DNA from: Cylindrotheca closterium | Lineage: Eukaryota > Bacillariophyta > Bacillariophyceae > Bacillariales > Bacillariaceae | Length of the DNA stretch: 64,000 nucleotides | NCBI GenBank assembly: GCA_933822405.4 | Contig: CAKOGP040001224.1 | Location: 313,825 to 377,824, forward strand | Direction of reading: 5' to 3' | In this document: positions 1 through 64,000 of the stretch, in pieces | Numbering within the stretch: the stretch's first letter is position 1 | How the letters are laid out: the number at the start of each line of letters is the position of its first letter | Notes under the pieces: model-generated | What the model saw: the letters and a program-made list of their open reading frames with translations, nothing else | Told to the model about the DNA's origin: nothing | The model's database searches: none | Position numbers and translations under genes: made by a program

Positions 1-522
1 CATTCCCAGGAACTTGAGTGTCGTGTTGTCTTTCATGGCCAATGCAATCGCTTCTCCGCCAACATCACCGATTCTATTTGAATTCAGTTGGAGCACAGTC
101 AGTTTAGTGTTGTGTTTCAGGACGTTGGCAAGCGACATCGCAGTGTCGCAATTCAATCTGTTGTAATCAAGGTACAACTCGCGTAGCTGTGTATCATTGG
201 ACCTCAGTGGTTTCTCAATGGCATGCACATGTCGCAATCGATTGTACGAGAGATGGATGGCTCTAAGGGAAGGATGTTTTCTCAACACTTTCATCAAAGG
301 GACAAGACCTCGCTCTTGATCTTGAAAAAGGGCCGACGTAAGGTTGATCGTTTCGATGTCGTTGTTCTTCATCAATGCGTCGCAAAGTGCATGGATCATA
401 TCTACGTTCAATCGACGAATATTCAAGTTGAGATTTTGGATCTGTGATTCTTCATCTTGCAGCCTATCGCAGTGATCGGATAGCCACTTGGGGATTCCAG
501 GCCTTGCTACAACTGCAGCCAT
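1..522 (-). CDS. RNI-type leucine-rich-repeat protein, N-terminal part (runs off left edge)
   Basis: The frame on the minus strand is open from an ATG at 520-522 to the first base of the window: exactly 174 codons without a stop, so the C-terminus lies outside. The N-terminus begins MAAVVARPGIPKWLSD. From about residue 60 the sequence shows ribonuclease-inhibitor/RanGAP-like LRRs of about 28 residues: 'LRAIHLSYNRL', 'LRELYLDYNRLNCDTAMSLA', then 'LTVLQLNSNRIGDVGGEAIA'. Such LRRs form curved protein-binding surfaces; NOD-like proteins in diatoms use the same repeat. The partner and role cannot be told from this part. No membrane segment or signal peptide is visible. The LRR assignment is firm and the function is unknown. 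Confidence 0.85.
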   Translation of the reverse strand, partial: MAAVVARPGIPKWLSDHCDRLQDEESQIQNLNLNIRRLNVDMIHALCDALMKNNDIETINLTSALFQDQERGLVPLMKVLRKHPSLRAIHLSYNRLRHVHAIEKPLRSNDTQLRELYLDYNRLNCDTAMSLANVLKHNTKLTVLQLNSNRIGDVGGEAIALAMKDNTTLKFLGM

Positions 523-725
523 TCCTCAATTGCAGCTAGCTCTAACACAGAACACACACAAACCTCGTTGTCGAATTCAGAATGTCAACAGAACAAAAAA
601 AAGATCGAATTTCGTGGTTGTGCATGACTTTTTGCATACGGAGAATACCTTTGACGTCATATCAGTTTTTACATTTAGGGTCGACATTTTTGTTGTTGAA
701 ACCAGAAGAGAGTGCTGGTCATTGG

Positions 726-1487
726 TCAACTTTGCCTCGAGATCTCTTTCTCTCGTTGTGCAAGCGCTTTCACTAGCTTTCTCATCTTTTTCCTTTCTAC
801 ATCGACGGCTTCTGCTGATTTCATCCTTTCATTTGCTAGTGCTTCTTCATTTGCTTTCAGCAAGTCTTCTTCAATCTCCTTGATTTTGGCAGCAAACTCT
901 TCCTCGGCCTTCGACGTGGCCTCTTGCATTGCTTCGGCAATTCTAGCTTCAAAAGTTTTGTCGTGCTCCGAAGTTATTTTCTTTACTTCTTTGCGAACAC
1001 TGGCCTTGAGTTTTTGTATTTTCTTTTCCATATCCTCAACCGTTTCATCGTATTTCTTGAGTTCCGAAGCCAAAGTTGAGTCCAAAGCAGCTACCTGCTC
1101 TTTTGATGACTGCAATGCACTCAATAGTTCAGATTTTTCCTTTTCTAATTCCATCAATCGTTCTTGAAGATCCTTGTTTTCCTGTTCTAGCTTGAGAGCC
1201 TTTTCTTTTGATTCATCGTCCTCTCGCATGACAACCACACTAGTTCTGCGTTTCCGACTCTCTCGCAGAATTTCCACTTCATCACGTGCCTTGCGAAGCT
1301 GTCGCCCCAATAAATGTACTTCTTGTTCCAGGGTTTTGCGGTATTCTTCCGAACCTTGCTTTCCTAACCATCCACCGCGGGGAAGAGAACACGCAGTCGT
1401 TGCAATCTTAAGTACATCATTGTTGACCATGTTGGCTTCCGTAAAACCGCACAACTGAAGCAAGAGTAATACAGTAGAGTATTTCAT
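726..1487 (-). CDS. Secreted or organelle-targeted coiled-coil protein
   Basis: About 253 residues from the ATG at 1485-1487; an ATG four codons upstream (1497-1499) is the alternative, while the open frame further upstream starts only with GTG. The N-terminus MKYSTVLLLLQLCGFTEA is a clear signal peptide. There is a short loop (about residues 20-45), then a nearly uninterrupted Glu/Lys-rich heptad coiled coil to the C-terminus, with a basic patch 'ESRKRRTS'. No Phe at +1 after the predicted cleavage site, so plastid import is not supported by the usual diatom motif. A similar signal-peptide plus coiled-coil protein lies at 35579-36226. It is divergent from the gene starting at 1761 and may share its promoter. 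Function unknown. Confidence 0.75.
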   Translation of the reverse strand: MKYSTVLLLLQLCGFTEANMVNNDVLKIATTACSLPRGGWLGKQGSEEYRKTLEQEVHLLGRQLRKARDEVEILRESRKRRTSVVVMREDDESKEKALKLEQENKDLQERLMELEKEKSELLSALQSSKEQVAALDSTLASELKKYDETVEDMEKKIQKLKASVRKEVKKITSEHDKTFEARIAEAMQEATSKAEEEFAAKIKEIEEDLLKANEEALANERMKSAEAVDVERKKMRKLVKALAQREKEISRQS

Positions 1488-1760
1488 TTTTGTGTACATG
1501 GAGGTATCGCTACTAAGTGACTTTGGGAATTCCTGAGTGTACAAAAGGCTGGGAGTGATGCAAATGGAACGGATGCTTTGACGTTGTTTTGATTTTCGAA
1601 TTTCTTTTGGCGACGACAGACGGACGCCACGTGGCACTTTGATAGGCCCAAAATAGGTATCATGAGTGAGTCAGTCAGTCGTGAGTATTGGAAGAATAAG
1701 TTTGGGTCGGCTCACAGCATTGTCTCATTGTTGCACTGGTGATATCATGTGCTCCACAAG

Positions 1761-2723
1761 ATGAAACCAAGGCAAAACAATGCAGCACTGATTCTATTCT
1801 TATTCCTATCAGTATCTCTGACGCACGTAGATTCGGTAGAACAACGGAATGATGATACGGAGGAGAGGTCTGAGGCAATCGTCTCGATTCCAAAAAAGAA
1901 GTTTGACTATGCCATTGGTTGTTCACCGAAGAAGCGAACGCAATTCGTCTCACTTTATGACAAGGCTCTACAAGTAACCGGTGATAGTACCTTTTCGCGA
2001 ATGTTGGAGCATGAACAAGTGCTCCAGGAAGAGCAAAGTCAAAAATTAGCATTGCAACAACAAGGCAATGGGGAGATGTCGTCGTTTGCCTTCCCTTATT
2101 CTAGTTTGTTCGTTCCGGTACTGCTTGCCTTCGCGACGCACAATGGATTTAGTATCTCATTCGAAGATACCTTCAAGAAGCTGAGGAATTTGATCCTTGT
2201 TGCATGGTTACCAGTGTTGCTATTCAATGCATCCTGGATTGAAATTTCCTCCTTTGCTCTTCTTCTCTTCCGACCAACCGTATGGAGCTTCCTGGTTGAC
2301 GAGTTTTTCACGGATACGTGGACAATCTCGAAGAAGCTTCTCTTGAGTGAACTTTGGCGTCACTTCTGGAAGCACACAACACACATCTTCCCCATCCCAA
2401 ACCTCTCGCCATCCGACGAGTACCTGGAGTTGACCCCAGACTGGTTCCAAATGGGCTTTGCACGTGTAACGAAACTTGTTGACAAGTTTGCACAAGGGCT
2501 TGTTCGCAAATCTATCGAACGATGCTTTCAGGAATCCCTTGGCATCACAGTCGGTGCACTATCTGAGTACTTTTTGAAAAATGGTCATGATGATTCACTG
2601 GGTCGTTTGAACAAACTTGACGCAGCATCTGCTGCTTGTGAACAGTCCCCCGGCGAAAGCGAAGTGGAGGCGATGGTTGTTGAAAGAGCCATTGAAAGGG
2701 CCGTTGAATCGGACGCTCCATAA
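1761..2723 (+). CDS. Unknown secretory-pathway or membrane protein
   Basis: 320 residues from the first ATG (1761); the frame opens at a GTG at 1749, which I reject. An N-terminal signal peptide or anchor is seen ('AALILFLFLSVSLTHVDS'). There is a charged region with a short Gln/Glu-rich stretch near residues 90-105, then two hydrophobic stretches, about residues 110-125 ('SSLFVPVLLAFATHNGF') and 140-180 ('NLILVAWLPVLLFNAS' and 'FALLLFRPTVWSFLV'). The C-terminal third is soluble and helical. I do not recognise the family. It is probably an ER, Golgi or plastid-envelope protein. Its stop is 130 bp from the convergent gene at 2854-3540. Confidence 0.7.
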   Translation: MKPRQNNAALILFLFLSVSLTHVDSVEQRNDDTEERSEAIVSIPKKKFDYAIGCSPKKRTQFVSLYDKALQVTGDSTFSRMLEHEQVLQEEQSQKLALQQQGNGEMSSFAFPYSSLFVPVLLAFATHNGFSISFEDTFKKLRNLILVAWLPVLLFNASWIEISSFALLLFRPTVWSFLVDEFFTDTWTISKKLLLSELWRHFWKHTTHIFPIPNLSPSDEYLELTPDWFQMGFARVTKLVDKFAQGLVRKSIERCFQESLGITVGALSEYFLKNGHDDSLGRLNKLDAASAACEQSPGESEVEAMVVERAIERAVESDAP

Positions 2724-2853
2724 CCAATTTACAAAACTTACAAAGAAAACAAATGGTATAGCAAAGAATCTATTTTCTATATTCTATAGGTATCTATCAT
2801 CTGTTGACAGTTTTCACGATTTGTACAAAGTAGGAGGAGTACACGTCTGTGCT

Positions 2854-3540
2854 CTACATCAGGTTGGCACGTCTCTTGCTTCGGTGCGATTCCTGGTGAT
2901 CTGTGTGCGTACTACTAGTACTCTCTGATGAGTAGATGTGTTGGTTCTGCTGAATTGTGTCGTGCAGTTGTGGCCAATGTGTTTGGAAGAAGTCCTTCAT
3001 TACTTCAGATGCAGCATTCCCTTGCGAAGGAACATGATATTGCTCCATGGATGCCAAATGAAGTGTGTTATTCGATGTGCGATCATAGTCGGGGCATCTT
3101 CCCCAAGCGTCAATAGAAGGCAGTTTGGCGTGGGCTCCATCCCACAAGCACACTGGGCTCTTGCTAGTCATGATTGGGCTGTCACTGGTTTGTTCAAGGA
3201 TTTGTTCCAAGGTGTTCAGCACCAGGCCACAAGAGTAGCCAAGCTTTCCTGTATCTTGCTGAATAGGCCAAGAGACTACAAACCCACAGACGTTTTCCTG
3301 TTTCACAATTTCTTCGAGCTTTTGTGGGACTGTTTCGGCCAAGGCTCGTTTGGAAAGTGGAATAGGCTCCAATACATGAACAGATTCGTGAAAAGAGGGA
3401 TGGGATGCTAAAGCAAGCCCAATTTTACCCTTTTGAATTTCGAGACTCAGTACTTTGGCGCTTGCCTTTTTCCAATTGAATATTGATGCAAATTTGGCAG
3501 GTGTGGTCAAGATTTTAGTTATGCTGTTCGGTGTTGTCAT
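2854..3540 (-). CDS. Divergent YqgF/RuvX-like RNase H-fold protein
   Basis: 228 residues with an ATG at 3538-3540. The segment 'LSLEIQKGKIGLALA' (about residues 32-46) matches the first YqgF strand (L-D-x-G-x-x-R-I-G-L-A), but the metal-binding Asp is Glu. 'VCGFVVSWPIQQDTGKLG' (about 84-101) matches the second conserved strand-loop (I-V-x-G-x-P-L...G), and 'PVCLWDG' (about 130) the third (P-V-x-x-x-D). In bacteria this family processes 16S rRNA or Holliday junctions. The tail after residue 190 is low-complexity Ser/Thr/His. The N-terminal ~25 residues could be an organelle presequence. The fold is a pattern-based call; nuclease activity is doubtful because of the D-to-E change. Confidence 0.55.
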   Translation of the reverse strand: MTTPNSITKILTTPAKFASIFNWKKASAKVLSLEIQKGKIGLALASHPSFHESVHVLEPIPLSKRALAETVPQKLEEIVKQENVCGFVVSWPIQQDTGKLGYSCGLVLNTLEQILEQTSDSPIMTSKSPVCLWDGAHAKLPSIDAWGRCPDYDRTSNNTLHLASMEQYHVPSQGNAASEVMKDFFQTHWPQLHDTIQQNQHIYSSESTSSTHTDHQESHRSKRRANLM

Positions 3541-4006
3541 GGTGAATGTGATTATTGACTTCTTGACTGAAGGTAGTGTGATTGATGATTTTTAATCTGG
3601 CGTTGGTTTTTATTATTGTTTGATTTGTGAGATCTTTCTTGTTGGACATGTTTGCAATTTGAAATTGCGTCAACATTGTATTCGTGATGTTGTGCATTGA
3701 TTGATTTCTTCGCTCCTCTGACACAATTATCTGGATGACACGATTGATTCAAGATCAATAAAGAACCTTTGTGTCATTTTTCCACCGAAAATGTCGGACC
3801 CAAAAACCACCGAAGTGAAAAAAAATGGCCTGACGGGACTGATCGATGATTTTAAAACGAGCGTTTGATTAAAGCGAGCAATTGTCAGTCGTGGATCAAA
3901 CACCATGGATCTAGCTACTACTCTACCGGTACTCGTACGGTAGTCTGTTTCTCAACAACCTTTCTCTTGCAAGATTAAGCTACTCGCTAGAAGTAAATAC
4001 ACGCTC
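3541..4006. other. Intergenic, promoter side of the YqgF-like gene
   Basis: 466 bp between the start of the YqgF-like gene and the stop of the large minus-strand gene. Short open frames here are AT-rich and look non-coding. A TACCGGTACTCGTACGGTA near-palindrome lies at about 3924-3942. Nothing else is recognised. Confidence 0.5.
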
Positions 4007-7000
4007 CTAGTCTTCTTCGAGTTGGGTCATCAATGGCATCGGATTCGTCTTGGATGGTCCTCTCCCCCCATCTTCGTCCATCAGTTGAAGAGAACTTTCT
4101 TCATCCATTTGGTCCACCAGAATACCAAATTCTTCTGATCGCCCATTTTCGTCAATGCCATCCGCCCCTGCACTTTCATTGACATCTTCCATGGCTGCAT
4201 CCCCCATTGCAGTCTCACGGTGAGAATAATTTCTTCCTTCAAGTGGTGATATCGCCTTATCAAAAAGACTTGCTGATGATGCGGTGTAATCATTCTCGTC
4301 TTCCGATTCATCCCCCTGTTGAGTCATCAATGGCATCTGTTCTCCAAAGGATCCGCCATGCTCCATACCGTTGGAAGCACTGTCGCGCGATTGTGTCATG
4401 AGCTGCTCGAAGCCACAGTCTTGTTGCATAGACGCGTAAGGGTTACAAGGGTCACTTTCACTATATGGTTGCATCGTTTCGGCTCTCTCTGTGTTGGTCT
4501 TGCGACTCACGGGAACTGTACTTCTTGACAGGAGTTCATTAGAGTCGTGATTCCTGCTTGACTGATCAATAAAGCCTGTGTTGGAGGCCTCGGCCTCTTC
4601 AATCTCAAGAACCTTGTCGCCATCGTTGCTGCTGTGTTGTGAAGACTTCTTGATTTCCTCGGATCCATTGACCATTTCTTCTTCGTCCTCGTCCATTTCT
4701 TCCTGGTCCTCTTCCAACGCCTCCAAGGCCTCTTTGCAATTGGTGTCTTCGTCGAAAAATTGCAAAGGTATCTGCGATTCTGCGGCCCAAATACGCAAGA
4801 GGTAATCGTCCTCTTCGGCCAAGGTCTTCTTCTCACGACTTCGCCTAGACTCGACGTCTTGACAAATCAGCATAAGATCTTCTCGTTGCGATCGAATGAG
4901 GTTAATGATTTGGTTCAAATCAAAATCTTCCTCAGAGTGTTGGTGCTCAAAGCAGCCGTTGCCCTTTCGTTTGAAACCAATCTTTTCCAATATGGCAACG
5001 ATCTTATCGCTATCATCCATACTGTTCAAGGCTTTTGCAATGTTTTCGCCGCATTTCAGGGACACAAATTGGAATTTCAAATGACGGTGGAGCTCTTGGA
5101 GTTCCACCTTGGACAAGGGATCCCTCAAAAAGTCCAATTCCAATACCGACTTCTTCAGAATGTATTCCACGAGATCGTTTTGATTGGAGAATTTCTCACT
5201 GGATCTTGGAAGCGCATAGCCTGACGACCAACTACAACCAAGGCGTTGCAACAGTTGCCAGCCACGTTGACTGCTAATTTGCGAAGCACGAAGATTGGCG
5301 ACTGCAGCTTCGATGCTAGTAGTATCGTCGCCAGACTTTGCTAGCTGAGACAGAGGTCTCGTTGCAGCCTTCTTCGTTACTGGTTTGCTCCTGATTGCTT
5401 TCTTGGCTGGAACACTGGACGGTTTCTTGGTTTTCGATTGTGTAGGAGCAACGTTGTCTTGTTCGGATGACTCCGACGCAACCTTCTTCGATACTTGTTG
5501 TTTGCTCTTGCTGGCTTTCTTGGCTGGAAGACTGGATGATGTCTTGTATTTCGATACCATGTCAGCAACGGTCTCTTCTTCGGATGACGACTCTGACGAT
5601 GGTTCTGTAGATGACAGCTCCGATGATAATTCTTCTGATGCCTCATTATCACCGAGACCTTCCACTGATGCCTCATCGCCACTGAGACCTTCCGCAATCC
5701 TCAATCGAAGGGCCAGCATTTGGTCTCTCCTCAGGACATTGTCCATTGGTCCACGGCGACCTCGTTTGGCTTTCGGGATCAGTGTGTCAGATCGACGCAA
5801 CGCAAGAAGGAGTTCGTCAAAAGACGCAAACCGCTCCTGGCCCAAAATTTTCACCATGTCTTCTGTAACTTTCCATGATGATCCATCCGCTAATGCTCTA
5901 TATCCTAACAAGTTCAAGAAAGCAATCGTCTCCTTGGTAGTAATGGCTCGAACGTTACGCCAAGTGCTTTGCTTTTCGGGAACGTTGACATATGCCATTA
6001 ATCGTTCCATCGGAGCCCGAGCCTCTGGAGTGCAAGCGCTGAAATCGACGTTGCCTTTCACACAATACTGAATGACTTCGTGGGTCGAAGTAAACCTTTT
6101 GGTAAAACTCTTGGTCGACTCCCCGGGAAGGTAGTAGCCGCTGGAACTGGTCCAGGTGAATCCCACATCCATCAAGACAGTGTGGACGTGGGAAGAAAGC
6201 GGATTGAGAACCCACGGAGCTGCATTGAAGTTTCCATAGAATCGAACGTCGATATCTTCCGTCTTGCGTTTCTTTCGCATGGAAGAGGATTTCGAGTCTT
6301 TGGTTCGCTTGTTGGTAATTTTCTTGGCGGCATTCTTTTTTGCTGCTCGTGGAGGAGCATGGGATGGGTCTTTACTGACCTCGGCCTGCTTTTCGGTCGG
6401 CAGTTTCAATTTTGGTACTTGAACCGATGGTGCTGCAGCCTTGGAGATCTTCTTGTTCTTTGGTGCAGTGGCTGCCTTCTTTGGCTTTTGCTGCGAGTTC
6501 TTCTTGTGTGGAGCTGATTTCTTGAAAGCCGCTGGCTTGCGAACGTTGGGCTTGGCACTTCGTTTGGGTCGACTTTTGGTGGAGAAAGTGTCCATGGCGG
6601 CCATAATCTTCTGGTTGTATTCTTCTTCGGACAGTCCCACACCTTCCTTCATTTTGACATAATCCACCATTTCTTCATCTTTCACAAAGTAATCAATGCC
6701 TCGGACCCAAGTCTTCCAGGCATGCTTATCCTCCTTGTCGGCGTGTAGACTTGAGGGCGGAACGTACCAAGAGGAATCGCAAGGATTCTTGGCACTGATC
6801 CATTTCCAGCCGTCTTCGTCTCGCAACTTGGGCCAAAGAAAAGAAAAGTCGTATCTATCGTCTTCACTCTCGGATTCGGTGGCACTTCCTGCAGATGGCA
6901 AGTCTGGTTTGGCAGGATCTTGAGGCTTGGTTCCTTGATCTCGTGGCGTGAGACATTCGATCGTTCGATCATCGTCGGTATCTGGAGGCAACTTGGTACT

Positions 7001-8315
7001 CTCGTCATCGTCCGTCTCCAAGCCTCTTCGTGCTTGATTTCTTGGGTCCGGCGAGACTTCACTTTCGGAACCACTGGACGATTGGTACTCGCCACTGTTG
7101 TCACAATAGTCCACCACGGCATCCGTCGAGATAAAATAATCTTCTCCTTCGACACCATCGACAACCGATCGATTGGGTCGGACGTAATACCACTCAATGG
7201 GTTGTTTCCCTTTAATCATCTGCCAACCCTCATCTTTCAAAAACTGTTTCCAATAGACGCCAAAGGTCTTTGTTTTTTGTGGCGAGTCTCCAGAAGAACT
7301 AGAGCCACGAGTAGGCCGACGTTCTCCCAACCAACCATAATGCTTCTTGACGTACTCTTTGACTTCTTCCTCGGTAAATTCTTGGGTCAAATTGGCGTGA
7401 GTGTAAATCTTCCCGTGCTTGGTCGACCGGACATTCCAATCCGAGAAGGCCATCTTGGACCAGACGTCGGACCATGGAGCGTGCACATTGCGAATGGGAG
7501 TGGTCTCGAGGGCGGGCGTGTCATTGGCAGCAGGAGTAGTAGGGTGGTGGCGCACCGGAGTTTCCGTCCAACTTGGCTGCTGCTGCTGATGATGTGTGCT
7601 GGTAGAGGCACTTCCAGTATTGGCGGATACCATGGATTCGTCTGCCAAGGAGACGGCTGCGACACTGTTTGTGTTTGGTGAATGTGGTACTAGTGGTTGT
7701 CTCTGCAGCTGGTTTTGTTGTTGCGGGTGTTGCTGTGGTTGTGGTTGTGGTACTGCAAGAGGAGCAGGATTGGTCCAATCGAACTCTTCCCAGACCTTTT
7801 GAGCCTGCTCTTCCCATGGCACTTCATCGGAATCAGCATTCGACGAGGCACCAGCAGCTTTCCCAAAAATGACCATGCTTTCATCAATTCCGCGATGAAA
7901 GTCCATGTACAGTTGGTAGTTGTCTTGACCAAATTGATCCGGCCGAGTAGTCATGTTCACCAGGTAATGCGGCAGGAAATGTAAGAAGCTCTCGTATTCT
8001 CCTTCTTTTACTTGCTGATAATCAAAGATGGGCCTTCCTAGGTATCTAACAATGCCACGTCTGAAGGAAGAGCCTCCCTTTTTCTCCATCAATGCTTGTT
8101 TCATCAAATGATAACCCAATTTCGCTTTGGTGGTTTTGTCTCCTTTTCGGTCCAATTCTTCGAGCATTTCTTGGTTGAACTGTTGCAAACCGTGGTAAAA
8201 CATCCCAGGCCACATAATTCCTTGAAAACGATGCCATACGAGGCGCTCGGGAGTATCATAATCCCTGGATTGAGGCGGTGGTGGCAGAGTGCTGTGGTTG
8301 TCTTGGCATTGAGCA

Positions 8316-8372
<57 letters not shown>

Positions 8373-8392
8373 GATTTTGCAACAGTCGCCAT
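4007..8392 (-). CDS. Large nuclear PWWP-like protein with seven W/G-rich repeat modules
   Basis: 1461 residues, single exon, ATG at 8390-8392. Order: an (Asn-Ser)n tract at about residues 7-26; a PWWP-like region at about 50-130 ('LVWHRFQGIMWPGMFYHG', then 'RYLGRPIFDY' and 'FLHFLPHYL'); Gln/Pro/Ser-rich linker; seven related modules at about 308-357, 378-428, 515-580, 731-775, 820-862, 1040-1078 and 1124-1165. Each module runs 'L-x-x-x-GW-x(n)-Y-x-x-P' followed by 'dYF/F-x(4-8)-E-V-x-x-Y'. Lys-rich stretches between modules 3 and 4 hold NLS-like sequences ('MRKKRKTED'). The acidic C-terminal tail carries three LMTQ motifs. PWWP domains bind methylated histones, so a chromatin role is inferred. 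The repeat module is one I cannot name. Confidence 0.8.
8317..8371. repeat. Hexanucleotide (GTTGCT)n tract in the coding region
   Basis: About nine uninterrupted copies, read on the minus strand as AACAGC and encoding the alternating Asn-Ser tract at residues 7-26 of the large PWWP-like protein. The tract lies a few codons after the start codon. A second copy of the same hexamer array lies just upstream of that start codon. Confidence 0.95.
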
Positions 8393-8406
8393 TACTTATT
8401 GTTGCT

Positions 8407-8407
8407 A

Positions 8408-8438
<31 letters not shown>
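8407..8438. repeat. Second (GTTGCT)n tract, upstream of the same start codon
   Basis: About five copies of the same hexamer as at 8317-8371, in the same orientation, 15-46 bp upstream of the ATG in the presumed 5' UTR. The two arrays bracket the start codon, as if one array had been split or locally duplicated. Confidence 0.9.
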
Positions 8439-8921
8439 GCTGATACTGACACGGCTGTTGTTGAGTTGTTGTGTAAGTGCTTGCTAGCGGACGATGTATG
8501 CAGAATGGAGGTGCCTATTCTATCATCCACAGTGGTATTTTTTTTTTCATTTTCAAACCACGATAAATCAGCGTTCCCGCTTCGATTTGCGCCTGCCACC
8601 ACAACCTCGTAGCGTTGTTACACAATGCTACGAGTTCAAAGTTTGGGCGCAAAGTGATGGAATCGAATAAGTCCCGAATAATGCTCCGTTTCTCTGCTCC
8701 GCCAATGAAAACTAAAGGTTATGAGCCGACACATGTCTGTCTGTGCCCTTCAAATCACTCACAATGAAAAAGCATAAAAACATATCGTTGCATCATGAGA
8801 ACAGTCAGTACAAGTAATGATTGATTCACATCCTGCATGATCCAAACATGATAAATGCATAGCATCCTTGACTTCAACAGAATGATTGATACAAGTGAGT
8901 TCTAATCCGCTGCAAAAAATG

Positions 8922-9030
8922 TAAAGGAAATGACGAGGATGAATATATATAACGCATAGTTCAACCGAAGTCCAAGGTCACCCCTTGCTTGAGGATTCAA
9001 CATACCATCAGAATCGCTACTCCGATCCTT
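8922..9030 (+). repeat. Direct repeat copy 1 (partner at 9624-9722)
   Basis: A core starting GCATAGTTCA and running through 'GGTCACCCC' to 'CTTGAGG' matches copy 2 at about 36 of 41 bases by hand count. Flanking similarity includes an upstream AAGGAAATGACGA and a downstream CTCCGATCCTTT. Same orientation, about 700 bp apart. Confidence 0.8.
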
Positions 9031-9060
9031 TGCCATCATCGCCATGAATTGTCATTTCCC

Positions 9061-9390
9061 CTGAACTTTCAATCGAACCAAACTTGTTCTAACACACGTT
9101 TCTCTCAGAACTGCGTGTATTACATTGGAACGCCCGCCTTTGACGTCCTCAGCAAGGCATGAGCGATTGGAGAAGCGCCGCTTTCCAAGATATTCGATAT
9201 CAGTAAAATGTACGTGGAAATCAAATCTTTTGGATGCAACACCTTGAGCGAGTTTAGTGTGCGTGAGACGCCAAACGTGAATGACGAGCATTTCAATCCT
9301 GAGGGTCTGATTGCAGCTTTGGCTGCATTTGATGCGATAATTGAAACCGAGCTTTTTAACCCTGACACAATACATTTTGGCTCACACACA
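9061..9390 (+). pseudogene. Possible decayed gene fragment between direct repeats
   Basis: In frame 1 of the plus strand, a sequence with coding character ('GTPAFDVLSKA' - stop TGA - 'AIGEAPLSKIFDISKMYVEI') continues to 'PEGLIAALAAFDAIIETELF' and 'DTIHFG', then dissolves into a CA repeat. The TGA stands where a TGG would restore the frame. No start codon, splice site or family could be identified. The opposite strand is also open over much of this stretch, so the direction is not certain. Treat it as a candidate relic only. Confidence 0.3.
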
Positions 9391-9623
9391 CACAAACACA
9401 CACACAAGGCAGCATATGCTATGCATATTCTCCTGATTCTTAAGCTTGTACTCACAACATGTTTCGTTCTTACTTGTTCTATACAGTACTTTACAGGCTT
9501 TCCAGCGTGCTGCGAATATTGAAAAATCTCGTTACCAAGTCACTCCATGCCATGGACTGCGCCATGCATCACTCTCCTAGTTCTAGTAAGTGATCTCGTA
9601 TCGAATCGAATCCAGACTGGTGG

Positions 9624-9722
9624 GAAGGAAATGACGACAACAATGCATAGTTCATCTGAAGTCCGAGGTCACCCCTCGCTTGAAGCCAACCTTTTTATAG
9701 ATTTCTGTTCTCCGATCCTTTC
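9624..9722 (+). repeat. Direct repeat copy 2 (partner at 8922-9030)
   Basis: Contains AAGGAAATGACGA, the 41-base core beginning GCATAGTTCA, and a downstream TCTCCGATCCTTT, in the same order as copy 1 with scattered substitutions and small length differences. This suggests an old duplication, or terminal repeats of a small degenerate element. Confidence 0.8.
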
Positions 9723-10274
9723 CTTTATTTGTGTACTTCCATGCTGTCATGTTTTATACGTACCAGTATAACATGCAAAAAGGAACAGGATCATTCAAGT
9801 TTCTAACCGCTGATTTTTGTTCAGGTTTGGATAGTATTGCTGCAGCCATGCTCATCCTCAAAGCAAGGTCCAAACATCTTCGGCTGTCGGACTATTGTGT
9901 AGTGCAATCAGCAGACATCAGTTCAAGTACGCGTACCTGATACTTATAAAATCAATGCTCAAATGATATTAATAAGAATAAAAAGATATGTCCATCGCCA
10001 CCCTTTATTCGACAATTGCACGTCATAGACCAATATACAACATCTTAAAGAAGAAGATCGGCTACAACAATATCCAAAACTATAGTTCTGGATACAGAAT
10101 AGACCAAGTATCCTATTTGGCTTGAACTTGGTATTAAAGTAGTCAATTCAAACTAATCTTTTAGGAGCCTACGAGTAGGAAATGAAAATATAGTAGCATT
10201 GAAGTGTGTCTATAAATCCAAGTAACAACTTCTACGGTATGATGAAATCAACTAATGAACCAACTAATAATAGT

Positions 10275-10350
10275 TTACTCGTCGTCTTCATCGTCGTCAT
10301 CATCATCATCGTCGTCGTCATCATCGTCGTCATCATCATCATCACCTGGG
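10275..10350. repeat. GATGAC-type trinucleotide tract encoding poly-Asp C-terminus
   Basis: An imperfect array of TCA/TCG triplets (plus strand) encodes the terminal acidic run of the mitochondrial protein. Interruptions are mostly synonymous GAT/GAC switches, so the Asp run rather than the DNA repeat seems to be conserved. Confidence 0.85.
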
Positions 10351-10877
10351 TTAATAGCCCGATCGGTGAAATATTCCCATCGCTCTTCTTTTGTCAAGGT
10401 AGCAGGGTCAACCTTCTTCTTCTTTGGCTTCTCTTCCTCTTCCTCCTCCTCTTCTTCTTCTTCCTCGGCCTCAGGCTCTGGTGCGGGCTCTTCTTCTTCT
10501 TCCTCCTCTTCCTCGGCACCGCCAGATTGCTCAATGGCAGCATTCACAGCCTCTTCGATATCTTCAGCGGTTACTCCTTCGTCTTCCTCCTCTTCTTCTT
10601 CCTCTTCCGCGGCAGGATTCTTTGCTGCCTTAAGAGCTTCCTTGGCTGCCAATCGCTTTTCTCGCTCGGCTTCTACTCTTTTGACTTCGGTATCGGGATC
10701 CCAGTAAAGTCCAACGGACTGTTTGATATCATCGTTGAGGGCTCCCCAGATGATCCAGGTAAACACGACAGCTCCTGGAATTCCCCAGACGCCATGTGGA
10801 GGGACTTTACGCCCAGAGATTGCGGCCGATGCAAATCTCTTTGAAGTGTTTGCAAAGATTCGACTGTAGATACTCAT
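10275..10877 (-). CDS. Probable mitochondrial single-pass protein with long acidic tail
   Basis: 200 residues, ATG at 10875-10877. The N-terminus 'MSIYSRIFANTSKRFASAA' is Ser/Arg/Ala-rich without acidic residues, typical of a mitochondrial presequence. 'VWGIPGAVVFTWIIWGAL' (about residues 30-47) is one membrane segment. A Lys/Arg/Glu helix follows, then three Glu runs (about 92-100, 122-131, 136-149) and a final run of about 17 Asp. 'KEERWEYFTDRAINPG' near the end is an ordered island between acidic tracts. This layout resembles small inner-membrane respiratory-chain accessory subunits, but I recognise no specific one. It is divergent from the glycosyltransferase gene at 11210. Confidence 0.75.
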   Translation of the reverse strand: MSIYSRIFANTSKRFASAAISGRKVPPHGVWGIPGAVVFTWIIWGALNDDIKQSVGLYWDPDTEVKRVEAEREKRLAAKEALKAAKNPAAEEEEEEEEDEGVTAEDIEEAVNAAIEQSGGAEEEEEEEEEPAPEPEAEEEEEEEEEEEEKPKKKKVDPATLTKEERWEYFTDRAINPGDDDDDDDDDDDDDDDDDDEDDE

Positions 10878-11209
10878 CTTGATAAGTCTTAGTGAGAGCG
10901 ATGACTACAGTACTTTCGGCCATTGCCGGTCTGCTGTTTCTCCTCCACCATCGGCGTTTTCGGTTACTACGTAAGCTTGCAGTAAGAGTTCACACTACGA
11001 CGTTCGAAGTACGTACACCCACGCGCATGCTGTGCAGATCAAAGATTTTCGAACTCGGCTGATCGTGGGGAGATCTATTCTTCTATAATAACGAGGGGAA
11101 CGTTCGCAAGGCATTCCCCCATTCATCGGAGGCACAAAAACAAAAATCATCAACGACCAAAGCAACAAGAAATATCATGCTGATGGTGACAAACATGTAA
11201 TTGTTGAAA
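10878..11209. promoter_or_regulatory. Probable bidirectional promoter
   Basis: 332 bp between two divergent starts (mitochondrial acidic protein on -, glycosyltransferase on +). Contains CG-rich and palindromic pieces such as ACGCGCATGC at about 11021. No TATA box stands out. Confidence 0.4.
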
Positions 11210-12908
11210 ATGACGAAGGGAAAGGAAACTAGAACTCGACGGTGTTTACTAATAGTTTTAGTGGTGTTGGTGTTCGGCCTTGCTGGGCCGTTACGAGCAA
11301 GCTTGGCTACCACCAATACCACAATATCTATATGGATTGACGAGACTTCATTGCTACCAACCATTTCAGCGGAGTCCAATTCAACTACAAATGAGGAGAG
11401 ACAAATGGGCAATGTGATTACTGATAGCCAGTCCGTTGGGACAAATGTGACCGCACCAATCACTACCGTTGCATATTTAGTGTCTGTCACTGGATGCACT
11501 AAGAGTTTTGCCACCAAGATTTACGATTTTGGAGCCGTCTTGAAGAAGTCTATCGATTTGAACTCCTTCCCACTCCATCCCAGATCTCGATATGGAAGTA
11601 AAACCTTTGTCCTTGTGACTCCCGAGACGAAGACAACCAAGTGTGTCAAGCATCTGAAACGGGCTGGTTTCCAACCATATTCCGTCAAATTCCCAGTCAA
11701 GTTCAGTGAAATTCAACAGGTGGAGGGTGCCAAGATCTTTCGAAAAAACATTCGTAGCGATGGATGTTGTGGAGAGAAGGAGTTGATCAAGTTGCATGCC
11801 TATAGCATGACGGACTTTCCCGTAGCAATTCATCTTGATTTGGATACTCTTGTAGTAAATCCATTGGACCCGGTGATTGATGCCATGGTGTTGCCACCGG
11901 ACAATCCAACTGGGCGAGACGCTCGAGAACTTCTCTTTGCTCCCGAGTTACCGGAATCCAACACCAGCTTTCGCTATCCTAGAATGGCGACACCCACCTA
12001 CAAGGCATCGGTTCCTCTCGACAAGCTGGACGTTCAGGCGTACTACACCAGGGATTACAACATGCTGAAACGAGGCAAAGGACTAAAGGTTGGCCTTCAG
12101 GGTGGATTTATTATGGTGAAACCGAATCTTACTACCCTCGAGACACTTGTGAATATGGTGAGGTCGGGAAAGTATTACAATGCCAAAGGGGGGAGGCAAG
12201 GAGGGTGGTTTAGGTAAGAACCAACATGTCACAGCTTCCATTACCGCTGAAAAATCGACTCACCTTGTATCTATTAAAAAATACATAGAAGTGGATATTT
12301 TTCGCACATATGGGGATCCATGACCATTCAAGGACTGCTGGCTTACTACTACAGCGATGTCGCACATGATACGAGCATTGAACTGAACCGATGTCGATTC
12401 AATCAGATTGCCGAAAACCCTCGGCGGTCATCCTTCGACAAACGAGGAAAGTATCCAAGGGGCACACCAATTTCTGTTGATGCTGATTATAAGGATATGG
12501 ATTGTCGTGATCGACCAGGTTCCGACTGCGATGATGTACAGTGCCAAAAATGGCCGTTGGAAGAAACTTTCATTTTCCATTTCACATACGTAAGTTTGGT
12601 GTTGGAGCAAGAGCAACTACATTCAGCATTTGGCATTTCTCACCCTAATCCGTTTGCATTCTTTCGGACAGTGTAAGACTCCTACGAAATGTGGGGATAT
12701 ATCCTATAATGAAACATACAAAGACCATCAGTGCAATTTGATGTACCGAAAGTGGTTTGATGTGCGAAAATTAGTATCTGGTGATAAACATGATAGAATC
12801 GCTACCGGAACATATTATCCTGATCATTATCGAGGGTATTGCCGTGAAAAAGGAAAGTACATATCTATTCCATCGCTGGACAAGGCAAGCAATGGTGGCA
12901 GACAGTAG
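11210..12908 (+). CDS. GT8/glycogenin-like glycosyltransferase, type II membrane (3 exons)
   Basis: Exons 11210-12213, 12289-12589 and 12672-12908; 513 residues. Introns of 75 and 82 bp are GT-AG and all junctions keep frame: 'WF'-'RSGYFS' and 'FHFTY'-'CKTPTKC'. The start is the first ATG; the frame opens at a TTG at 11201. A basic N-terminus plus 'CLLIVLVVLVFGLAG' is a signal anchor, giving Golgi/ER type II topology. 'VAYLVSVTGCTKSFA' opens the nucleotide-sugar domain; 'AIHLDLDTLVVNP' contains the D-x-D metal/donor motif; 'GLQGGFIMVKPN' is the second GT8-type signature. The C-terminal part is Cys-rich. The donor and acceptor sugars cannot be told. Confidence 0.85.
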
Positions 12909-12951
12909 ATGGCAATGAGGTTACAAGACAGCTACCAGCTTATTCTGGTAT

Positions 12952-14575
12952 CTACATGCTTGCCCCGAATCCTCGCTTTGCACTGGATGCAAATTGTATC
13001 GGGCTAGCTCTCTTTGTGCCCGCTGTTTGGCTTCCAAAGACTGGCACTGAACCGTCAGATTCGGATCCTGAAACAGGAGGACTTCCAGCCGCTAGTCGAT
13101 TGTGAGACTCTTTCCTCCGATTTTGTATCCTTCTTTGACTACGAAAAGCATGGGCGACTTTTTTTCTGGCCACAATATCAGATACCTCGATGAAATCAGC
13201 GTAATAAATCTCGAGAAAGTGCCCACCATTCGCTTGAACTTCTTTTACCACTTTCTCGGCAATTGCTGTCTTTTCGTGCTTACTAGCTTGCTCGTAGTCA
13301 TTTTGATAGGACAGAACAAGGTGACGATATCGGAGGTTTCCTACGTGATCTTGACATCGCTTTTGCCTTCCCAACAACACATCAAACCGCCCCGGAATAA
13401 TGACGACGAGTTCCTTTGGGGTCGGTTGCTGCTCTTGCTCTAGTCGCTTTGTAAAACCTTCTTCTGCAAGTGGGAGGATCGTCCCATCATCTGTAATTGG
13501 TAGCGCCTCTCGCGGGATTCCGAATGTCAACAGAGAGTAAATGCACTCTTTTGCAGATCCTGAATTGACAGCGACAACAGTCGTTAGCAACAACAAGCAA
13601 CTAGTTCAAATATCGATTGAGGGTAGGACCACTTACCATAATGGGATCGACACCTGACTGTCAAAAAAGTTCCAACTGCAGAAAGGATCAATCGAAGGAT
13701 TGGGCGCACTCGCGGGTTGTCATAGCAAATATGGAAGCTGACAAAGCAGTTAGGAAGGCTCTTCTTCATGTCATTCAGAGCAACCCATAACTTTGGGTCT
13801 GGCATGATATTGGAACCGACGTTATAGAAAATTAGCACCATGCCATTTTTCCGTGACTCTTCGTCTCTCAACATTGTAAAAATGGACCAAAACAACAAGC
13901 GAAACCTGCTTTCGTAGGTCTGCTCCTCCTCGTGGGGTGTCCAGAAAAGAACAATTCTTCCTGATCGGTCCCTGTGTTGCAACCATCTAGTTTGACAAAA
14001 CTTCCACTCTTCTTGCTTAAGATCATGCAGCATGATATCTCTTCCAAGCTTTTCTTCGCCAAACAGCTTCTTTTTAACTTCAAAATGGGAAACGAAGGTT
14101 GCTGCAGCCTTCTTTGCGTTCAACTTCTTATCAGAGCGAAGAAACAACAATCGAAGATCCTTGTTCAGAGCTGTTGGTTACAGATAAGATAGAATGCAAC
14201 TGTAAGATAATTGTTATGAAGAATTTCTTCGTTCTATCGTGTCTGCCGAAACTTACCAAAATCTGGAGAAATTTCCTTTGCTTGTAGATAGGCCTCCTTT
14301 TTCTTAATCTTGCATATTTCGTTTTCCATTTGCGATAGCTTTTCCTCCATGATTATCGGATCTTCTTGAATTTCTGAGACACCGTGTATGTCATGGATTG
14401 CTGACTGCTGCTCATCAAAGGTTATCGACTTAAGAGCACGGGCAAGCAAGTCTTCATGAGCTTCGTCAATAGGTCCCGTTTCAAGAGATTCAAATGAGTC
14501 TAGTCCACATTCCTCTGTTTCGGAGGTTTCATCTTCGCTGCTCCAGCTCATTATATCCATTTCGTTATCGTCCAT
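12952..14575 (-). CDS. CRAL-TRIO lipid-binding protein with C-terminal DUF6824 domain (3 exons)
   Basis: Exons 14575-14257, 14170-13637 and 13559-12952; 486 residues; introns 86 and 77 bp with GTAAGT donors. Junctions give 'SPDF-A-LNKDLRLLFLRSD' and 'CRSHYG-SAKECIYSLLTF'. Order: acidic N-terminus with an 'RALKSITFDEQQSAIHDIHG' motif (about residues 46-65), Sec14/CRAL-TRIO domain about 107-330 ('SGRIVLFWTP', 'GMVLIFYNVG'), then a DUF6824 domain about 345-440 ('FDVLLGRQKRCQDHVGNLR', 'EVSDIVARKKVAHAFRSQR'). CRAL-TRIO domains bind small lipophilic ligands; DUF6824 is a domain common in diatoms with no known function. The combination is recurrent in diatoms. No membrane segment or targeting signal is visible. 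Confidence 0.85.
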
Positions 14576-15447
14576 TATCAAATATTTCTCTCCTTCAAGT
14601 GTGTGCTCTCGTTCTATGTTTGTATAGTATCCTACAGGGGTTCTGAAGTGGTGTAATTGTGTCAGTGTTTGCCATCTTCCATTCTTTCTCACTTTTATTT
14701 GGAACTATGACAGACGGCTCTTGCTCAATAAAATCAAACCTTAAATGGAGACGACCAATGACTCTTGCACGATAAATGTTAATGCAACATGAAAATTTCA
14801 TCCAATTAACGACCACATGTTACCCCAATCGAAGAGTCGAGTCAGTCAGACTATTGTCGATTTTGCGTTCGTTCTCGCATCTCATCTCCGCAGGTTGGTT
14901 GTATGTAACATCATTGCAATTCATGTGAACTTTGCGATAACGTTAGCGAGCCTTCGTCGGTCTGCATCGATTTCGATGGCAAAGAAATATTAAGAAAAGG
15001 AAACCTCATTGATGCAACAAGCTGCTGGTGGCTAGCTAGTACTATAGTAACTACTGCGGCTCCTAGTAGGACTACTAGTAGCCGCTACTAGCTACTAGTG
15101 CTACCCACTACTAGCTTGTTTGTCTTCTTCTAGACGAGTCTCCAGAATCTGTACTTGACTAGATCTAGCTCTCTACGTAGGCTATGAAAAGCAAATCCCT
15201 TGGATGTTTGAGATTTTACTACGGTAGACTTGGTTGCCCTGCTTCCATTTGGATGGCAATATTACCATCGTCGTGTTCAATCAACAGTTGCCTACCGGTA
15301 CTTTTGTGGGCAGATTTAGTCGCAAAAGTTTAAAATTAAATCGGTTTAGTCAGTCTTTGGCCAGATCAAAGAAACGAAAAACGAGCGAACGGCACCATCA
15401 ACTTTGCTTCGGAGGCGACAACAGCGGTACTATAATATAACCACAAG
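14576..15447. other. 870-bp bidirectional intergenic region with CTAG/ACTAGT cluster
   Basis: Between divergent starts of the CRAL-TRIO gene (-) and the LRR gene (+). AGTCAGTC occurs at about 14841. From 15031 to 15180 there is a dense cluster of CTAG, ACTAGT and GTAGCTAGTA-like palindromes. No protein or RNA gene is seen. Confidence 0.5.
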
Positions 15448-17699
15448 ATGGAGGATGACGATAATCCATCAGTGATTGATGAATTGGCAGAAGACCTTGG
15501 ATTTGGTGATTATTTGGGAGAGGATATCGATGACTATAACGAATCCTCCGAAGAGTATGATCACGATCAACTTCCTGATGTGGAATCGTATAGGGCGCAA
15601 ATGGGTCATGACGGAAAGCCAGCTTCGTTAAAGAAAAGCATATGTATTGCAGTATGCAGTTTTGTGATTCTTACCACAATTATCGCGGTAGTCGTCTCTG
15701 TACTAATGAATAATGAAGAACCAGAAGTTGTTCGTTTTGAAGATGATATGAACAATGAGGGCAATACCGACAATTGGAACAAGGGCGAGACGCAGCGCTT
15801 TTTGCAAATTCGGGAATATGTGACAACGATTCGGGGAATTTCCACCTTTGATTCCGTCCAAGCGCAGAATGGAGTACAAAGTCCCCAATACTTGGCGGCT
15901 CAATGGATGGCACATGGAGACGGAATGAACATGCCAGTTCCGGTCGACGAACCAAATTTACAATTTGATGAACGATACGCTATGACAGTATTTTACTTTG
16001 CCACTGGAGGTCCTACTTGGACCGCCCAGTTGAATTTTTTGTCAAGTGGACACATTTGTTCTTGGAATGAAATAGTTGAAGCATTTGATGGATTTGCTGA
16101 GCTACGGTACGGTCTTTCGGAATGTCCAGAAGCTTCTGATATGTTCCCTCGAGCATTGATCATCTGTAAGTTGCATCTTTTTATGCTTTATCGGTTGTAT
16201 TGTCGACGCCCGGAACGATTCATTAACCTTTTTCTTTCTCCACTCCCAAAGCTGAAAGTAACAACATGACAGGAACACTACCGGACGAAATTCGCGGCTT
16301 AGAACGGTTGGAGATCTTGCATTTGGCGAATAATCCATCGATTACTGGGACCATCCCTGATGGATTCCGTAGAATGTCTGCGTTGCAGCAGTTCACCGTT
16401 ACCTTTTGCTCACTGACAGGTAGCATACCACCATTCATTTCTGAATTGAGCACGGCGATGGAAGCCCTTGCATTGAGTGGTAACAAAATGGACGGTCAAC
16501 TTCCAGCAAGTCTTTCTGACATGACCAACTTGAAGGTGTTGGCTTTGGATCGAAACGAGTTCGAAGGCTCCATTGACCTTGTGGCTCCTCTCACAAAAAT
16601 CCAAAAGCTGTTTTTGGATAGGAATCAAATAACAGGAACCCTTTCTGATTCATGGATGGGGAACTTTGTCGACTTGGTGTCACTGGATTTGTCAGAAAAT
16701 CTTCTGGATGGTTCTCTGCCTCCCAACTTTTTCAACCAACCGAATAGTGCCAGTCTCAATGCCATTGATTTGCATGCCAACTCTTTCACTGGCAGCTTTC
16801 CATCTTCTCTGGATCAATCGGATACCAATACCGCCTTGAAATTCCTATCGCTGCATGAAAATCGCTTGACTGGAACCCTACCAAAATCCATCTTTACAAA
16901 GCTCCAAGCACTCGAACTGTTGGACGTGTCAAACAATCTGTTGGACGGCAGATTGGATGATGTTGCCGATTTCACGACCGGGACTACGGTTTCTCCTCTG
17001 CAGTTCTTGTACGCAGGAGGAAATGGATACTCACCGTCGCCCATCCCCAGCTGGATATCAGGATTCTCAAGCCTCAAAGAGCTAGTCCTACCGGAAGCAT
17101 CTTTGACCGGACAGCTTCCCGATTGGCTTTTTACGGACATGCCAAAATTACAGCATTTGGATTTACGTAAGTGACAAACGAATGACTGAATGAATGAATC
17201 CTTCACATCGCAATGACGATTCGATCCTGCATGATACTAACATTCCCTTCATCTTGACTAAAAACTACTACTAGAGGGAAATTCATTTTCAGGAGACCTT
17301 CCAAGCAGCATTGGACAAGCCAAGGAGTTGGTTGATATTTATCTAAAGGGCAATTCACTTTCAGGAGAACTTCCAGAGGAGATTAACCAATTGACACGAT
17401 TGCAACTGGTATTGTTGGAACAGAATGGCTTTACAGGAGACATGGCTGGGAAATTTTGCAACCCCAATAACCCCAGCAAGATGCTCAATGTCGTCAAGAT
17501 TTCCAACGGTGAAGAAAATGGGATCATCAAGACTCTGGTCATGGATTGTTCGGAAGAAAATCTAACTTGCGAATGTTGTACTAAATGCTGTGCTTCCGGA
17601 AATGATATTTGCAATACCGAAGTGGATTGGACAAACTTTCGACTCTATTGGAAACCACATTGGAATCATGGCTATTACGATAGCAACTTGAATTTCTAG
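15448..17699 (+). CDS. Type II membrane leucine-rich-repeat protein (3 exons)
   Basis: Exons 15448-16165, 16252-17166 and 17275-17699; 685 residues; introns 86 and 108 bp. Junctions: 'RALII-SESNNMTG' and 'LQHLDL-QGNSFSG'. Order: acidic cytosolic tail (1-60), one membrane segment about 64-87 ('ICIAVCSFVILTTIIAVVVS'), the diatom 'YAMTVFYFATGGPTW' motif about residue 180, then about 12 plant-type LRRs ('L-x-x-L-x-L-x-x-N-x-x-x-G-x-x-P') to about residue 620, and a Cys-rich cap with 'CECCTKCC'. It resembles the ectodomain of plant LRR receptor kinases but has no kinase domain. It probably faces outside the cell or the lumen as a recognition or adhesion protein. Ligand unknown. Confidence 0.9.
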
Positions 17700-18505
17700 G
17701 CTACTGGATGGGTACATGATGATATTGAGGATCCCAGATAACTCGATGATGTCCTTCTGTGAAAAAGGACTTTTGGTGTCACTACTATACTATTAGGATA
17801 TATATAATACACGATGAGCATAATATTGTTTTCTTTTATTGTGCATGCTGAGAGTGTGAGTGTACAGTAGGGGGGTCCATCATGTAGGGTCAAAGGAGCA
17901 TTATGTACATGTGCAAGGGACGATTGATTCTCAATCAGTTGTCAAATCTACTGTGAGAACAAAATCAAAATTCGCAGCGAACATTCTGAGTTTCGGCTCT
18001 TATTAGCATCGTTCATTACGTTCTTCTCAAGTGTCAATTGTCCTACACACGTGGTACTAATGGAACTAGACTAGCGAAACTAATGGAAACTGGAAACAAA
18101 CATCAGAAGAATCATTTCTTCATGGTGAGTTGTATGTTAGTATGTAAAGAGAAAGGTGTCAAGGGGTCAGCTGCGCTTCATTCTTGTTCGTACCTGTAGG
18201 TTCGCAATTTGCCATCTTGATTCTTCGTTCTGTGATGTACTTCACTATTTGACGAGCAGCTGGCAACCAAATCGCACCCATCGCACGTACGAAGGCAATC
18301 GAACCATGTGCCTGACGCGCACGGCCCGCGTTTGCTACGCATTTCTCCGTAGGAGAAGGGGAATAAACATTCGCCTTCTCCCAAAACGCGTGACATTGAC
18401 AGATTGACAATTGCGCTGTTCGAAAAGTCCATCTGACAATTTGTTCGATCACATCATCTTCCAGAGAGCATTGGGAACATTGCATGCACTCATAAACTGT
18501 TCTGA
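17700..18505. other. Intergenic region downstream of the LRR gene
   Basis: 806 bp. AT-rich 3' flank (a TATATATAATA run near 17800), then mixed sequence. A minus-strand frame at 18159-18554 has no homology that I recognise and I do not call it. No RNA gene seen. Confidence 0.4.
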
Positions 18506-19126
18506 ATGACCATACCGGTAGCAAACGCCACAGCCATGGAATCGATAATCCCAACAGCAGAAGACCTCTTTCTGATCGTCAAGGAAGCCAACAAGTCTTT
18601 TGAGAAAAAGGTTGTCTTTGACACCCATGTTATCAAATACGGTTCGGAATCCGAATTCGAACCGAATGAAGTCAGCACCCTCTGGTACACCAAGCCCGAA
18701 ATCACCGCCCTGCAAACACAAGTTCATCAAGCTCGTTCTGCCATTATTCGAGGCGAAATGACAGCACAAGACATTGAAAAAGAGGGTGATCTCCGAGGGC
18801 TGGAAGCCTATGTCAGTGTTTCACGTTTGACTCACAAACGCAAGGTCATTGCTCACGTGCTCGAGGCGCAAAAGACTATCAAGGGAAACAAGCTTGCCAA
18901 AATCTCTCATGACAGCACTACTTGGCATAAGAAGATTGCCCTCATTCATGCTCTCCAAGATTACTGTGATGTTCACGATCCATCACTGTCGCAAGGAATT
19001 CCGGAAATGCCGGGTTCCCCACCTCCCATGGCCAAGCTGCCTACTCTCAAGAGAAGACCTTCATCCTCTTCATTGTCTTCTTTGCACTCCAAGCGAGTCC
19101 GAAGACGTAGACTTTCTGCCGAGTGA
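18506..19126 (+). CDS. Unknown soluble protein of diatom type
   Basis: 206 residues, ATG at 18506; a second Met at codon 11 is an alternative start. The N-terminal ~70 residues contain 'TLWYTKPEITALQTQV', then 'ARSAIIRGEMTAQDIEKEGD' and 'DLRGLEAYVSVSRLTHKRK', with predicted helices to about residue 155. The C-terminus is Pro/Ser/Arg-rich with a basic 'SKRVRRRRLSAE' end that could be a nuclear signal. The 'E-x-D-L-R-G-L-E' block recalls small diatom-specific proteins of unknown function. No enzyme motif, signal peptide or membrane segment. Confidence 0.65.
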   Translation: MTIPVANATAMESIIPTAEDLFLIVKEANKSFEKKVVFDTHVIKYGSESEFEPNEVSTLWYTKPEITALQTQVHQARSAIIRGEMTAQDIEKEGDLRGLEAYVSVSRLTHKRKVIAHVLEAQKTIKGNKLAKISHDSTTWHKKIALIHALQDYCDVHDPSLSQGIPEMPGSPPPMAKLPTLKRRPSSSSLSSLHSKRVRRRRLSAE

Positions 19127-20580
19127 CCGCAGGAGCTGAATGATATGAAAACGAGTGCCTAAAGACGCACCTGATAGGACTCACTCACTCTCTGGATACC
19201 ATCATTCTGCGCAACCAACGAAATACTACTACCCCTCCAGAATGAAATGGATCATCCAAATATGTAGGACCAAGAGCAAGGTTCGAGACACTGTACAAAC
19301 GAAACTATCTACGTATATTTGTTCCAATGATGGAACAAGAGTGTCCTCGAACCACAAGGTCCTACAACCAACTGTACAAAGAAACATATAAAAAGGGAAG
19401 GCCCCCATCAGTAGGATTGGCCACCCGTTATCTATCCTGAAACCGAAACAATTTGATCAAGACCAATACTGCAACAGTGCACCGATACAATAATATAAAA
19501 GTTAATAGAACAAGATAAACCATTACTGCTACCGGTACTGTAGCTTACTACAAAGTTTGGGTGCGTTTATTCCATGGTCCCGAGTTTGTCCGGAAGAGGC
19601 TACTTGAAACATTGACGAGCCATTTTTGCCGCGCCGACCGGTCCAGTCCAAATACGCACTTCAAGACAAGATATGAAATAAAAAATAAAATGGATGGCAC
19701 AAACATCAGACCAAACTTAACGTGCTAACGTTGTGCTCCTGGCTCTCCTCGTAGAGAGAGCGTACTAGTGCGTTGATGTAGCTACTGTTGGACATGATAG
19801 ACGGTGATTGATATTGCTATTGGGGTGTATTTACGGGGGTCTGAAGCAGCTGTGAGTAGATGATGAATGATTGATCTTGGGCTGAATATTCGGCGATGAC
19901 CGTTGGCCTTCGATCGCTCTAATACATCTGCTCGGGACTCGGCAGTCCAGTCAGTCACGTTACGTCCCCTCTTCTTCTATTTAGGCGACTCTGTTGTAAC
20001 GTCTCATCTTGGTCTGTTTTCACCTCCCTCTTCTTGATGAATGGCTGCTGGCACCGAACAAGGTAGCCGAAGAAAAATCGCCATCTAACCCTCAATTGCA
20101 AATCGGGCTGCAGGATCCTCTCCAACGTCCAGGTTGCTGGCTAGCTGCTTCAAGCGTCTGACAGTTGCGTCCAGGTCCAATGTTTGACTAGGTGCTTCGC
20201 GGTACGACGGTCAGAACGGGAGGATCAGTCCTCATCTTAGTCGTTGTACACACGTATTTTGGGGGGGTATGGGGGTTGCTATATCGGGTCCTTCGTCTTT
20301 GGGGCTTCCTGTTCCTGCTACTCTGCCAGTCATGACTTGTACTGCATGCTGCGACATGGAGTAGTTTGTCGATGGCGGCTTTTTGTTGGGTCAACTGGTA
20401 CTATGGTCTGCTGCGACAGATCGTCGTAACTTATTGGGTCTGGGGCTTGGGTCCACCTGGTTGGGGCTATCTGGGGGCTATCGTGGGTCATCTTTGGGTC
20501 AACGTTGGGGCTTTCGAGGTGTATACTGTCTGTAGGTTTGGTTTGTTTTGGGTCTATTCTTTTGTTCTTTTTAGCTGTGT
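19127..20580. other. Intergenic / possible 3' end of a retroelement
   Basis: No gene supported. From about 20230 the plus strand becomes strongly G/T-rich, continuous with the retroelement-like frame at 20581-21520. A TACCGGTACTGTA palindrome lies at about 19530. The stretch from TGTTGGACATGA (about 19786) to a pyrimidine tract (CACCTCCCTCTTCTT, about 20020-20034) has the ends expected of a small LTR next to a polypurine tract on the minus strand. I cannot show a second LTR copy, so this is only a suggestion. Confidence 0.3.
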
Positions 20581-21521
20581 TTATCGTTTGTGTCGCGCTC
20601 GTTTGTGTGCTCTACCTGGTGGTGTTGACTTGGGTGTGATGTTGGCCACTTTTAGTTTCATCTGTGTTGCCGCCTCTCTCACTTTTTCCCACACCACGTC
20701 CGGTATTTTGTAGTCTCGTTCAAAATCGAAAGGTCCGTACACGCCGTCTTCGATGATGTTGACCTCTTTCTGGTACCAGGCGTATTTGTGTGGGCTCTTG
20801 TTTAGCACCTGGTCTACTTTGCTGGGTCTGATGGGTACTGTTGGGCCGTATGTTGTCTCGTCGGTAAATTCTTTGATTAGGGGCCAAAAGGGGCTGGTCA
20901 TTGGGGGGCCTTGCTTTGTAGCGGTGGGTTTTGGTATGTACCACTTGCAGTGATACTGTCCTTTTGTTCTTGCTAGTTTCTCGTTGGTCTCCTCCATGTC
21001 GATTTGTATCACGTACCAGTTGTTCCACCCTGATGTGTCGTCTTGATGGGCTATGACGTATAATTTGTCCTTGGATTGTGTGGTTCGTTCGTATACGCTC
21101 TGTAGATTGAGTTCTTCTGTGATGGTTTCTGTGGTATGGACTTGTCTGGTTTGGTTGGCTCCTTCTGTATCTGTTGGTGGTACGTCTCTGTTAATCGGTC
21201 GAGGCTGCGTGCGTTGGATAGCGTCTAGTATGGATGGTGTAGGGGTGTCGTCTTCCTCTTCGTCTGATGAATCTTCCGTTGGCTCAACTTCTTCGTCCCA
21301 AAGGTCTTTGATTGGCTCGAATGCGTTTTCTGTGTCTGTCGGTGTTGTCGCGTATTTACCAAAGTCAACCAGTCCTAGATTCATTTCCAGGGGGCTGTGT
21401 GCTAGCGGGCTCCTCATGTTTGCTAGTCTTGTATCTGGTGTGTCCACTCGTTTGTGAAGTATTATTGTTGATGGGATCTTGTGCATTCTGAATGCTGATT
21501 CTTTGATTGGGGTCGATCCTC
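20581..21521 (-). mobile_element. C-terminal part of a retroelement-like polyprotein, truncated by assembly gap
   Basis: The minus-strand frame is open from the N gap at 21522 to a stop at 20581 (about 313 codons). It carries an acidic Pro/Thr-rich spacer and then a compact domain ('SGWNNWYVIQIDMEETNEK', 'CKWYIPKP', 'VYGPFDFERDYKIPDVVW') and a basic tail ('RAHKRARHKR'). I associate this with C-terminal domains of diatom retrotransposon polyproteins, but no reverse transcriptase or integrase motif is visible. The coding strand is C/A-rich and G-poor, unlike the neighbouring genes, which supports a transposon origin. The N-terminal part is missing in the gap. Confidence 0.5.
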
Positions 21522-21531
21522 NNNNNNNNNN
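21522..21531. other. Assembly gap (10 N)
   Basis: Ten unknown bases. The sequence left of it is G/T-skewed transposon-like DNA; to the right it is ordinary intergenic sequence with TACCGGTACC palindromes. The gap therefore probably hides a larger unassembled repeat, not 10 bases. Confidence 0.99.
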
Positions 21532-22632
21532 CAAATCCAAAAAGGAAAGTGATGTCCCGGTACCGGTACCTGGTAGCGGTACTCAGAGCGAACTTGACCA
21601 TGGCTCTGTGTTCGATAGAATAGAAACCACAAGAATTCCTCGGAAGCAGACTAAAATCCCCTTCTCCTAGTACCGGTTCTCTCAACGATGCCATGCTGAA
21701 AGAATTCCCCAGGTTGATCTTTCCATTGGCATTCTGCTGCTACAGTATTGGATTGACAGGCGGGAGTGGAATAGCGGAGTGGAACGAGTCATCAATCGTC
21801 AAAATTGTGTCATGGCAGCTTCAAGTAAAAGGCTTGGCAGTTTTTCCAATACTCTCGTGGTCCCGATGCTGTTGTTGACGCTAGCTGGTACTATGCGCCG
21901 ACCATCCAAAACGTTCGCATAAAAAGTTTCTCATCCAAAGATTTGAAAGATGGCGTGATGGCAGCTTCTCACCATAGGAAGCAACACCATAACGGCACCA
22001 CATAACGGATCTTCTACAGTATTTGTGCGGATTCAATATATATATATATATATATATATGAAGATCACAGAACAGCAAGAAATCATGAAAGACAACTTAC
22101 TATAGTACTTTCCCAACTTTTGAAAGCTCAACCCATGTCTAACAAACAGAACATTGTAATTTAATTTAAGTGTCGACACATTCATTGTTGTATGTATATA
22201 CGCAAGTACCACCAGTAGAAAAGGGCTTGTGCATCGATGATGATTGTTGCGACTAATCTCACCAGCAGTACCGGTACTCTGTGCTTGTGGCACTTGACAC
22301 AAGAGTGCGTACAGCCAAGATGAATAGATGCTGCGTGCGTGAGTCAGTCTGTCAATTAGTCCTTATAATATTCCTATTCTTGGAGACTCGTATAACAACC
22401 GAGCTACGGGTGCGATAAGATGACGTGAATCGAATCGAATCTAGTTTGTCAGGAGCAACAGTACTAGTACGGCCCGTTCTAGGGTGACTTCCTTCTACTA
22501 CAGTACCTATGATAATGCCAACAACAAACAACGAATCAATTACAATATGCAATATGTGTATAAGACTCTATTTGTATACCCCACATGGACTTTTTGACAG
22601 GAAAGGAAATATATATCCTGCTTGTGCTATGT
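21532..22632. other. Intergenic region, no gene
   Basis: 1.1 kb. Contains CCGGTACCGGTACCTGGTAGCGGTAC-type palindromic sequence (about 21557-21582), an (AT)n tract (22037-22059) and TACCGGTA at about 22268. No coding or RNA gene is recognised. Confidence 0.5.
22037..22059. repeat. (AT)n microsatellite
   Basis: About eleven TA dinucleotide units in intergenic sequence. Confidence 0.95.
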
Positions 22633-23691
22633 TTAGTCATCCAACTGGCGCTTGGCCTTATCAATGCGCTTGGTGACTGCACGAATATCCTTATCCGTTA
22701 GTGTGAATGCATTAAAGACTTGGTCAAAGGAAGCAACTGTATCTTGGAATGCCCCGTTGACTTCCTTTTGGAACTTTCGGGCCAAGTCAACGTTTCCACA
22801 GAAAAGCTTTGGATCAACCTTGTCCTCGTCCATGGTGATGACAGTGTAAGTATCCAAAGTTGCCTCCCCCAAAGTATTTGTTTCAATGGTGCCACTGCCA
22901 ACAGTGGTCTCACCAATGGTCATGGTACCAATGGTGCCACTTCCCACGGTGGTATCGTCCTGACGGAATTCGTCCGTTTCATACGAAAGGTACGAACGAT
23001 CCAAATCAGCATCGGCTTCCTCATCCGTCATCTCGTACGTGTTGAGAGTTTCATCCAAGTCATCGGCCGGTACTGCCCGTCTCGAACTACTCTTCTTGGG
23101 CGTTCGACTCCGACCAGAAGATCTAGCACTCGAAGATGGCTTCGATCTGCTGGTACTTCGACGTTGTGGTGCCTCCAAATTCTCTTCTTCATATCTCATC
23201 TCAGTTGTCACTGGCTTTTCTTGAAAGGTGGCCCTTCGGCTAACCTTGCTGTAGTCTCCATCAAAGTGATTTTGCTTGGATCGTCTACGATTGAGCAAAC
23301 GGGTCTGCCGTACTTGATCGTATTGTTCTCGACTAGCGGAATCTCCTAGAATGCGGACTGCCAAGACGACGGAATCCATTTTGCGTTCGGCTTGACGTCG
23401 CTCCTTTGCGGTCCTAGCATCTTGCGACTTGGCGTCAATTTTGGCCAGCAGCGTAAAGAGTTCGGATCGTCGATCAAAGTAGGCCAACTGAATGTGTTCG
23501 TGGGTAGCAGTGGCGCTTACACGCAAGACGTCGCCGTACAAATCAGCATAATCACCATAAGCTTTGTCGACCACAGAAAGGTCCATTTTTTGCTGCACCA
23601 CCGGTGCGGAAACTTTCTTCGTGGTGTTGTTTCGAACGGATTTACTGTACTCGGCTGCTTCTTTTCGTCTTCTGGTGGACGTGCGAGGCAT
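22633..23691 (-). CDS. J-domain-like protein without HPD, with TVGSGTI repeats
   Basis: 352 residues, ATG at 23689-23691. Residues about 48-125 resemble a DnaJ domain: 'YADLYGDVLRVSATATHEH' and 'IQLAYFDRRSELF' for helices I-II, and 'AVRILGDSASREQYDQ' for helix IV. The HPD tripeptide needed to stimulate Hsp70 is absent: 'YFDRRSE' stands where K-Y-H-P-D is expected. Then a Ser/Arg-rich basic region, an acidic stretch and an imperfect Thr/Gly repeat ('TTVGSGTIGTMTIGE', about 245-280), and a C-terminal helical segment. It probably belongs to the J-like (type IV) proteins, acting as a scaffold rather than a co-chaperone. Confidence 0.65.
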   Translation of the reverse strand: MPRTSTRRRKEAAEYSKSVRNNTTKKVSAPVVQQKMDLSVVDKAYGDYADLYGDVLRVSATATHEHIQLAYFDRRSELFTLLAKIDAKSQDARTAKERRQAERKMDSVVLAVRILGDSASREQYDQVRQTRLLNRRRSKQNHFDGDYSKVSRRATFQEKPVTTEMRYEEENLEAPQRRSTSRSKPSSSARSSGRSRTPKKSSSRRAVPADDLDETLNTYEMTDEEADADLDRSYLSYETDEFRQDDTTVGSGTIGTMTIGETTVGSGTIETNTLGEATLDTYTVITMDEDKVDPKLFCGNVDLARKFQKEVNGAFQDTVASFDQVFNAFTLTDKDIRAVTKRIDKAKRQLDD

Positions 23692-24034
23692 TGCTGCTAT
23701 AACTTTAATGAACTAACTGACTAACTACAGTACTTCCTTATCGAGCACGTCTCTCGATAGGTATGATAATGGTGTCTGTTTGTCAGTGTCGGCCTTGTGA
23801 TTATTTGAACAGGTTGAAAAGGACGTTGGATTTCGCGAAAACTATCAATATGTGGTCAGTTTGAAACAGATCAACGGTTAACCGATGCGAAATAAGTAGC
23901 ATTTAGCCTAAGTAGAAAAGGCCACACGAGCGTGCCAGACACGAAAGGTGCGAATAGTCTGTCCTTCGTCCTTCTTTGCTCGAACTAGTCGGACAACATG
24001 TCAACTTCGAGCCAAAACATTTTCAACGACAACA
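23692..24034. promoter_or_regulatory. Bidirectional intergenic region
   Basis: 343 bp between divergent genes. The part from 23912 is an open frame joined to the cysteine synthase gene and looks like a targeting presequence, but it has no ATG (see that gene). Confidence 0.45.
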
Positions 24035-25066
24035 ATGCAATCAATGAACATGGCCCAACCAAAACCAAAACCACAAGCACAAGTCTTGCCCGATGTGACC
24101 GCCGCCATTGGCTCCACCCCCCTCGTCAACTTGTCTCGATTGACCAAGCACTATGACCTTCAAGGAAGAATTCTGGCCAAACTGGAATACTTGAATCCCG
24201 GCTTTTCCAAAAAGGATCGGATTGCAAAACATATGATTGAGGATGCCAAAACTTCCGGACAACTCCAACCAGGCCAACCAGTCGTGGAATTGACCAGTGG
24301 CAATACTGGGACTGGATTGGCCATTGTGTGTGGTGTTTTAGGTCATCCATTCACGGCAGTCATGAGCAAGGGAAACAGTATGGAACGTGCTCGCATGATG
24401 AACGCATTGGGCGCCACGGTCGAATTGGTGGAACAAGCTCCTGGGAGCAAGATAGGACAAGTTACTGGGGTGGATTTGGAAATGGTAGAACAACGCACCA
24501 ACGAGTTGGTACAAGAGTTGGGTGCCTTTCGGGCCGATCAATTCCGAAATCAAGCCAATGCCATGGCCCATTTCCAAGCCACAGCTCCAGAAATTTGGAA
24601 TGACAGTGGAAACAGTGTTACATCATTTTGCGATTTCGTAGGGACTGGAGGATCCTTTGGTGGCTGTGCCAGGTACTTTCAGGATAAGGGTGTCAAATGT
24701 TATATAGTGGAGCCAAAGGGAGCTGCCGTCCTGGCTGGAGGAACTGTGGCACGACCAAATCACCGCATTCAAGGTGGAGGATACCTCATGAAGAATCTCC
24801 CCTGTATTCAGTCGAACGATGACGACCATGCAGACATCAAAGTGGACGGATATTTGCAAGTGACGGATGAAGAAGCAATTCAATGTGCTTGTGATTTAGC
24901 TCGACTGGAAGGTATATTTGGTGGTTTCTCAGCTGGTGCCAATGTGGCGGCTGCCATTGCCTTGCTGCGAAGCAAACCAATAGCAGACCCAGATGAGACG
25001 ATTGCCATTTTGATTTGTGATTCGGGTCTCAAGTACTTGAGCACAGATCTATGGGAGGAGTTTTGA
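24035..25066 (+). CDS. Cysteine synthase / O-acetylserine (thiol)lyase family, PLP enzyme
   Basis: 343 residues from the first in-frame ATG. The family makes cysteine from O-acetylserine and sulfide. Visible: 'IGSTPLVNLSRL' (about 25-36), PLP lysine in 'NPGFSKKDR' (K60), substrate-binding 'TSGNTG' (about residues 88-93), 'VGTGGSFGGC' phosphate loop, 'FGGFSAGANVAAA' and a C-terminal 'ICDSGLKYLSTDLW'. Length and motif order fit CysK/CysM. The frame is open upstream to 23912, and the translation there ('SFFARTSRTTCQLRAKTFST') looks like a mitochondrial or plastid presequence but has no ATG. A short upstream exon or a non-AUG start is therefore likely, and the mature enzyme would be organellar. 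Cystathionine beta-synthase is less likely because the enzyme is short with no CBS domains. Confidence 0.9.
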   Translation: MQSMNMAQPKPKPQAQVLPDVTAAIGSTPLVNLSRLTKHYDLQGRILAKLEYLNPGFSKKDRIAKHMIEDAKTSGQLQPGQPVVELTSGNTGTGLAIVCGVLGHPFTAVMSKGNSMERARMMNALGATVELVEQAPGSKIGQVTGVDLEMVEQRTNELVQELGAFRADQFRNQANAMAHFQATAPEIWNDSGNSVTSFCDFVGTGGSFGGCARYFQDKGVKCYIVEPKGAAVLAGGTVARPNHRIQGGGYLMKNLPCIQSNDDDHADIKVDGYLQVTDEEAIQCACDLARLEGIFGGFSAGANVAAAIALLRSKPIADPDETIAILICDSGLKYLSTDLWEEF

Positions 25067-25438
25067 GCGAAAGTCATTCTTTTTTATTGGTACGCGTATA
25101 GGTACGTGTGCGTTATCCTATGTTCTTGTGACAGCTTTTACATTGACAACATTAGGACAGGCTACAAGGAAGTTCCCCTCATTCCAGTTGGATGCAAATT
25201 ATGCTGCCTTTTTTACAAAAGCAAAATGACACTCGTTCCATTGATGCGCCCTTGCAGAATGGAGAAGCTGACAAACTCCAGCCTTTCCGACAACTCGCTA
25301 CAGTAGCGGCTGCTTTTCACAATCACCTGGATTGGCTTCATTTTTTTCCGCAAATCTAGTAGGAGCGAGGAGGTGCATCGCCATGCCATAACCAAAGGCA
25401 CAGCACCATCTCTCCATAAGATAGCACATCCTAACAAA
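25067..25438. other. Convergent 3' flanks
   Basis: 372 bp between the stops of the cysteine synthase (+) and AFG1 (-) genes. No gene recognised. Confidence 0.5.
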
Positions 25439-26881
25439 TCACTTTGATGCTTCTCCCAACCACTTTAGTGACAAATAGCCCTTACTCGCCATTTCTTCCA
25501 ATCGAGAACGCGATCGATCAAAGGCAAAGACTTCATCTTGGGAATAATCCTTTTTGTTTTCCACCGTAAAGATATGATCAATGGATTCTGCATCGGTTTG
25601 CAACACCAAAGTTACCTTGAGTTCGTACATGCTGTCCACGAAGGTAATGAATCGTCTCAACCAATTGACGTGATCGATCGTCAATTTGGGAATGGAGTGA
25701 CAAAAGACAGTTTCAAAGTTTTGTCCAATCGCTATATAATCAGCTGCTCCCAATGCCTTTTCACAGAGATCGTGAAAGGAAAAGTGTGCCACACTGTGCG
25801 ATAACGAGGCCTTGGGGACCTGGACTTTCCGGCCTTGGGTCACCAAATGGGTCGGGGCAACCTTACTTCCATCCACCAATTTGTCAAACAAGGCTTCAAA
25901 GTCATTCGCTTGTCCCTTGGAAAAGTACACGGGATGATCCCCCTTGGCAAAGGGCGTCAACATGCGATAATCGGTTTCCGAATCCAACATGTTGACCACG
26001 GCGCATTTGTTTTCGAGCAAGTCAATAAAGGGAAGAAATCGATCCCGTTGCAATCCATGGAGATACAAGTTCTGAGGCGGCCGATTGGAGGTGGCCACCA
26101 AGACGCAACCATTTTCCCAAAGTCCTCCAAAGAGTCGTTGCAGAATGAGGGCATCGGCGACATCGGTCACTTGAAATTCATCCAAACACAAGAAACGACC
26201 CTTTTCGAGGACTCTGTCCACAACGGGAGCAATCAAATCGCCCTGAGGATTTATTTTTCGTTCTTGGTGCATGTGTTCATGGACATCTAGCATGAATTTG
26301 TGATAATGGACTTTTTGTTTGTCTTGGGCCCAGGCTCCCGAGTCTACCATGTCGTACAATATGTTCATCAAGAAGGTCTTTCCACAACCGACGTCTCCAT
26401 AGATATACGCGCCCTTGGTGGTGCTGGAAAAGGAGGGCACCAGATTTTTCACAACATCTGTGGGAGTACGACTACCAAAGAAACTCCTAAAGATTGAATT
26501 GGATGATGGTGGTGGCAAGGATGCGGTCGTGGAAGAGGATTTGGATCCCACAGACAAGGGAGGCGGTTCATTCGCCAATAGCTGAGTGTATAAGCGATCC
26601 AGTTCGGCAGCAGTCTCCAATTGATGCTGGTCGGGATACTTGTCACCTTTGGCCACCAGCTCTGTCAATCGTTCGGTAATCGGTCCTGATGCTGATAATG
26701 AGGCTGGAGCCACCAATTCGGTCAATCGGTCGGTGATTGGTCCAATGGAGGGTGATGAAGCTAGAGAAGTAGAAAAATAGAACCGAATGGGTCTACTTGG
26801 ATGCAAAGCTCCTTGCTGTTTTAGACGTTGAAGCGCTCGCAGAGAAGCTTGTCTTGAAGATGATGAAAGAGGATGCCCCAT
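25439..26881 (-). CDS. AFG1: AFG1/LACE1-like mitochondrial ATPase
   Basis: 480 residues, ATG at 26879-26881. AFG1 (ZapE in bacteria) is a mitochondrial AAA-type ATPase that helps degrade misfolded inner-membrane subunits. Seen: a basic Ser/Arg-rich presequence ending near 'PIRFYFSTSLAS'; Walker A 'YGDVGCGKTFLMN' (about 155-167); Walker B 'RFLCLDEFQVTDVADALIL' (about 210-228); sensor region 'LVATSNRPPQNLYLHGLQR' (about 238-256); and the C-terminal family block 'FVDSMYELKVTLVLQTDA'. Odd: the N-terminus contains a tandem duplication, 'GPITDRLTELVA' then 'GPITERLTELVA', about 20 residues apart. Function is confident; localisation is inferred. Confidence 0.92.
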   Translation of the reverse strand: MGHPLSSSSRQASLRALQRLKQQGALHPSRPIRFYFSTSLASSPSIGPITDRLTELVAPASLSASGPITERLTELVAKGDKYPDQHQLETAAELDRLYTQLLANEPPPLSVGSKSSSTTASLPPPSSNSIFRSFFGSRTPTDVVKNLVPSFSSTTKGAYIYGDVGCGKTFLMNILYDMVDSGAWAQDKQKVHYHKFMLDVHEHMHQERKINPQGDLIAPVVDRVLEKGRFLCLDEFQVTDVADALILQRLFGGLWENGCVLVATSNRPPQNLYLHGLQRDRFLPFIDLLENKCAVVNMLDSETDYRMLTPFAKGDHPVYFSKGQANDFEALFDKLVDGSKVAPTHLVTQGRKVQVPKASLSHSVAHFSFHDLCEKALGAADYIAIGQNFETVFCHSIPKLTIDHVNWLRRFITFVDSMYELKVTLVLQTDAESIDHIFTVENKKDYSQDEVFAFDRSRSRLEEMASKGYLSLKWLGEASK

Positions 26882-27489
26882 GGTTTATGAGCGATTGGTT
26901 CAAAAAATTATGCTGTCTTTTCGATCATCTTTGGTCGGAAGTTCAACCTTCTCTTTTTTGTTCTTCGTCTTCTCTAATCGGACTAACTTTTTCAAAAAAC
27001 TACTGTAGCCCTAATTTGAATTTCTAGTCGAACTAGTCCTAGCATTCGACCAAATCTGCTGCGCCGCCTGGTCGTGAGATGAGCGTATTGGTACCTGTAG
27101 GATCCACTAAGTCATGGTAGAAAATGATGAAAGAATGCCCTTGCAAAAGGTACCGGTACCCAGTACCGGTACCTGGTACTGGTACTGCACCCGAGCGTTA
27201 CGAATATTTCTACCCTCGGCTGCTGGACCTTGTTGAATTTTGAAGAATTTGAGATTCAGTCGGACTAGTCATCCCCATGGATTTTCAAACCATGCCATAC
27301 ATGCCATCATCGTTCGTCGAAGAATCCGAAGGAAACTGAAACACGCCAACAATATCTTGAGTGAACCAAGAACTAATTGGCAAGGATTGTTTATTGATCT
27401 TTCGATTCAGCAGGCCAAGAAACTACTCTAAGCCCCTCAATAAGTGGATCTTTTTGCACAGCACTACACAGCACACACACAGCACACTC
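26882..27489. other. Bidirectional intergenic region with TACCGGTACC cluster
   Basis: 608 bp between the AFG1 start (-) and the JmjC start (+). Four overlapping GGTACCGGTACC-type palindromes lie at about 27149-27187. An in-frame extension upstream of the JmjC ATG begins only with GTG at 27361 and is not called coding. Confidence 0.5.
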
Positions 27490-29412
27490 ATGTCGCCGTC
27501 CAATCATGAGAACCCTCCTCCTCCTCCTCCTTCCAATAACACGAATCACCAAGGCTACGCCAATCGTCACATCCCCGACTTTCTGGCCTTAGATTGCCAG
27601 CAACAAGGTGCTTCTCAAATCATCCAAGTCGTTACCGATGGCAGACAACTCACAGCGGAACACTTGAAGAAGCAACAAGATGACGGAGGCATTACCTTGA
27701 CGCGACCCATTCTGATAACCGATACTCCCCAATCGATTGGCATGAAAGTCATCAAATTTCGAGGCCGAGAAGTACAATTGAGGGACCTTGCTAACATTTT
27801 AGGAGGAGCTTTTCCCTTTGCTGTGATTGATGTGGAACATCAAGAAGAATTGGAAGGATGGACGCTGGGGGCTTTTGTAGATTACATTGAAGATCCCTAC
27901 CGGCGAAAAGAATCGGGACCATCACCGCTAACGGCCGGCCTCGGTGGTCCGAAACGAAAGCAACGGCAAGCCGTAGTCAAGGCCTTGGAAAAGAAAGCAC
28001 AGCAACGACCTCGTGTTCTAAACCAGATATCACTCGAGTTTAGCGATACACCATTGCGACAAAAGATTACGTCACCCCAATTCGTCCGGGATCTAGATTG
28101 GATTGATCAAGCCTGGCCTGGCCGAGGAAAAGGACAATCCAAAAAATCTCGCGTCTATCCAAAGGTGCAATACTACTGTTTGACATCGGCTGCGGGGTGC
28201 TACACGGACTTTCATGTTGACTTTGGTGGAACATCCGTTTGGTACCATGTACTCTCGGGCCAAAAAGATTTTTGTTTGATTGCTCCCACCAAGGCCAATC
28301 TACAAGTTTTTGAAGAATGGAATTGTAGTGCCAATCAAGCCACAACGTTTCTTCCCAATTTGATTCAAGATCAAAGCACTATCCTTCGGATCACCTTGCA
28401 GCCTTCACAGACCATGATTATTCCTTCGGCTTGGATTCATGGGGTCTATACACCTTCCGATTCCATTGTGTTGGGTGGCAACTTTTTGCACGGCTTGGAT
28501 ATCGAAAAGCAATTGGAAGTTTATGACATTGAAGAACGAACCAAAGTAATGGAACGATTTCGTTGCCCCCTTTACAAGCAGTTGCAATTCTATGCAGCTG
28601 GAATGTATTTGAACAAGATGCGAAAGGGAGACATTTGTACCAGGGAAGTAGATGGTTGCTCTTGTTTGTACGAGACCCTCCGGTCGTGGTGGGATGAATA
28701 TCGGGACGAAGTACCTGAGACAGCACCTGACAAAGCTCCAAATGTGGCTACAGCTGCCCTCGAAGTGGCTCGACAACACAACTGTATGGATGTCGATCAT
28801 TTTCTATTTGATTTCAAGCAAGAATACACTCGAGTGAAACAGCATGGCATTTGTCCCAACGAAGACAAGGCTACTACAAGAACCATGTCGGAACCAGTCT
28901 TGGACCGTCCAAAGTTGAAACTCAAACTAAAAGCCAACGATGGTATGTCGTCAAAACCGGAGAAACCACAATCACAGCCGTCGACAGTTCCCAAAGTGGA
29001 AGCCGTCACCTCACAGAGTACCGGTAGTACAGAACCGAAAAAGGTGATTCGGCTCAAACTAAAGACTGCTGATACTGCACCCCAACCAGTCGCACAGGAA
29101 TCATCGTCGGCGGCAGATCCTTTTCGGATCGTCTTGTCGTCCAGCACGATTTTCTCCGCCAAGGTCGCAGCACCAACAAAGCCAAAAGTAACAGTCAAAC
29201 GAGTTCGTGAGGATACGGAATGGTTCGATGAGGGACCAGTGCCTGACGATGAATGGATGCCATCATCATCTACCAATAATAACAAAACGAAAAAGGCAAA
29301 GGGGATGCCAAACAGCAGCAATAGCAGCAGCAGCAGCAGCAGGGGAAAGAATAAAGGAAAACAGGGAACCAAGTCTACCGCACGATCACGACTGATGGGG
29401 CGCCTTCGATGA
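27490..29412 (+). CDS. JmjC-domain protein of KDM2/KDM7 (Jhd1-like) type
   Basis: 640 residues from the ATG at 27490. These Fe(II)/2-oxoglutarate dioxygenases remove methyl groups from histone lysines. Seen: a Pro/Asn-rich N-terminus; the JmjC domain about residues 195-370 with the KDM2/7 signature 'TDFHVDFGGTSVWYHVLSG', where H242 and D244 are Fe ligands, and the second His H317 in 'PSAWIHGVYTP'; 'GQKDFCLIAP' supplies the 2-oxoglutarate-contacting Lys. The C-terminal third is disordered, with two 'KLKLK' blocks and a final Lys/Ser/Arg-rich nuclear signal with a poly-Ser run (AGC repeat, about 29316-29341). No PHD or CXXC finger in the frame, unlike animal KDM2/7. An active demethylase is expected; the target lysine cannot be told. 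Confidence 0.9.
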   Translation: MSPSNHENPPPPPPSNNTNHQGYANRHIPDFLALDCQQQGASQIIQVVTDGRQLTAEHLKKQQDDGGITLTRPILITDTPQSIGMKVIKFRGREVQLRDLANILGGAFPFAVIDVEHQEELEGWTLGAFVDYIEDPYRRKESGPSPLTAGLGGPKRKQRQAVVKALEKKAQQRPRVLNQISLEFSDTPLRQKITSPQFVRDLDWIDQAWPGRGKGQSKKSRVYPKVQYYCLTSAAGCYTDFHVDFGGTSVWYHVLSGQKDFCLIAPTKANLQVFEEWNCSANQATTFLPNLIQDQSTILRITLQPSQTMIIPSAWIHGVYTPSDSIVLGGNFLHGLDIEKQLEVYDIEERTKVMERFRCPLYKQLQFYAAGMYLNKMRKGDICTREVDGCSCLYETLRSWWDEYRDEVPETAPDKAPNVATAALEVARQHNCMDVDHFLFDFKQEYTRVKQHGICPNEDKATTRTMSEPVLDRPKLKLKLKANDGMSSKPEKPQSQPSTVPKVEAVTSQSTGSTEPKKVIRLKLKTADTAPQPVAQESSSAADPFRIVLSSSTIFSAKVAAPTKPKVTVKRVREDTEWFDEGPVPDDEWMPSSSTNNNKTKKAKGMPNSSNSSSSSSRGKNKGKQGTKSTARSRLMGRLR

Positions 29413-29716
29413 GAATACTGCATGCTAAATGCGCCCGTATCACAAGGGCAAGTAGATTCAAATCGGAATTCGGGGATACAGTCGTGATCGATTGTATATA
29501 TTTTATATATCTTTATCATAGGACTACGTAGTAAAAATATTATTACGAAAATTGATTGATTGATTGATTGATTGATTCATCCATTCATTCACCAACTATC
29601 TCCCCAATTGTTGTCTTCTTTCTAAAGGTGTTGTGTCTTGTTGTTGTTGTTGTTTGATGTTGTTGCAAATGCAATCGTCACTAGTAATGTGCATTATTCC
29701 ATCATACCATCATTCC
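29413..29716. other. Convergent 3' flanks with (ATTG)n tract
   Basis: 304 bp between two stops; an (ATTG)n microsatellite of about seven units at about 29551-29578. No gene recognised. Confidence 0.6.
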
Positions 29717-30769
29717 TTACGCCATTCCTTCTGCCTCCACTGTTTCCTCCTCTTTTTCCTTCTTCAGCTTCTTCTCGCGTTCTTGACCAAACTTGGTCAC
29801 TATGGCATCGTCATGGAAATAGTCTTCGTCCATTGTTTCTGGCATTGTTTTGGCCTTGTGGTCCAAAAAGGATAGAATAATGTGACCATTTATGGCCTCT
29901 ACTCCGGCGGTCATGGCACCTTCCGGTCGTCCACCGATGGAAAATTCCGTCAGGACGACGGCACCTAAATAAGCAATGTAGGCAACCGGCAGGGCAGCTT
30001 GTAGGTAGGTATTGTCATTTTGGGCCAAACCTAATCCTCGTGCCATTCCGTAAATGCCCACCAACGCAAAGATTGCACCAGCGGCCAATGTGATTTCTGG
30101 GACAGTGACTGGTTGTCCCACAAAGATAACGAGTGGTTCGATTGGTTTCTTGACTGGGAGATCATCTTTGTTATCGAGATATATTTTGGCTCCAGGAACC
30201 AAGTATCCAAAGATTCCATTGGCGGCATACAAAAAGGAGTAGAACACCAAGCGCTTGCGGTAGTAACTCGCATTCTTGGTATGTCCCTTTCGAGATTGAA
30301 ATGTGAATAAAGTGAACATCATAACTGCCAAAGATCCATATTGCATGAATTTGAGAAAGAACATTTTAAGAATTCCCATGGAAAAGTAGAAGTCGGTCGT
30401 ACTAGAGGCGTTTTCGCCAATTCCCATGGTTACAGAAAGCTCGTACATCTTGGCAATCCAATCCACAAACGCAGTCTGTTGCCAAACCAATCCGACGAGG
30501 GTAATGTACTTGTGTCCAAAATCTGTCAGAGCCATGAAACCGATTGCCATTCCCAACAAACCAAGCACAATAATGGCAACATTTCCAGCAAGCAAAGCCC
30601 AGCTCAATGACTCTTCGTCACCGTTGTACAGGTCGTTGTCTGGAAAATTTACCGAGAGCCGAGTGCTGGTATCAAATAATGGGTAGAATACGAGCGACAT
30701 GGCGAGTGCCATCATGATTCCACCAATCTGTCTGACTTCCGTGTCATAGCGAATGTTTTGTTTCACCAT
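29717..30769 (-). CDS. Polytopic membrane protein of unknown family
   Basis: 350 residues starting MVKQNIRYDTEVRQIGG. About seven hydrophobic segments: residues 16-32, 58-83, 92-105 (weak), 130-155, 175-197, 212-240 and 250-275. The C-terminus is a charged Lys/Glu tail that would be cytosolic or stromal. Conserved-looking short motifs are 'FVDWIAKMYEL' and 'GGRPEGAMTAGVEAINGH'. I do not recognise the family; a transporter or a membrane scaffold are both possible. It is divergent from the glucanase gene at 31284. Confidence 0.75.
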   Translation of the reverse strand: MVKQNIRYDTEVRQIGGIMMALAMSLVFYPLFDTSTRLSVNFPDNDLYNGDEESLSWALLAGNVAIIVLGLLGMAIGFMALTDFGHKYITLVGLVWQQTAFVDWIAKMYELSVTMGIGENASSTTDFYFSMGILKMFFLKFMQYGSLAVMMFTLFTFQSRKGHTKNASYYRKRLVFYSFLYAANGIFGYLVPGAKIYLDNKDDLPVKKPIEPLVIFVGQPVTVPEITLAAGAIFALVGIYGMARGLGLAQNDNTYLQAALPVAYIAYLGAVVLTEFSIGGRPEGAMTAGVEAINGHIILSFLDHKAKTMPETMDEDYFHDDAIVTKFGQEREKKLKKEKEEETVEAEGMA

Positions 30770-31283
30770 TTTGTTGTGTTTGTTGTGTTTGTTTGTTTGT
30801 TTGTTTCTTCAATAGGTAGTAGCTTCAAGGGATGATTAATTGAGTGATTCGTTCTCTTTTGACTTCTATATCGTCTAATGGAAGATACCTCGTTGATTCA
30901 ACTCTCTTCAATCAAATCAGAACCGGTTCCAATCTTGTGTCTCGTCTTGTTGAGAAATTGTTGCAGACGCCTTTTCACCATTTTTTGTCGAACAAAAAGA
31001 ACCGTTCGACAAAATAGATTTGGAGGAACAAAGAAGCGGAGAGCACCAATACTGCCGACGTCTGTCCTGCGATCACACGGAAGAGAAGAAAATGGGAGAA
31101 TTCAGGCATCTGTCAGATCTTCAAAAGCCATCAAATCCCGCAATTGCAACAAGTGTGGCACCAACATTTAAACTGCCCCCGATCAGCGATCAGTCATTCA
31201 TCGATTGCAAATAGATCCATAAAATTGCCATTACCAGTCAAACAATTTTGCATCCCTCCTGATCAAACATTGTTACGACTACA
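30770..31283. promoter_or_regulatory. Bidirectional intergenic region
   Basis: 514 bp between divergent genes; a (GTTT)n tract at about 30780-30806 lies just upstream of the membrane-protein start. A plus-strand frame at 30878-31171 is not supported as a gene. Confidence 0.4.
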
Positions 31284-33677
31284 ATGCGCTCTCTGATCAC
31301 AAGCCTCCTCCTCGTGGCATCGTTGTGGCATTCTCCTGCCAACGGCGACACCACAACGCAAGATGGCACAGCATCCACGCCCAAAAATGGGACTCAGTTC
31401 AAGCATTTCATTGCTTTAAATGATACTCAAACCTGTATTGGGGATGTCCATGCACGTCCCTTCAACAACCAGATTCGTGGAGTCAACTTGGGTGGATGGA
31501 TGGTCTTGGAACCATGGATCACACCCTCCATGTTCTATCAGTTTCTTGGCAAAGGTGAGGGAACGGCTGCCTTTGATACTTATACCTTCTGCCAAGTCTT
31601 GGGAGCAGCGGAAGCCAATGAGCAGCTACGAAGACATTGGGATACTTGGGTGACACGAGAAATTATTCAAGAGTTGGCCGATTCTGGGGCTGTCAATTCC
31701 TTACGATTGCCGGTCGGAGATTACATGTACAAGTCCTATGGGCCTTATGGTGAGCAATGTTATAGTTGCCTGCATTGGTGTGTTTGTATATGTCTGACCA
31801 TTGATACTAACAAAACCACGTCATGTCATGTAATCCTGCAGATGGATGCTTCGATGGTGCACTGGAAAAGGTTGACGAGTTGCTTGATTGGGCCTATGAG
31901 AGTGGATTGACGGTCTTATTTGATGTAAGATTTACTTGCTTGCTTCTGTGTTGTATTGCGTATTGTTTATTCAATCGTGTCACTCATCCTGCTGCATATG
32001 AACAATTACATTATTATTGCGTAGGTTCATACTCTCAAGGACAGTCAAAATGGTTTTGACAATTCCGGACAAGCGATGGGTTTCAAATGGACTACTGCAC
32101 TGAACTCTGAATTCGCTGGAGATGTTTCCTTTGAGCACTGGCCCATTCGTTCCGCTCGTTGGATTGGAGAATTTGATCCAGACACGGCCAGTTATCCTGT
32201 CATCAACCGGCAGAATATCAAACATGCACTGGATGTGGTTTCGGAGATTGTGGATCGATACAGTGGACACCCCGCAGTTCTTGGCATTGAACCCGTCAAC
32301 GAGCCTTGGCAATACACTCCCATCAAAGAACTCAAACAATTCTATTGGGAAGGATACTTGATTGTCAAGAAAGCAGCACCCTACTGGAAGTACATCATGC
32401 ACGACTCTTTCCGTTTTGATACTTCTGTTTGGGGTGGTTTCATGGATGGCTGCCCCGAACGTGCCCTCGATACGCACATCTATCAAGCTTGGAGAGACCC
32501 AGACTCCCGTGTTGGATTCTACGTTGATGCTTGCCAACAAAAGGATAAAATTGCGGCCATGGAGCGCGAGTTTGGCCCAGTCGTTGTCGGAGAATGGAGT
32601 CTCGCAACCGACAACTGTGCCATGTGGTTGAATGGATTCAATGACAACTTGCCTGGATTTCCACGTCTTCCCTGCAAGTACATTCCATGTTCAGAACCTT
32701 ACATGGGACGTGAGCAGCCTGGTGCCCCAGTGGATAACACCAAACCAATTCAAGGTCCTTACGGTTCTGGTATGAGTGGACCCATTTTCGGATATTGCCC
32801 AGTCGATAGGGATTGGCTCAAGGAATCTTCGGGTAATCCCCAAACTGGTCGAGATTGGGTACGAGCTCCTCCAGATGCTCCAAGTCATTTGGACGATAGC
32901 GACAATGTCATGACGCACTTGGCATACAAGAAAATCAATGCCTTTTCGGGTATCGGACACGGATTCTACTTTTGGAATTTCCGCACTGACGTTGCGGAAC
33001 CAAGATGGTCGTACATGCTGGCATTGGAGAAGGGATGGATCCCAAAGGGAAACCTCAACGATGAACGGATCCAAAACGCATGCCAGGCAGAGGACAAATT
33101 TGAATTCAAGTGTTCTTTGAAGCATAATATCGCAGAAGAGGCCATCAGGGAGGCTATTTCCTACATTCTGGATGCAAACAATGAAACTGGCACTGCTGAT
33201 GATGATACCAGCAGGCTAGACATACTTACACTCACTGGACCAGAACTTCGTTCGAGTGCTGGAGAGTTAATCGAAAACTATTTTGAGGATCACAAAGGAG
33301 AAGGTGCCACTTGCGATTTTGGAGGCATTACTATGCTGGTCGAAATCAACCGCACCGTCACAGATGATGACGAATTCGGCTGGGACGATGACGAATACCA
33401 ACAGGAGATTGTCTACAGCGGGCCCAGTACATCGACTATTGTTCTGATTGGCTTATTGTGTATCCTTCTAGGTTTGATCGTTGGATTCATCATTTCCATG
33501 CACATGAACAAGAAGTTCAATGAGAAGGTCCGGGAGAGCAAGTATTTCAAGCGTGTGAACTCTTCTACAAACAGTCTTGTCCGAAAATCATTTGCACTTC
33601 CCGATTACAGCAATCCTGATGAAATTGAGAGACTCGTAACAGAGCAAAATAAGCCTGGACAGAAGTCATACATGTAA
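31284..33677 (+). CDS. GH5-type exo-1,3-beta-glucanase, membrane-anchored (3 exons)
   Basis: Exons 31284-31749, 31842-31924 and 32025-33677; 733 residues; introns 92 and 100 bp; junctions 'KSYGPY-DGCFDGAL' and 'LTVLFD-VHTLKDSQ'. Signal peptide 'LITSLLLVASLWHSPANG'. The catalytic domain is about residues 65-480: 'RGVNLGGWMVLEPWITPSMF' (classic exo-glucanase start), 'NSLRLPVGDYM', acid/base Glu in 'GIEPVNEPWQYTP', nucleophile Glu in 'VVVGEWSLATD'. A C-terminal segment 'STIVLIGLLCILLGLIVGF' (about residues 640-660) with a short basic cytosolic tail makes it a type I membrane protein. Diatoms store the 1,3-beta-glucan chrysolaminarin and make callose, so the substrate is probably one of these. 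Confidence 0.9.
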
Positions 33678-33836
33678 GCGCTGGAGCGACTTTCATGTCA
33701 ACCGCAGCCTTCTCTCCATTAAGCGAAGGGATTGTGTTGCACATAGCTACCTGCGCTACCGCAAACGTAACCATAACCAGACATAGTAAAAGCTAATTGA
33801 TGAATGTTTTTTCCCATATGATTCGGATCATTCAGG

Positions 33837-34793
33837 TCATGACGAAGCATCCTCTTTTCGAATCGAAGCCTTGCAAATCGGACATTTAGTCGACTTTGCA
33901 AACCACTTGTCAATGCAGCAAGCGTGAAAGGTATGATTGCACGGCAGGACTCTCAACATTTCCTTCCTTTCTGAAGAATCAAGTTCGGTCAAACAAATGA
34001 TGCATTCGCAATCGTTGTCGTGTTCGTTCGGTAATCGCTTCACGCAAGCATCAATCTCTTCTTGTGTTGCCCCCAGATTTCTTTGCTCTGTTCCCTCTCC
34101 TTGCTCTGGCAACCCTTCAAATACCACTTGATCTTGGAGCAGGGCATTTTGAAATGCTTCAATCGCTTCAACAGAGATCAACCCCTCATCTCGTTCTTGT
34201 CGTTCTCGATTGATGCGTTGTAACGTTCGCACAATGACTTCTCGATGAATCCTTCGAATCTGCATCGTTGTCGTCTGCGACGGTGGAGTGGAAGGTGATG
34301 TCGACCTTGTTGGTTGACGTTCCGTGATAGTGGATGGTAATGTGGAAATTGGGAACCAGTCCTTAATTTTCTGATAGCACCACAATATGAATATTATCCA
34401 AAAGCCGATGGTAGTGAACTCATTCTCTGTGTCTTCCATATACTTCTTCAGCCTTACTGAACTCTCTTTTCGCAGTCGCTTGGATGTTACGTCTTTCTTC
34501 ATCTTCTTCTGTTTATGCGTATGAAATGTCTGTTTCGAATTCGAAAGAGAAGAAAAGAAGAATGAAGCATCCTCTTCCAAGACCGATTTGGCTGTATTTT
34601 CAGCAACTCGAGAAGTTGGATACCAAAAGGAAGTCCAAACCAATCCATAGGTCGAGAGGCCCGCCAATACCCATACGCTGAAAAAGATGGCTCTGTCATA
34701 GCCCCGAAAACGCTGCCGCAAGCGAGACGGTGAGAATCGCAAATGTCTCCTCCGTATTCGAGCCGAAGGTAATGTACTGGTAGTTTGATTCAT
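33837..34793 (-). CDS. Membrane RING-H2 E3 ubiquitin ligase
   Basis: 318 residues, ATG at 34791-34793. Two hydrophobic segments: 'AIFFSVWVLAGLSTYGLVW' (about 34-53) and 'TIGFWIIFILWCYQ' (about 122-135). The C-terminal RING-H2 (about 262-305) has C-x2-C in 'ECIICLTEL', the C-x-H-x2-H core in 'LPCNHTFHACCIDKWF' and the last pair in 'KCPICKAS', so all eight zinc ligands are present. Architecture matches plant ATL-type and animal RNF-type transmembrane ligases that ubiquitinate membrane or ER substrates. The linker is Ser/Thr/Arg-rich. Substrate unknown. Confidence 0.88.
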   Translation of the reverse strand: MNQTTSTLPSARIRRRHLRFSPSRLRQRFRGYDRAIFFSVWVLAGLSTYGLVWTSFWYPTSRVAENTAKSVLEEDASFFFSSLSNSKQTFHTHKQKKMKKDVTSKRLRKESSVRLKKYMEDTENEFTTIGFWIIFILWCYQKIKDWFPISTLPSTITERQPTRSTSPSTPPSQTTTMQIRRIHREVIVRTLQRINRERQERDEGLISVEAIEAFQNALLQDQVVFEGLPEQGEGTEQRNLGATQEEIDACVKRLPNEHDNDCECIICLTELDSSERKEMLRVLPCNHTFHACCIDKWFAKSTKCPICKASIRKEDASS

Positions 34794-35308
34794 GTGTGTG
34801 CAGTAGTGTGGGGTCGAAAGTTTCCTTCTACCGAGCTACTCTAGTGTCTGATCAACACTAGCAGCTCTTCTTCTACCTGTGTAAGTGACACTGTTCGTGA
34901 ACGATTTTCGTGATGATTTTACTCTTGATGATGAGGCGTTTGTGTCAGTCACATTTCAAATGAGTCACGAATGAGGCAAAATATGAACACTTCAACACAG
35001 TACCGGTACTGTATGTACCGGTATGTAGCCTAGCCAAGCTGACTACCTTTACAGTGCCATGCCGGTACATAACAAGCTAAATATCTTGGCCACATGTTAC
35101 GATTAACGCAACGACTAGTTTGGCATGGTGTGTTTCGTATGAAAGTGTCGCGTGATAATATTTTGCCTAGCAGTATGTCTACGGTAGTTGTGTGTGTCGT
35201 GTATTGTCTCTGCGTTGGCATATTTGTTTGTTTGATTTGATTCCTTCTGAATCTCTTTGTGTGAGTAGACAATGGGCGGCGTCAATTATGTTACATGATT
35301 GTCCTGCA

Positions 35309-35347
<39 letters not shown>

Positions 35348-35578
35348 GCTGTGCGATTCTTTTGAACGACGCGGATTGTGTGCTTGGTTGGGCGTCCGTC
35401 AAAACGATATACGAGTGCATTGTTGTCAACGACTGTGGAATTTAAATGGTACATGTGCGAGAAATGAGGGTGGGAGACAAATGCAGTGAACAAAAGTGCG
35501 ATCTTGGAAAGAAGGCAAGACAGTTTTCTTCTTCGATAGCGTTTCAAGTTGTCACATCCCATCCCCATCCAAAAGCAC
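34794..35578. other. Intergenic region with palindromes and (GA)n
   Basis: 785 bp. TACCGGTACTGTATGTACCGGTA at about 35000-35023, a (GA)n microsatellite at about 35311-35345. Frames across it are low-complexity and not called. Confidence 0.5.
35311..35345. repeat. (GA)n microsatellite
   Basis: About seventeen GA units in intergenic sequence. Confidence 0.95.
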
Positions 35579-36226
35579 TCAAAACGGCCAAAGCCTGTTA
35601 GCCTTAGGAGTTTCCATATTCTTCATCTTTTCTTCTGAGCTTTGGAGGGCAAGCTCAAGCTTTTCCTTTGCTGATTTCAAGTTCTGTTGTTGCATCTTCA
35701 GTTGGGCAATTTCCGACGATTCTTCGCCCTCTTTTTTGACCTTCTTGAGCTTTTCGGACAAGAGTTTCGACTTTTCCTTCTCGATTTCAATATCCAACTT
35801 GAATTTCATGTCTGTCTTGATCTTTTCAGTGATAATGGCGACCTCCTTTTCCTTGCGCTTTTCAAATTCCTTCTGGAATTTGGCAGATTCAACTTCGTAG
35901 GCGCGATCAACCTCAAAGAGTTTCTCTTCCAGCTCTTCAATCTTTTTGGCGACTTGCTCCTTGGAATCTTCCACCTTCTTCCTAGCTTCAATAAGTTCCA
36001 CTTGCATGGAATTGATCTCGGGTTGCCGAGCTGCGGCCCCCGCTGCCGCAGATACAAGGGCGATGCCAATGGTTTCGGCCCCAATGATGTTTAAACTGGT
36101 CGAAGAATGGGACTTTCGATACTGGGGAGCTCTACATGATGTTGATACATCAGAAATGCAGAAGGATGATACTCTCAAGGACCAAGCCAACAAGAGTGAC
36201 GAACAAAGTTGAAGCAACAGTTTCAT
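35579..36226 (-). CDS. Coiled-coil protein with plastid-type bipartite leader
   Basis: 215 residues, ATG at 36224-36226. Signal peptide 'LLLQLCSSLLLAWSLRVSS' followed by Phe at +1 ('RVSS-FCISDV'), then a Ser/Thr/Arg-rich stretch without acidic residues: the ASAFAP-like layout for import into the four-membrane diatom plastid. A short Gly/Ala segment ('GIALVSAAAGAAAR', about 55-68) could sit in a membrane. The rest is a Glu/Lys coiled coil ending 'NRLWPF'. It has the same general design as the protein at 726-1487, though the sequences are not clearly homologous. Function unknown. Confidence 0.75.
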   Translation of the reverse strand: MKLLLQLCSSLLLAWSLRVSSFCISDVSTSCRAPQYRKSHSSTSLNIIGAETIGIALVSAAAGAAARQPEINSMQVELIEARKKVEDSKEQVAKKIEELEEKLFEVDRAYEVESAKFQKEFEKRKEKEVAIITEKIKTDMKFKLDIEIEKEKSKLLSEKLKKVKKEGEESSEIAQLKMQQQNLKSAKEKLELALQSSEEKMKNMETPKANRLWPF

Positions 36227-36677
36227 TTTTGGATACGTTTTGATTTATGAGAGAATCAAAACCGGACCCGAAATGCTGGTGTCCGTCGTTGTTCGCTTCG
36301 TTCGTCTGCCTGGCATTATTTCGATCTGTCCGATTCCTACAAAACATGACAATGAAGGTTTTGCTTGCCTCTATACAGTGTACAAAACGACACTTTGAAC
36401 TTGATTTCGTGATATTGCAGTTGGCGTACATCTAGGTGGCAATACAACTCTCCCTCCGAACTTTCCGCAAACACGTACTGTACGAAGGACTATAGACTAC
36501 TGTATATATAGTATGGTAGACCCATTGCTAATCTTTGATCGAATTCCTATTTTAGAAAGTAATGCGTATCACTATTTGGTTCAAGTTCCCTTGATATGAA
36601 AGATCAAGGTACATCTTGACCACGCAACAGATATATATATATGTAATTGCAAAACAGTTCGCCAATCTGCATTTCGA
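36227..36677. other. Intergenic region
   Basis: 451 bp, AT-rich, with short (AT)n runs near 36500 and 36630. No gene recognised. Confidence 0.5.
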
Positions 36678-39218
36678 TTACGCCAAGGTGTAGACAAATC
36701 GCTCACTGTCTTCTGTTCCTGACTGGACAGCTTGTTCCTGGTCTCCAAGATAAACACGGACAGTCCAATTGTCGGCTCCCAGAATTTGGGTGTAGCTGTC
36801 CACAAAGAAGACATAGTCTCCTTTCGGCGCGCCAGAGGGGAACACAATGTTTTCAACATAACATCCTTCCTCTTGTGGAATGTCATCCTTGTCTAGGTTC
36901 CCTCCAGTCAATTGATCGATTGTGTTCTGATAATCAATCTCGTCACCAGCCGGAGTGATGACATGGAGATCGAGATCGTCTCTTCCGCACCAGCTCAGAG
37001 CGAAACCTGGGTTGCCCTGTTCGATGCAAATATTGGAAACACAGAGCTGAGTTCCTGAGTTGCAGTCGCTGCTGGCACAGCATTCGATGTCGGCGTTGGC
37101 GGCGTCGCAATTGCGGAGGACGCACTGTTGATCACCATCGCAATAGTGTGTGGCTCCATTGCCACAATCTTCGTCGCGGCAACACTGTGCTCCAACTGCT
37201 TCGGTATTGCAACAGCTGCCTTCGTTGGAAAGGGCATCGAGAATGCAAACCTCCCTGTTGCCGCAGCAGCTGTCATCGCAGGTCTTCTCCTCTGCGTTGA
37301 GTAGACAGAGCTGGGCAATCAAAAAGTCCAAGCTCCAGTCGCCAAATAAAGGTTTGTTTTCTTCGTCTTTTCCGATAAGCTTCCACCTAAAGAAAGGGTT
37401 TTTGGCAGTCGCTTCAAACTTCAATGCGGCCAGATGGCATTCTTCACAGTTGAAGATGAAGGGAAATCCAGACTCAGATACGACAGGCTCCATTGGGGCC
37501 GTGTTGAACTCCCCTTCGAGGTCAAAGCCAGTGAATAGACCGACGATCCCTGTTGCCAAGCCTAGAAAAAAAGTTCAAGAGCGCAGTGTGAGTTCGAAGG
37601 AGGATGGAAGGTGGATTCATTCTCATCGATGATGGCTTACCAATGATATCGACGACAATCTGAGGTTCAAGACCTCCGGAAAGAATACCCTCGACCTTGA
37701 CATTAATATCTGTATCAAGGTCGGTTGCGAACTTGATGTCGGAAGACTTTGATGGCTCGAGTTCGTTTACATCGAAGGTTGAGTCCAGGCCTCCAAAGAC
37801 AACGCCGTTCAACGCCCAAACAACTTCCTTCTTCCCGGTGGCGATGCTGGCCTCGGCATCTATCTTCACATCATAGTCGACGTTCAGCCCATATTTTATG
37901 ACAGCTGGAATATCTGCTTTAACTCCAAGGTAGTACTCTCGTTGAATTCCAGGGATGATCTTCTTGACTACACTTGCAATCCACCGAGGCAATTTGAATC
38001 CCAAGCCATAAATCGGGAACGACAGGAAGGGGAATCTATTGTCCCCGTTGAGTAGTTCCAAACTGTCTTTGGCAACAAAGCTTGCTTTCAGGTACGCAGT
38101 CAGGTCGAATGCAGCGCTATAGCTGCTGTCCACCTCCAGCTTGTAATCGACGAGGCATCTCAAGCGGCGCAACCATCCCCTTCGCTTGCACTTCTGCTTT
38201 CTTAGTGCGGTTTTGAAATAAAGACCGTTGGAGCTGGCGTCGATGCTGGCCTTTGCATATGCAGATAGTTGGACCTTCTCGTCGTCGCCTTCTGGAATCT
38301 GAAACGAGCCATCGAAGCTCTTGCTAATGTCAAATTCGGCCAAGCGGAGGTTGCGAAGGTTCCTGCGCGCCTCGATTGGTGTAAATAGAAGGTCTTGGTT
38401 GTCGAACATGTGGTGAAAGCTGGCTGGCAATCCCCTGACAGTGACGGTCTTGTCTTCGGCGGCTTCGACTCCTGCAATAAGGAAGAAAGAGCTATTCAAA
38501 TCAGGGTCTTCGTCTTGGTTTGGGAGCTTGCACTCCATGTCTGGGAAAGTGTTACCATCAAACACAACCAAGGCGAAATCAGGAAACATGAACTCGATCT
38601 GGTCAGGGGACGGGATCTGCTTGAATTCAACGTTAATTGTATCGTTGAAGCATGTCACGCTAGTGATCAAGTCCGCAGCCGCGCCGAGCGAAACGATGCC
38701 TTCCTCGAGCATGGTGACATTGTAAGTGACTTGATAGGATACACCATCGTCGCCATCAATCTCTTCTACTCCCTCCATCGGCTCCAAGTCCATGAAAACG
38801 GCTCGTTCCAAGAACAAATCGCCGATGCATTGCCCTAGGTAGTTTCGCTCGTTACTCCTAAGTTGAGCGTTGATCGCATTATCTGAAATGCACAGGGTCT
38901 TGTAGGCGTTTGTGCCCTCATCATGGTGACAGAGGTAGCTCTTGTTGTTGCCACAAGCGGCGTTGCCTTGGTTGTCAGTAACTTGGTTGCCATTGCCATT
39001 GCCATTGCCTTGGTTGCCATTGCCATTGCCATTGCCTTGGTTGCCAGGATTTTGCGGACGCTGCGGGTGGAAAGTTCGATTTGCGAAAAAGGCTGTTAGT
39101 TTCGGTCTTATTTCGTAGCATACATTCTGGAAGCAAAGTACCAGGTGCTTACCGCAGCTTCTACTTCATTGAAGAAGAAGGAGCAACCAAGGAGAGATAG
39201 AGCGATAGAGAGCTTCAT
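36678..39218 (-). CDS. Secreted Gly-Asn-repeat protein with Cys-rich and YfaP/DUF2135-like C-terminus (3 exons)
   Basis: Exons 39218-39153, 39060-37641 and 37561-36678; 789 residues; introns 92 and 79 bp. The small first exon encodes exactly a signal peptide ('KLSIALSLLGCSFFFNEVEA'). Exon 2 opens with a (Gly-Asn)n/Gln repeat ('NQGNGNGNGNQGNGNG'), then 'CGNNKSYLCHHDEGTNAYK' and a long beta-rich region. The third exon has a Cys-rich block (about residues 600-690, with 'CDDSCCGNREVC' and 'GAQCCRDEDCGNG') and a final domain with 'DLDLHVITPAGDEI' and 'PKGDYVFFVDSYTQ', matching the YfaP/DUF2135 pattern. It is secreted; a cell-wall or extracellular-matrix role is inferred. The splice joins were found by hand and keep frame. 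Confidence 0.8.
38990..39050. repeat. TTGCCA hexamer array encoding Gly-Asn repeat
   Basis: Tandem TTGCCA units with TTGGTT interruptions; on the minus strand they read GGCAAT and CAA, giving two copies of a (GN)3-4-Q block. Confidence 0.9.
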
Positions 39219-39825
39219 GTTGGACCTTTTTTTCGGATTTGTTTTGCTTCAAACTGAAAAAGTGAGAATTGGAAGACAAGGTCTGGGAAAGGCAAAAACT
39301 GAAAGGTTGGTGCCTCTCATTCTGTTTCTTCTCACGTGACAGATAGCAGTGTACTGCAATGCTGCACAGCACCTACACAGTCGCGTGAAGAAATTCGCAA
39401 GGATATCATGGACAATGCTGCACAGCTTCATCACCCAAACGCGCTTGGGTGTTCTCTGGGTGTCTTTTTGTAACGCAGATAGGCAGTCGCGTGTGACTTC
39501 TGACTTCTTTTAGTAGGTAGACTGCACGGCTGACGTAATAAAACGTTTCTCCCCTCCCCATTGAAGAAATCGACCGAAAAATTGAACTCCAGCTGCTCGA
39601 GCTTTTGTTGGAGCCAGGAGGGGTGTGATTGAACAAGGCATCAACGGTACTAGAAAGCGCTACAGTAGAGGATACAGCGATGGGAGAACGCTGCAACGTC
39701 GTCGGTCATACGCAGCTACCTCATCGACGGATAGAGATGGCGATGTCTTCGATGTTGTTCAAGGAATATTACTGCGGTGATAGTCAAGCGTTGGAGGTCG
39801 AGGTTTAAAGACTGTGCGGTGAACG
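39219..39825. other. Bidirectional intergenic region
   Basis: 607 bp between the secreted-protein start (-) and the transferase gene (+). Short frames on both strands lack coding features. Nothing recognised. Confidence 0.4.
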
Positions 39826-41463
39826 ATGAGAAATTTGACCAATGCGATTCAGTTTGAAATCTTGAAACTCCAAATACAAAACATACTGTACAGTATAATC
39901 GCATTTTTCAAAAAGACAACAACGACTACGATTAGCTGTCCATGGTCTCTCCATCCATATACCGTAGAAGATAGTAAATACTGCACTGCCCAACCAGACT
40001 CATACGCATGGATATCTGCTGAAGAGCCTCTTCTTGTGATTGTAGCCATGGTGGTCAAGGAGTTGAAAAAGCCACAACGAAAATGGAACCTTGGCGCCTG
40101 TTTGGTAAAGGTCGTTTATGTGATTACCATTGGGTATTTCTCCGTACGAGTATTTTTCCTCAATTCACACATCATCAGTCTTCATAATACAACTCCTTTG
40201 GCTGGAAGTCTGGAATCGTTCATGAATCTTTCGGAAGCATTTACCGCATCAGCATCCTCCTCGTATTCCTCCTTTATCTCATCGCCGCATCATGCTGCCG
40301 TCCACGAACGAATAGGAGCTTCCTCATCGGCAGCAGCAGCACTATCAGCCGAGGACCACTTTCTTCATTTACCAAAATGGATGCAGGAATATTTCACATG
40401 GCACAAGCAACAAAGAAGTCAACTCACACCAGAAACTTGGAACAAGAACAAGTACCTCATTTTAGGATGCCGGAAAAGGCATCGTTGCGGTGGATTGTCC
40501 GATCGTATGAAACCATTGCCACTGTTTATTCTAATTGCCAATCGGACTCAACGAATATTTTTGATTCATTGGGACAAGCCCGCCGCCTTGGAAAAATTCT
40601 TGCAACCACCAATGCAGGGTGCGAACTGGTCCATGCCCGAATGGATGGTTCAGAAAATCGACCATCACGAGATTGATCAAACGCTGAAACGAGGTGAAAA
40701 GGCCCTGACCCATTTGGGAGAAGATGGTACGACGGCCGTGTACACACAGTTGCAAGACTTTCATGGTGGGAGCTTTATTTACGACGGACTGATTGCGGCG
40801 ACCTATGAACAGCAGGACGCGGATGATGAAACTGTCAACAACAAGGCTCCTGCTGCAGACATGAAAAAGACGCATAACGATCGATATCATTTGATTTATC
40901 ATGATTTGTTTCGGTACCTTTTTGAACCATCACCGCCAGTATCAGTCTTGATTGACGAACAAATGAAAAAGCACAACCTGATACCCGGAGAATATTCCAT
41001 TGCACATTATCGGGCCTTTTATGCCAAAGAAGACAAAAAGGACATTTTCTCGGACGAACTCTTGCAAAAAGACGCCATCAATGTGGCCAATTGTGGATCT
41101 GAACTTCGACCAGGAGGTCCAATCTACTTTGCGTCCGATTCCAGGGTGGCAGTCCAAGCTGCCGTCTCCTATGGGAAGGAACACAACCGCACCATTGTAG
41201 CCTTTGACGGTCCAGAACCAGTGCATATTGAAAAAGAATGGGAAGGTCGAAACGTTTCCGAGTTTTATTCCATCTTTGTGGACTTGTATCTCATGGGGAA
41301 TGGACGGTGCGTGGCATTTGGCCGTGGTGGCTTTGGGCGATACGCCCTGATGATGGGATACAATTCGACATGCGAGTTACGGTATCTGTACAAGGGGCGG
41401 AAGAAAAGTTGCCACTGGACGAACCTGGGACCAAATGGAGAACGAGTATATCCAATGAATTAA
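39826..41463 (+). CDS. O-fucosyltransferase-like type II membrane protein
   Basis: 545 residues from the ATG at 39826; the ATG at 40048 (codon 75, MVVKELKKPQRKWNLG) may be the real start because it places a basic tail right before the anchor 'LVKVVYVITIGYFSVRVFFL'. A Ser/Ala-rich stem follows. Catalytic-domain features: 'LILGCRKRHRCGGLSDRMKP' (the GG-L-x-D-R motif of nodulation/O-fucosyltransferase-like GT-B enzymes), 'PGEYSIAHYRAFYA', 'PIYFASDSRVAVQAA' and 'MGNGRCVAFGRGGFGRYA' near the C-terminus, the donor-site region. A Golgi enzyme using GDP-fucose is probable; donor and acceptor are not proven. Confidence 0.75.
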   Translation: MRNLTNAIQFEILKLQIQNILYSIIAFFKKTTTTTISCPWSLHPYTVEDSKYCTAQPDSYAWISAEEPLLVIVAMVVKELKKPQRKWNLGACLVKVVYVITIGYFSVRVFFLNSHIISLHNTTPLAGSLESFMNLSEAFTASASSSYSSFISSPHHAAVHERIGASSSAAAALSAEDHFLHLPKWMQEYFTWHKQQRSQLTPETWNKNKYLILGCRKRHRCGGLSDRMKPLPLFILIANRTQRIFLIHWDKPAALEKFLQPPMQGANWSMPEWMVQKIDHHEIDQTLKRGEKALTHLGEDGTTAVYTQLQDFHGGSFIYDGLIAATYEQQDADDETVNNKAPAADMKKTHNDRYHLIYHDLFRYLFEPSPPVSVLIDEQMKKHNLIPGEYSIAHYRAFYAKEDKKDIFSDELLQKDAINVANCGSELRPGGPIYFASDSRVAVQAAVSYGKEHNRTIVAFDGPEPVHIEKEWEGRNVSEFYSIFVDLYLMGNGRCVAFGRGGFGRYALMMGYNSTCELRYLYKGRKKSCHWTNLGPNGERVYPMN

Positions 41464-41566
41464 TTGATTAGATCACGGAGAACGAAATTTTATATTGTAA
41501 ATGCAGTCGATACTACCAGGTACTGTTGATTGGCTCTTCGAATAAACTCGTTGCAATGACCGCTTA

Positions 41567-41974
41567 CTAAAATTCCATTAGTCTACTGCTTGCCACCACC
41601 GATTTCGTTCTGGTCGGCGGTGTCAAGGGTGGTTCGAAATCCTCATCGGCTTCTCCCCGTCGAGGAGTCTTTGCCACAGTACTATTATTATTATTATCAT
41701 TATCATTGATATAATAAAGAGGAGGCTCTTGGGGGGGACACCGGCGTGTTCGGCCATTTCCTCGGACCATGGTATTCCTACGGTGAAAGCTAGGCCTTCC
41801 GTGTTCGTCATCGTCATCGTTAGTGAGATTGGAAGCTAATGTTTTGGTGGGAGTGGTGGGCGCGGATGAGGAGGTTCCTGGTGATAATGATGATGATGAT
41901 GATGATGATGATTCCATCACCATGCTTCCCAGTCCAATGCTTGTTTGAAAAAATTGTTTCTTGGCTTGATGCAT
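41567..41974 (-). CDS. Small low-complexity protein
   Basis: 135 residues, ATG at 41972-41974. Poly-Ser near residue 22-29 (ATC/TCA repeat, about 41886-41910), an Asp run and an Asn run ('NDNDNNNN'). There are several Thr-Pro and Ser-Pro sites ('PTTPTK', 'PLTPPTR') that could be phosphorylated, and basic patches such as 'GNGRTRRCPP'. No domain. It may be a real disordered regulator or a chance frame. Confidence 0.45.
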   Translation of the reverse strand: MHQAKKQFFQTSIGLGSMVMESSSSSSSSLSPGTSSSAPTTPTKTLASNLTNDDDDEHGRPSFHRRNTMVRGNGRTRRCPPQEPPLYYINDNDNNNNSTVAKTPRRGEADEDFEPPLTPPTRTKSVVASSRLMEF

Positions 41975-42375
41975 AGTAGTGATTGCTTGCGGTTGTTGGT
42001 GCTGTTGCAGCTGCTGCTGTTGTTATATATGAGATTTGTGGGACTCCTCACGTTTCGCTTGGTTGCAAACCTACCTTGGTTCGTGGATGATCATCACGGT
42101 GAGTGAGTGATCACATCCATTTTGTGAGTGATACCAGTATGGGTGTCTTGTTCCGATAAATCCAAATGTCTCATGCGACAGGGTGTGACATATGTTTTTC
42201 TTCCCTTTTATAATTTTATATGAAAGCTAAGCAGATCAACAATCACACTTCTGATTGCCTACACGAACGGACGGTACTGTACAATATGGCAACCGCTAAT
42301 GAACATCAAATGAAGATGTTACTATGATTATACAGTATGGTATCCCGTGGGTCAAGTTGCGTCACATTTCCATCC
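41975..42375. other. Intergenic region
   Basis: 401 bp with GTTGCTG-type triplets near 41994-42020. No gene recognised. Confidence 0.5.
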
Positions 42376-43434
42376 TCAATTGTTGACAAACTGGCCTTCT
42401 TGGCTCTCCGACGCCTCTCGAGGCTTATTCGCTCTGGATTGTTTTGTAATCAAAGTTGCATACCCAATAATCAAAACGCAGAGACACACGTAAAAGAATA
42501 GTGCGCCAGGTGGAGATATGCCAGTGCTTGTCGGTTCAGCTATAATGCCATCAACACATTTTACTGCAGTCGTCATTGACGACGCATCTGCGCTGGATGG
42601 TGCTTCACTTGCGGATCCGATAGATGTCGGTGCGTTGGAAACTTCGACACATGGAATATAGATGGGTCTCTGATCGGCAGGAGGGAGGGTATACTCTCCT
42701 AGCGATCGTCTCTGAGTGGGCAAGATATCAAATGGTCGATTGAGTTTTGGTGTCAAGCTCGGAGGAGCCGTTGCTTCTCCATCAAGGTCGTTGTTGGCGT
42801 GTAAAACCGCCGTTGGAATATTTTCCTCAATCATGATTGTTGTTGGAACCAAAGACGGTCCGTCGGAAGGAATTTCCGAAGTGTTGGGATATATCTGGGA
42901 GGGAGTTGCTGTAGTGGGAGCGTGACTGGGATGGGCCGTTACTTTTGCACCTCTGTCGTTGCTGGGAAAAACCGTGGTTGGTTCTTCCACCCACGAAGAG
43001 GAGAAGGTAGGAACCAAAGATGGTTCGTCCGATGGCACGTTGGAAGACTTGAAAGTGTCATCCAACTCATGCGAAACAACTGGTGCAGGAATGAAGGAAA
43101 TGTAGGTAGGAACTGGTACCTCGAGACGTGGAGTGTGAGGTTTGAAATCACCTGTCGCCGGGATACGAGATTTCTTGATCAACTTTTGAGCAGCCTTCTT
43201 GGCAGTCTTGGCAGAGGTGGTGGGGCTCTTGGCAGCAAGGATGCTACCCTTCTTCTTGGTCAAGCGATGATAATCACGAGGAGTACGATTTCCCTGAAGA
43301 TCGGTCCTGTCCATGTTGACCGGGATGCGACGAAGAGGTTCGGCTTCAACGCTAATCATCATGTTCTTGGTGGATGCAGCAACGGTAACCATCAAAAGAG
43401 AAACGAGAGTTTTGATGATACGATTCATGATCAT
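42376..43434 (-). CDS. Secreted/type I membrane Ser/Thr/Pro-rich protein
   Basis: 352 residues from the ATG at 43432-43434 (alternative 43426-43428); the open frame extends upstream only to a TTG and I exclude that part. Signal peptide 'IIKTLVSLLMVTVAAST'; a basic Lys-rich region ('KTAKKAAQKLIKKSR'); then three imperfect copies of 'SDEPSLVPT/SDGPSLVPT' in a Ser/Thr/Pro-rich stretch likely to be O-glycosylated; C-terminal membrane segment 'GALFFYVCLCVLIIGYATL' and a short charged tail. This is a cell-surface layout. 'PS-x-x-PS-x-x-PT' stretches are common in diatom surface and frustule-associated proteins. No enzyme domain. Confidence 0.7.
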   Translation of the reverse strand: MIMNRIIKTLVSLLMVTVAASTKNMMISVEAEPLRRIPVNMDRTDLQGNRTPRDYHRLTKKKGSILAAKSPTTSAKTAKKAAQKLIKKSRIPATGDFKPHTPRLEVPVPTYISFIPAPVVSHELDDTFKSSNVPSDEPSLVPTFSSSWVEEPTTVFPSNDRGAKVTAHPSHAPTTATPSQIYPNTSEIPSDGPSLVPTTIMIEENIPTAVLHANNDLDGEATAPPSLTPKLNRPFDILPTQRRSLGEYTLPPADQRPIYIPCVEVSNAPTSIGSASEAPSSADASSMTTAVKCVDGIIAEPTSTGISPPGALFFYVCLCVLIIGYATLITKQSRANKPREASESQEGQFVNN

Positions 43435-43974
43435 TGGCAAGTAGAAAGAATGATAGTAGAGCAAGTAATAGGCTTTGTAGCAACGAACGCTGTGTGCGAT
43501 TGCTTTCAAATAGTCCAAGCGGTTTGGATTTGTGATGATAGACCGTTGTTTTGGTTTTGCCTTTTTTGGATTTCCAAATTTGAGTCGGCTCGGCGGGCGC
43601 GTTCGAAATTTGGCTCCGAATGTCGCACCGGTATCCAATTAGTCGAGTCGAACGAATGATACAGCCCGAAAAAAATAGAAGGCCGCAAGAAAAACCAAAA
43701 GGTTTTGCTTGTGCTTGGAAAGTGGAAAGTTCAAAGTGGGAAGTGAGAACAGTTTTGGACCCTGAAGGAAGAGAGACCAGTTTCCTCATCGGTATATAGA
43801 TTCCTTCCTATCATACACACACAGTTGTCAACTACACAAGAGTTTCGCATCATCCATTCAGCAGTGAAGATATCGTATATGATAGATACAGACAATCCAA
43901 GCAACAAACATAACATAACATTCCAATCCATACAACAACGAAATATTGATAACTTCTCGACATAAATTCAAAAG
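43435..43974. promoter_or_regulatory. Bidirectional intergenic region upstream of triple-kinase gene A
   Basis: 540 bp between divergent starts. The last 100 bp before gene A is A-rich with CAA/ACA repeats, as expected of a 5' UTR. No other gene recognised. Confidence 0.4.
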
Positions 43975-46900
43975 ATGGGATGCGGCCAATCCAAACAAGA
44001 TGATGCAATAGCTGCCAATTTCTTTGATGGGGCCAAGGAATCTCAGTCTGCACAACTGCAAAAAGACTCTACGAGATCAGGAGAACTGAAGAGTAACACA
44101 CCACAAAATTCAGCAAGGTCCTCACAACAAAAGGATTCCGCACGGTCAGCAGCAGCAGCAGCATCACAGCCATCAAGTGACGATCCACAACAAATTCCAC
44201 AATCTCCTAGACAAAATTCACAATCGCACATAGAACAACCACTCTCACCTCGATCACCCAAAGTGCCATCCAGAGAAGCTTCCTCTCAAAGGGGAAGTAG
44301 TCAAGGGAGTTTGATGAAAAGTCCTTCGGGGATCAAATCAGGCCGAAAGAGTGAATTTGTGGCTCCTCCCTCGTCTACATCGTTTTATAATAATCCCGCT
44401 GTTACTGCACAGACAACGGACAAACCTAGTCCTCCGGCGCCTGCAGCTGTACCAGCGCCTCCACTGCCATCAAAGGGCCAGGATCCACCTGCGGCACCAC
44501 CATCACCACCAGAGACGACGTCCGCGCCTCCAGCGGCAGCACCGGCACCAGCACCAGCCCTCAAAAACAAGAATACAGAAAAACCAAAGACCGGACCGGG
44601 CGGAGCACCGAGGGGCAATTTCAAGCCCCAGCCAACCATATTGGACGATGACGACTTTTCCGTGGCTCCTAGTCTCGACACGGCCATGCGCAGTGTTTCA
44701 GGACGCAAGTTTGGGGATGTCTACAAGCGGGGCAAGAAGGTACGCATTTTTTCTTTTGATGGTTTGCCAGATTGACATCTATTTGTATTGGTATTTGCAT
44801 GCTATTGTTTGGAATGAGTACTCATTCATTCATTCATTCATTCATTCATTCTTCTCACCACTCATTTCCCCCACTCTTGTTCAATGTCATCATTAGTTGG
44901 GTTATGGTGCATTTGCCGATGTCTTTATTGGTATCCATAAGCCAACGGGGAAACAATATGCTATCAAACAAGTGAATCGATCCAAAATGATGTGGGGTCA
45001 ACGGGACGCTTTGAAGGATGAAATTGATAATATGAAAATGGTGCGGGCCGGACCCAATATTGTACAACTTTACGAAGTGTTCGAAGAAAAAACATTTTCG
45101 TACCTCGTGACGGAATTGATGACGGGGGGAGAACTGTTTGATCGAATCATTGAAAAGAAAACCTTTACCGAAGAGGAAGCGAGAAGTTGTTGCCAGTGTG
45201 TCCTGAGTGCTTTGGAGTATATGCACAACCAACGAGTGGCGCATCGTGATCTAAAGCCAGAGAACTTGCTGTTGGCCAGTCGAGAGTCGTTGCTGCCGGT
45301 AAAGCTGGCCGATTTTGGATTTGCAAAGGCTGTGGCCAAAAAGAATGGCTGTCGGACACTCTGTGGTACACCTGGATACCTAGCTCCGGAAATTCTAGAG
45401 CGGTGGCCTGCCTATGATGTCAAGTGTGATATTTGGAGTGTGGGTGTAATTCTTTTCTTATTGCTCGGTGGATACTTACCCTTTGATGCGGACGACGAAC
45501 AACTCGTCTTTGATCGAACGAGAAATGGACAATATGACTTTCGACCAAAGTTCTGGCGGCACATTTCCAACGGCGCCAAGGACTTGGTCTCGCAATGCTT
45601 GACCATCAATCCCAACAAGCGAGCTAGTGCTACCTCGGCATTGCAACACGGATGGATGAGTGTCGGTGGATCGGAATTGGCCACTCACCAAGTCGATGTG
45701 GGAAAGCTCAAGGTTATGGTGCAAGCAAGACGAAAGATGAAGGCGGCAGTCAAGACGGTATGTTTCTTTGTTCTTTGGGGTCAAGTGTTTTTGTTTTTGT
45801 CCGATTTTATTCATGTCTAACTGAATCATTTCCTTTTTTCCATGACAGCTCGTGGCGGCCAACCGATTCCAACAGCTGAACGACGACTTTACCGTATACA
45901 TGGAAAAGCGCCGAGGAGAATCGATTGTCTCACATTTCTCTTACATGACCAGCAGCACACGCACGGGTCACAAGCGCTATGTCGAAGATAGTCCCTCGGG
46001 AAAACCATTCACCAACTTTTTCTTGTTGGGAGAAAAACTCGGGGAGGGTGAGCATTCATACATTTATCGAGCAACGCGGAAGCAAACCCAACAATCGTAC
46101 GCTGTCAAGCATGTGGATCTTCTTCCATTGGACGACGAATCTAAACAAACCATTCGCGACGAAGTCAAAGCACTGCGGCTCCTTCGAGGTGGTCCTCACA
46201 TTGTTCGGCTCTTTGATGTCTTTCAAGAACCCGAGAGTGTTTACTTTGTTTTTGAAGAAATGACTGGTGGAAACCTTCTATCAAGAATTGTCGAAAAGGA
46301 AGTCTACACAGAGCGTGAGGCTCAACAAGTCTGCAAGATTGCATTTACTGCCATTAACTATTGTCATATGAAAAAGGTGGCCCACCGTGACGTCAAGCCA
46401 GAGAATTTCCTATTGGTCCAAGAAGGAGACGATACCAGTGTCAAGCTGGCAGATTTTGCCTTTGCCAAGAGGTGCGCTAGAGAGAATTCACTGCTGACTC
46501 TGTGTGGTACAGCGCAATACGTGGCTCCCGAAATTCTGGACGACAACAGTGCGGGATACGACGAACGATGTGACAATTGGTCATTAGGTGTCTTTACTTT
46601 TGTACTGCTTGGTGGCTATCCTCCATTCGAAGGAATCACTGGTGACCTTGCCAACGAAATCAAGACTGCAGATTACAATTTCCACGACGAGTACTGGACG
46701 GAGGTCTCGTCTAGTGCCAAGGACATGATCCGATCTTTACTTGTTGTTGATCCAAAGAAGCGTACTACAGCTGCTGACGCACTTGCCTGTGAATGGATGG
46801 CCAGTGAGGAAGAGCAGTTAGTTTTGCGAGACTTGTCCAAGGTGCAAAGCCAAATGTTGGACAAGTTGGGCCCCAAAAACAAGGTGAAGATGGCAGTCCA

Positions 46901-48119
46901 AACGGTGAGTTGCTATTGGTCTTGTCGATTGATTTGCTATTGAACAAGTACTCACAATTCTTGCTTTTTGTCAGATTATTGCAAGGAACAAATTCATGTC
47001 TATTGCTGGTATGAAAAAGGATCTACAAATTTCAAGCAGGCATTCAGTTGTAAGTCTGACCTTGGTGGCACTGTGCTCTTGTTTGGTTTGGACTTCAGAA
47101 ATTACCATTACTAACACACCATTTTCATTTGCTCAAAGGACCAATCGATACTGGAAGAAGATGAAAGCTTTGATAACAATTATACTTGGGGGGAGCAGAT
47201 TGGTATTGGAACATTCTCTGCAGTTCACGAGGTCACGAGCAAAGAGTCCGGCAAGCTTTACGCAGCCAAGAAGGTTACGCGGAAGGACTTGCACCCAAGT
47301 GATGCAGTGGCCTTGCACGACGAGATCGCCGCATTGCGAAAAGTTGCCGGCTCTGAACATGTCGTCAAGCTTTATGACGTTTACGACGAGCCGGATAATA
47401 CTGTCATGGTTTTGGAAATCATGGGAGGTGGTGACTTGATTGATCGGATTATTGAAAAGCGTCACTACACGGAATACGACGCCAAGGAAGTTAGCAGAAA
47501 ACTGATTATGGGTGTTGCCCACTGCCATAAATTCAAGATTGCTAATCGCAACCTCAAGCCTGAAAGTTTATTGCTGAAAGCGGGAAGTGACACAGATGTC
47601 AAGATCAGTGACTTTGGTTACGCCAAGACGGTGACTTACCCGAACTCCCTGCGAACACAGTGTGGTACTGAGGGATATGTTGCCCCTGAGATCCTTGAAC
47701 ACAGACCTGCCTATGACATTGCTTGTGATATGTGGAGTGTTGGTGTTGTCATCTACATCGTCCTCGGTGGGTACCGTCCATTCCGAGGAGAAGGGGAGGA
47801 AGTAATGAAACAAATCCGATACGGAGAATACAAGTTTCACAAGCGCTACTGGAGCCATGTATCCAAAGACGCCAAAAGTTTGATCCAACAGATGTTGACT
47901 ATAGATCCACGAGAGAGAATTACAGCTGAAGAAGCACTAACGAGTAAATGGGTGACGGCTGAGGAGTCTACACTCAACACGGTAGAATTGTCGGGCAATA
48001 TGGAGGACTTGAAGAACCTGCGAAGTGCGAAATCCAAGCTACGCAGCGCAGTCAAGATGGTCATGGCAACTAAAAAGCTCCAGAGCCTGAGTGGTTTTCG
48101 GTCGCACCAAGATTTCTAA
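43975..48119 (+). CDS. Triple-kinase protein A: kinase-kinase-pseudokinase, N-myristoylated (5 exons)
   Basis: Exons 43975-44739, 44897-45757, 45849-46904, 46975-47049, 47139-48119; all introns phase 0; 1245 residues. N-terminus MGCGQSK (predicted Gly2 myristoylation, Cys3 palmitoylation), then a disordered Ser/Gln/Pro/Ala-rich region to ~238. K1 (~245-505): 'LGYGAFADV', 'YAIKQV', 'HRDLKPEN', DFG, 'LAPEIL' - all catalytic residues present, CaMK type. K2 (~600-860): 'LGEGEHSYI', 'YAVKHV', 'HRDVKPEN', but DFA for DFG. K3 (~937-1195): 'IGIGTFSAV', 'YAAKKV', 'NRNLKPES' (HRD Asp lost), DFG kept. After each domain is a basic amphipathic helix ('ARRKMKAAVKTLVAANRF', 'NKVKMAVQTIIARNKF', 'SKLRSAVKMVMATKKL') like the CaMKII autoinhibitory segment. 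No EF hands. Ends 302 bp from the convergent gene B. Confidence 0.88.
44821..44851. repeat. (CATT)n microsatellite in intron 1 of gene A
   Basis: About eight ATTC units within the 157-bp first intron (44740-44896), which ends just before the K1 glycine-rich loop. Confidence 0.9.
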
Positions 48120-48421
48120 ACGCTGATTATTTGCACATTCATCCGAATGATGCATAGTGATAATATTGTAAACTATATCTTCACCCTACTTGCGGGACTA
48201 TTTAGCGAGGCTTTTGTAGGATTGCTATTCAGGAGACGAGTCGTCTTCGTTTTTACTTGCTGTGATTCCAATTCCGTATCAAGATTGATTTGTCTCAACT
48301 CGAATCCCGAGGTCGAACGATTTGAGATTGTTCCATTTCGCTTCACAACACAGTATCCTTTTACCACCAACATCTTGAATCATAATACTTCACCATTCAC
48401 ATCACCTCATACGAAGTTGCT
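48120..48421. other. Convergent 3' flanks of triple-kinase genes A and B
   Basis: 302 bp between the two stops. No gene recognised; overlapping 3' UTRs are likely. Confidence 0.5.
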
Positions 48422-51400
48422 TCATCCCTCAGGAACAGCACTAAGATCTTTCTTGTTCATTGCCATCAGAAGCTGCGAAGACTGCGTGGAGCGTACACCT
48501 CGGGATATTTCTGAGAAGGAATCGCCAAGCTCATCTAACTCCCCATTTTGGGTCGAAATGTCCATGAAACCATCTGAATTGATCCATTTGCTGATCAGGG
48601 CGTCAGCAGCTGTAATGCGCTTTTCTGGATCTACGGTCATCATTCGATTGATAAGATCTTTTGCATTCTCTGAAATGCCTTTCCAATACTTGTCATGAAA
48701 CTTGAATTCTCCGTAGCGAACCTTCTTCAGAACATCAATCTCTTTCTTTCCACGGAATGGGTAGTATCCTCCCAACATTATGAAGACGATCACTCCGACG
48801 GTCCACATATCACACGACACATCGTATGCGGGCCTATTTTCCAGAACTTCAGGGGCGACATACTCTTGCGTTCCACACTGGGTTCGCAACGAGTTTGGGA
48901 AGGGGACCACCTTTGAGCACTCAAAGTCTGTAATCTTCACATTTGTCGGGTCATCATCGGGCAGAAGCAAGCTCTCGAGCTTCAGATTGCGAATTGCGAT
49001 GCGCTTGTCGTGACAGTGCTTGACTCCAACCAGCAGGTTACATACTATTGCTTTTGCTTCAGCTTCTGGAAATCTCTTCTTCTCTACTAGCTTCTCGATC
49101 AAGACGGTACCATTTATCCGATCCATTACGATGTGAGTATAATCAGAATCTTCGTAAACTTCTCTGAGGCGGATAACGTGAGTTGACTCGACTATAGCTC
49201 GCATCACAGCAATCTCATCATCTAGAGCAATCACATCCGATGGAACAAGGGTCCGTCGGCAAACCTTTTTGACAGCCACGACATCATTGCTCTTTCGTTG
49301 AATTGCAATATGGATTTCAGCAAATTCTCCATGCCCGATCTATGCAAGGGGCAACCTAGTGAGTCACAATTATAGTGCAACAAAGCGCCTGGTGGAAAGA
49401 TAGAAAGTAACGTACCTGCTGAAGTAACTCATACCCTTCGGCAAATTTCTCCTCCTCTTCGTCGATGCGATCTCTACCAGCAGCTAATATTCTTTTTTCC
49501 AATGCCTTCAGCTTGTCTGAACCCTTGAATTTCTCTTGAGTCGAAGAGAGATCATTAGTAGTGAGCTGGTCTTCATCAAGTCCCATCCACTCGCATCGGA
49601 GCGCTTGCTCAGCAGAAATTCGCTTTTTGGGATTCAATTCCAGCATACGAGCAATCAATTCTTTTGCTGGTGTGGAAACATTCTTCCAATAATCGGTGTG
49701 GAACTTGTAACTTCCACTCAGCACTTTCCTCTTGATCCTCTTGATGTCGCCCTCAAATGGTAGGTATCCACCAAGTAGGCAGTAAACTACCACTCCGACC
49801 GACCACATGTCACATCGGAAATCATAACCACCTGGTTGTAAATCGAACACCTCTGGAGCCATGTAGTTTGGTGTGCCACACATCGTCGTTAAGCCAACCG
49901 ACCTGCATTTTCTCGAAAAACCAAAATCAGCAAGCTTCAGAGTCGCTTCGTTTCCTTTTTCCACGAGTAGCAAATTATCGAGCTTTATATCACGGTGAGC
50001 GATCCGTTTTCTGTGACAATACTTGACAGCTTCAAAGAAGTGCCGACAACAATCTCGCGCTTCGTTTTCTGTGTAAACCTCCTTCTCCAGAATCCGGTTC
50101 AGTAAATCTCCGCCAGTCATCTCCTCCATGACCAGATGATACTTCTGCGGCTCCCGAAAGACATCGAACAGCCGAATGATTCCTGGTCCACCGCGAACAA
50201 ATTTCAAAACAGTGATCTCTTCATTAAGAGTTTTCAATTCCTTAGGGTTTAATCTCGAGAGATCCACTTCCTTGATTGCGTAGTACTGCCCAGTGCGATT
50301 GTGTCGTGCGCGGTATACTTGGGCAAAGGCGCCCTTGCCCAACATTTTGCCCTTCGTATAAAATGAATCGATTGACTGCCCGCTACCTCCTTCCTCTTTA
50401 AATGCAGTAGCCGCTGTAGCAATAGTCTTGTGTGCACCTGTCATATGGGACACAATTGAGTCTTTTTTTCGCTTGTCCATGTATACTGTGAAGTCATCTT
50501 GAAGATCCTTCACACGGTTTTTCTTTGGCTTAGACGCCCCTTTCGTTGCTTTTTGAGGTCTGGTCTTGGCAATACTCTCTCGCAATCGCTTGGTATCAAT
50601 CTTAGTTTTTGAAATCTCTTCGCCAGCCAGTATCCATGGGTGCTCCATTGCTCGATGAGACGTCATTCGTCGCATTGGGTTGGTGTTCAGACAACGCGCC
50701 ACCAAGTCTTTTGCCATGTGGGAAATATTTTGCCACCGCTGCGGATAAAACTGATATTGCCCATTTCTCGTCCGTTCAAACACCGCATTGACATCATTGG
50801 AAGCTGTCGGATCAAATGGTAAATACCCTCCCAAAAGTAGAAATAGAATGACACCAAAACCCCACATATCACACGTCACATCATAGGCTGGCCATCGCTC
50901 CAGGACCTCGGGAGCCATGTAACCAGGAGTTCCGCACAGGGTTCGACAGGAGTTCCGTGTTTCGACAGCTTTGGCAAATCCAAAGTCGGATAGCTTTACA
51001 AGATTGGTTGCAGCAGTGTCCTAAACGAGAAAAAGATGAGTCGGTTGAATGTCAGAACGAAACGCATGCAAATAGTTTGGACTCACAACTAATAGCAAAT
51101 TCTCCGGTTTCATGTCTCTATGGGCGATTCGTCTGGAATGCATGTAGTGTAGAGCGCTCAGCACACATTTACTCGCATCTCTCGCCTCTCGTTCGGAGAA
51201 GGTTCCCTTTTCGATAATCCGACCAAACAACTCGCCTCCTGGTAAAAGTTCAACAATAAGATAACACACAGATTCCTCATAGAATACATCCTGAAATTTG
51301 ACAACATTTGGAGCTTGTTTGAGTTTGCGAAGATTATCGATTTCATCCTTCAGGGCATCCCTCCCACCCCAATGCATTTTTTTTCTATCAATCATTTTGA

Positions 51401-52169
51401 CCGCAAAATCAATTTCATACAAGCGGTGAGTTCCAAGGACGACCTTGGAAAAGGCACCATCTCCGAGCTGTTTTCCAGTTCTATACACTTGCTCAAAGGT
51501 TTCTCCATCTTTGGCTTCTTCAATTACAATATCAGCGGGAAGATGAGCCGAAACACGCGTAGGAACGGCTGGTTGAGCTATCTCACTCTCAATGGGCGAT
51601 GGTCGAGCGTTGGACTTGGTTCTTGTCCGCTTTGGTTTAGCGGCCGGCTTGTGATCTTTGAATCGTTCTGTAGACCGGCGGGCACCTGATTCATCTCGAA
51701 ATCCTTTTACTCCTGCGGTAGGGGTTGCCGCGTCTTGAATGTTGGCAGCGATTTGCTCCGAGTCGATAGAACCTTGCGAAGCCAATTCATTGGAACTTAT
51801 CGGTGGTTTGTATGATTTTCCTCCCCTCGGTTGTGGTGATCCGAAACCATTGTCTTGTGAGGGTCTCGTTTGAGACGGCGATTCATACTCTGATGGCGAC
51901 ACGTATGCGTTGTTCCCTGAAGGTCTCGTTTGCGCCAGCGATGGATATTCTTTGCTATCTGAGGGTTTCGTTTGAGCCGGCAATTTCTGGTCCGAAGTTC
52001 TTGGTGGTCGTGGCTGTGGAGGAGATCGCGCTGGGTGTATTATCGGTGCTTGTGGTTGGCCATGTAGAACTGGTTTGGAATTTGCAAAATTATTCTGATT
52101 TGGCTGCTCCAGGAATTTGGCAGCTTCATTTTGAAGATTTGCCTCTTCTTTGGATTGACCGCAGCCCAT
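48422..52169 (-). CDS. Triple-kinase protein B: kinase-kinase-pseudokinase, N-myristoylated (3 exons)
   Basis: Exons 52169-51087, 51020-49416, 49339-48422; introns 66 and 76 bp, both phase 0; 1201 residues. MGCGQSKEE start, then a Pro/Ser/Gln-rich region with 'QTKPS/QTRPS' repeats to ~220. K1 (~238-490): 'LGDGAFSKV', 'FAVKMI', 'HRDMKPEN', 'LSDFGFAK', 'MAPEVL'. Linker 'DDFTVYMDKRKKDSIVSHMT' is conserved with genes A and C. K2 (~583-845): 'LGKGAFAQV', 'YAIKEV', 'HRDIKLDN', DFG, APE. K3 (from 897): 'IGHGEFAEI', 'VAVKKV', 'IRNLKLES' (HRD to IRN) and 'DFECSK' (DFG to DFE): a pseudokinase that keeps the VAIK Lys and APE. Intron 1 splits K1 just after 'PENLLLV'; intron 2 follows 'YELLQQ' and precedes the K3 Gly loop, the same site as in gene C. 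Confidence 0.88.
51800..52010. repeat. Imperfect tandem repeat in gene B exon 1
   Basis: Three diverged units of about 60 bp, each containing a G-A-G-G-G/GAAGG-TCTCGTTTG-like core, encode the 'QT(K/R)PS' repeats of the disordered N-terminal region. Confidence 0.6.
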
Positions 52170-53038
52170 CTCCTAGAGTTCCCCTCGACTCCTGAGCTTG
52201 GACTAGGTTGGATTGGATGGATTGAATTAGAGAGACGTCGTTTGCACTATTCGTTTAATCTTCACCCTTTCAATTTTGTCCAATCTTTGTTGGCTTTTTG
52301 TTTCGCTCTTTTTCTTGAAATCTAGAACTGTCCGATGTAGCTGTTGCTTCCTCTTCTCCTACTTTTGGAGCAGGTAAGAAAGGTGACCGTAGTAGTAGAA
52401 CTGGAAGGAGAGCAGTCAGTCGAGTTGGCAAGCTGCGAATGTGATATCATCAACTCGGAACAATTAGTTCGGGGGACAGCGACCTTGGGGGTTCCAAATT
52501 AGGGACCGGGTCAATGACCTGGAAGACTAAACGATAGTCAATAAATACCGTACTCCAGCCAGAAGGTTGAACAAACAGTATCTATCATTACACTGTAGGT
52601 ATCCATCACCGCATGTAGTGCTAGTCAATTTCGGTTTGCCATTCTATTCATTACTCCACTCTTGTTCATGAGGGCACCAGCCAGTTTCTTATTAGTTCTA
52701 GAAGTGGCGGTCCTACCGGTAGGGAGCCGCAGCGCTTCTTCGTGATCCAGTGCCAAGGTTAATCCTTGAGAAATGGTGTAGCAGCGTTCAAGAAGATAAA
52801 CAATGCAGCCCCCCCGGCCAATCACCATCTGAAATGTAACCGGGTACTAACTTAGTCGAGACATGTCCAATTTTAGTGGTTTTTTCATGCGATCAGCAGA
52901 CGGAGAAAATGAATACTGCATGGATCCTCACACAGTTTTCAGTGCCGAAAGGTGAGCCGCATTTCCAAGATCCTTTGGGGAGGCATAAGAACAGGAACGA
53001 CAGGTTACAAGGGAAGTAAACGAAATACTGTCGCTACC
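52170..53038. promoter_or_regulatory. Bidirectional promoter region of genes B and C
   Basis: 869 bp between divergent starts. AGTCAGTC at about 52411 and TACCGGTAGG at about 52713. An ATG at 52908 opens a 14-codon frame (MNTAWILTQFSVPK) ending in a possible GTGAGC donor at 52952, which could be a small first exon of gene C; I cannot settle its acceptor. Confidence 0.4.
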
Positions 53039-56000
53039 ATGGTTGTGATTTCTCTTTGGGACGGCCAAGAAATCGAGCTGGCCGTCGAAAGTTCCAGAGG
53101 AGACGGAGAACAGAAGCTCAATGAAGCCATATTGGAACTGGATGACAACCAGGTCGCATTGGATCTTTCACTGCTTAAACGCGGTGTCCTTCGCATCCGA
53201 AAACCATTTCCAGAATCTTTCGAATCTACTAAATCTTCAGTTAAAACATTAGAGAAGTTGGAGACTTTTTCTGATGATGAGGAAGATCTGGATAATGTAA
53301 AAGAGGCGAAAGAAGGAGAAACCTTTCAAGATCTTTACACAACTGGGGAAGCATTGGGTAAAGGGAGCTTCTCAGACGTAGTATTGGCCACCCACAACGA
53401 ATCGAATATGAACTTTGCCGCAAAGGTCATTGATAGAGAAGACATGAAGCGAAAGGGGGCCAAGGATACGTTGGAGCTCGAAATTAATAATATGAAGCTT
53501 CTGAAAGAGTGCCCTCAAATCTGCCGTATACAGGATGCCTTCGTAGGCGATTCCATCTGCCATATTGTTTTTGAATTGCTTCCAGGAGGTGAATTATTCA
53601 GCTGTATCATAGAGAAGGGTTCTTTCTCCGAGCGAGAGGCTCGCGACGCTAGTATCAGTATCTTGAATGGCCTCGAATTCATGCATTCTAAGCGAGTTGT
53701 CCACCGTGATGTGAAGCCAGAGAATCTCATGTTGAAGGACAAGAACAAAATTTCTTCTGTCAAACTTTCTGACTTTGGCTTTTCCAAGTATCTAGAAAAT
53801 AAGAATGCCTGTCGGACTCTTTGTGGAACACCAGGATACCTGGCGCCTGAAATTCTGGAACGATGGCCTGCTTACGATGTGGAATGTGACATGTTCAGTT
53901 TTGGGGTCATTCTCTTCCTCTTGTTGGGCGGTTATTTGCCCTTTGATCCCAACTCCAGCAATGATACGAATGCCATCTTTGAACGTACCCGTAATGGCGA
54001 TCACAAATTCTACCCCACTCGATGGAACAACATTTCGCCTTCCGCGAAGGAATTGGTGGCACAGTGCTTGAGCATCAAGCCCACGAAGAGAATCACAGCC
54101 AAGAAAGCCTTGAATCATCAATGGATGAAAGAGAAGGTTGCTGGCAACAAGGTCGATGCATCTGCTTTGAAAAGTGTTGTTGCGGACAATCAGGTAAGTG
54201 TTTACTGGTATTTCAGTAATGATCATGATGATGATGAAAAACTAGCTACTGTCTCCTTATATCAACGTATTTTCTTGAATCGCGTTCGAACAGTTGGGCA
54301 AGAAAGGTGATGAGCTAAAGGACGACTTCCAAGGCTACCTGGAAAATAAGCGGAAAGATTCGATGACATCGTATATGACTGGACAAAAATCGGTTGCCAC
54401 AGCTGCGACTGCATTCAAGGAGGAAGGCAGCAGTGGACGACCTGTAGACGCTTTCTATGAAAAGCGACACAAACTTGGGCAAGGGGCTTTCGCAATTGTG
54501 CACAGTTGCTTTCATCAGTCAACTGGGAAGTCGTATGCTATCAAGGAAATTGATCTGTCCGGATTAAATGATAAAGAGTTGATAATGCTCCAGGGAGAGA
54601 TCAATGCCATGAAATATGTTCGAGGTGGACCGTCCATTATTCGTCTCTACGATGTATTCCGATTTCCTGATAAGCTGCACCTGGTGTTGGAAGAAATGAA
54701 GGGTGGTGATGTATTGCATCGAATTGCTGAAAAGGAGGTGTATACAGAAGCTGAGGCAAGAGATACGTGCACATATTTCTTCGAGGCAGTGCGATACTGT
54801 CACAGAAAGAATATCGCTCACAGAGATATTAAGCTCGATAATCTATTACTCGTGGAAAAGAATGACATTGCTACCGTGAAACTTGCTGACTTCGGTTTTG
54901 CGAAGAAATGCGGGAGAAAAGGAGTGAAGACAATGTGTGGGACTCCAAACTACATGGCACCAGAGGTGTTTCGGTTACCTGAGTCTGGTTTCTATGATTT
55001 CCGTTGCGATATGTGGTCTGTTGGCGTTTCAGTCTACTGCATGTTAGCTGGGTATCTTCCTTTTGAAGGATCCATGAAAGATGTCCAACGGCGAGTATTG
55101 AAAGGAAAGTACAAGTTTCACAGTGAATACTGGGCTGGGATCTCATCTTCAGCAAAGGACATGGTTACCGGGTTGTTGCAGAGAGATCCAGGCAAAAGAC
55201 TATCTGCAGATGATGCTCTGCAGTGCGAATGGATGGGTACGGCTGCTGAAGCTCTTGCTGCCAGGGATCTTTCCGGCGCTCAAAAACAAATCAAGAAGAA
55301 TAAATTCAAGAAGGCGGCGATGGGTGTAAGTTCTTCAAAGGTCGAAATGTTGTTTGCGCCATAGATTGTTCTCAACTCATTACCTTTGGCAGATAATGAA
55401 ATTGAACAAAATCCACAAATTCAACGAGTCGTCGAAGATGCTTGACTTTGGGACCTTGGTAAGAACGATATGCCGATTGTCACGTTGCTCTTTTTCAGCG
55501 CCCTCATTGTTGCGAAAAAATTTCAGGCGATGGGAATCAATCAAGCAGCAAGAATGGAGATGCTTCAGGAACAACAAGACGCGGAAGAAGAGAAGTTTGA
55601 CCAAGCCTTTGAACTTTTGCAACAGGTGAGTTGCTTATTTGCATCATGCTACGACATCTCGGAACTACTATTTATCTGAATCAATTGAATATTTAGATCG
55701 GAGAGGGCGAGTTTGGGGATCTCTATATTGCGATCAACCTAAAAACAAAAACGGAAGCTGCGGTTAAGAAGGTCTGTAGACGCAAGTTGGTCGAGTCTGA
55801 CGTCGTCGCTCTTGATGACGAAATTGCGGCATTGCGAACGCTGCAAGGGTCCAAGCATATTGTTACGTTGCTGGACGTATATGAGGATGCCGACTATACT
55901 CACATTGTAATGGAGCGAGTCTACGGTTCAACGTTGATTGAACAGCTAGTTGCGAAGAAGAGATACACAGAATTTGATGCAAAGGAAGTTGTAAGGAATC

Positions 56001-56581
56001 TACTCTTGGGAGTCCATCATTGTCACAACAATCGCATCGCAATTAGAAATCTCAAGTTGGAGAGCTTGCTTTTACCTGAAAATGAACCGAACAATGTAAA
56101 GATATCTGACTTTGAGTCTGCGAAGGTTGTTTCTTTCCCCAACTCTCTCCACACTCAATGTGGAACTCAGGAGTACGTTGCGCCTGAAATCCTATCAAGT
56201 CATCCGGCCTATGACGTTTCTTGCGACATGTGGACAGTCGGAGTTATAATCTTTATAATGCTTGGTGGGTACTATCCTTTCCGTGCCAAGAAGGAGGCCG
56301 ATGTATTGAAGAAGATCCGCTATGGTGAATTCAAGTTTCACAGCAAGTATTGGAAAATCATATCAGACGAGGCGAAGGATATAATAAAGCGAATGCTGAA
56401 CGTAAATCCAGACGAGAGAATAACTGCTGCCGATGCACTATCAAGCCCTTGGATCCATTCTGGGGACAAGCACACAGCTGATTTGAGCAACAATATGTCC
56501 GAGTTGAGCGAAGAACTTGGCAAGCGAACACTCAAGGGCACTGCTCGAATGGTGATGGCCCTCAAAAGGTTGAACATTTGA
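53039..56581 (+). CDS. Triple-kinase protein C: kinase-kinase-pseudokinase, divergent N-terminus (5 exons)
   Basis: Exons 53039-54193, 54294-55325, 55393-55458, 55527-55625, 55697-56581; all phase 0; 1078 residues. The N-terminus has no MGCGQSK; instead ~60 residues starting 'MVVISLWDGQEIELAVESS' form a small beta-rich-looking segment, then an acidic linker. K1 (~103-350): 'LGKGSFSDV', 'FAAKVI', 'HRDVKPEN', 'LSDFGFSK', 'LAPEIL'. Linker 'DDFQGYLENKRKDSMTSYMT'. K2 (~440-700): 'LGQGAFAIV', 'YAIKEI', 'HRDIKLDN', DFG, APE. Small exons 3 and 4 encode a basic 'IMKLNKIHKF' helix and a coiled piece ending 'FELLQQ'. K3 (from 784): 'IGEGEFGDL', 'AAVKKV', 'IRNLKLES', 'DFESAK': pseudokinase as in B. C-terminus 'LKGTARMVMALKRL'. 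The true start may lie in an upstream exon. Confidence 0.85.
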
Positions 56582-58648
<2,067 letters not shown>

Positions 58649-58820
58649 GACTATCCATATTGAATTTTTTATTTTCCACATCGTTCGTCAAATTCAAAAT
58701 ACTGTGTATGGCGTTCGTTTTGGCAAAGCATCTTCTTGAATTGCATTCATCTCTTGCATGAAGAACCTGACTTTTTGTATCGATCCTTAGAGTGTCCTTA
58801 TGGATTTGGGTTGTTTCTTT

Positions 58821-58982
58821 TTAGACCTTGTCCATTGATTTGTTGCCTTTTCGAAAGTAGAGAAAGTAGAACAAACACAAATAAATTCCAATCATTCCGT
58901 AGGCAGTCATCCTCCGCAAGAAGCAATTTCTTTTTGCCCGCTCAATACGGCCTTCTTCGATATCATCAAATTCCTCTGACAT
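58821..58982 (-). CDS. Small single-pass membrane protein
   Basis: 53 residues from the ATG at 58980-58982; an upstream in-frame extension to 59069 lacks an obvious reason to be coding. Acidic N-terminus 'MSEEFDDIEEGRIERAKRN', one membrane helix 'MTAYGMIGIYLCLFYFLYF', and a basic tail 'RKGNKSMDKV'. The layout is that of a tail-anchored or small organelle-membrane subunit. No family recognised; its 3' end lies 172 bp from the folate gene's stop. Confidence 0.5.
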   Translation of the reverse strand: MSEEFDDIEEGRIERAKRNCFLRRMTAYGMIGIYLCLFYFLYFRKGNKSMDKV

Positions 58983-59248
58983 TTTGCATTGTTTGGTTGC
59001 GTCGTTGTTGCTGTGTGTAACTTTGGTAACGATGTGAAGACACCATGTGAAACCAATGCTGAAATTCAAATTGGAAATAATTGAAGAAAACGCTAACTCA
59101 GCTCGCCCCTCATAGACATGAAACTATTGCCACTTTCCACAGCCATTTACAAACCTACGCAGCAAAACAATTTGTAAAAAAAACTCCACACCCTTATCAT
59201 TTATCCTATTTGAAGGGACAGACTTTGTGACTCGGTGCTTGCGATCAT

Positions 59249-60058
59249 TTATGGAGCCACAGATCCTTCATCTCGTGTCAGGACAAACATCGATCCTTTG
59301 TTTCCTCTTCCAATTCTGACGTTGTCAGATAGATACGTAGTTTCTAACCACCCATTTTCAGTGGTGCCTTTGAAGAATCCTATGACTCCAAACAGAAACC
59401 CCAGATCTAGTTTGATGAAATTCAAATCAATTGTACATTGATTGAACGACACAATAGCACGTTTCTCGTTGTTTTCTGAAAGACGAAAGGAGCCACCAAC
59501 CCGAACAAAAGCCTTTGGGAGGACGACTTCATTGTACACACTGTTTTGCGATAGATCAAATATTTGCTTTGGTGGCTTGTTGCTAACATCGACATCTATG
59601 CCTCCAGCAGAAACCGATCCCTTTGCTTCAAATCGTTTTGTGGTAATATTTTCTTCTGCGTCTTTGACTTCCCAAGAGGATTTAAGTTTGTCCCCGTCGA
59701 TTCCATCAGCTTCAATCTCACTTGGAGCTGTGTATTGCAAATACCATGTCCCGTCAATGCTTCCATCTTCTAATATATTCTGCAATGGGGGAGCGGGGAA
59801 TTCACTTTCCAGCTGTGAAACTCGATTCAAAACCTCGATTTGATTCGATAGGCTGGCAGACTTGCCGTATTCTGTATTGCTAATGGATCGGATGAGCTCC
59901 TTTTCAAGATCTACTCGAGAGGTGGTTTGATCGGTTTGGATGACGCCAGCTTCTTTTGACTGAAACATTTGGAACACCTTTGGCAGCTGCAGATTTTGTA
60001 AAGCTTCGGCTGTTTGAAGTCCACAAAGGAAAAGGACGAGTAGCAAGTTAGAGCGCAT
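59249..60058 (-). CDS. PAP/fibrillin plastid lipid-associated protein
   Basis: 269 residues, ATG at 60056-60058. Signal peptide 'SNLLLVLFLCGLQTAEA' followed by Leu at +1, an allowed variant of the diatom plastid-import motif. The PAP_fibrillin domain (~65-265) shows the typical opening 'ELIRSISNTEYGK', the central 'DGSIDGTWYLQYTAP' and the closing 'NGWLETTYLSDNVRIGRGNK' with 'SMFVLTRD'. Fibrillins are lipocalin-like and bind lipids or quinones in plastoglobules and thylakoids. AGTCAGTC lies about 130 bp upstream of the start. Family call strong; localisation inferred. Confidence 0.88.
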   Translation of the reverse strand: MRSNLLLVLFLCGLQTAEALQNLQLPKVFQMFQSKEAGVIQTDQTTSRVDLEKELIRSISNTEYGKSASLSNQIEVLNRVSQLESEFPAPPLQNILEDGSIDGTWYLQYTAPSEIEADGIDGDKLKSSWEVKDAEENITTKRFEAKGSVSAGGIDVDVSNKPPKQIFDLSQNSVYNEVVLPKAFVRVGGSFRLSENNEKRAIVSFNQCTIDLNFIKLDLGFLFGVIGFFKGTTENGWLETTYLSDNVRIGRGNKGSMFVLTRDEGSVAP

Positions 60059-60230
60059 ATCGCTGTTCAGAAGTTCTTCGAAGTGTCGTCGTTGTGTTGC
60101 GTTGAGTTGTGTTGAGTTATGTTGAGGTGCAAACGCATATTGTTTCGTGTTGGAATGAGTGAGTCATGACGTCAGATCATTTTTATCAGCTCAGTCAGTC
60201 ACGTCGGCAGTCCGACTGGTTCGATCACAA

Positions 60231-62837
60231 TTAGTCCACTAGGTCATGTTCCTTCACAAGTTGGATAAACTCCTCGGCTGTCATAGTAGTAACTCCATAC
60301 TGGATTGCTTGTTTCAGTTTCTTGCCTCCCTTATCCCCATAGACTACAAGATCCGTTGATTTGCTCACACTTCCTGGTGTAGCCTTGGCACCGAGACTCT
60401 TGGCAGCACTGTGTGCAGACGACCGACTAAAGTCGGGAATGGCTCCAGTGAATACTACTCTCATACCTCTCCATGGTTTTGAAACATCGTCTTTTCCTTC
60501 TGATGGTACTGCTGTATCTTGGTATTCTACCTTTTGCTCATCAAGGATTTTGATGGCACTAGCAAGTTCTTTTGCAGCTTCTGAAAGGTCCTTGTTCTTG
60601 GCAAAGGAAAGCAATGAGGACATGACGGATTCCCCAATTCCTAGCTGACCGTTCAGCTTTGAGAATGGATGCTCCAAATAAATTTCTTCATCTTCCTCCT
60701 CTTCCTTTTCTTCGTCTATAGTAGGTTTTTCCCATGTCAACCCAGTATCCATGGCCTTAAAAAACTCTTCTTTGGTTCCAAAAGTGGAGGCAACCAACTC
60801 GGACGAATGCTTCCCCATATGACGGAGACCCAGCGAGTATAGAAAGCGCCTCAATGGTATGCCTTGAGTTGCTACCTTGTGAGTGACACTTTGGAGATTC
60901 TTAACCGATTTTGGACCCCATCGAGGCAATTCTTGAAGCCTTTCCCAATCCTTCTCCTTGTAGTTGAAAATGTCTGCTGGGTACTTGAGAAGGTCCGCGT
61001 CCATGAGCTGCTGAATTCGACTTTCCGAAAGCCCCGTGACGTCCAAGGCATCTCGAGAATAGGCATGTGCCAATGTTGTTATTGCTTGTGGACGGCAGAG
61101 CATTGGTGGACCAGTGCATCGAACAACAGGACCGATAGCTGTTCCGTTGGTCTCCTCCCATGCAACATCGGAACCACAGGCTGGACAATGTTTGGGTGTC
61201 TCCAGCGAGATCCAATCGTCACTCTCATTGTTTCGGTTCTCATTTGTAGAGGCATCACCAACCCTTGATACGACTTGTGGAATCACATCACCTGCTCGAC
61301 GAACCAAGACGGAAGTGTTGACAAGTACCGAAGTAACATTTCCCAGCATTTCTTGCATATGGTCAAAGTTGTGAAGCGTCGCTCTGGAGATGTTGACTCC
61401 GCCAACTGCAACTGGCTTCAAGATTGCCACCGGAGTAAGTGCTCCAGTACGTCCAACTTGAACAATCACATCGATCAATTCCGTGACAGCAGAAATTGCT
61501 GGATACTTGTGCGCCACGGCCCAATTGGGAGATTTCATGGATCGGCCCATTTCTTGCTTGATATCTGGATTCGCAACTTTGTGCACGCAACCATCCATGT
61601 CGAAATCCCTCCAATTGTAATCGACGGACGAATCTGGACCAAGACCCAGCCTATGACGACGAAGGGACTCGTAGTATACTAGCATTTGATTGATATTCAT
61701 TTGCTCCAAGAACTCTTCTTGTGTCGAGTTTCGGGTATATTCCAAATCCGTAACAATGGCTGGCGCTGGCACAACGAAACCCCATTCTTGCATCATTGCT
61801 CGATTGTCAAGCCCGTTTGAAAACGCGCCTTTGTCTCCCACAACATCATAGGCATAGAATTGCAGTTGACCTTGAAGTTCCTTGGCTTCTTCAGCCTCCT
61901 CGGGGTCTTCCGATGGTTTCCGGAGAAGGATTCCAGCGGCGGCATTCCGGGTGTTGCTGAACGTAAAATTGGTTGAAAGCGCTTCAAACTGTGTTTTTGG
62001 AAAGACGACTTCCCCTCGAATCTCTAGTATAGACACCATCTCATCGCCTTTCTTAGGCCTGATCTTATCAATAACACTGAGAGACTTGGGAATGTCGGGT
62101 ATGGAACTAACGGCTTCGGTCACATCCTGACCAACCCGACCATCGCCTCTGGTGGATGCCCAACTCAGTTCGTATGATTGATTTCCATCTTTCAATGTTT
62201 CTATTTCATATCTTAGTGATAGGCTGACTCCATCCAATTTGGGCTCTGTTAAAATCCAAACGGTAGAATCGTCACTGGATTCAGATGATGATCCAGATTC
62301 AGACATCACTTCCACGGTGGCCTTACTGACACGATTCAACCATGACAAAAGTTGGGGTTCATCGTGAGCATTGTCCAGGGACAACATGGGACGCAAGTGT
62401 TTTCTCTTTTTGCGTTCCACAACGTTAGATTGACTTCCTACACGCCCATCTCGAGTGGCCTCGGCGCCTAGACCAGACTCTTTCTGAAGCTTTTTCAACA
62501 GCTTTGGAAATTGCGTTTTGATTTCATTCTCTCTTCTGACGAGGGCGTCAAATTCTTCATCCTCCAGGATAGGTTGTTCATTGTAATATAATTCATCATT
62601 ACGAATAATCTCACTGGACAGCCACTTTAATTCATCATAGATGCGAGTTTCATCATCCGTTTTGGTGGCCAGCCACCGAATTGTCGAAGGTTGTTTGCAT
62701 CGAGTTTTGCGGAGAAAAGGAACTGCTCTGAATGCAAGAGCACTGCGCGCCCGTAGCATGTGTAATGACAGCAGCAGCAATGAGCAAAGGATTACTGGAG
62801 AGGAGACGATTCTTCTCTCCAACAAGGCTGCTGTCAT
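60231..62837 (-). CDS. ligA: Bacterial-type NAD+-dependent DNA ligase, predicted plastid-targeted
   Basis: 868 residues from the ATG at 62835-62837 (the open frame extends upstream only to a TTG). It seals nicks in DNA using NAD+. Leader: hydrophobic 'VILCSLLLLSLHMLRARSALA' with Phe at +1 ('ALA-FRAVPF') and then a Ser/Thr/Arg/Lys-rich stretch, the plastid signature in diatoms. Domain Ia (~62-150), adenylation domain with active-site Lys K200 in 'TEPKLDGVSLSLRYE', OB fold ('DVIVQVGRTGALTPVA'), zinc finger starting 'HCPACGSDV', helix-hairpin-helix region, and C-terminal BRCT (~790-865, 'GMRVVFTGAIPDFSRSSAHS'). Ser/Asp-rich inserts at ~180-192 and acidic 'EEEEDEE' ~720 are not in bacterial LigA. 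Nuclear replication uses ATP ligases, so a plastid-genome role is inferred. Confidence 0.92.
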   Translation of the reverse strand: MTAALLERRIVSSPVILCSLLLLSLHMLRARSALAFRAVPFLRKTRCKQPSTIRWLATKTDDETRIYDELKWLSSEIIRNDELYYNEQPILEDEEFDALVRRENEIKTQFPKLLKKLQKESGLGAEATRDGRVGSQSNVVERKKRKHLRPMLSLDNAHDEPQLLSWLNRVSKATVEVMSESGSSSESSDDSTVWILTEPKLDGVSLSLRYEIETLKDGNQSYELSWASTRGDGRVGQDVTEAVSSIPDIPKSLSVIDKIRPKKGDEMVSILEIRGEVVFPKTQFEALSTNFTFSNTRNAAAGILLRKPSEDPEEAEEAKELQGQLQFYAYDVVGDKGAFSNGLDNRAMMQEWGFVVPAPAIVTDLEYTRNSTQEEFLEQMNINQMLVYYESLRRHRLGLGPDSSVDYNWRDFDMDGCVHKVANPDIKQEMGRSMKSPNWAVAHKYPAISAVTELIDVIVQVGRTGALTPVAILKPVAVGGVNISRATLHNFDHMQEMLGNVTSVLVNTSVLVRRAGDVIPQVVSRVGDASTNENRNNESDDWISLETPKHCPACGSDVAWEETNGTAIGPVVRCTGPPMLCRPQAITTLAHAYSRDALDVTGLSESRIQQLMDADLLKYPADIFNYKEKDWERLQELPRWGPKSVKNLQSVTHKVATQGIPLRRFLYSLGLRHMGKHSSELVASTFGTKEEFFKAMDTGLTWEKPTIDEEKEEEEDEEIYLEHPFSKLNGQLGIGESVMSSLLSFAKNKDLSEAAKELASAIKILDEQKVEYQDTAVPSEGKDDVSKPWRGMRVVFTGAIPDFSRSSAHSAAKSLGAKATPGSVSKSTDLVVYGDKGGKKLKQAIQYGVTTMTAEEFIQLVKEHDLVD

Positions 62838-63022
62838 GGCTTTTGGGAGAAGCGAATTGTGGTGGATCAAATCACATCATCGATCTTTTTACGACGACGT
62901 ACGGACAGATCTGAAAACGACAAACTTGCTGCCGACTTGGACCCTCTGCTTTCTACTGTAGTACAGTAGCTTCTGATATTGCTATTATTGCACTGCTTCA
63001 ATATGGTCCTAGTTCGGCTTTC
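62838..63022. other. Short intergenic region
   Basis: 185 bp between the ligase start and the acetyltransferase stop; must hold the ligase promoter. Nothing recognised. Confidence 0.4.
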
Positions 63023-63643
63023 TTAATCTTCGTTCTTTGGCTCATTGGATATTTCCAAATGCCGAATTACTTTGGCTGGTACTCCACCAATTACTACATT
63101 ATCTCCAAAACTCTTGGTCACAACGGCCCCAGCTCCAACTACGACATTATTTCCAAGTGTGACACCAGGACATACGGTGGCATTGGCTCCAATCCATGCA
63201 TTGTCACCAATTGTAATCGGAGCTGTTATTTCGGCACCACTGGATCGCAAGACAGGATCGATTGGGTGCGTGGCAGCCGAAATGCACACATGCGGAGCCA
63301 ACAAACAATTATTTCCGACCGTGCAAGCATTGCAATCCAATATGGTGCACCCGTGGTTGGCATAGAAGTTGTCCCCCACGTGTAGATGAATCCCATAGTC
63401 GACATGAAATGGTGATTCAATCCAAATGTTCTTGCTGTCCTTGGAATTGGGAAGCAGTTCTTGTACAATCTGTTGACGAGCTTCGACTTCCAAAGGCGAC
63501 GTTTGGTTTAGTTGAAAGCACAATAGTTTGGCTTTTTGCCGTTGTTCCAACAAGACAGGATCAAAGGCTTGATATAATTCACCCTTGAGCATTTTCTCTT
63601 CTTCGGTCATTTTGGACGAACTTGCCGCTTCTTTTGTTGCCAT
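63023..63643 (-). CDS. Maltose/galactoside-type O-acetyltransferase (left-handed beta-helix)
   Basis: 206 residues, ATG at 63641-63643. The N-terminal Mac domain (~13-65, 'EEEKMLKGELYQAFDPVLLE') is followed by hexapeptide repeats forming a left-handed beta-helix: 'IHLHVGDNFYANHGCTILDC', 'VGNNCLLAPHVCISAATHP', 'ITIGDNAWIGANATVCPGVT', 'IGGVPAKVIRHL'. The catalytic His is in 'SAATHPIDP'. These trimeric enzymes move acetyl from acetyl-CoA to sugar hydroxyls (Maa, LacA, NodL types). Full bacterial length, no introns and no targeting peptide: compatible with bacterial transfer or an ancient fungal-like copy. Substrate unknown. Confidence 0.9.
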   Translation of the reverse strand: MATKEAASSSKMTEEEKMLKGELYQAFDPVLLEQRQKAKLLCFQLNQTSPLEVEARQQIVQELLPNSKDSKNIWIESPFHVDYGIHLHVGDNFYANHGCTILDCNACTVGNNCLLAPHVCISAATHPIDPVLRSSGAEITAPITIGDNAWIGANATVCPGVTLGNNVVVGAGAVVTKSFGDNVVIGGVPAKVIRHLEISNEPKNED

Positions 63644-64000
63644 GCTTATGCTTATTATAGCGATTGACAGTTTAAAGGGCCGATTGTGGGGCTTGTTCTT
63701 GTCAGCGTTCTTGCAGTGTTGTTCTTGTCAGGGTCTGGGTCGTGATGTGATCATGAAGAAAAGGCATCATGGACGATTGATTCAATCGACTACTGCAACA
63801 ATGAGGATTAGATCTATCCTTGATTATAGTGTATATCCCGATAGTCCTACTCATACCCGGTACAGGTATACAGTACCATTGAAAGCCAGAGAAATAATGT
63901 AAGACTATTATATATATTTAATGATTATAGGGTTATCATTATACATCACACTGAAACAAACATAAAGTTAATGGATACCAATCAATTACACCTACTCTAA
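63644..64000. other. Right-edge intergenic region
   Basis: 357 bp upstream of the acetyltransferase gene. TACCCGGTACAGGTATACAGTACC palindromic sequence at about 63855-63877 and a TATATATATTTAAT stretch at about 63909. No gene recognised. Confidence 0.5.

Follow-up and report, generated by a model that had tools for sequence, protein, structure and literature searches.

Three triple-kinase genes lie side by side

The window, a 64,000-nucleotide stretch of a Cylindrotheca closterium contig, contains nine kinase domains, which open reading frames and splice models assign to three genes in the orientation +, −, + (A, 43975–48119; B, 52169–48422; C, 53039–56581). Their spliced products of 1245, 1201, and 1078 aa each carry three full-length kinase domains, K1, K2, and K3. 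All ten introns of the models are GT...AG introns of 66–157 nt in phase 0.

Gene A (+ strand) is modeled from exons 43975–44739, 44897–45757, 45849–46904, 46975–47049, and 47139–48119. Its N-terminus reads MGCGQSK, a start shared with gene B that we take to be an N-myristoylation-like motif. K1 (44719–45658; aa 249–509) has intact HRD and DFG motifs and is followed by a putative calmodulin-binding segment of CaMKIV/CaMKII type, ARRKMKAAVKTLVAANRF (45722–45869; profile E 2.8e-10), which aligns with the CaMKIV chain 9fqr_Er and harbors intron 2. K2 (46020–46799; aa 600–859) keeps HRD and has DFA for DFG, and its activity may be weakened. A calmodulin-binding-like segment follows (46872–46998; E 5e-7), in which intron 3 sits at the same place as intron 2 in the segment after K1. 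K3 (47181–47954; aa 934–1191) is a predicted pseudokinase with NRN for HRD and DFG kept, and a further calmodulin-binding-like segment lies behind it (48021–48080; E 2.9e-11).

Gene B (− strand; exons 52169–51087, 51020–49416, and 49339–48422) matches its Cylindrotheca fusiformis relative P0001 at 64% over 1230 columns. Its K1 (50631–51488) and K2 (49584–50363) have intact HRD and DFG, and its K3 (48581–49433) is a predicted pseudokinase with IRN, DFE, and an intron in the glycine loop. The same set of motifs and the same glycine-loop intron are found in gene C (+ strand; exons 53039–54193, 54294–55325, 55393–55458, 55527–55625, and 55697–56581; K1 53336–54127, K2 54453–55235, K3 55608–56455). 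Its N-terminus lacks MGC, and its product is identical to the public C. closterium protein P0002. K1 and K2 of both B and C look fully catalytic. A fourth triple-kinase gene of this species, D, is located on another contig.

The original prediction of three genes with three kinase domains in each chain is confirmed by several observations. In gene B, a single unbroken exon (49416–51020) runs from K1, of which it encodes the last two thirds, through the complete K2 into the beginning of K3. The K3 reading frames of B and C open within the glycine loop directly after a stop codon, and that of A has no Met ahead of the core, so that K3 cannot be translated as a separate protein. Three Pkinase stretches are recognized by Pfam in gene C (P0002) and likewise in P0013, a transcript-labeled relative that carries all three domains and shares 86% identity with gene A over the full length; the domain joins in A and B are based on the splice models together with such transcript-labeled relatives. 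Furthermore, the K1, K2, and K3 distance matrices of 56 proteins agree (r 0.66–0.82; 0/2000 permutations as high), as expected for one chain.

K3 lacks an intact HRD motif throughout the family

Motifs were compared in 57 rows, comprising A–D, P0002, and 52 homologs, with gene C counted twice (as C and P0002); proteins with a split or cut domain were kept apart and examined separately. Every row has an intact HRD in both K1 and K2 (57/57 each), and no K3 has one (0/57); in 46 of the K3s, Asn replaces the catalytic Asp. The 17 K3-type pieces of the separate set have NRN (12), IRN (3), or IRD (2), and none has HRD. The nucleotide-binding β3 Lys and αC Glu are retained in all 57 rows in each of the three domains, and DFG in 45 of the K3s. 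With a mean identity of 0.61, K3 is nearly as conserved as K1 and K2 (0.65 and 0.66). With a canonical catalytic residue lost in most members and HRD in all of them, K3 is by sequence criteria a conserved pseudokinase. The expectation of three kinase domains per chain therefore holds for three full-length domains, but the third is not a canonical kinase. Because K3 is a conserved pseudokinase, we prefer a role as regulator, which it probably has, to a place in a three-step relay.

Smaller groups of members vary in these motifs. Eleven of the 57 K3s keep the Asp (xRD) together with DFG and may be active. Ten of these eleven combine it with DFS in K1, so the roles of the units may have shifted in the gene D type. 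Among the K2s of the A type, DFA occurs in gene A and five other rows. An NFG motif, in which the metal-binding Asp is lost, is present in K2 of P0026 and of six proteins outside the table (P0039, P0060, P0066, P0242, P0244, and P0246). Since DFA and NFG occur, some members may have an inactive K2.

The triple layout preceded the gene duplications

Domains at the same position of different genes are 52–70% identical, except K2 of A versus B (49%) and versus C (48%); identity between different positions is 33–46%. In a tree of 80 domains, which contained no AGC rows and from which K2 of P0001 was left out (its model lacks a piece), K1 (100/100), K3 (100/99), and K2 together with a single kinase, E1 (100/97), formed clades, and these three jointly split from the other single-domain kinases (100/100). 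K1, K3, and K2 with E1 are thus separate clades beside single-domain CaMKs. As K1 and K3 form one clade each, the layout preceded the gene duplications, and a single origin followed by duplication is the best reading of these sequences.

Growth by local duplication, also predicted, describes part of this history. B and C are closely related paralogs, and D lies elsewhere. Nitzschia members occur in both the A type (P0005) and the B/C type (P0003 and P0027), which indicates that these two types parted earlier. Across 43000–57500, we found no DNA-level repeats of at least 60 bases with a 15-base exact seed, and the duplications therefore look old. Among the A, B, and C paralogs, dN is 0.21–0.49, and dS is saturated in all nine comparisons, so no dN/dS is given.

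A single-domain CaMK of C. closterium (L005) has an EDSxSGK-type motif, an intron in the glycine loop, and an intron after KPENLLL, all of which recur in the repeats. These motifs and introns suggest that each repeat was derived from a single-domain diatom CaMK. L005 shares the two intron positions with the repeats, but lacks the intron within the calmodulin segment of A, C, and D. Diatom proteins of this single-domain type (P0197–P0238) consist of an MG start (25/29), an EDSxSGK-type front motif (11/29), a kinase, and a tail; they have one unit, with HRD intact.

Relationship to known kinases

The best PDB sequence matches of K1 and K3 of gene A are CaMKIV, CaMKII, and CaMKI. Fold matches of gene C list an EGFR duplication entry first and CaM kinases thereafter. 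The domains had been predicted to be of CaMK type, which the sequence matches and the position of K1, K2, and K3 beside CaMKs in the tree bear out. CaMKI, CaMKII, and CaMKIV resemble A–C in domain sequence, as best solved-structure matches, and, clearly after all three domains of A, in the ARRKxKAAV segment, whereas A–C have three units per chain with a pseudokinase as the third, and A and B an N-acylation-like start.

Other kinases with more than one kinase-fold domain differ more. RSK and MSK have two kinase domains per chain, in RSK an AGC and a CAMK domain. Their layout of an N-terminal AGC and a C-terminal CAMK domain was not found here: K1–K3 form one group beside CaMKs (in a tree without AGC rows), and K1 of A matches CaM kinases best. 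The name “ribosomal protein S6 kinase” on the Fistulifera member P0052 is accordingly a likely annotation transfer. JAK (JH2–JH1) and GCN2 join a pseudokinase and a kinase in one chain, as A–C do, but have two domains of other kinase groups, with the pseudokinase N-terminal instead of C-terminal. CASK, a CaMK-group pseudokinase, and HER3, which has HRN with DFG, both have one kinase domain per chain. Tandem kinase–pseudokinase proteins of plants usually have two domains of plant receptor-kinase type. Compared by description, these proteins, such as Yr15 (PMC6170490), share with A–C the joining of a kinase to a pseudokinase. CDPKs were rejected, as domain scans of P0002 (gene C), P0013, and P0001 and the Pfam column of P0001–P0059 contained no EF-hand.

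Distribution of the family

Besides A–D and the duplicate P0002, at least 52 further proteins contain three near-complete domains. Most come from metagenome sets, and seven are transcript-labeled. Among the matches listed, all named carriers of the layout are pennate diatoms, in line with the predicted lineage-specific family. They range from Synedropsis (Fragilariales) to Fistulifera and Fragilariopsis, and the layout is therefore older than the A–B–C cluster. As the original prediction had supposed, we found no description of a family with a triple CaMK-type layout in the titles, abstract beginnings, and passages of open-licence papers, and every NCBIfam match of P0002 and P0013 was below its cut-off. 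Other multi-kinase loci of the C. closterium genome (C541 and C1) were set aside as more distant (27–36% identity). The same genome also encodes a two-kinase CaMK-like protein (C435, L004; 33–50% identity), which is not among the 80 domains of the tree.

Calmodulin segments and N-terminal starts

A calmodulin-segment profile matched the tails after K1 in 37/56, K2 in 26/56, and K3 in 31/52 cases, and none of 1640 shuffles (56 rows, P0002 being dropped as a copy of C; four K3 tails of at most 10 aa left out). At E 0.01, it missed 19/56 K1, 30/56 K2, and 21/52 K3 tails. In gene B, it found no segment after K1 and gave E 0.038 after K2 and 8.8 after K3; the value for K1 of gene C was 0.044, and K3 of gene D had no match. 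Given these missed segments, control by Ca2+/calmodulin cannot be claimed for all copies. An N-terminal MG..S/C/T motif is present in 12/57 rows; many of the remaining rows are metagenome predictions whose starts are uncertain. We infer that some members, including A and B, are membrane-anchored through N-acylation.

A proposed triplicated CaM kinase with a probable regulatory third unit

We give slightly better than an even chance to the reading that each gene encodes one protein, a head-to-tail triplicated diatom CaM kinase in which K1 and usually K2 are catalytic and K3 is a pseudokinase. A and B would be held at the membrane via N-acylation. A rise in Ca2+ would bring calmodulin onto the regulatory segments and release the catalytic domains. 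K3 could bind nucleotide or substrate but transfer phosphate poorly if at all, and could hold or switch the other domains allosterically, for which JAK JH2, HER3, and CASK, pseudokinases with an allosteric role, provide a model. The AlphaFold model contains no trusted packing of the three domains (pTM 0.51).

The three domains might instead serve mainly as a covalent CaMK multimer that replaces a CaMKII-type holoenzyme, with K3 and the A-type K2 drifting to loss. The domains are indeed intramolecular repeats of a single CaMK unit, some K2s have DFA or NFG, and the authors of a soybean kinome study suggest that proteins with several kinase domains may behave as dimers do (PMC4378628). However, an identity of K3 close to that of K1 and K2 and a β3 Lys and αC Glu fixed in every row are unlike drift, and we regard this alternative as rather improbable.

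Less probable still is an intramolecular relay in which each of the three domains is active and phosphorylation proceeds from one to the next. The Lys and Glu retained in all three domains, the 45 K3s with DFG, and the 11 with the catalytic Asp would fit it, and loss of the HRD Asp does not necessarily remove all activity. Against it stand the K3 motifs of the three genes (NRN in A, IRN in B and C, the latter two also with DFE) and the lack of HRD in every K3, the 17 separate pieces included. The same D-to-N change appears as HRN in the printed alignment of CaMKII chain 2bdw, and PDB entry 5hu3 is titled CaMKII-D136N; D136 is presumably the HRD Asp and D136N a kinase-dead form.

That predicted splicing wrongly joined neighboring single-kinase genes is very improbable: Met codons do precede the domain in the K2 frames of A and C, and the models of this locus rest on DNA rather than on its RNA, but K1 and K2 share an exon in B, the K3 frames have no start ahead of the core, full-length transcript-labeled relatives exist, and the domain distances agree.

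Chains with three kinase folds are rare; a passage on the grapevine kinome counts two among 1168 kinases (PMC5878832). Starting from the triplicated CaM kinase with a pseudokinase as its third unit, we tentatively propose, as a possibility well short of an even chance, that pennate diatoms have a one-chain Ca2+ decoder, a membrane-tethered triple CaM kinase gated by separate calmodulin sites and a pseudokinase, with catalytic roles re-dealt in some subfamilies. These would be the gene D type, which combines K1 DFS and K3 xRD, and the gene A type, with DFA or NFG in K2. The order kinase–kinase–pseudokinase is kept across a family with at least 52 further members. Since the three units resemble copies of a CaM kinase type that this genome still encodes, this family offers a natural series for the question of how a duplicated kinase becomes a pseudokinase regulator. 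Passages of a paper on diatom Ca2+ kinases treat CDPKs, and the word CaMK does not occur in them (PMC13187674). The triple-kinase family would represent a further class of Ca2+/calmodulin-type kinases that is still without a name.

Three adjacent genes each encode three kinase domains in one chain

The C. closterium assembly comprises 47.6 Mb in 572 contigs, with the window at positions 313825–377824 of contig C124. In our splice models, the interval 43975–56581 is taken up by three genes on strands +, −, and +, namely A (43975–48119), B (48422–52169), and C (53039–56581), which encode proteins of 1245, 1201, and 1078 aa after GT-AG splicing and in which 10/10 introns are in phase 0. A profile built from the nine domains located three near-complete kinase domains (K1, K2, and K3) in each protein, as the original prediction had claimed. 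The gene C model matches the public C. closterium protein P0002 without a single residue difference, and Pfam detected three Pkinase stretches in both P0002 and the homolog P0013.

The further claim that each gene yields one chain was also borne out by the splice models and by relatives. The K1–K2 part of B is a single exon, and the K3 frames lack a start of their own: those of B and C begin within the glycine loop, just past a stop, and that of A has no Met ahead of the core. P0013, a sequence labeled as the complete ORF of a transcript, aligns with A over 1251 columns at 86% identity. At least eight triple-kinase matches carry transcript or MMETSP labels (P0012, P0013, P0015, P0017, P0021, P0024, P0026, and P0244); seven of these contain three near-complete domains, and in the remaining one, P0244, K1 is split into two pieces 29 residues apart. 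Moreover, K1, K2, and K3 distances are correlated across 56 proteins (0.657, 0.816, and 0.695; permutations as high, 0/2000 each). The model of P0008, a relative of gene A, is missing the small linker exon that separates K2 from K3, possibly through exon skipping or a prediction error.

An AlphaFold2 model of P0002 computed with 16 rows (mean pLDDT 71.9, pTM 0.51) predicts three kinase folds, mostly at pLDDT 70–93, joined by linkers (376–425 and 721–771) below 50. Foldseek searches with this model returned an EGFR kinase-domain-duplication structure at the top, followed by CaMKII entries.

Immediately 3′ of C, a gene fusing HPPK and Pterin_bind domains of the folate pathway begins (56696–57892, plus strand). 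Gene A adjoins a 420-aa open frame without Pfam match (42376–43638, minus strand), which is Pro/Ser/Thr-rich and, by eye, shows a signal-like N-terminus plus a hydrophobic stretch at the C-terminal end.

Distribution of the triple-kinase layout

Our searches scored only candidates sharing most words and list the best 120, so homolog counts are lower bounds. Among 298 proteins plus A, B, C, and a fourth triple-kinase gene, D, at least 57 rows contain three or more near-complete domains. Named carriers include at least C. closterium, C. fusiformis, Nitzschia sp. Nitz4, N. inconspicua, a Bacillariaceae MAG, Fistulifera solaris, Fragilariopsis kerguelensis, Pseudo-nitzschia heimii, and Synedropsis cf. 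recta. Lineage lookup covered three of them; the others we take to be pennates. No named centric with the triple layout appears among the matches listed, most of which are metagenome proteins without species name, and the matches from Ditylum (P0267) and Thalassiosira rotula (P0269) lack this layout. Nitzschia sp. Nitz4 carries two such genes on one scaffold (8451–12430 and 14165–18158), another tandem pair, which in the tree is sister to the Cylindrotheca B/C pair and not orthologous gene by gene. The metagenome protein P0253 (1406 aa) has a kinesin motor domain alongside three kinase-domain matches, possibly through fusion or mis-assembly.

Gene D (1054 aa) lies on contig C34 of the same genome (positions 2417–5900 of the extracted segment 9500–19400, minus strand), belongs to a subfamily with DFS in K1 and IRD in K3, and is 93% identical to the metagenome protein P0038 over 994 columns. 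Beside it, in divergent orientation to D, lies the single-kinase gene E1 (6593–8098, plus strand), whose domain groups with K2. A two-kinase CaMK-like protein is encoded on contig C435 (3365–5215 of segment 466000–474000, minus strand); its inter-domain linker resembles a calmodulin segment (FNASRKLKSAITAV).

Phylogeny and origin of the repeat unit

The tree comprised 80 domains: 22 K1, 21 K2, 22 K3, and 15 single-domain rows, the latter consisting of E1, chosen K1-query matches (a few named diatoms, one brown alga, and two EF-hand kinases), and two fungal kinases as outgroup. Separate groups were recovered for K1 (100/100) and K3 (100/99), and for K2 only together with E1 (100/97); all four split from the other single-domain kinases at 100/100. 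E1 forms a long branch, K2 excluding it has a support of 48/0, and E1 may be either a relict or a fragment of an earlier triple gene.

The single-domain CaMK of this genome, L005, carries EDSKSGKSFGELY ahead of the kinase, a CaMK-type tail, and a putative MGNC start, read by eye. One of its introns lies at the glycine loop, in a place identical to that in K1 of A, K3 of B, and K3 of C; another follows KPENLLL, at the same place or at most one residue off in K1 of B and in K2 and K3 of D. An EDSxSGK-type pattern precedes K2 in 46/56, K3 in 24/56, and K1 in 0/56 proteins (single CaMKs 11/29, shuffles 0/3360). Plain triplication leaves the missing pattern of K1 unexplained; the front of K1 may have been replaced.

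A calmodulin-segment profile from 29 single-CaMK tails (threshold E 0.01) matched after K1 in 37/56, K2 in 26/56, and K3 in 31/52 cases (shuffles 0/1640). Matches follow all three domains of A, K2 and K3 of C, and K1 and K2 of D; at this threshold, none follows K1, K2, or K3 of B. The tail after K1 of A aligns to ARRKLKAAVKAVVASSRL in CaMKIV chain 9fqr_Er, the calmodulin-binding site of CaMKIV. An intron occupies one identical place in the segments after K1 and K2 of A, K2 of C, and K1 of D, and is absent from L005.

Catalytic motifs

Motifs were tabulated for 57 rows, with C entered twice (as C and P0002). All 57 rows retain the beta3 Lys and alphaC Glu in K1, K2, and K3 alike. HRD is found in every K1 and K2 (57/57 each) and in no K3 (0/57), which has NRN (31), IRN (9), IRD (9), VRN (4), HRN (2), VRD (1), or NRD (1) and which we read as a pseudokinase; 17 K3-type pieces from rows outside this table have NRN (12), IRN (3), or IRD (2). 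The DFG site reads DFG (46), DFS (10), or DYG (1) in K1, DFG (50), DFA (6), or NFG (1) in K2, and DFG (45), DFE (6), or DFS (6) in K3.

DFS in K1 accompanies 10 of the 11 K3 domains that keep the catalytic Asp (xRD), and all 10 rows with K1 DFS have xRD; P0058, outside the table, shows the same pairing. Three of the ten (D, P0022, and P0024) form one clade in the tree and the other seven are nearer to D than to A in K1, K2, and K3, so the pairing probably reflects one event and lends no separate support to a functional link.

K2 is uneven, with DFA in several A-type rows and NFG in a set with P0026 and P0244. NFG occurs in P0026 (Fragilariopsis), P0039, P0060, P0066, P0242, P0244 (Pseudo-nitzschia), and P0246, and these motifs suggest that K2 may have turned into a second pseudokinase in these seven.

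Relation to described multi-kinase proteins

The original prediction knew of no described CaMK-type family with such a layout. Our literature search found no account of a pennate-diatom CaMK triple-kinase family. A three-kinase chain per se is not new: for grapevine, "two" kinase proteins with three domains are reported, one ID being printed twice (PMC5878832). From Phytophthora infestans, three two-kinase proteins are reported. What has no record in the literature searched is the CaMK kinase–kinase–pseudokinase layout.
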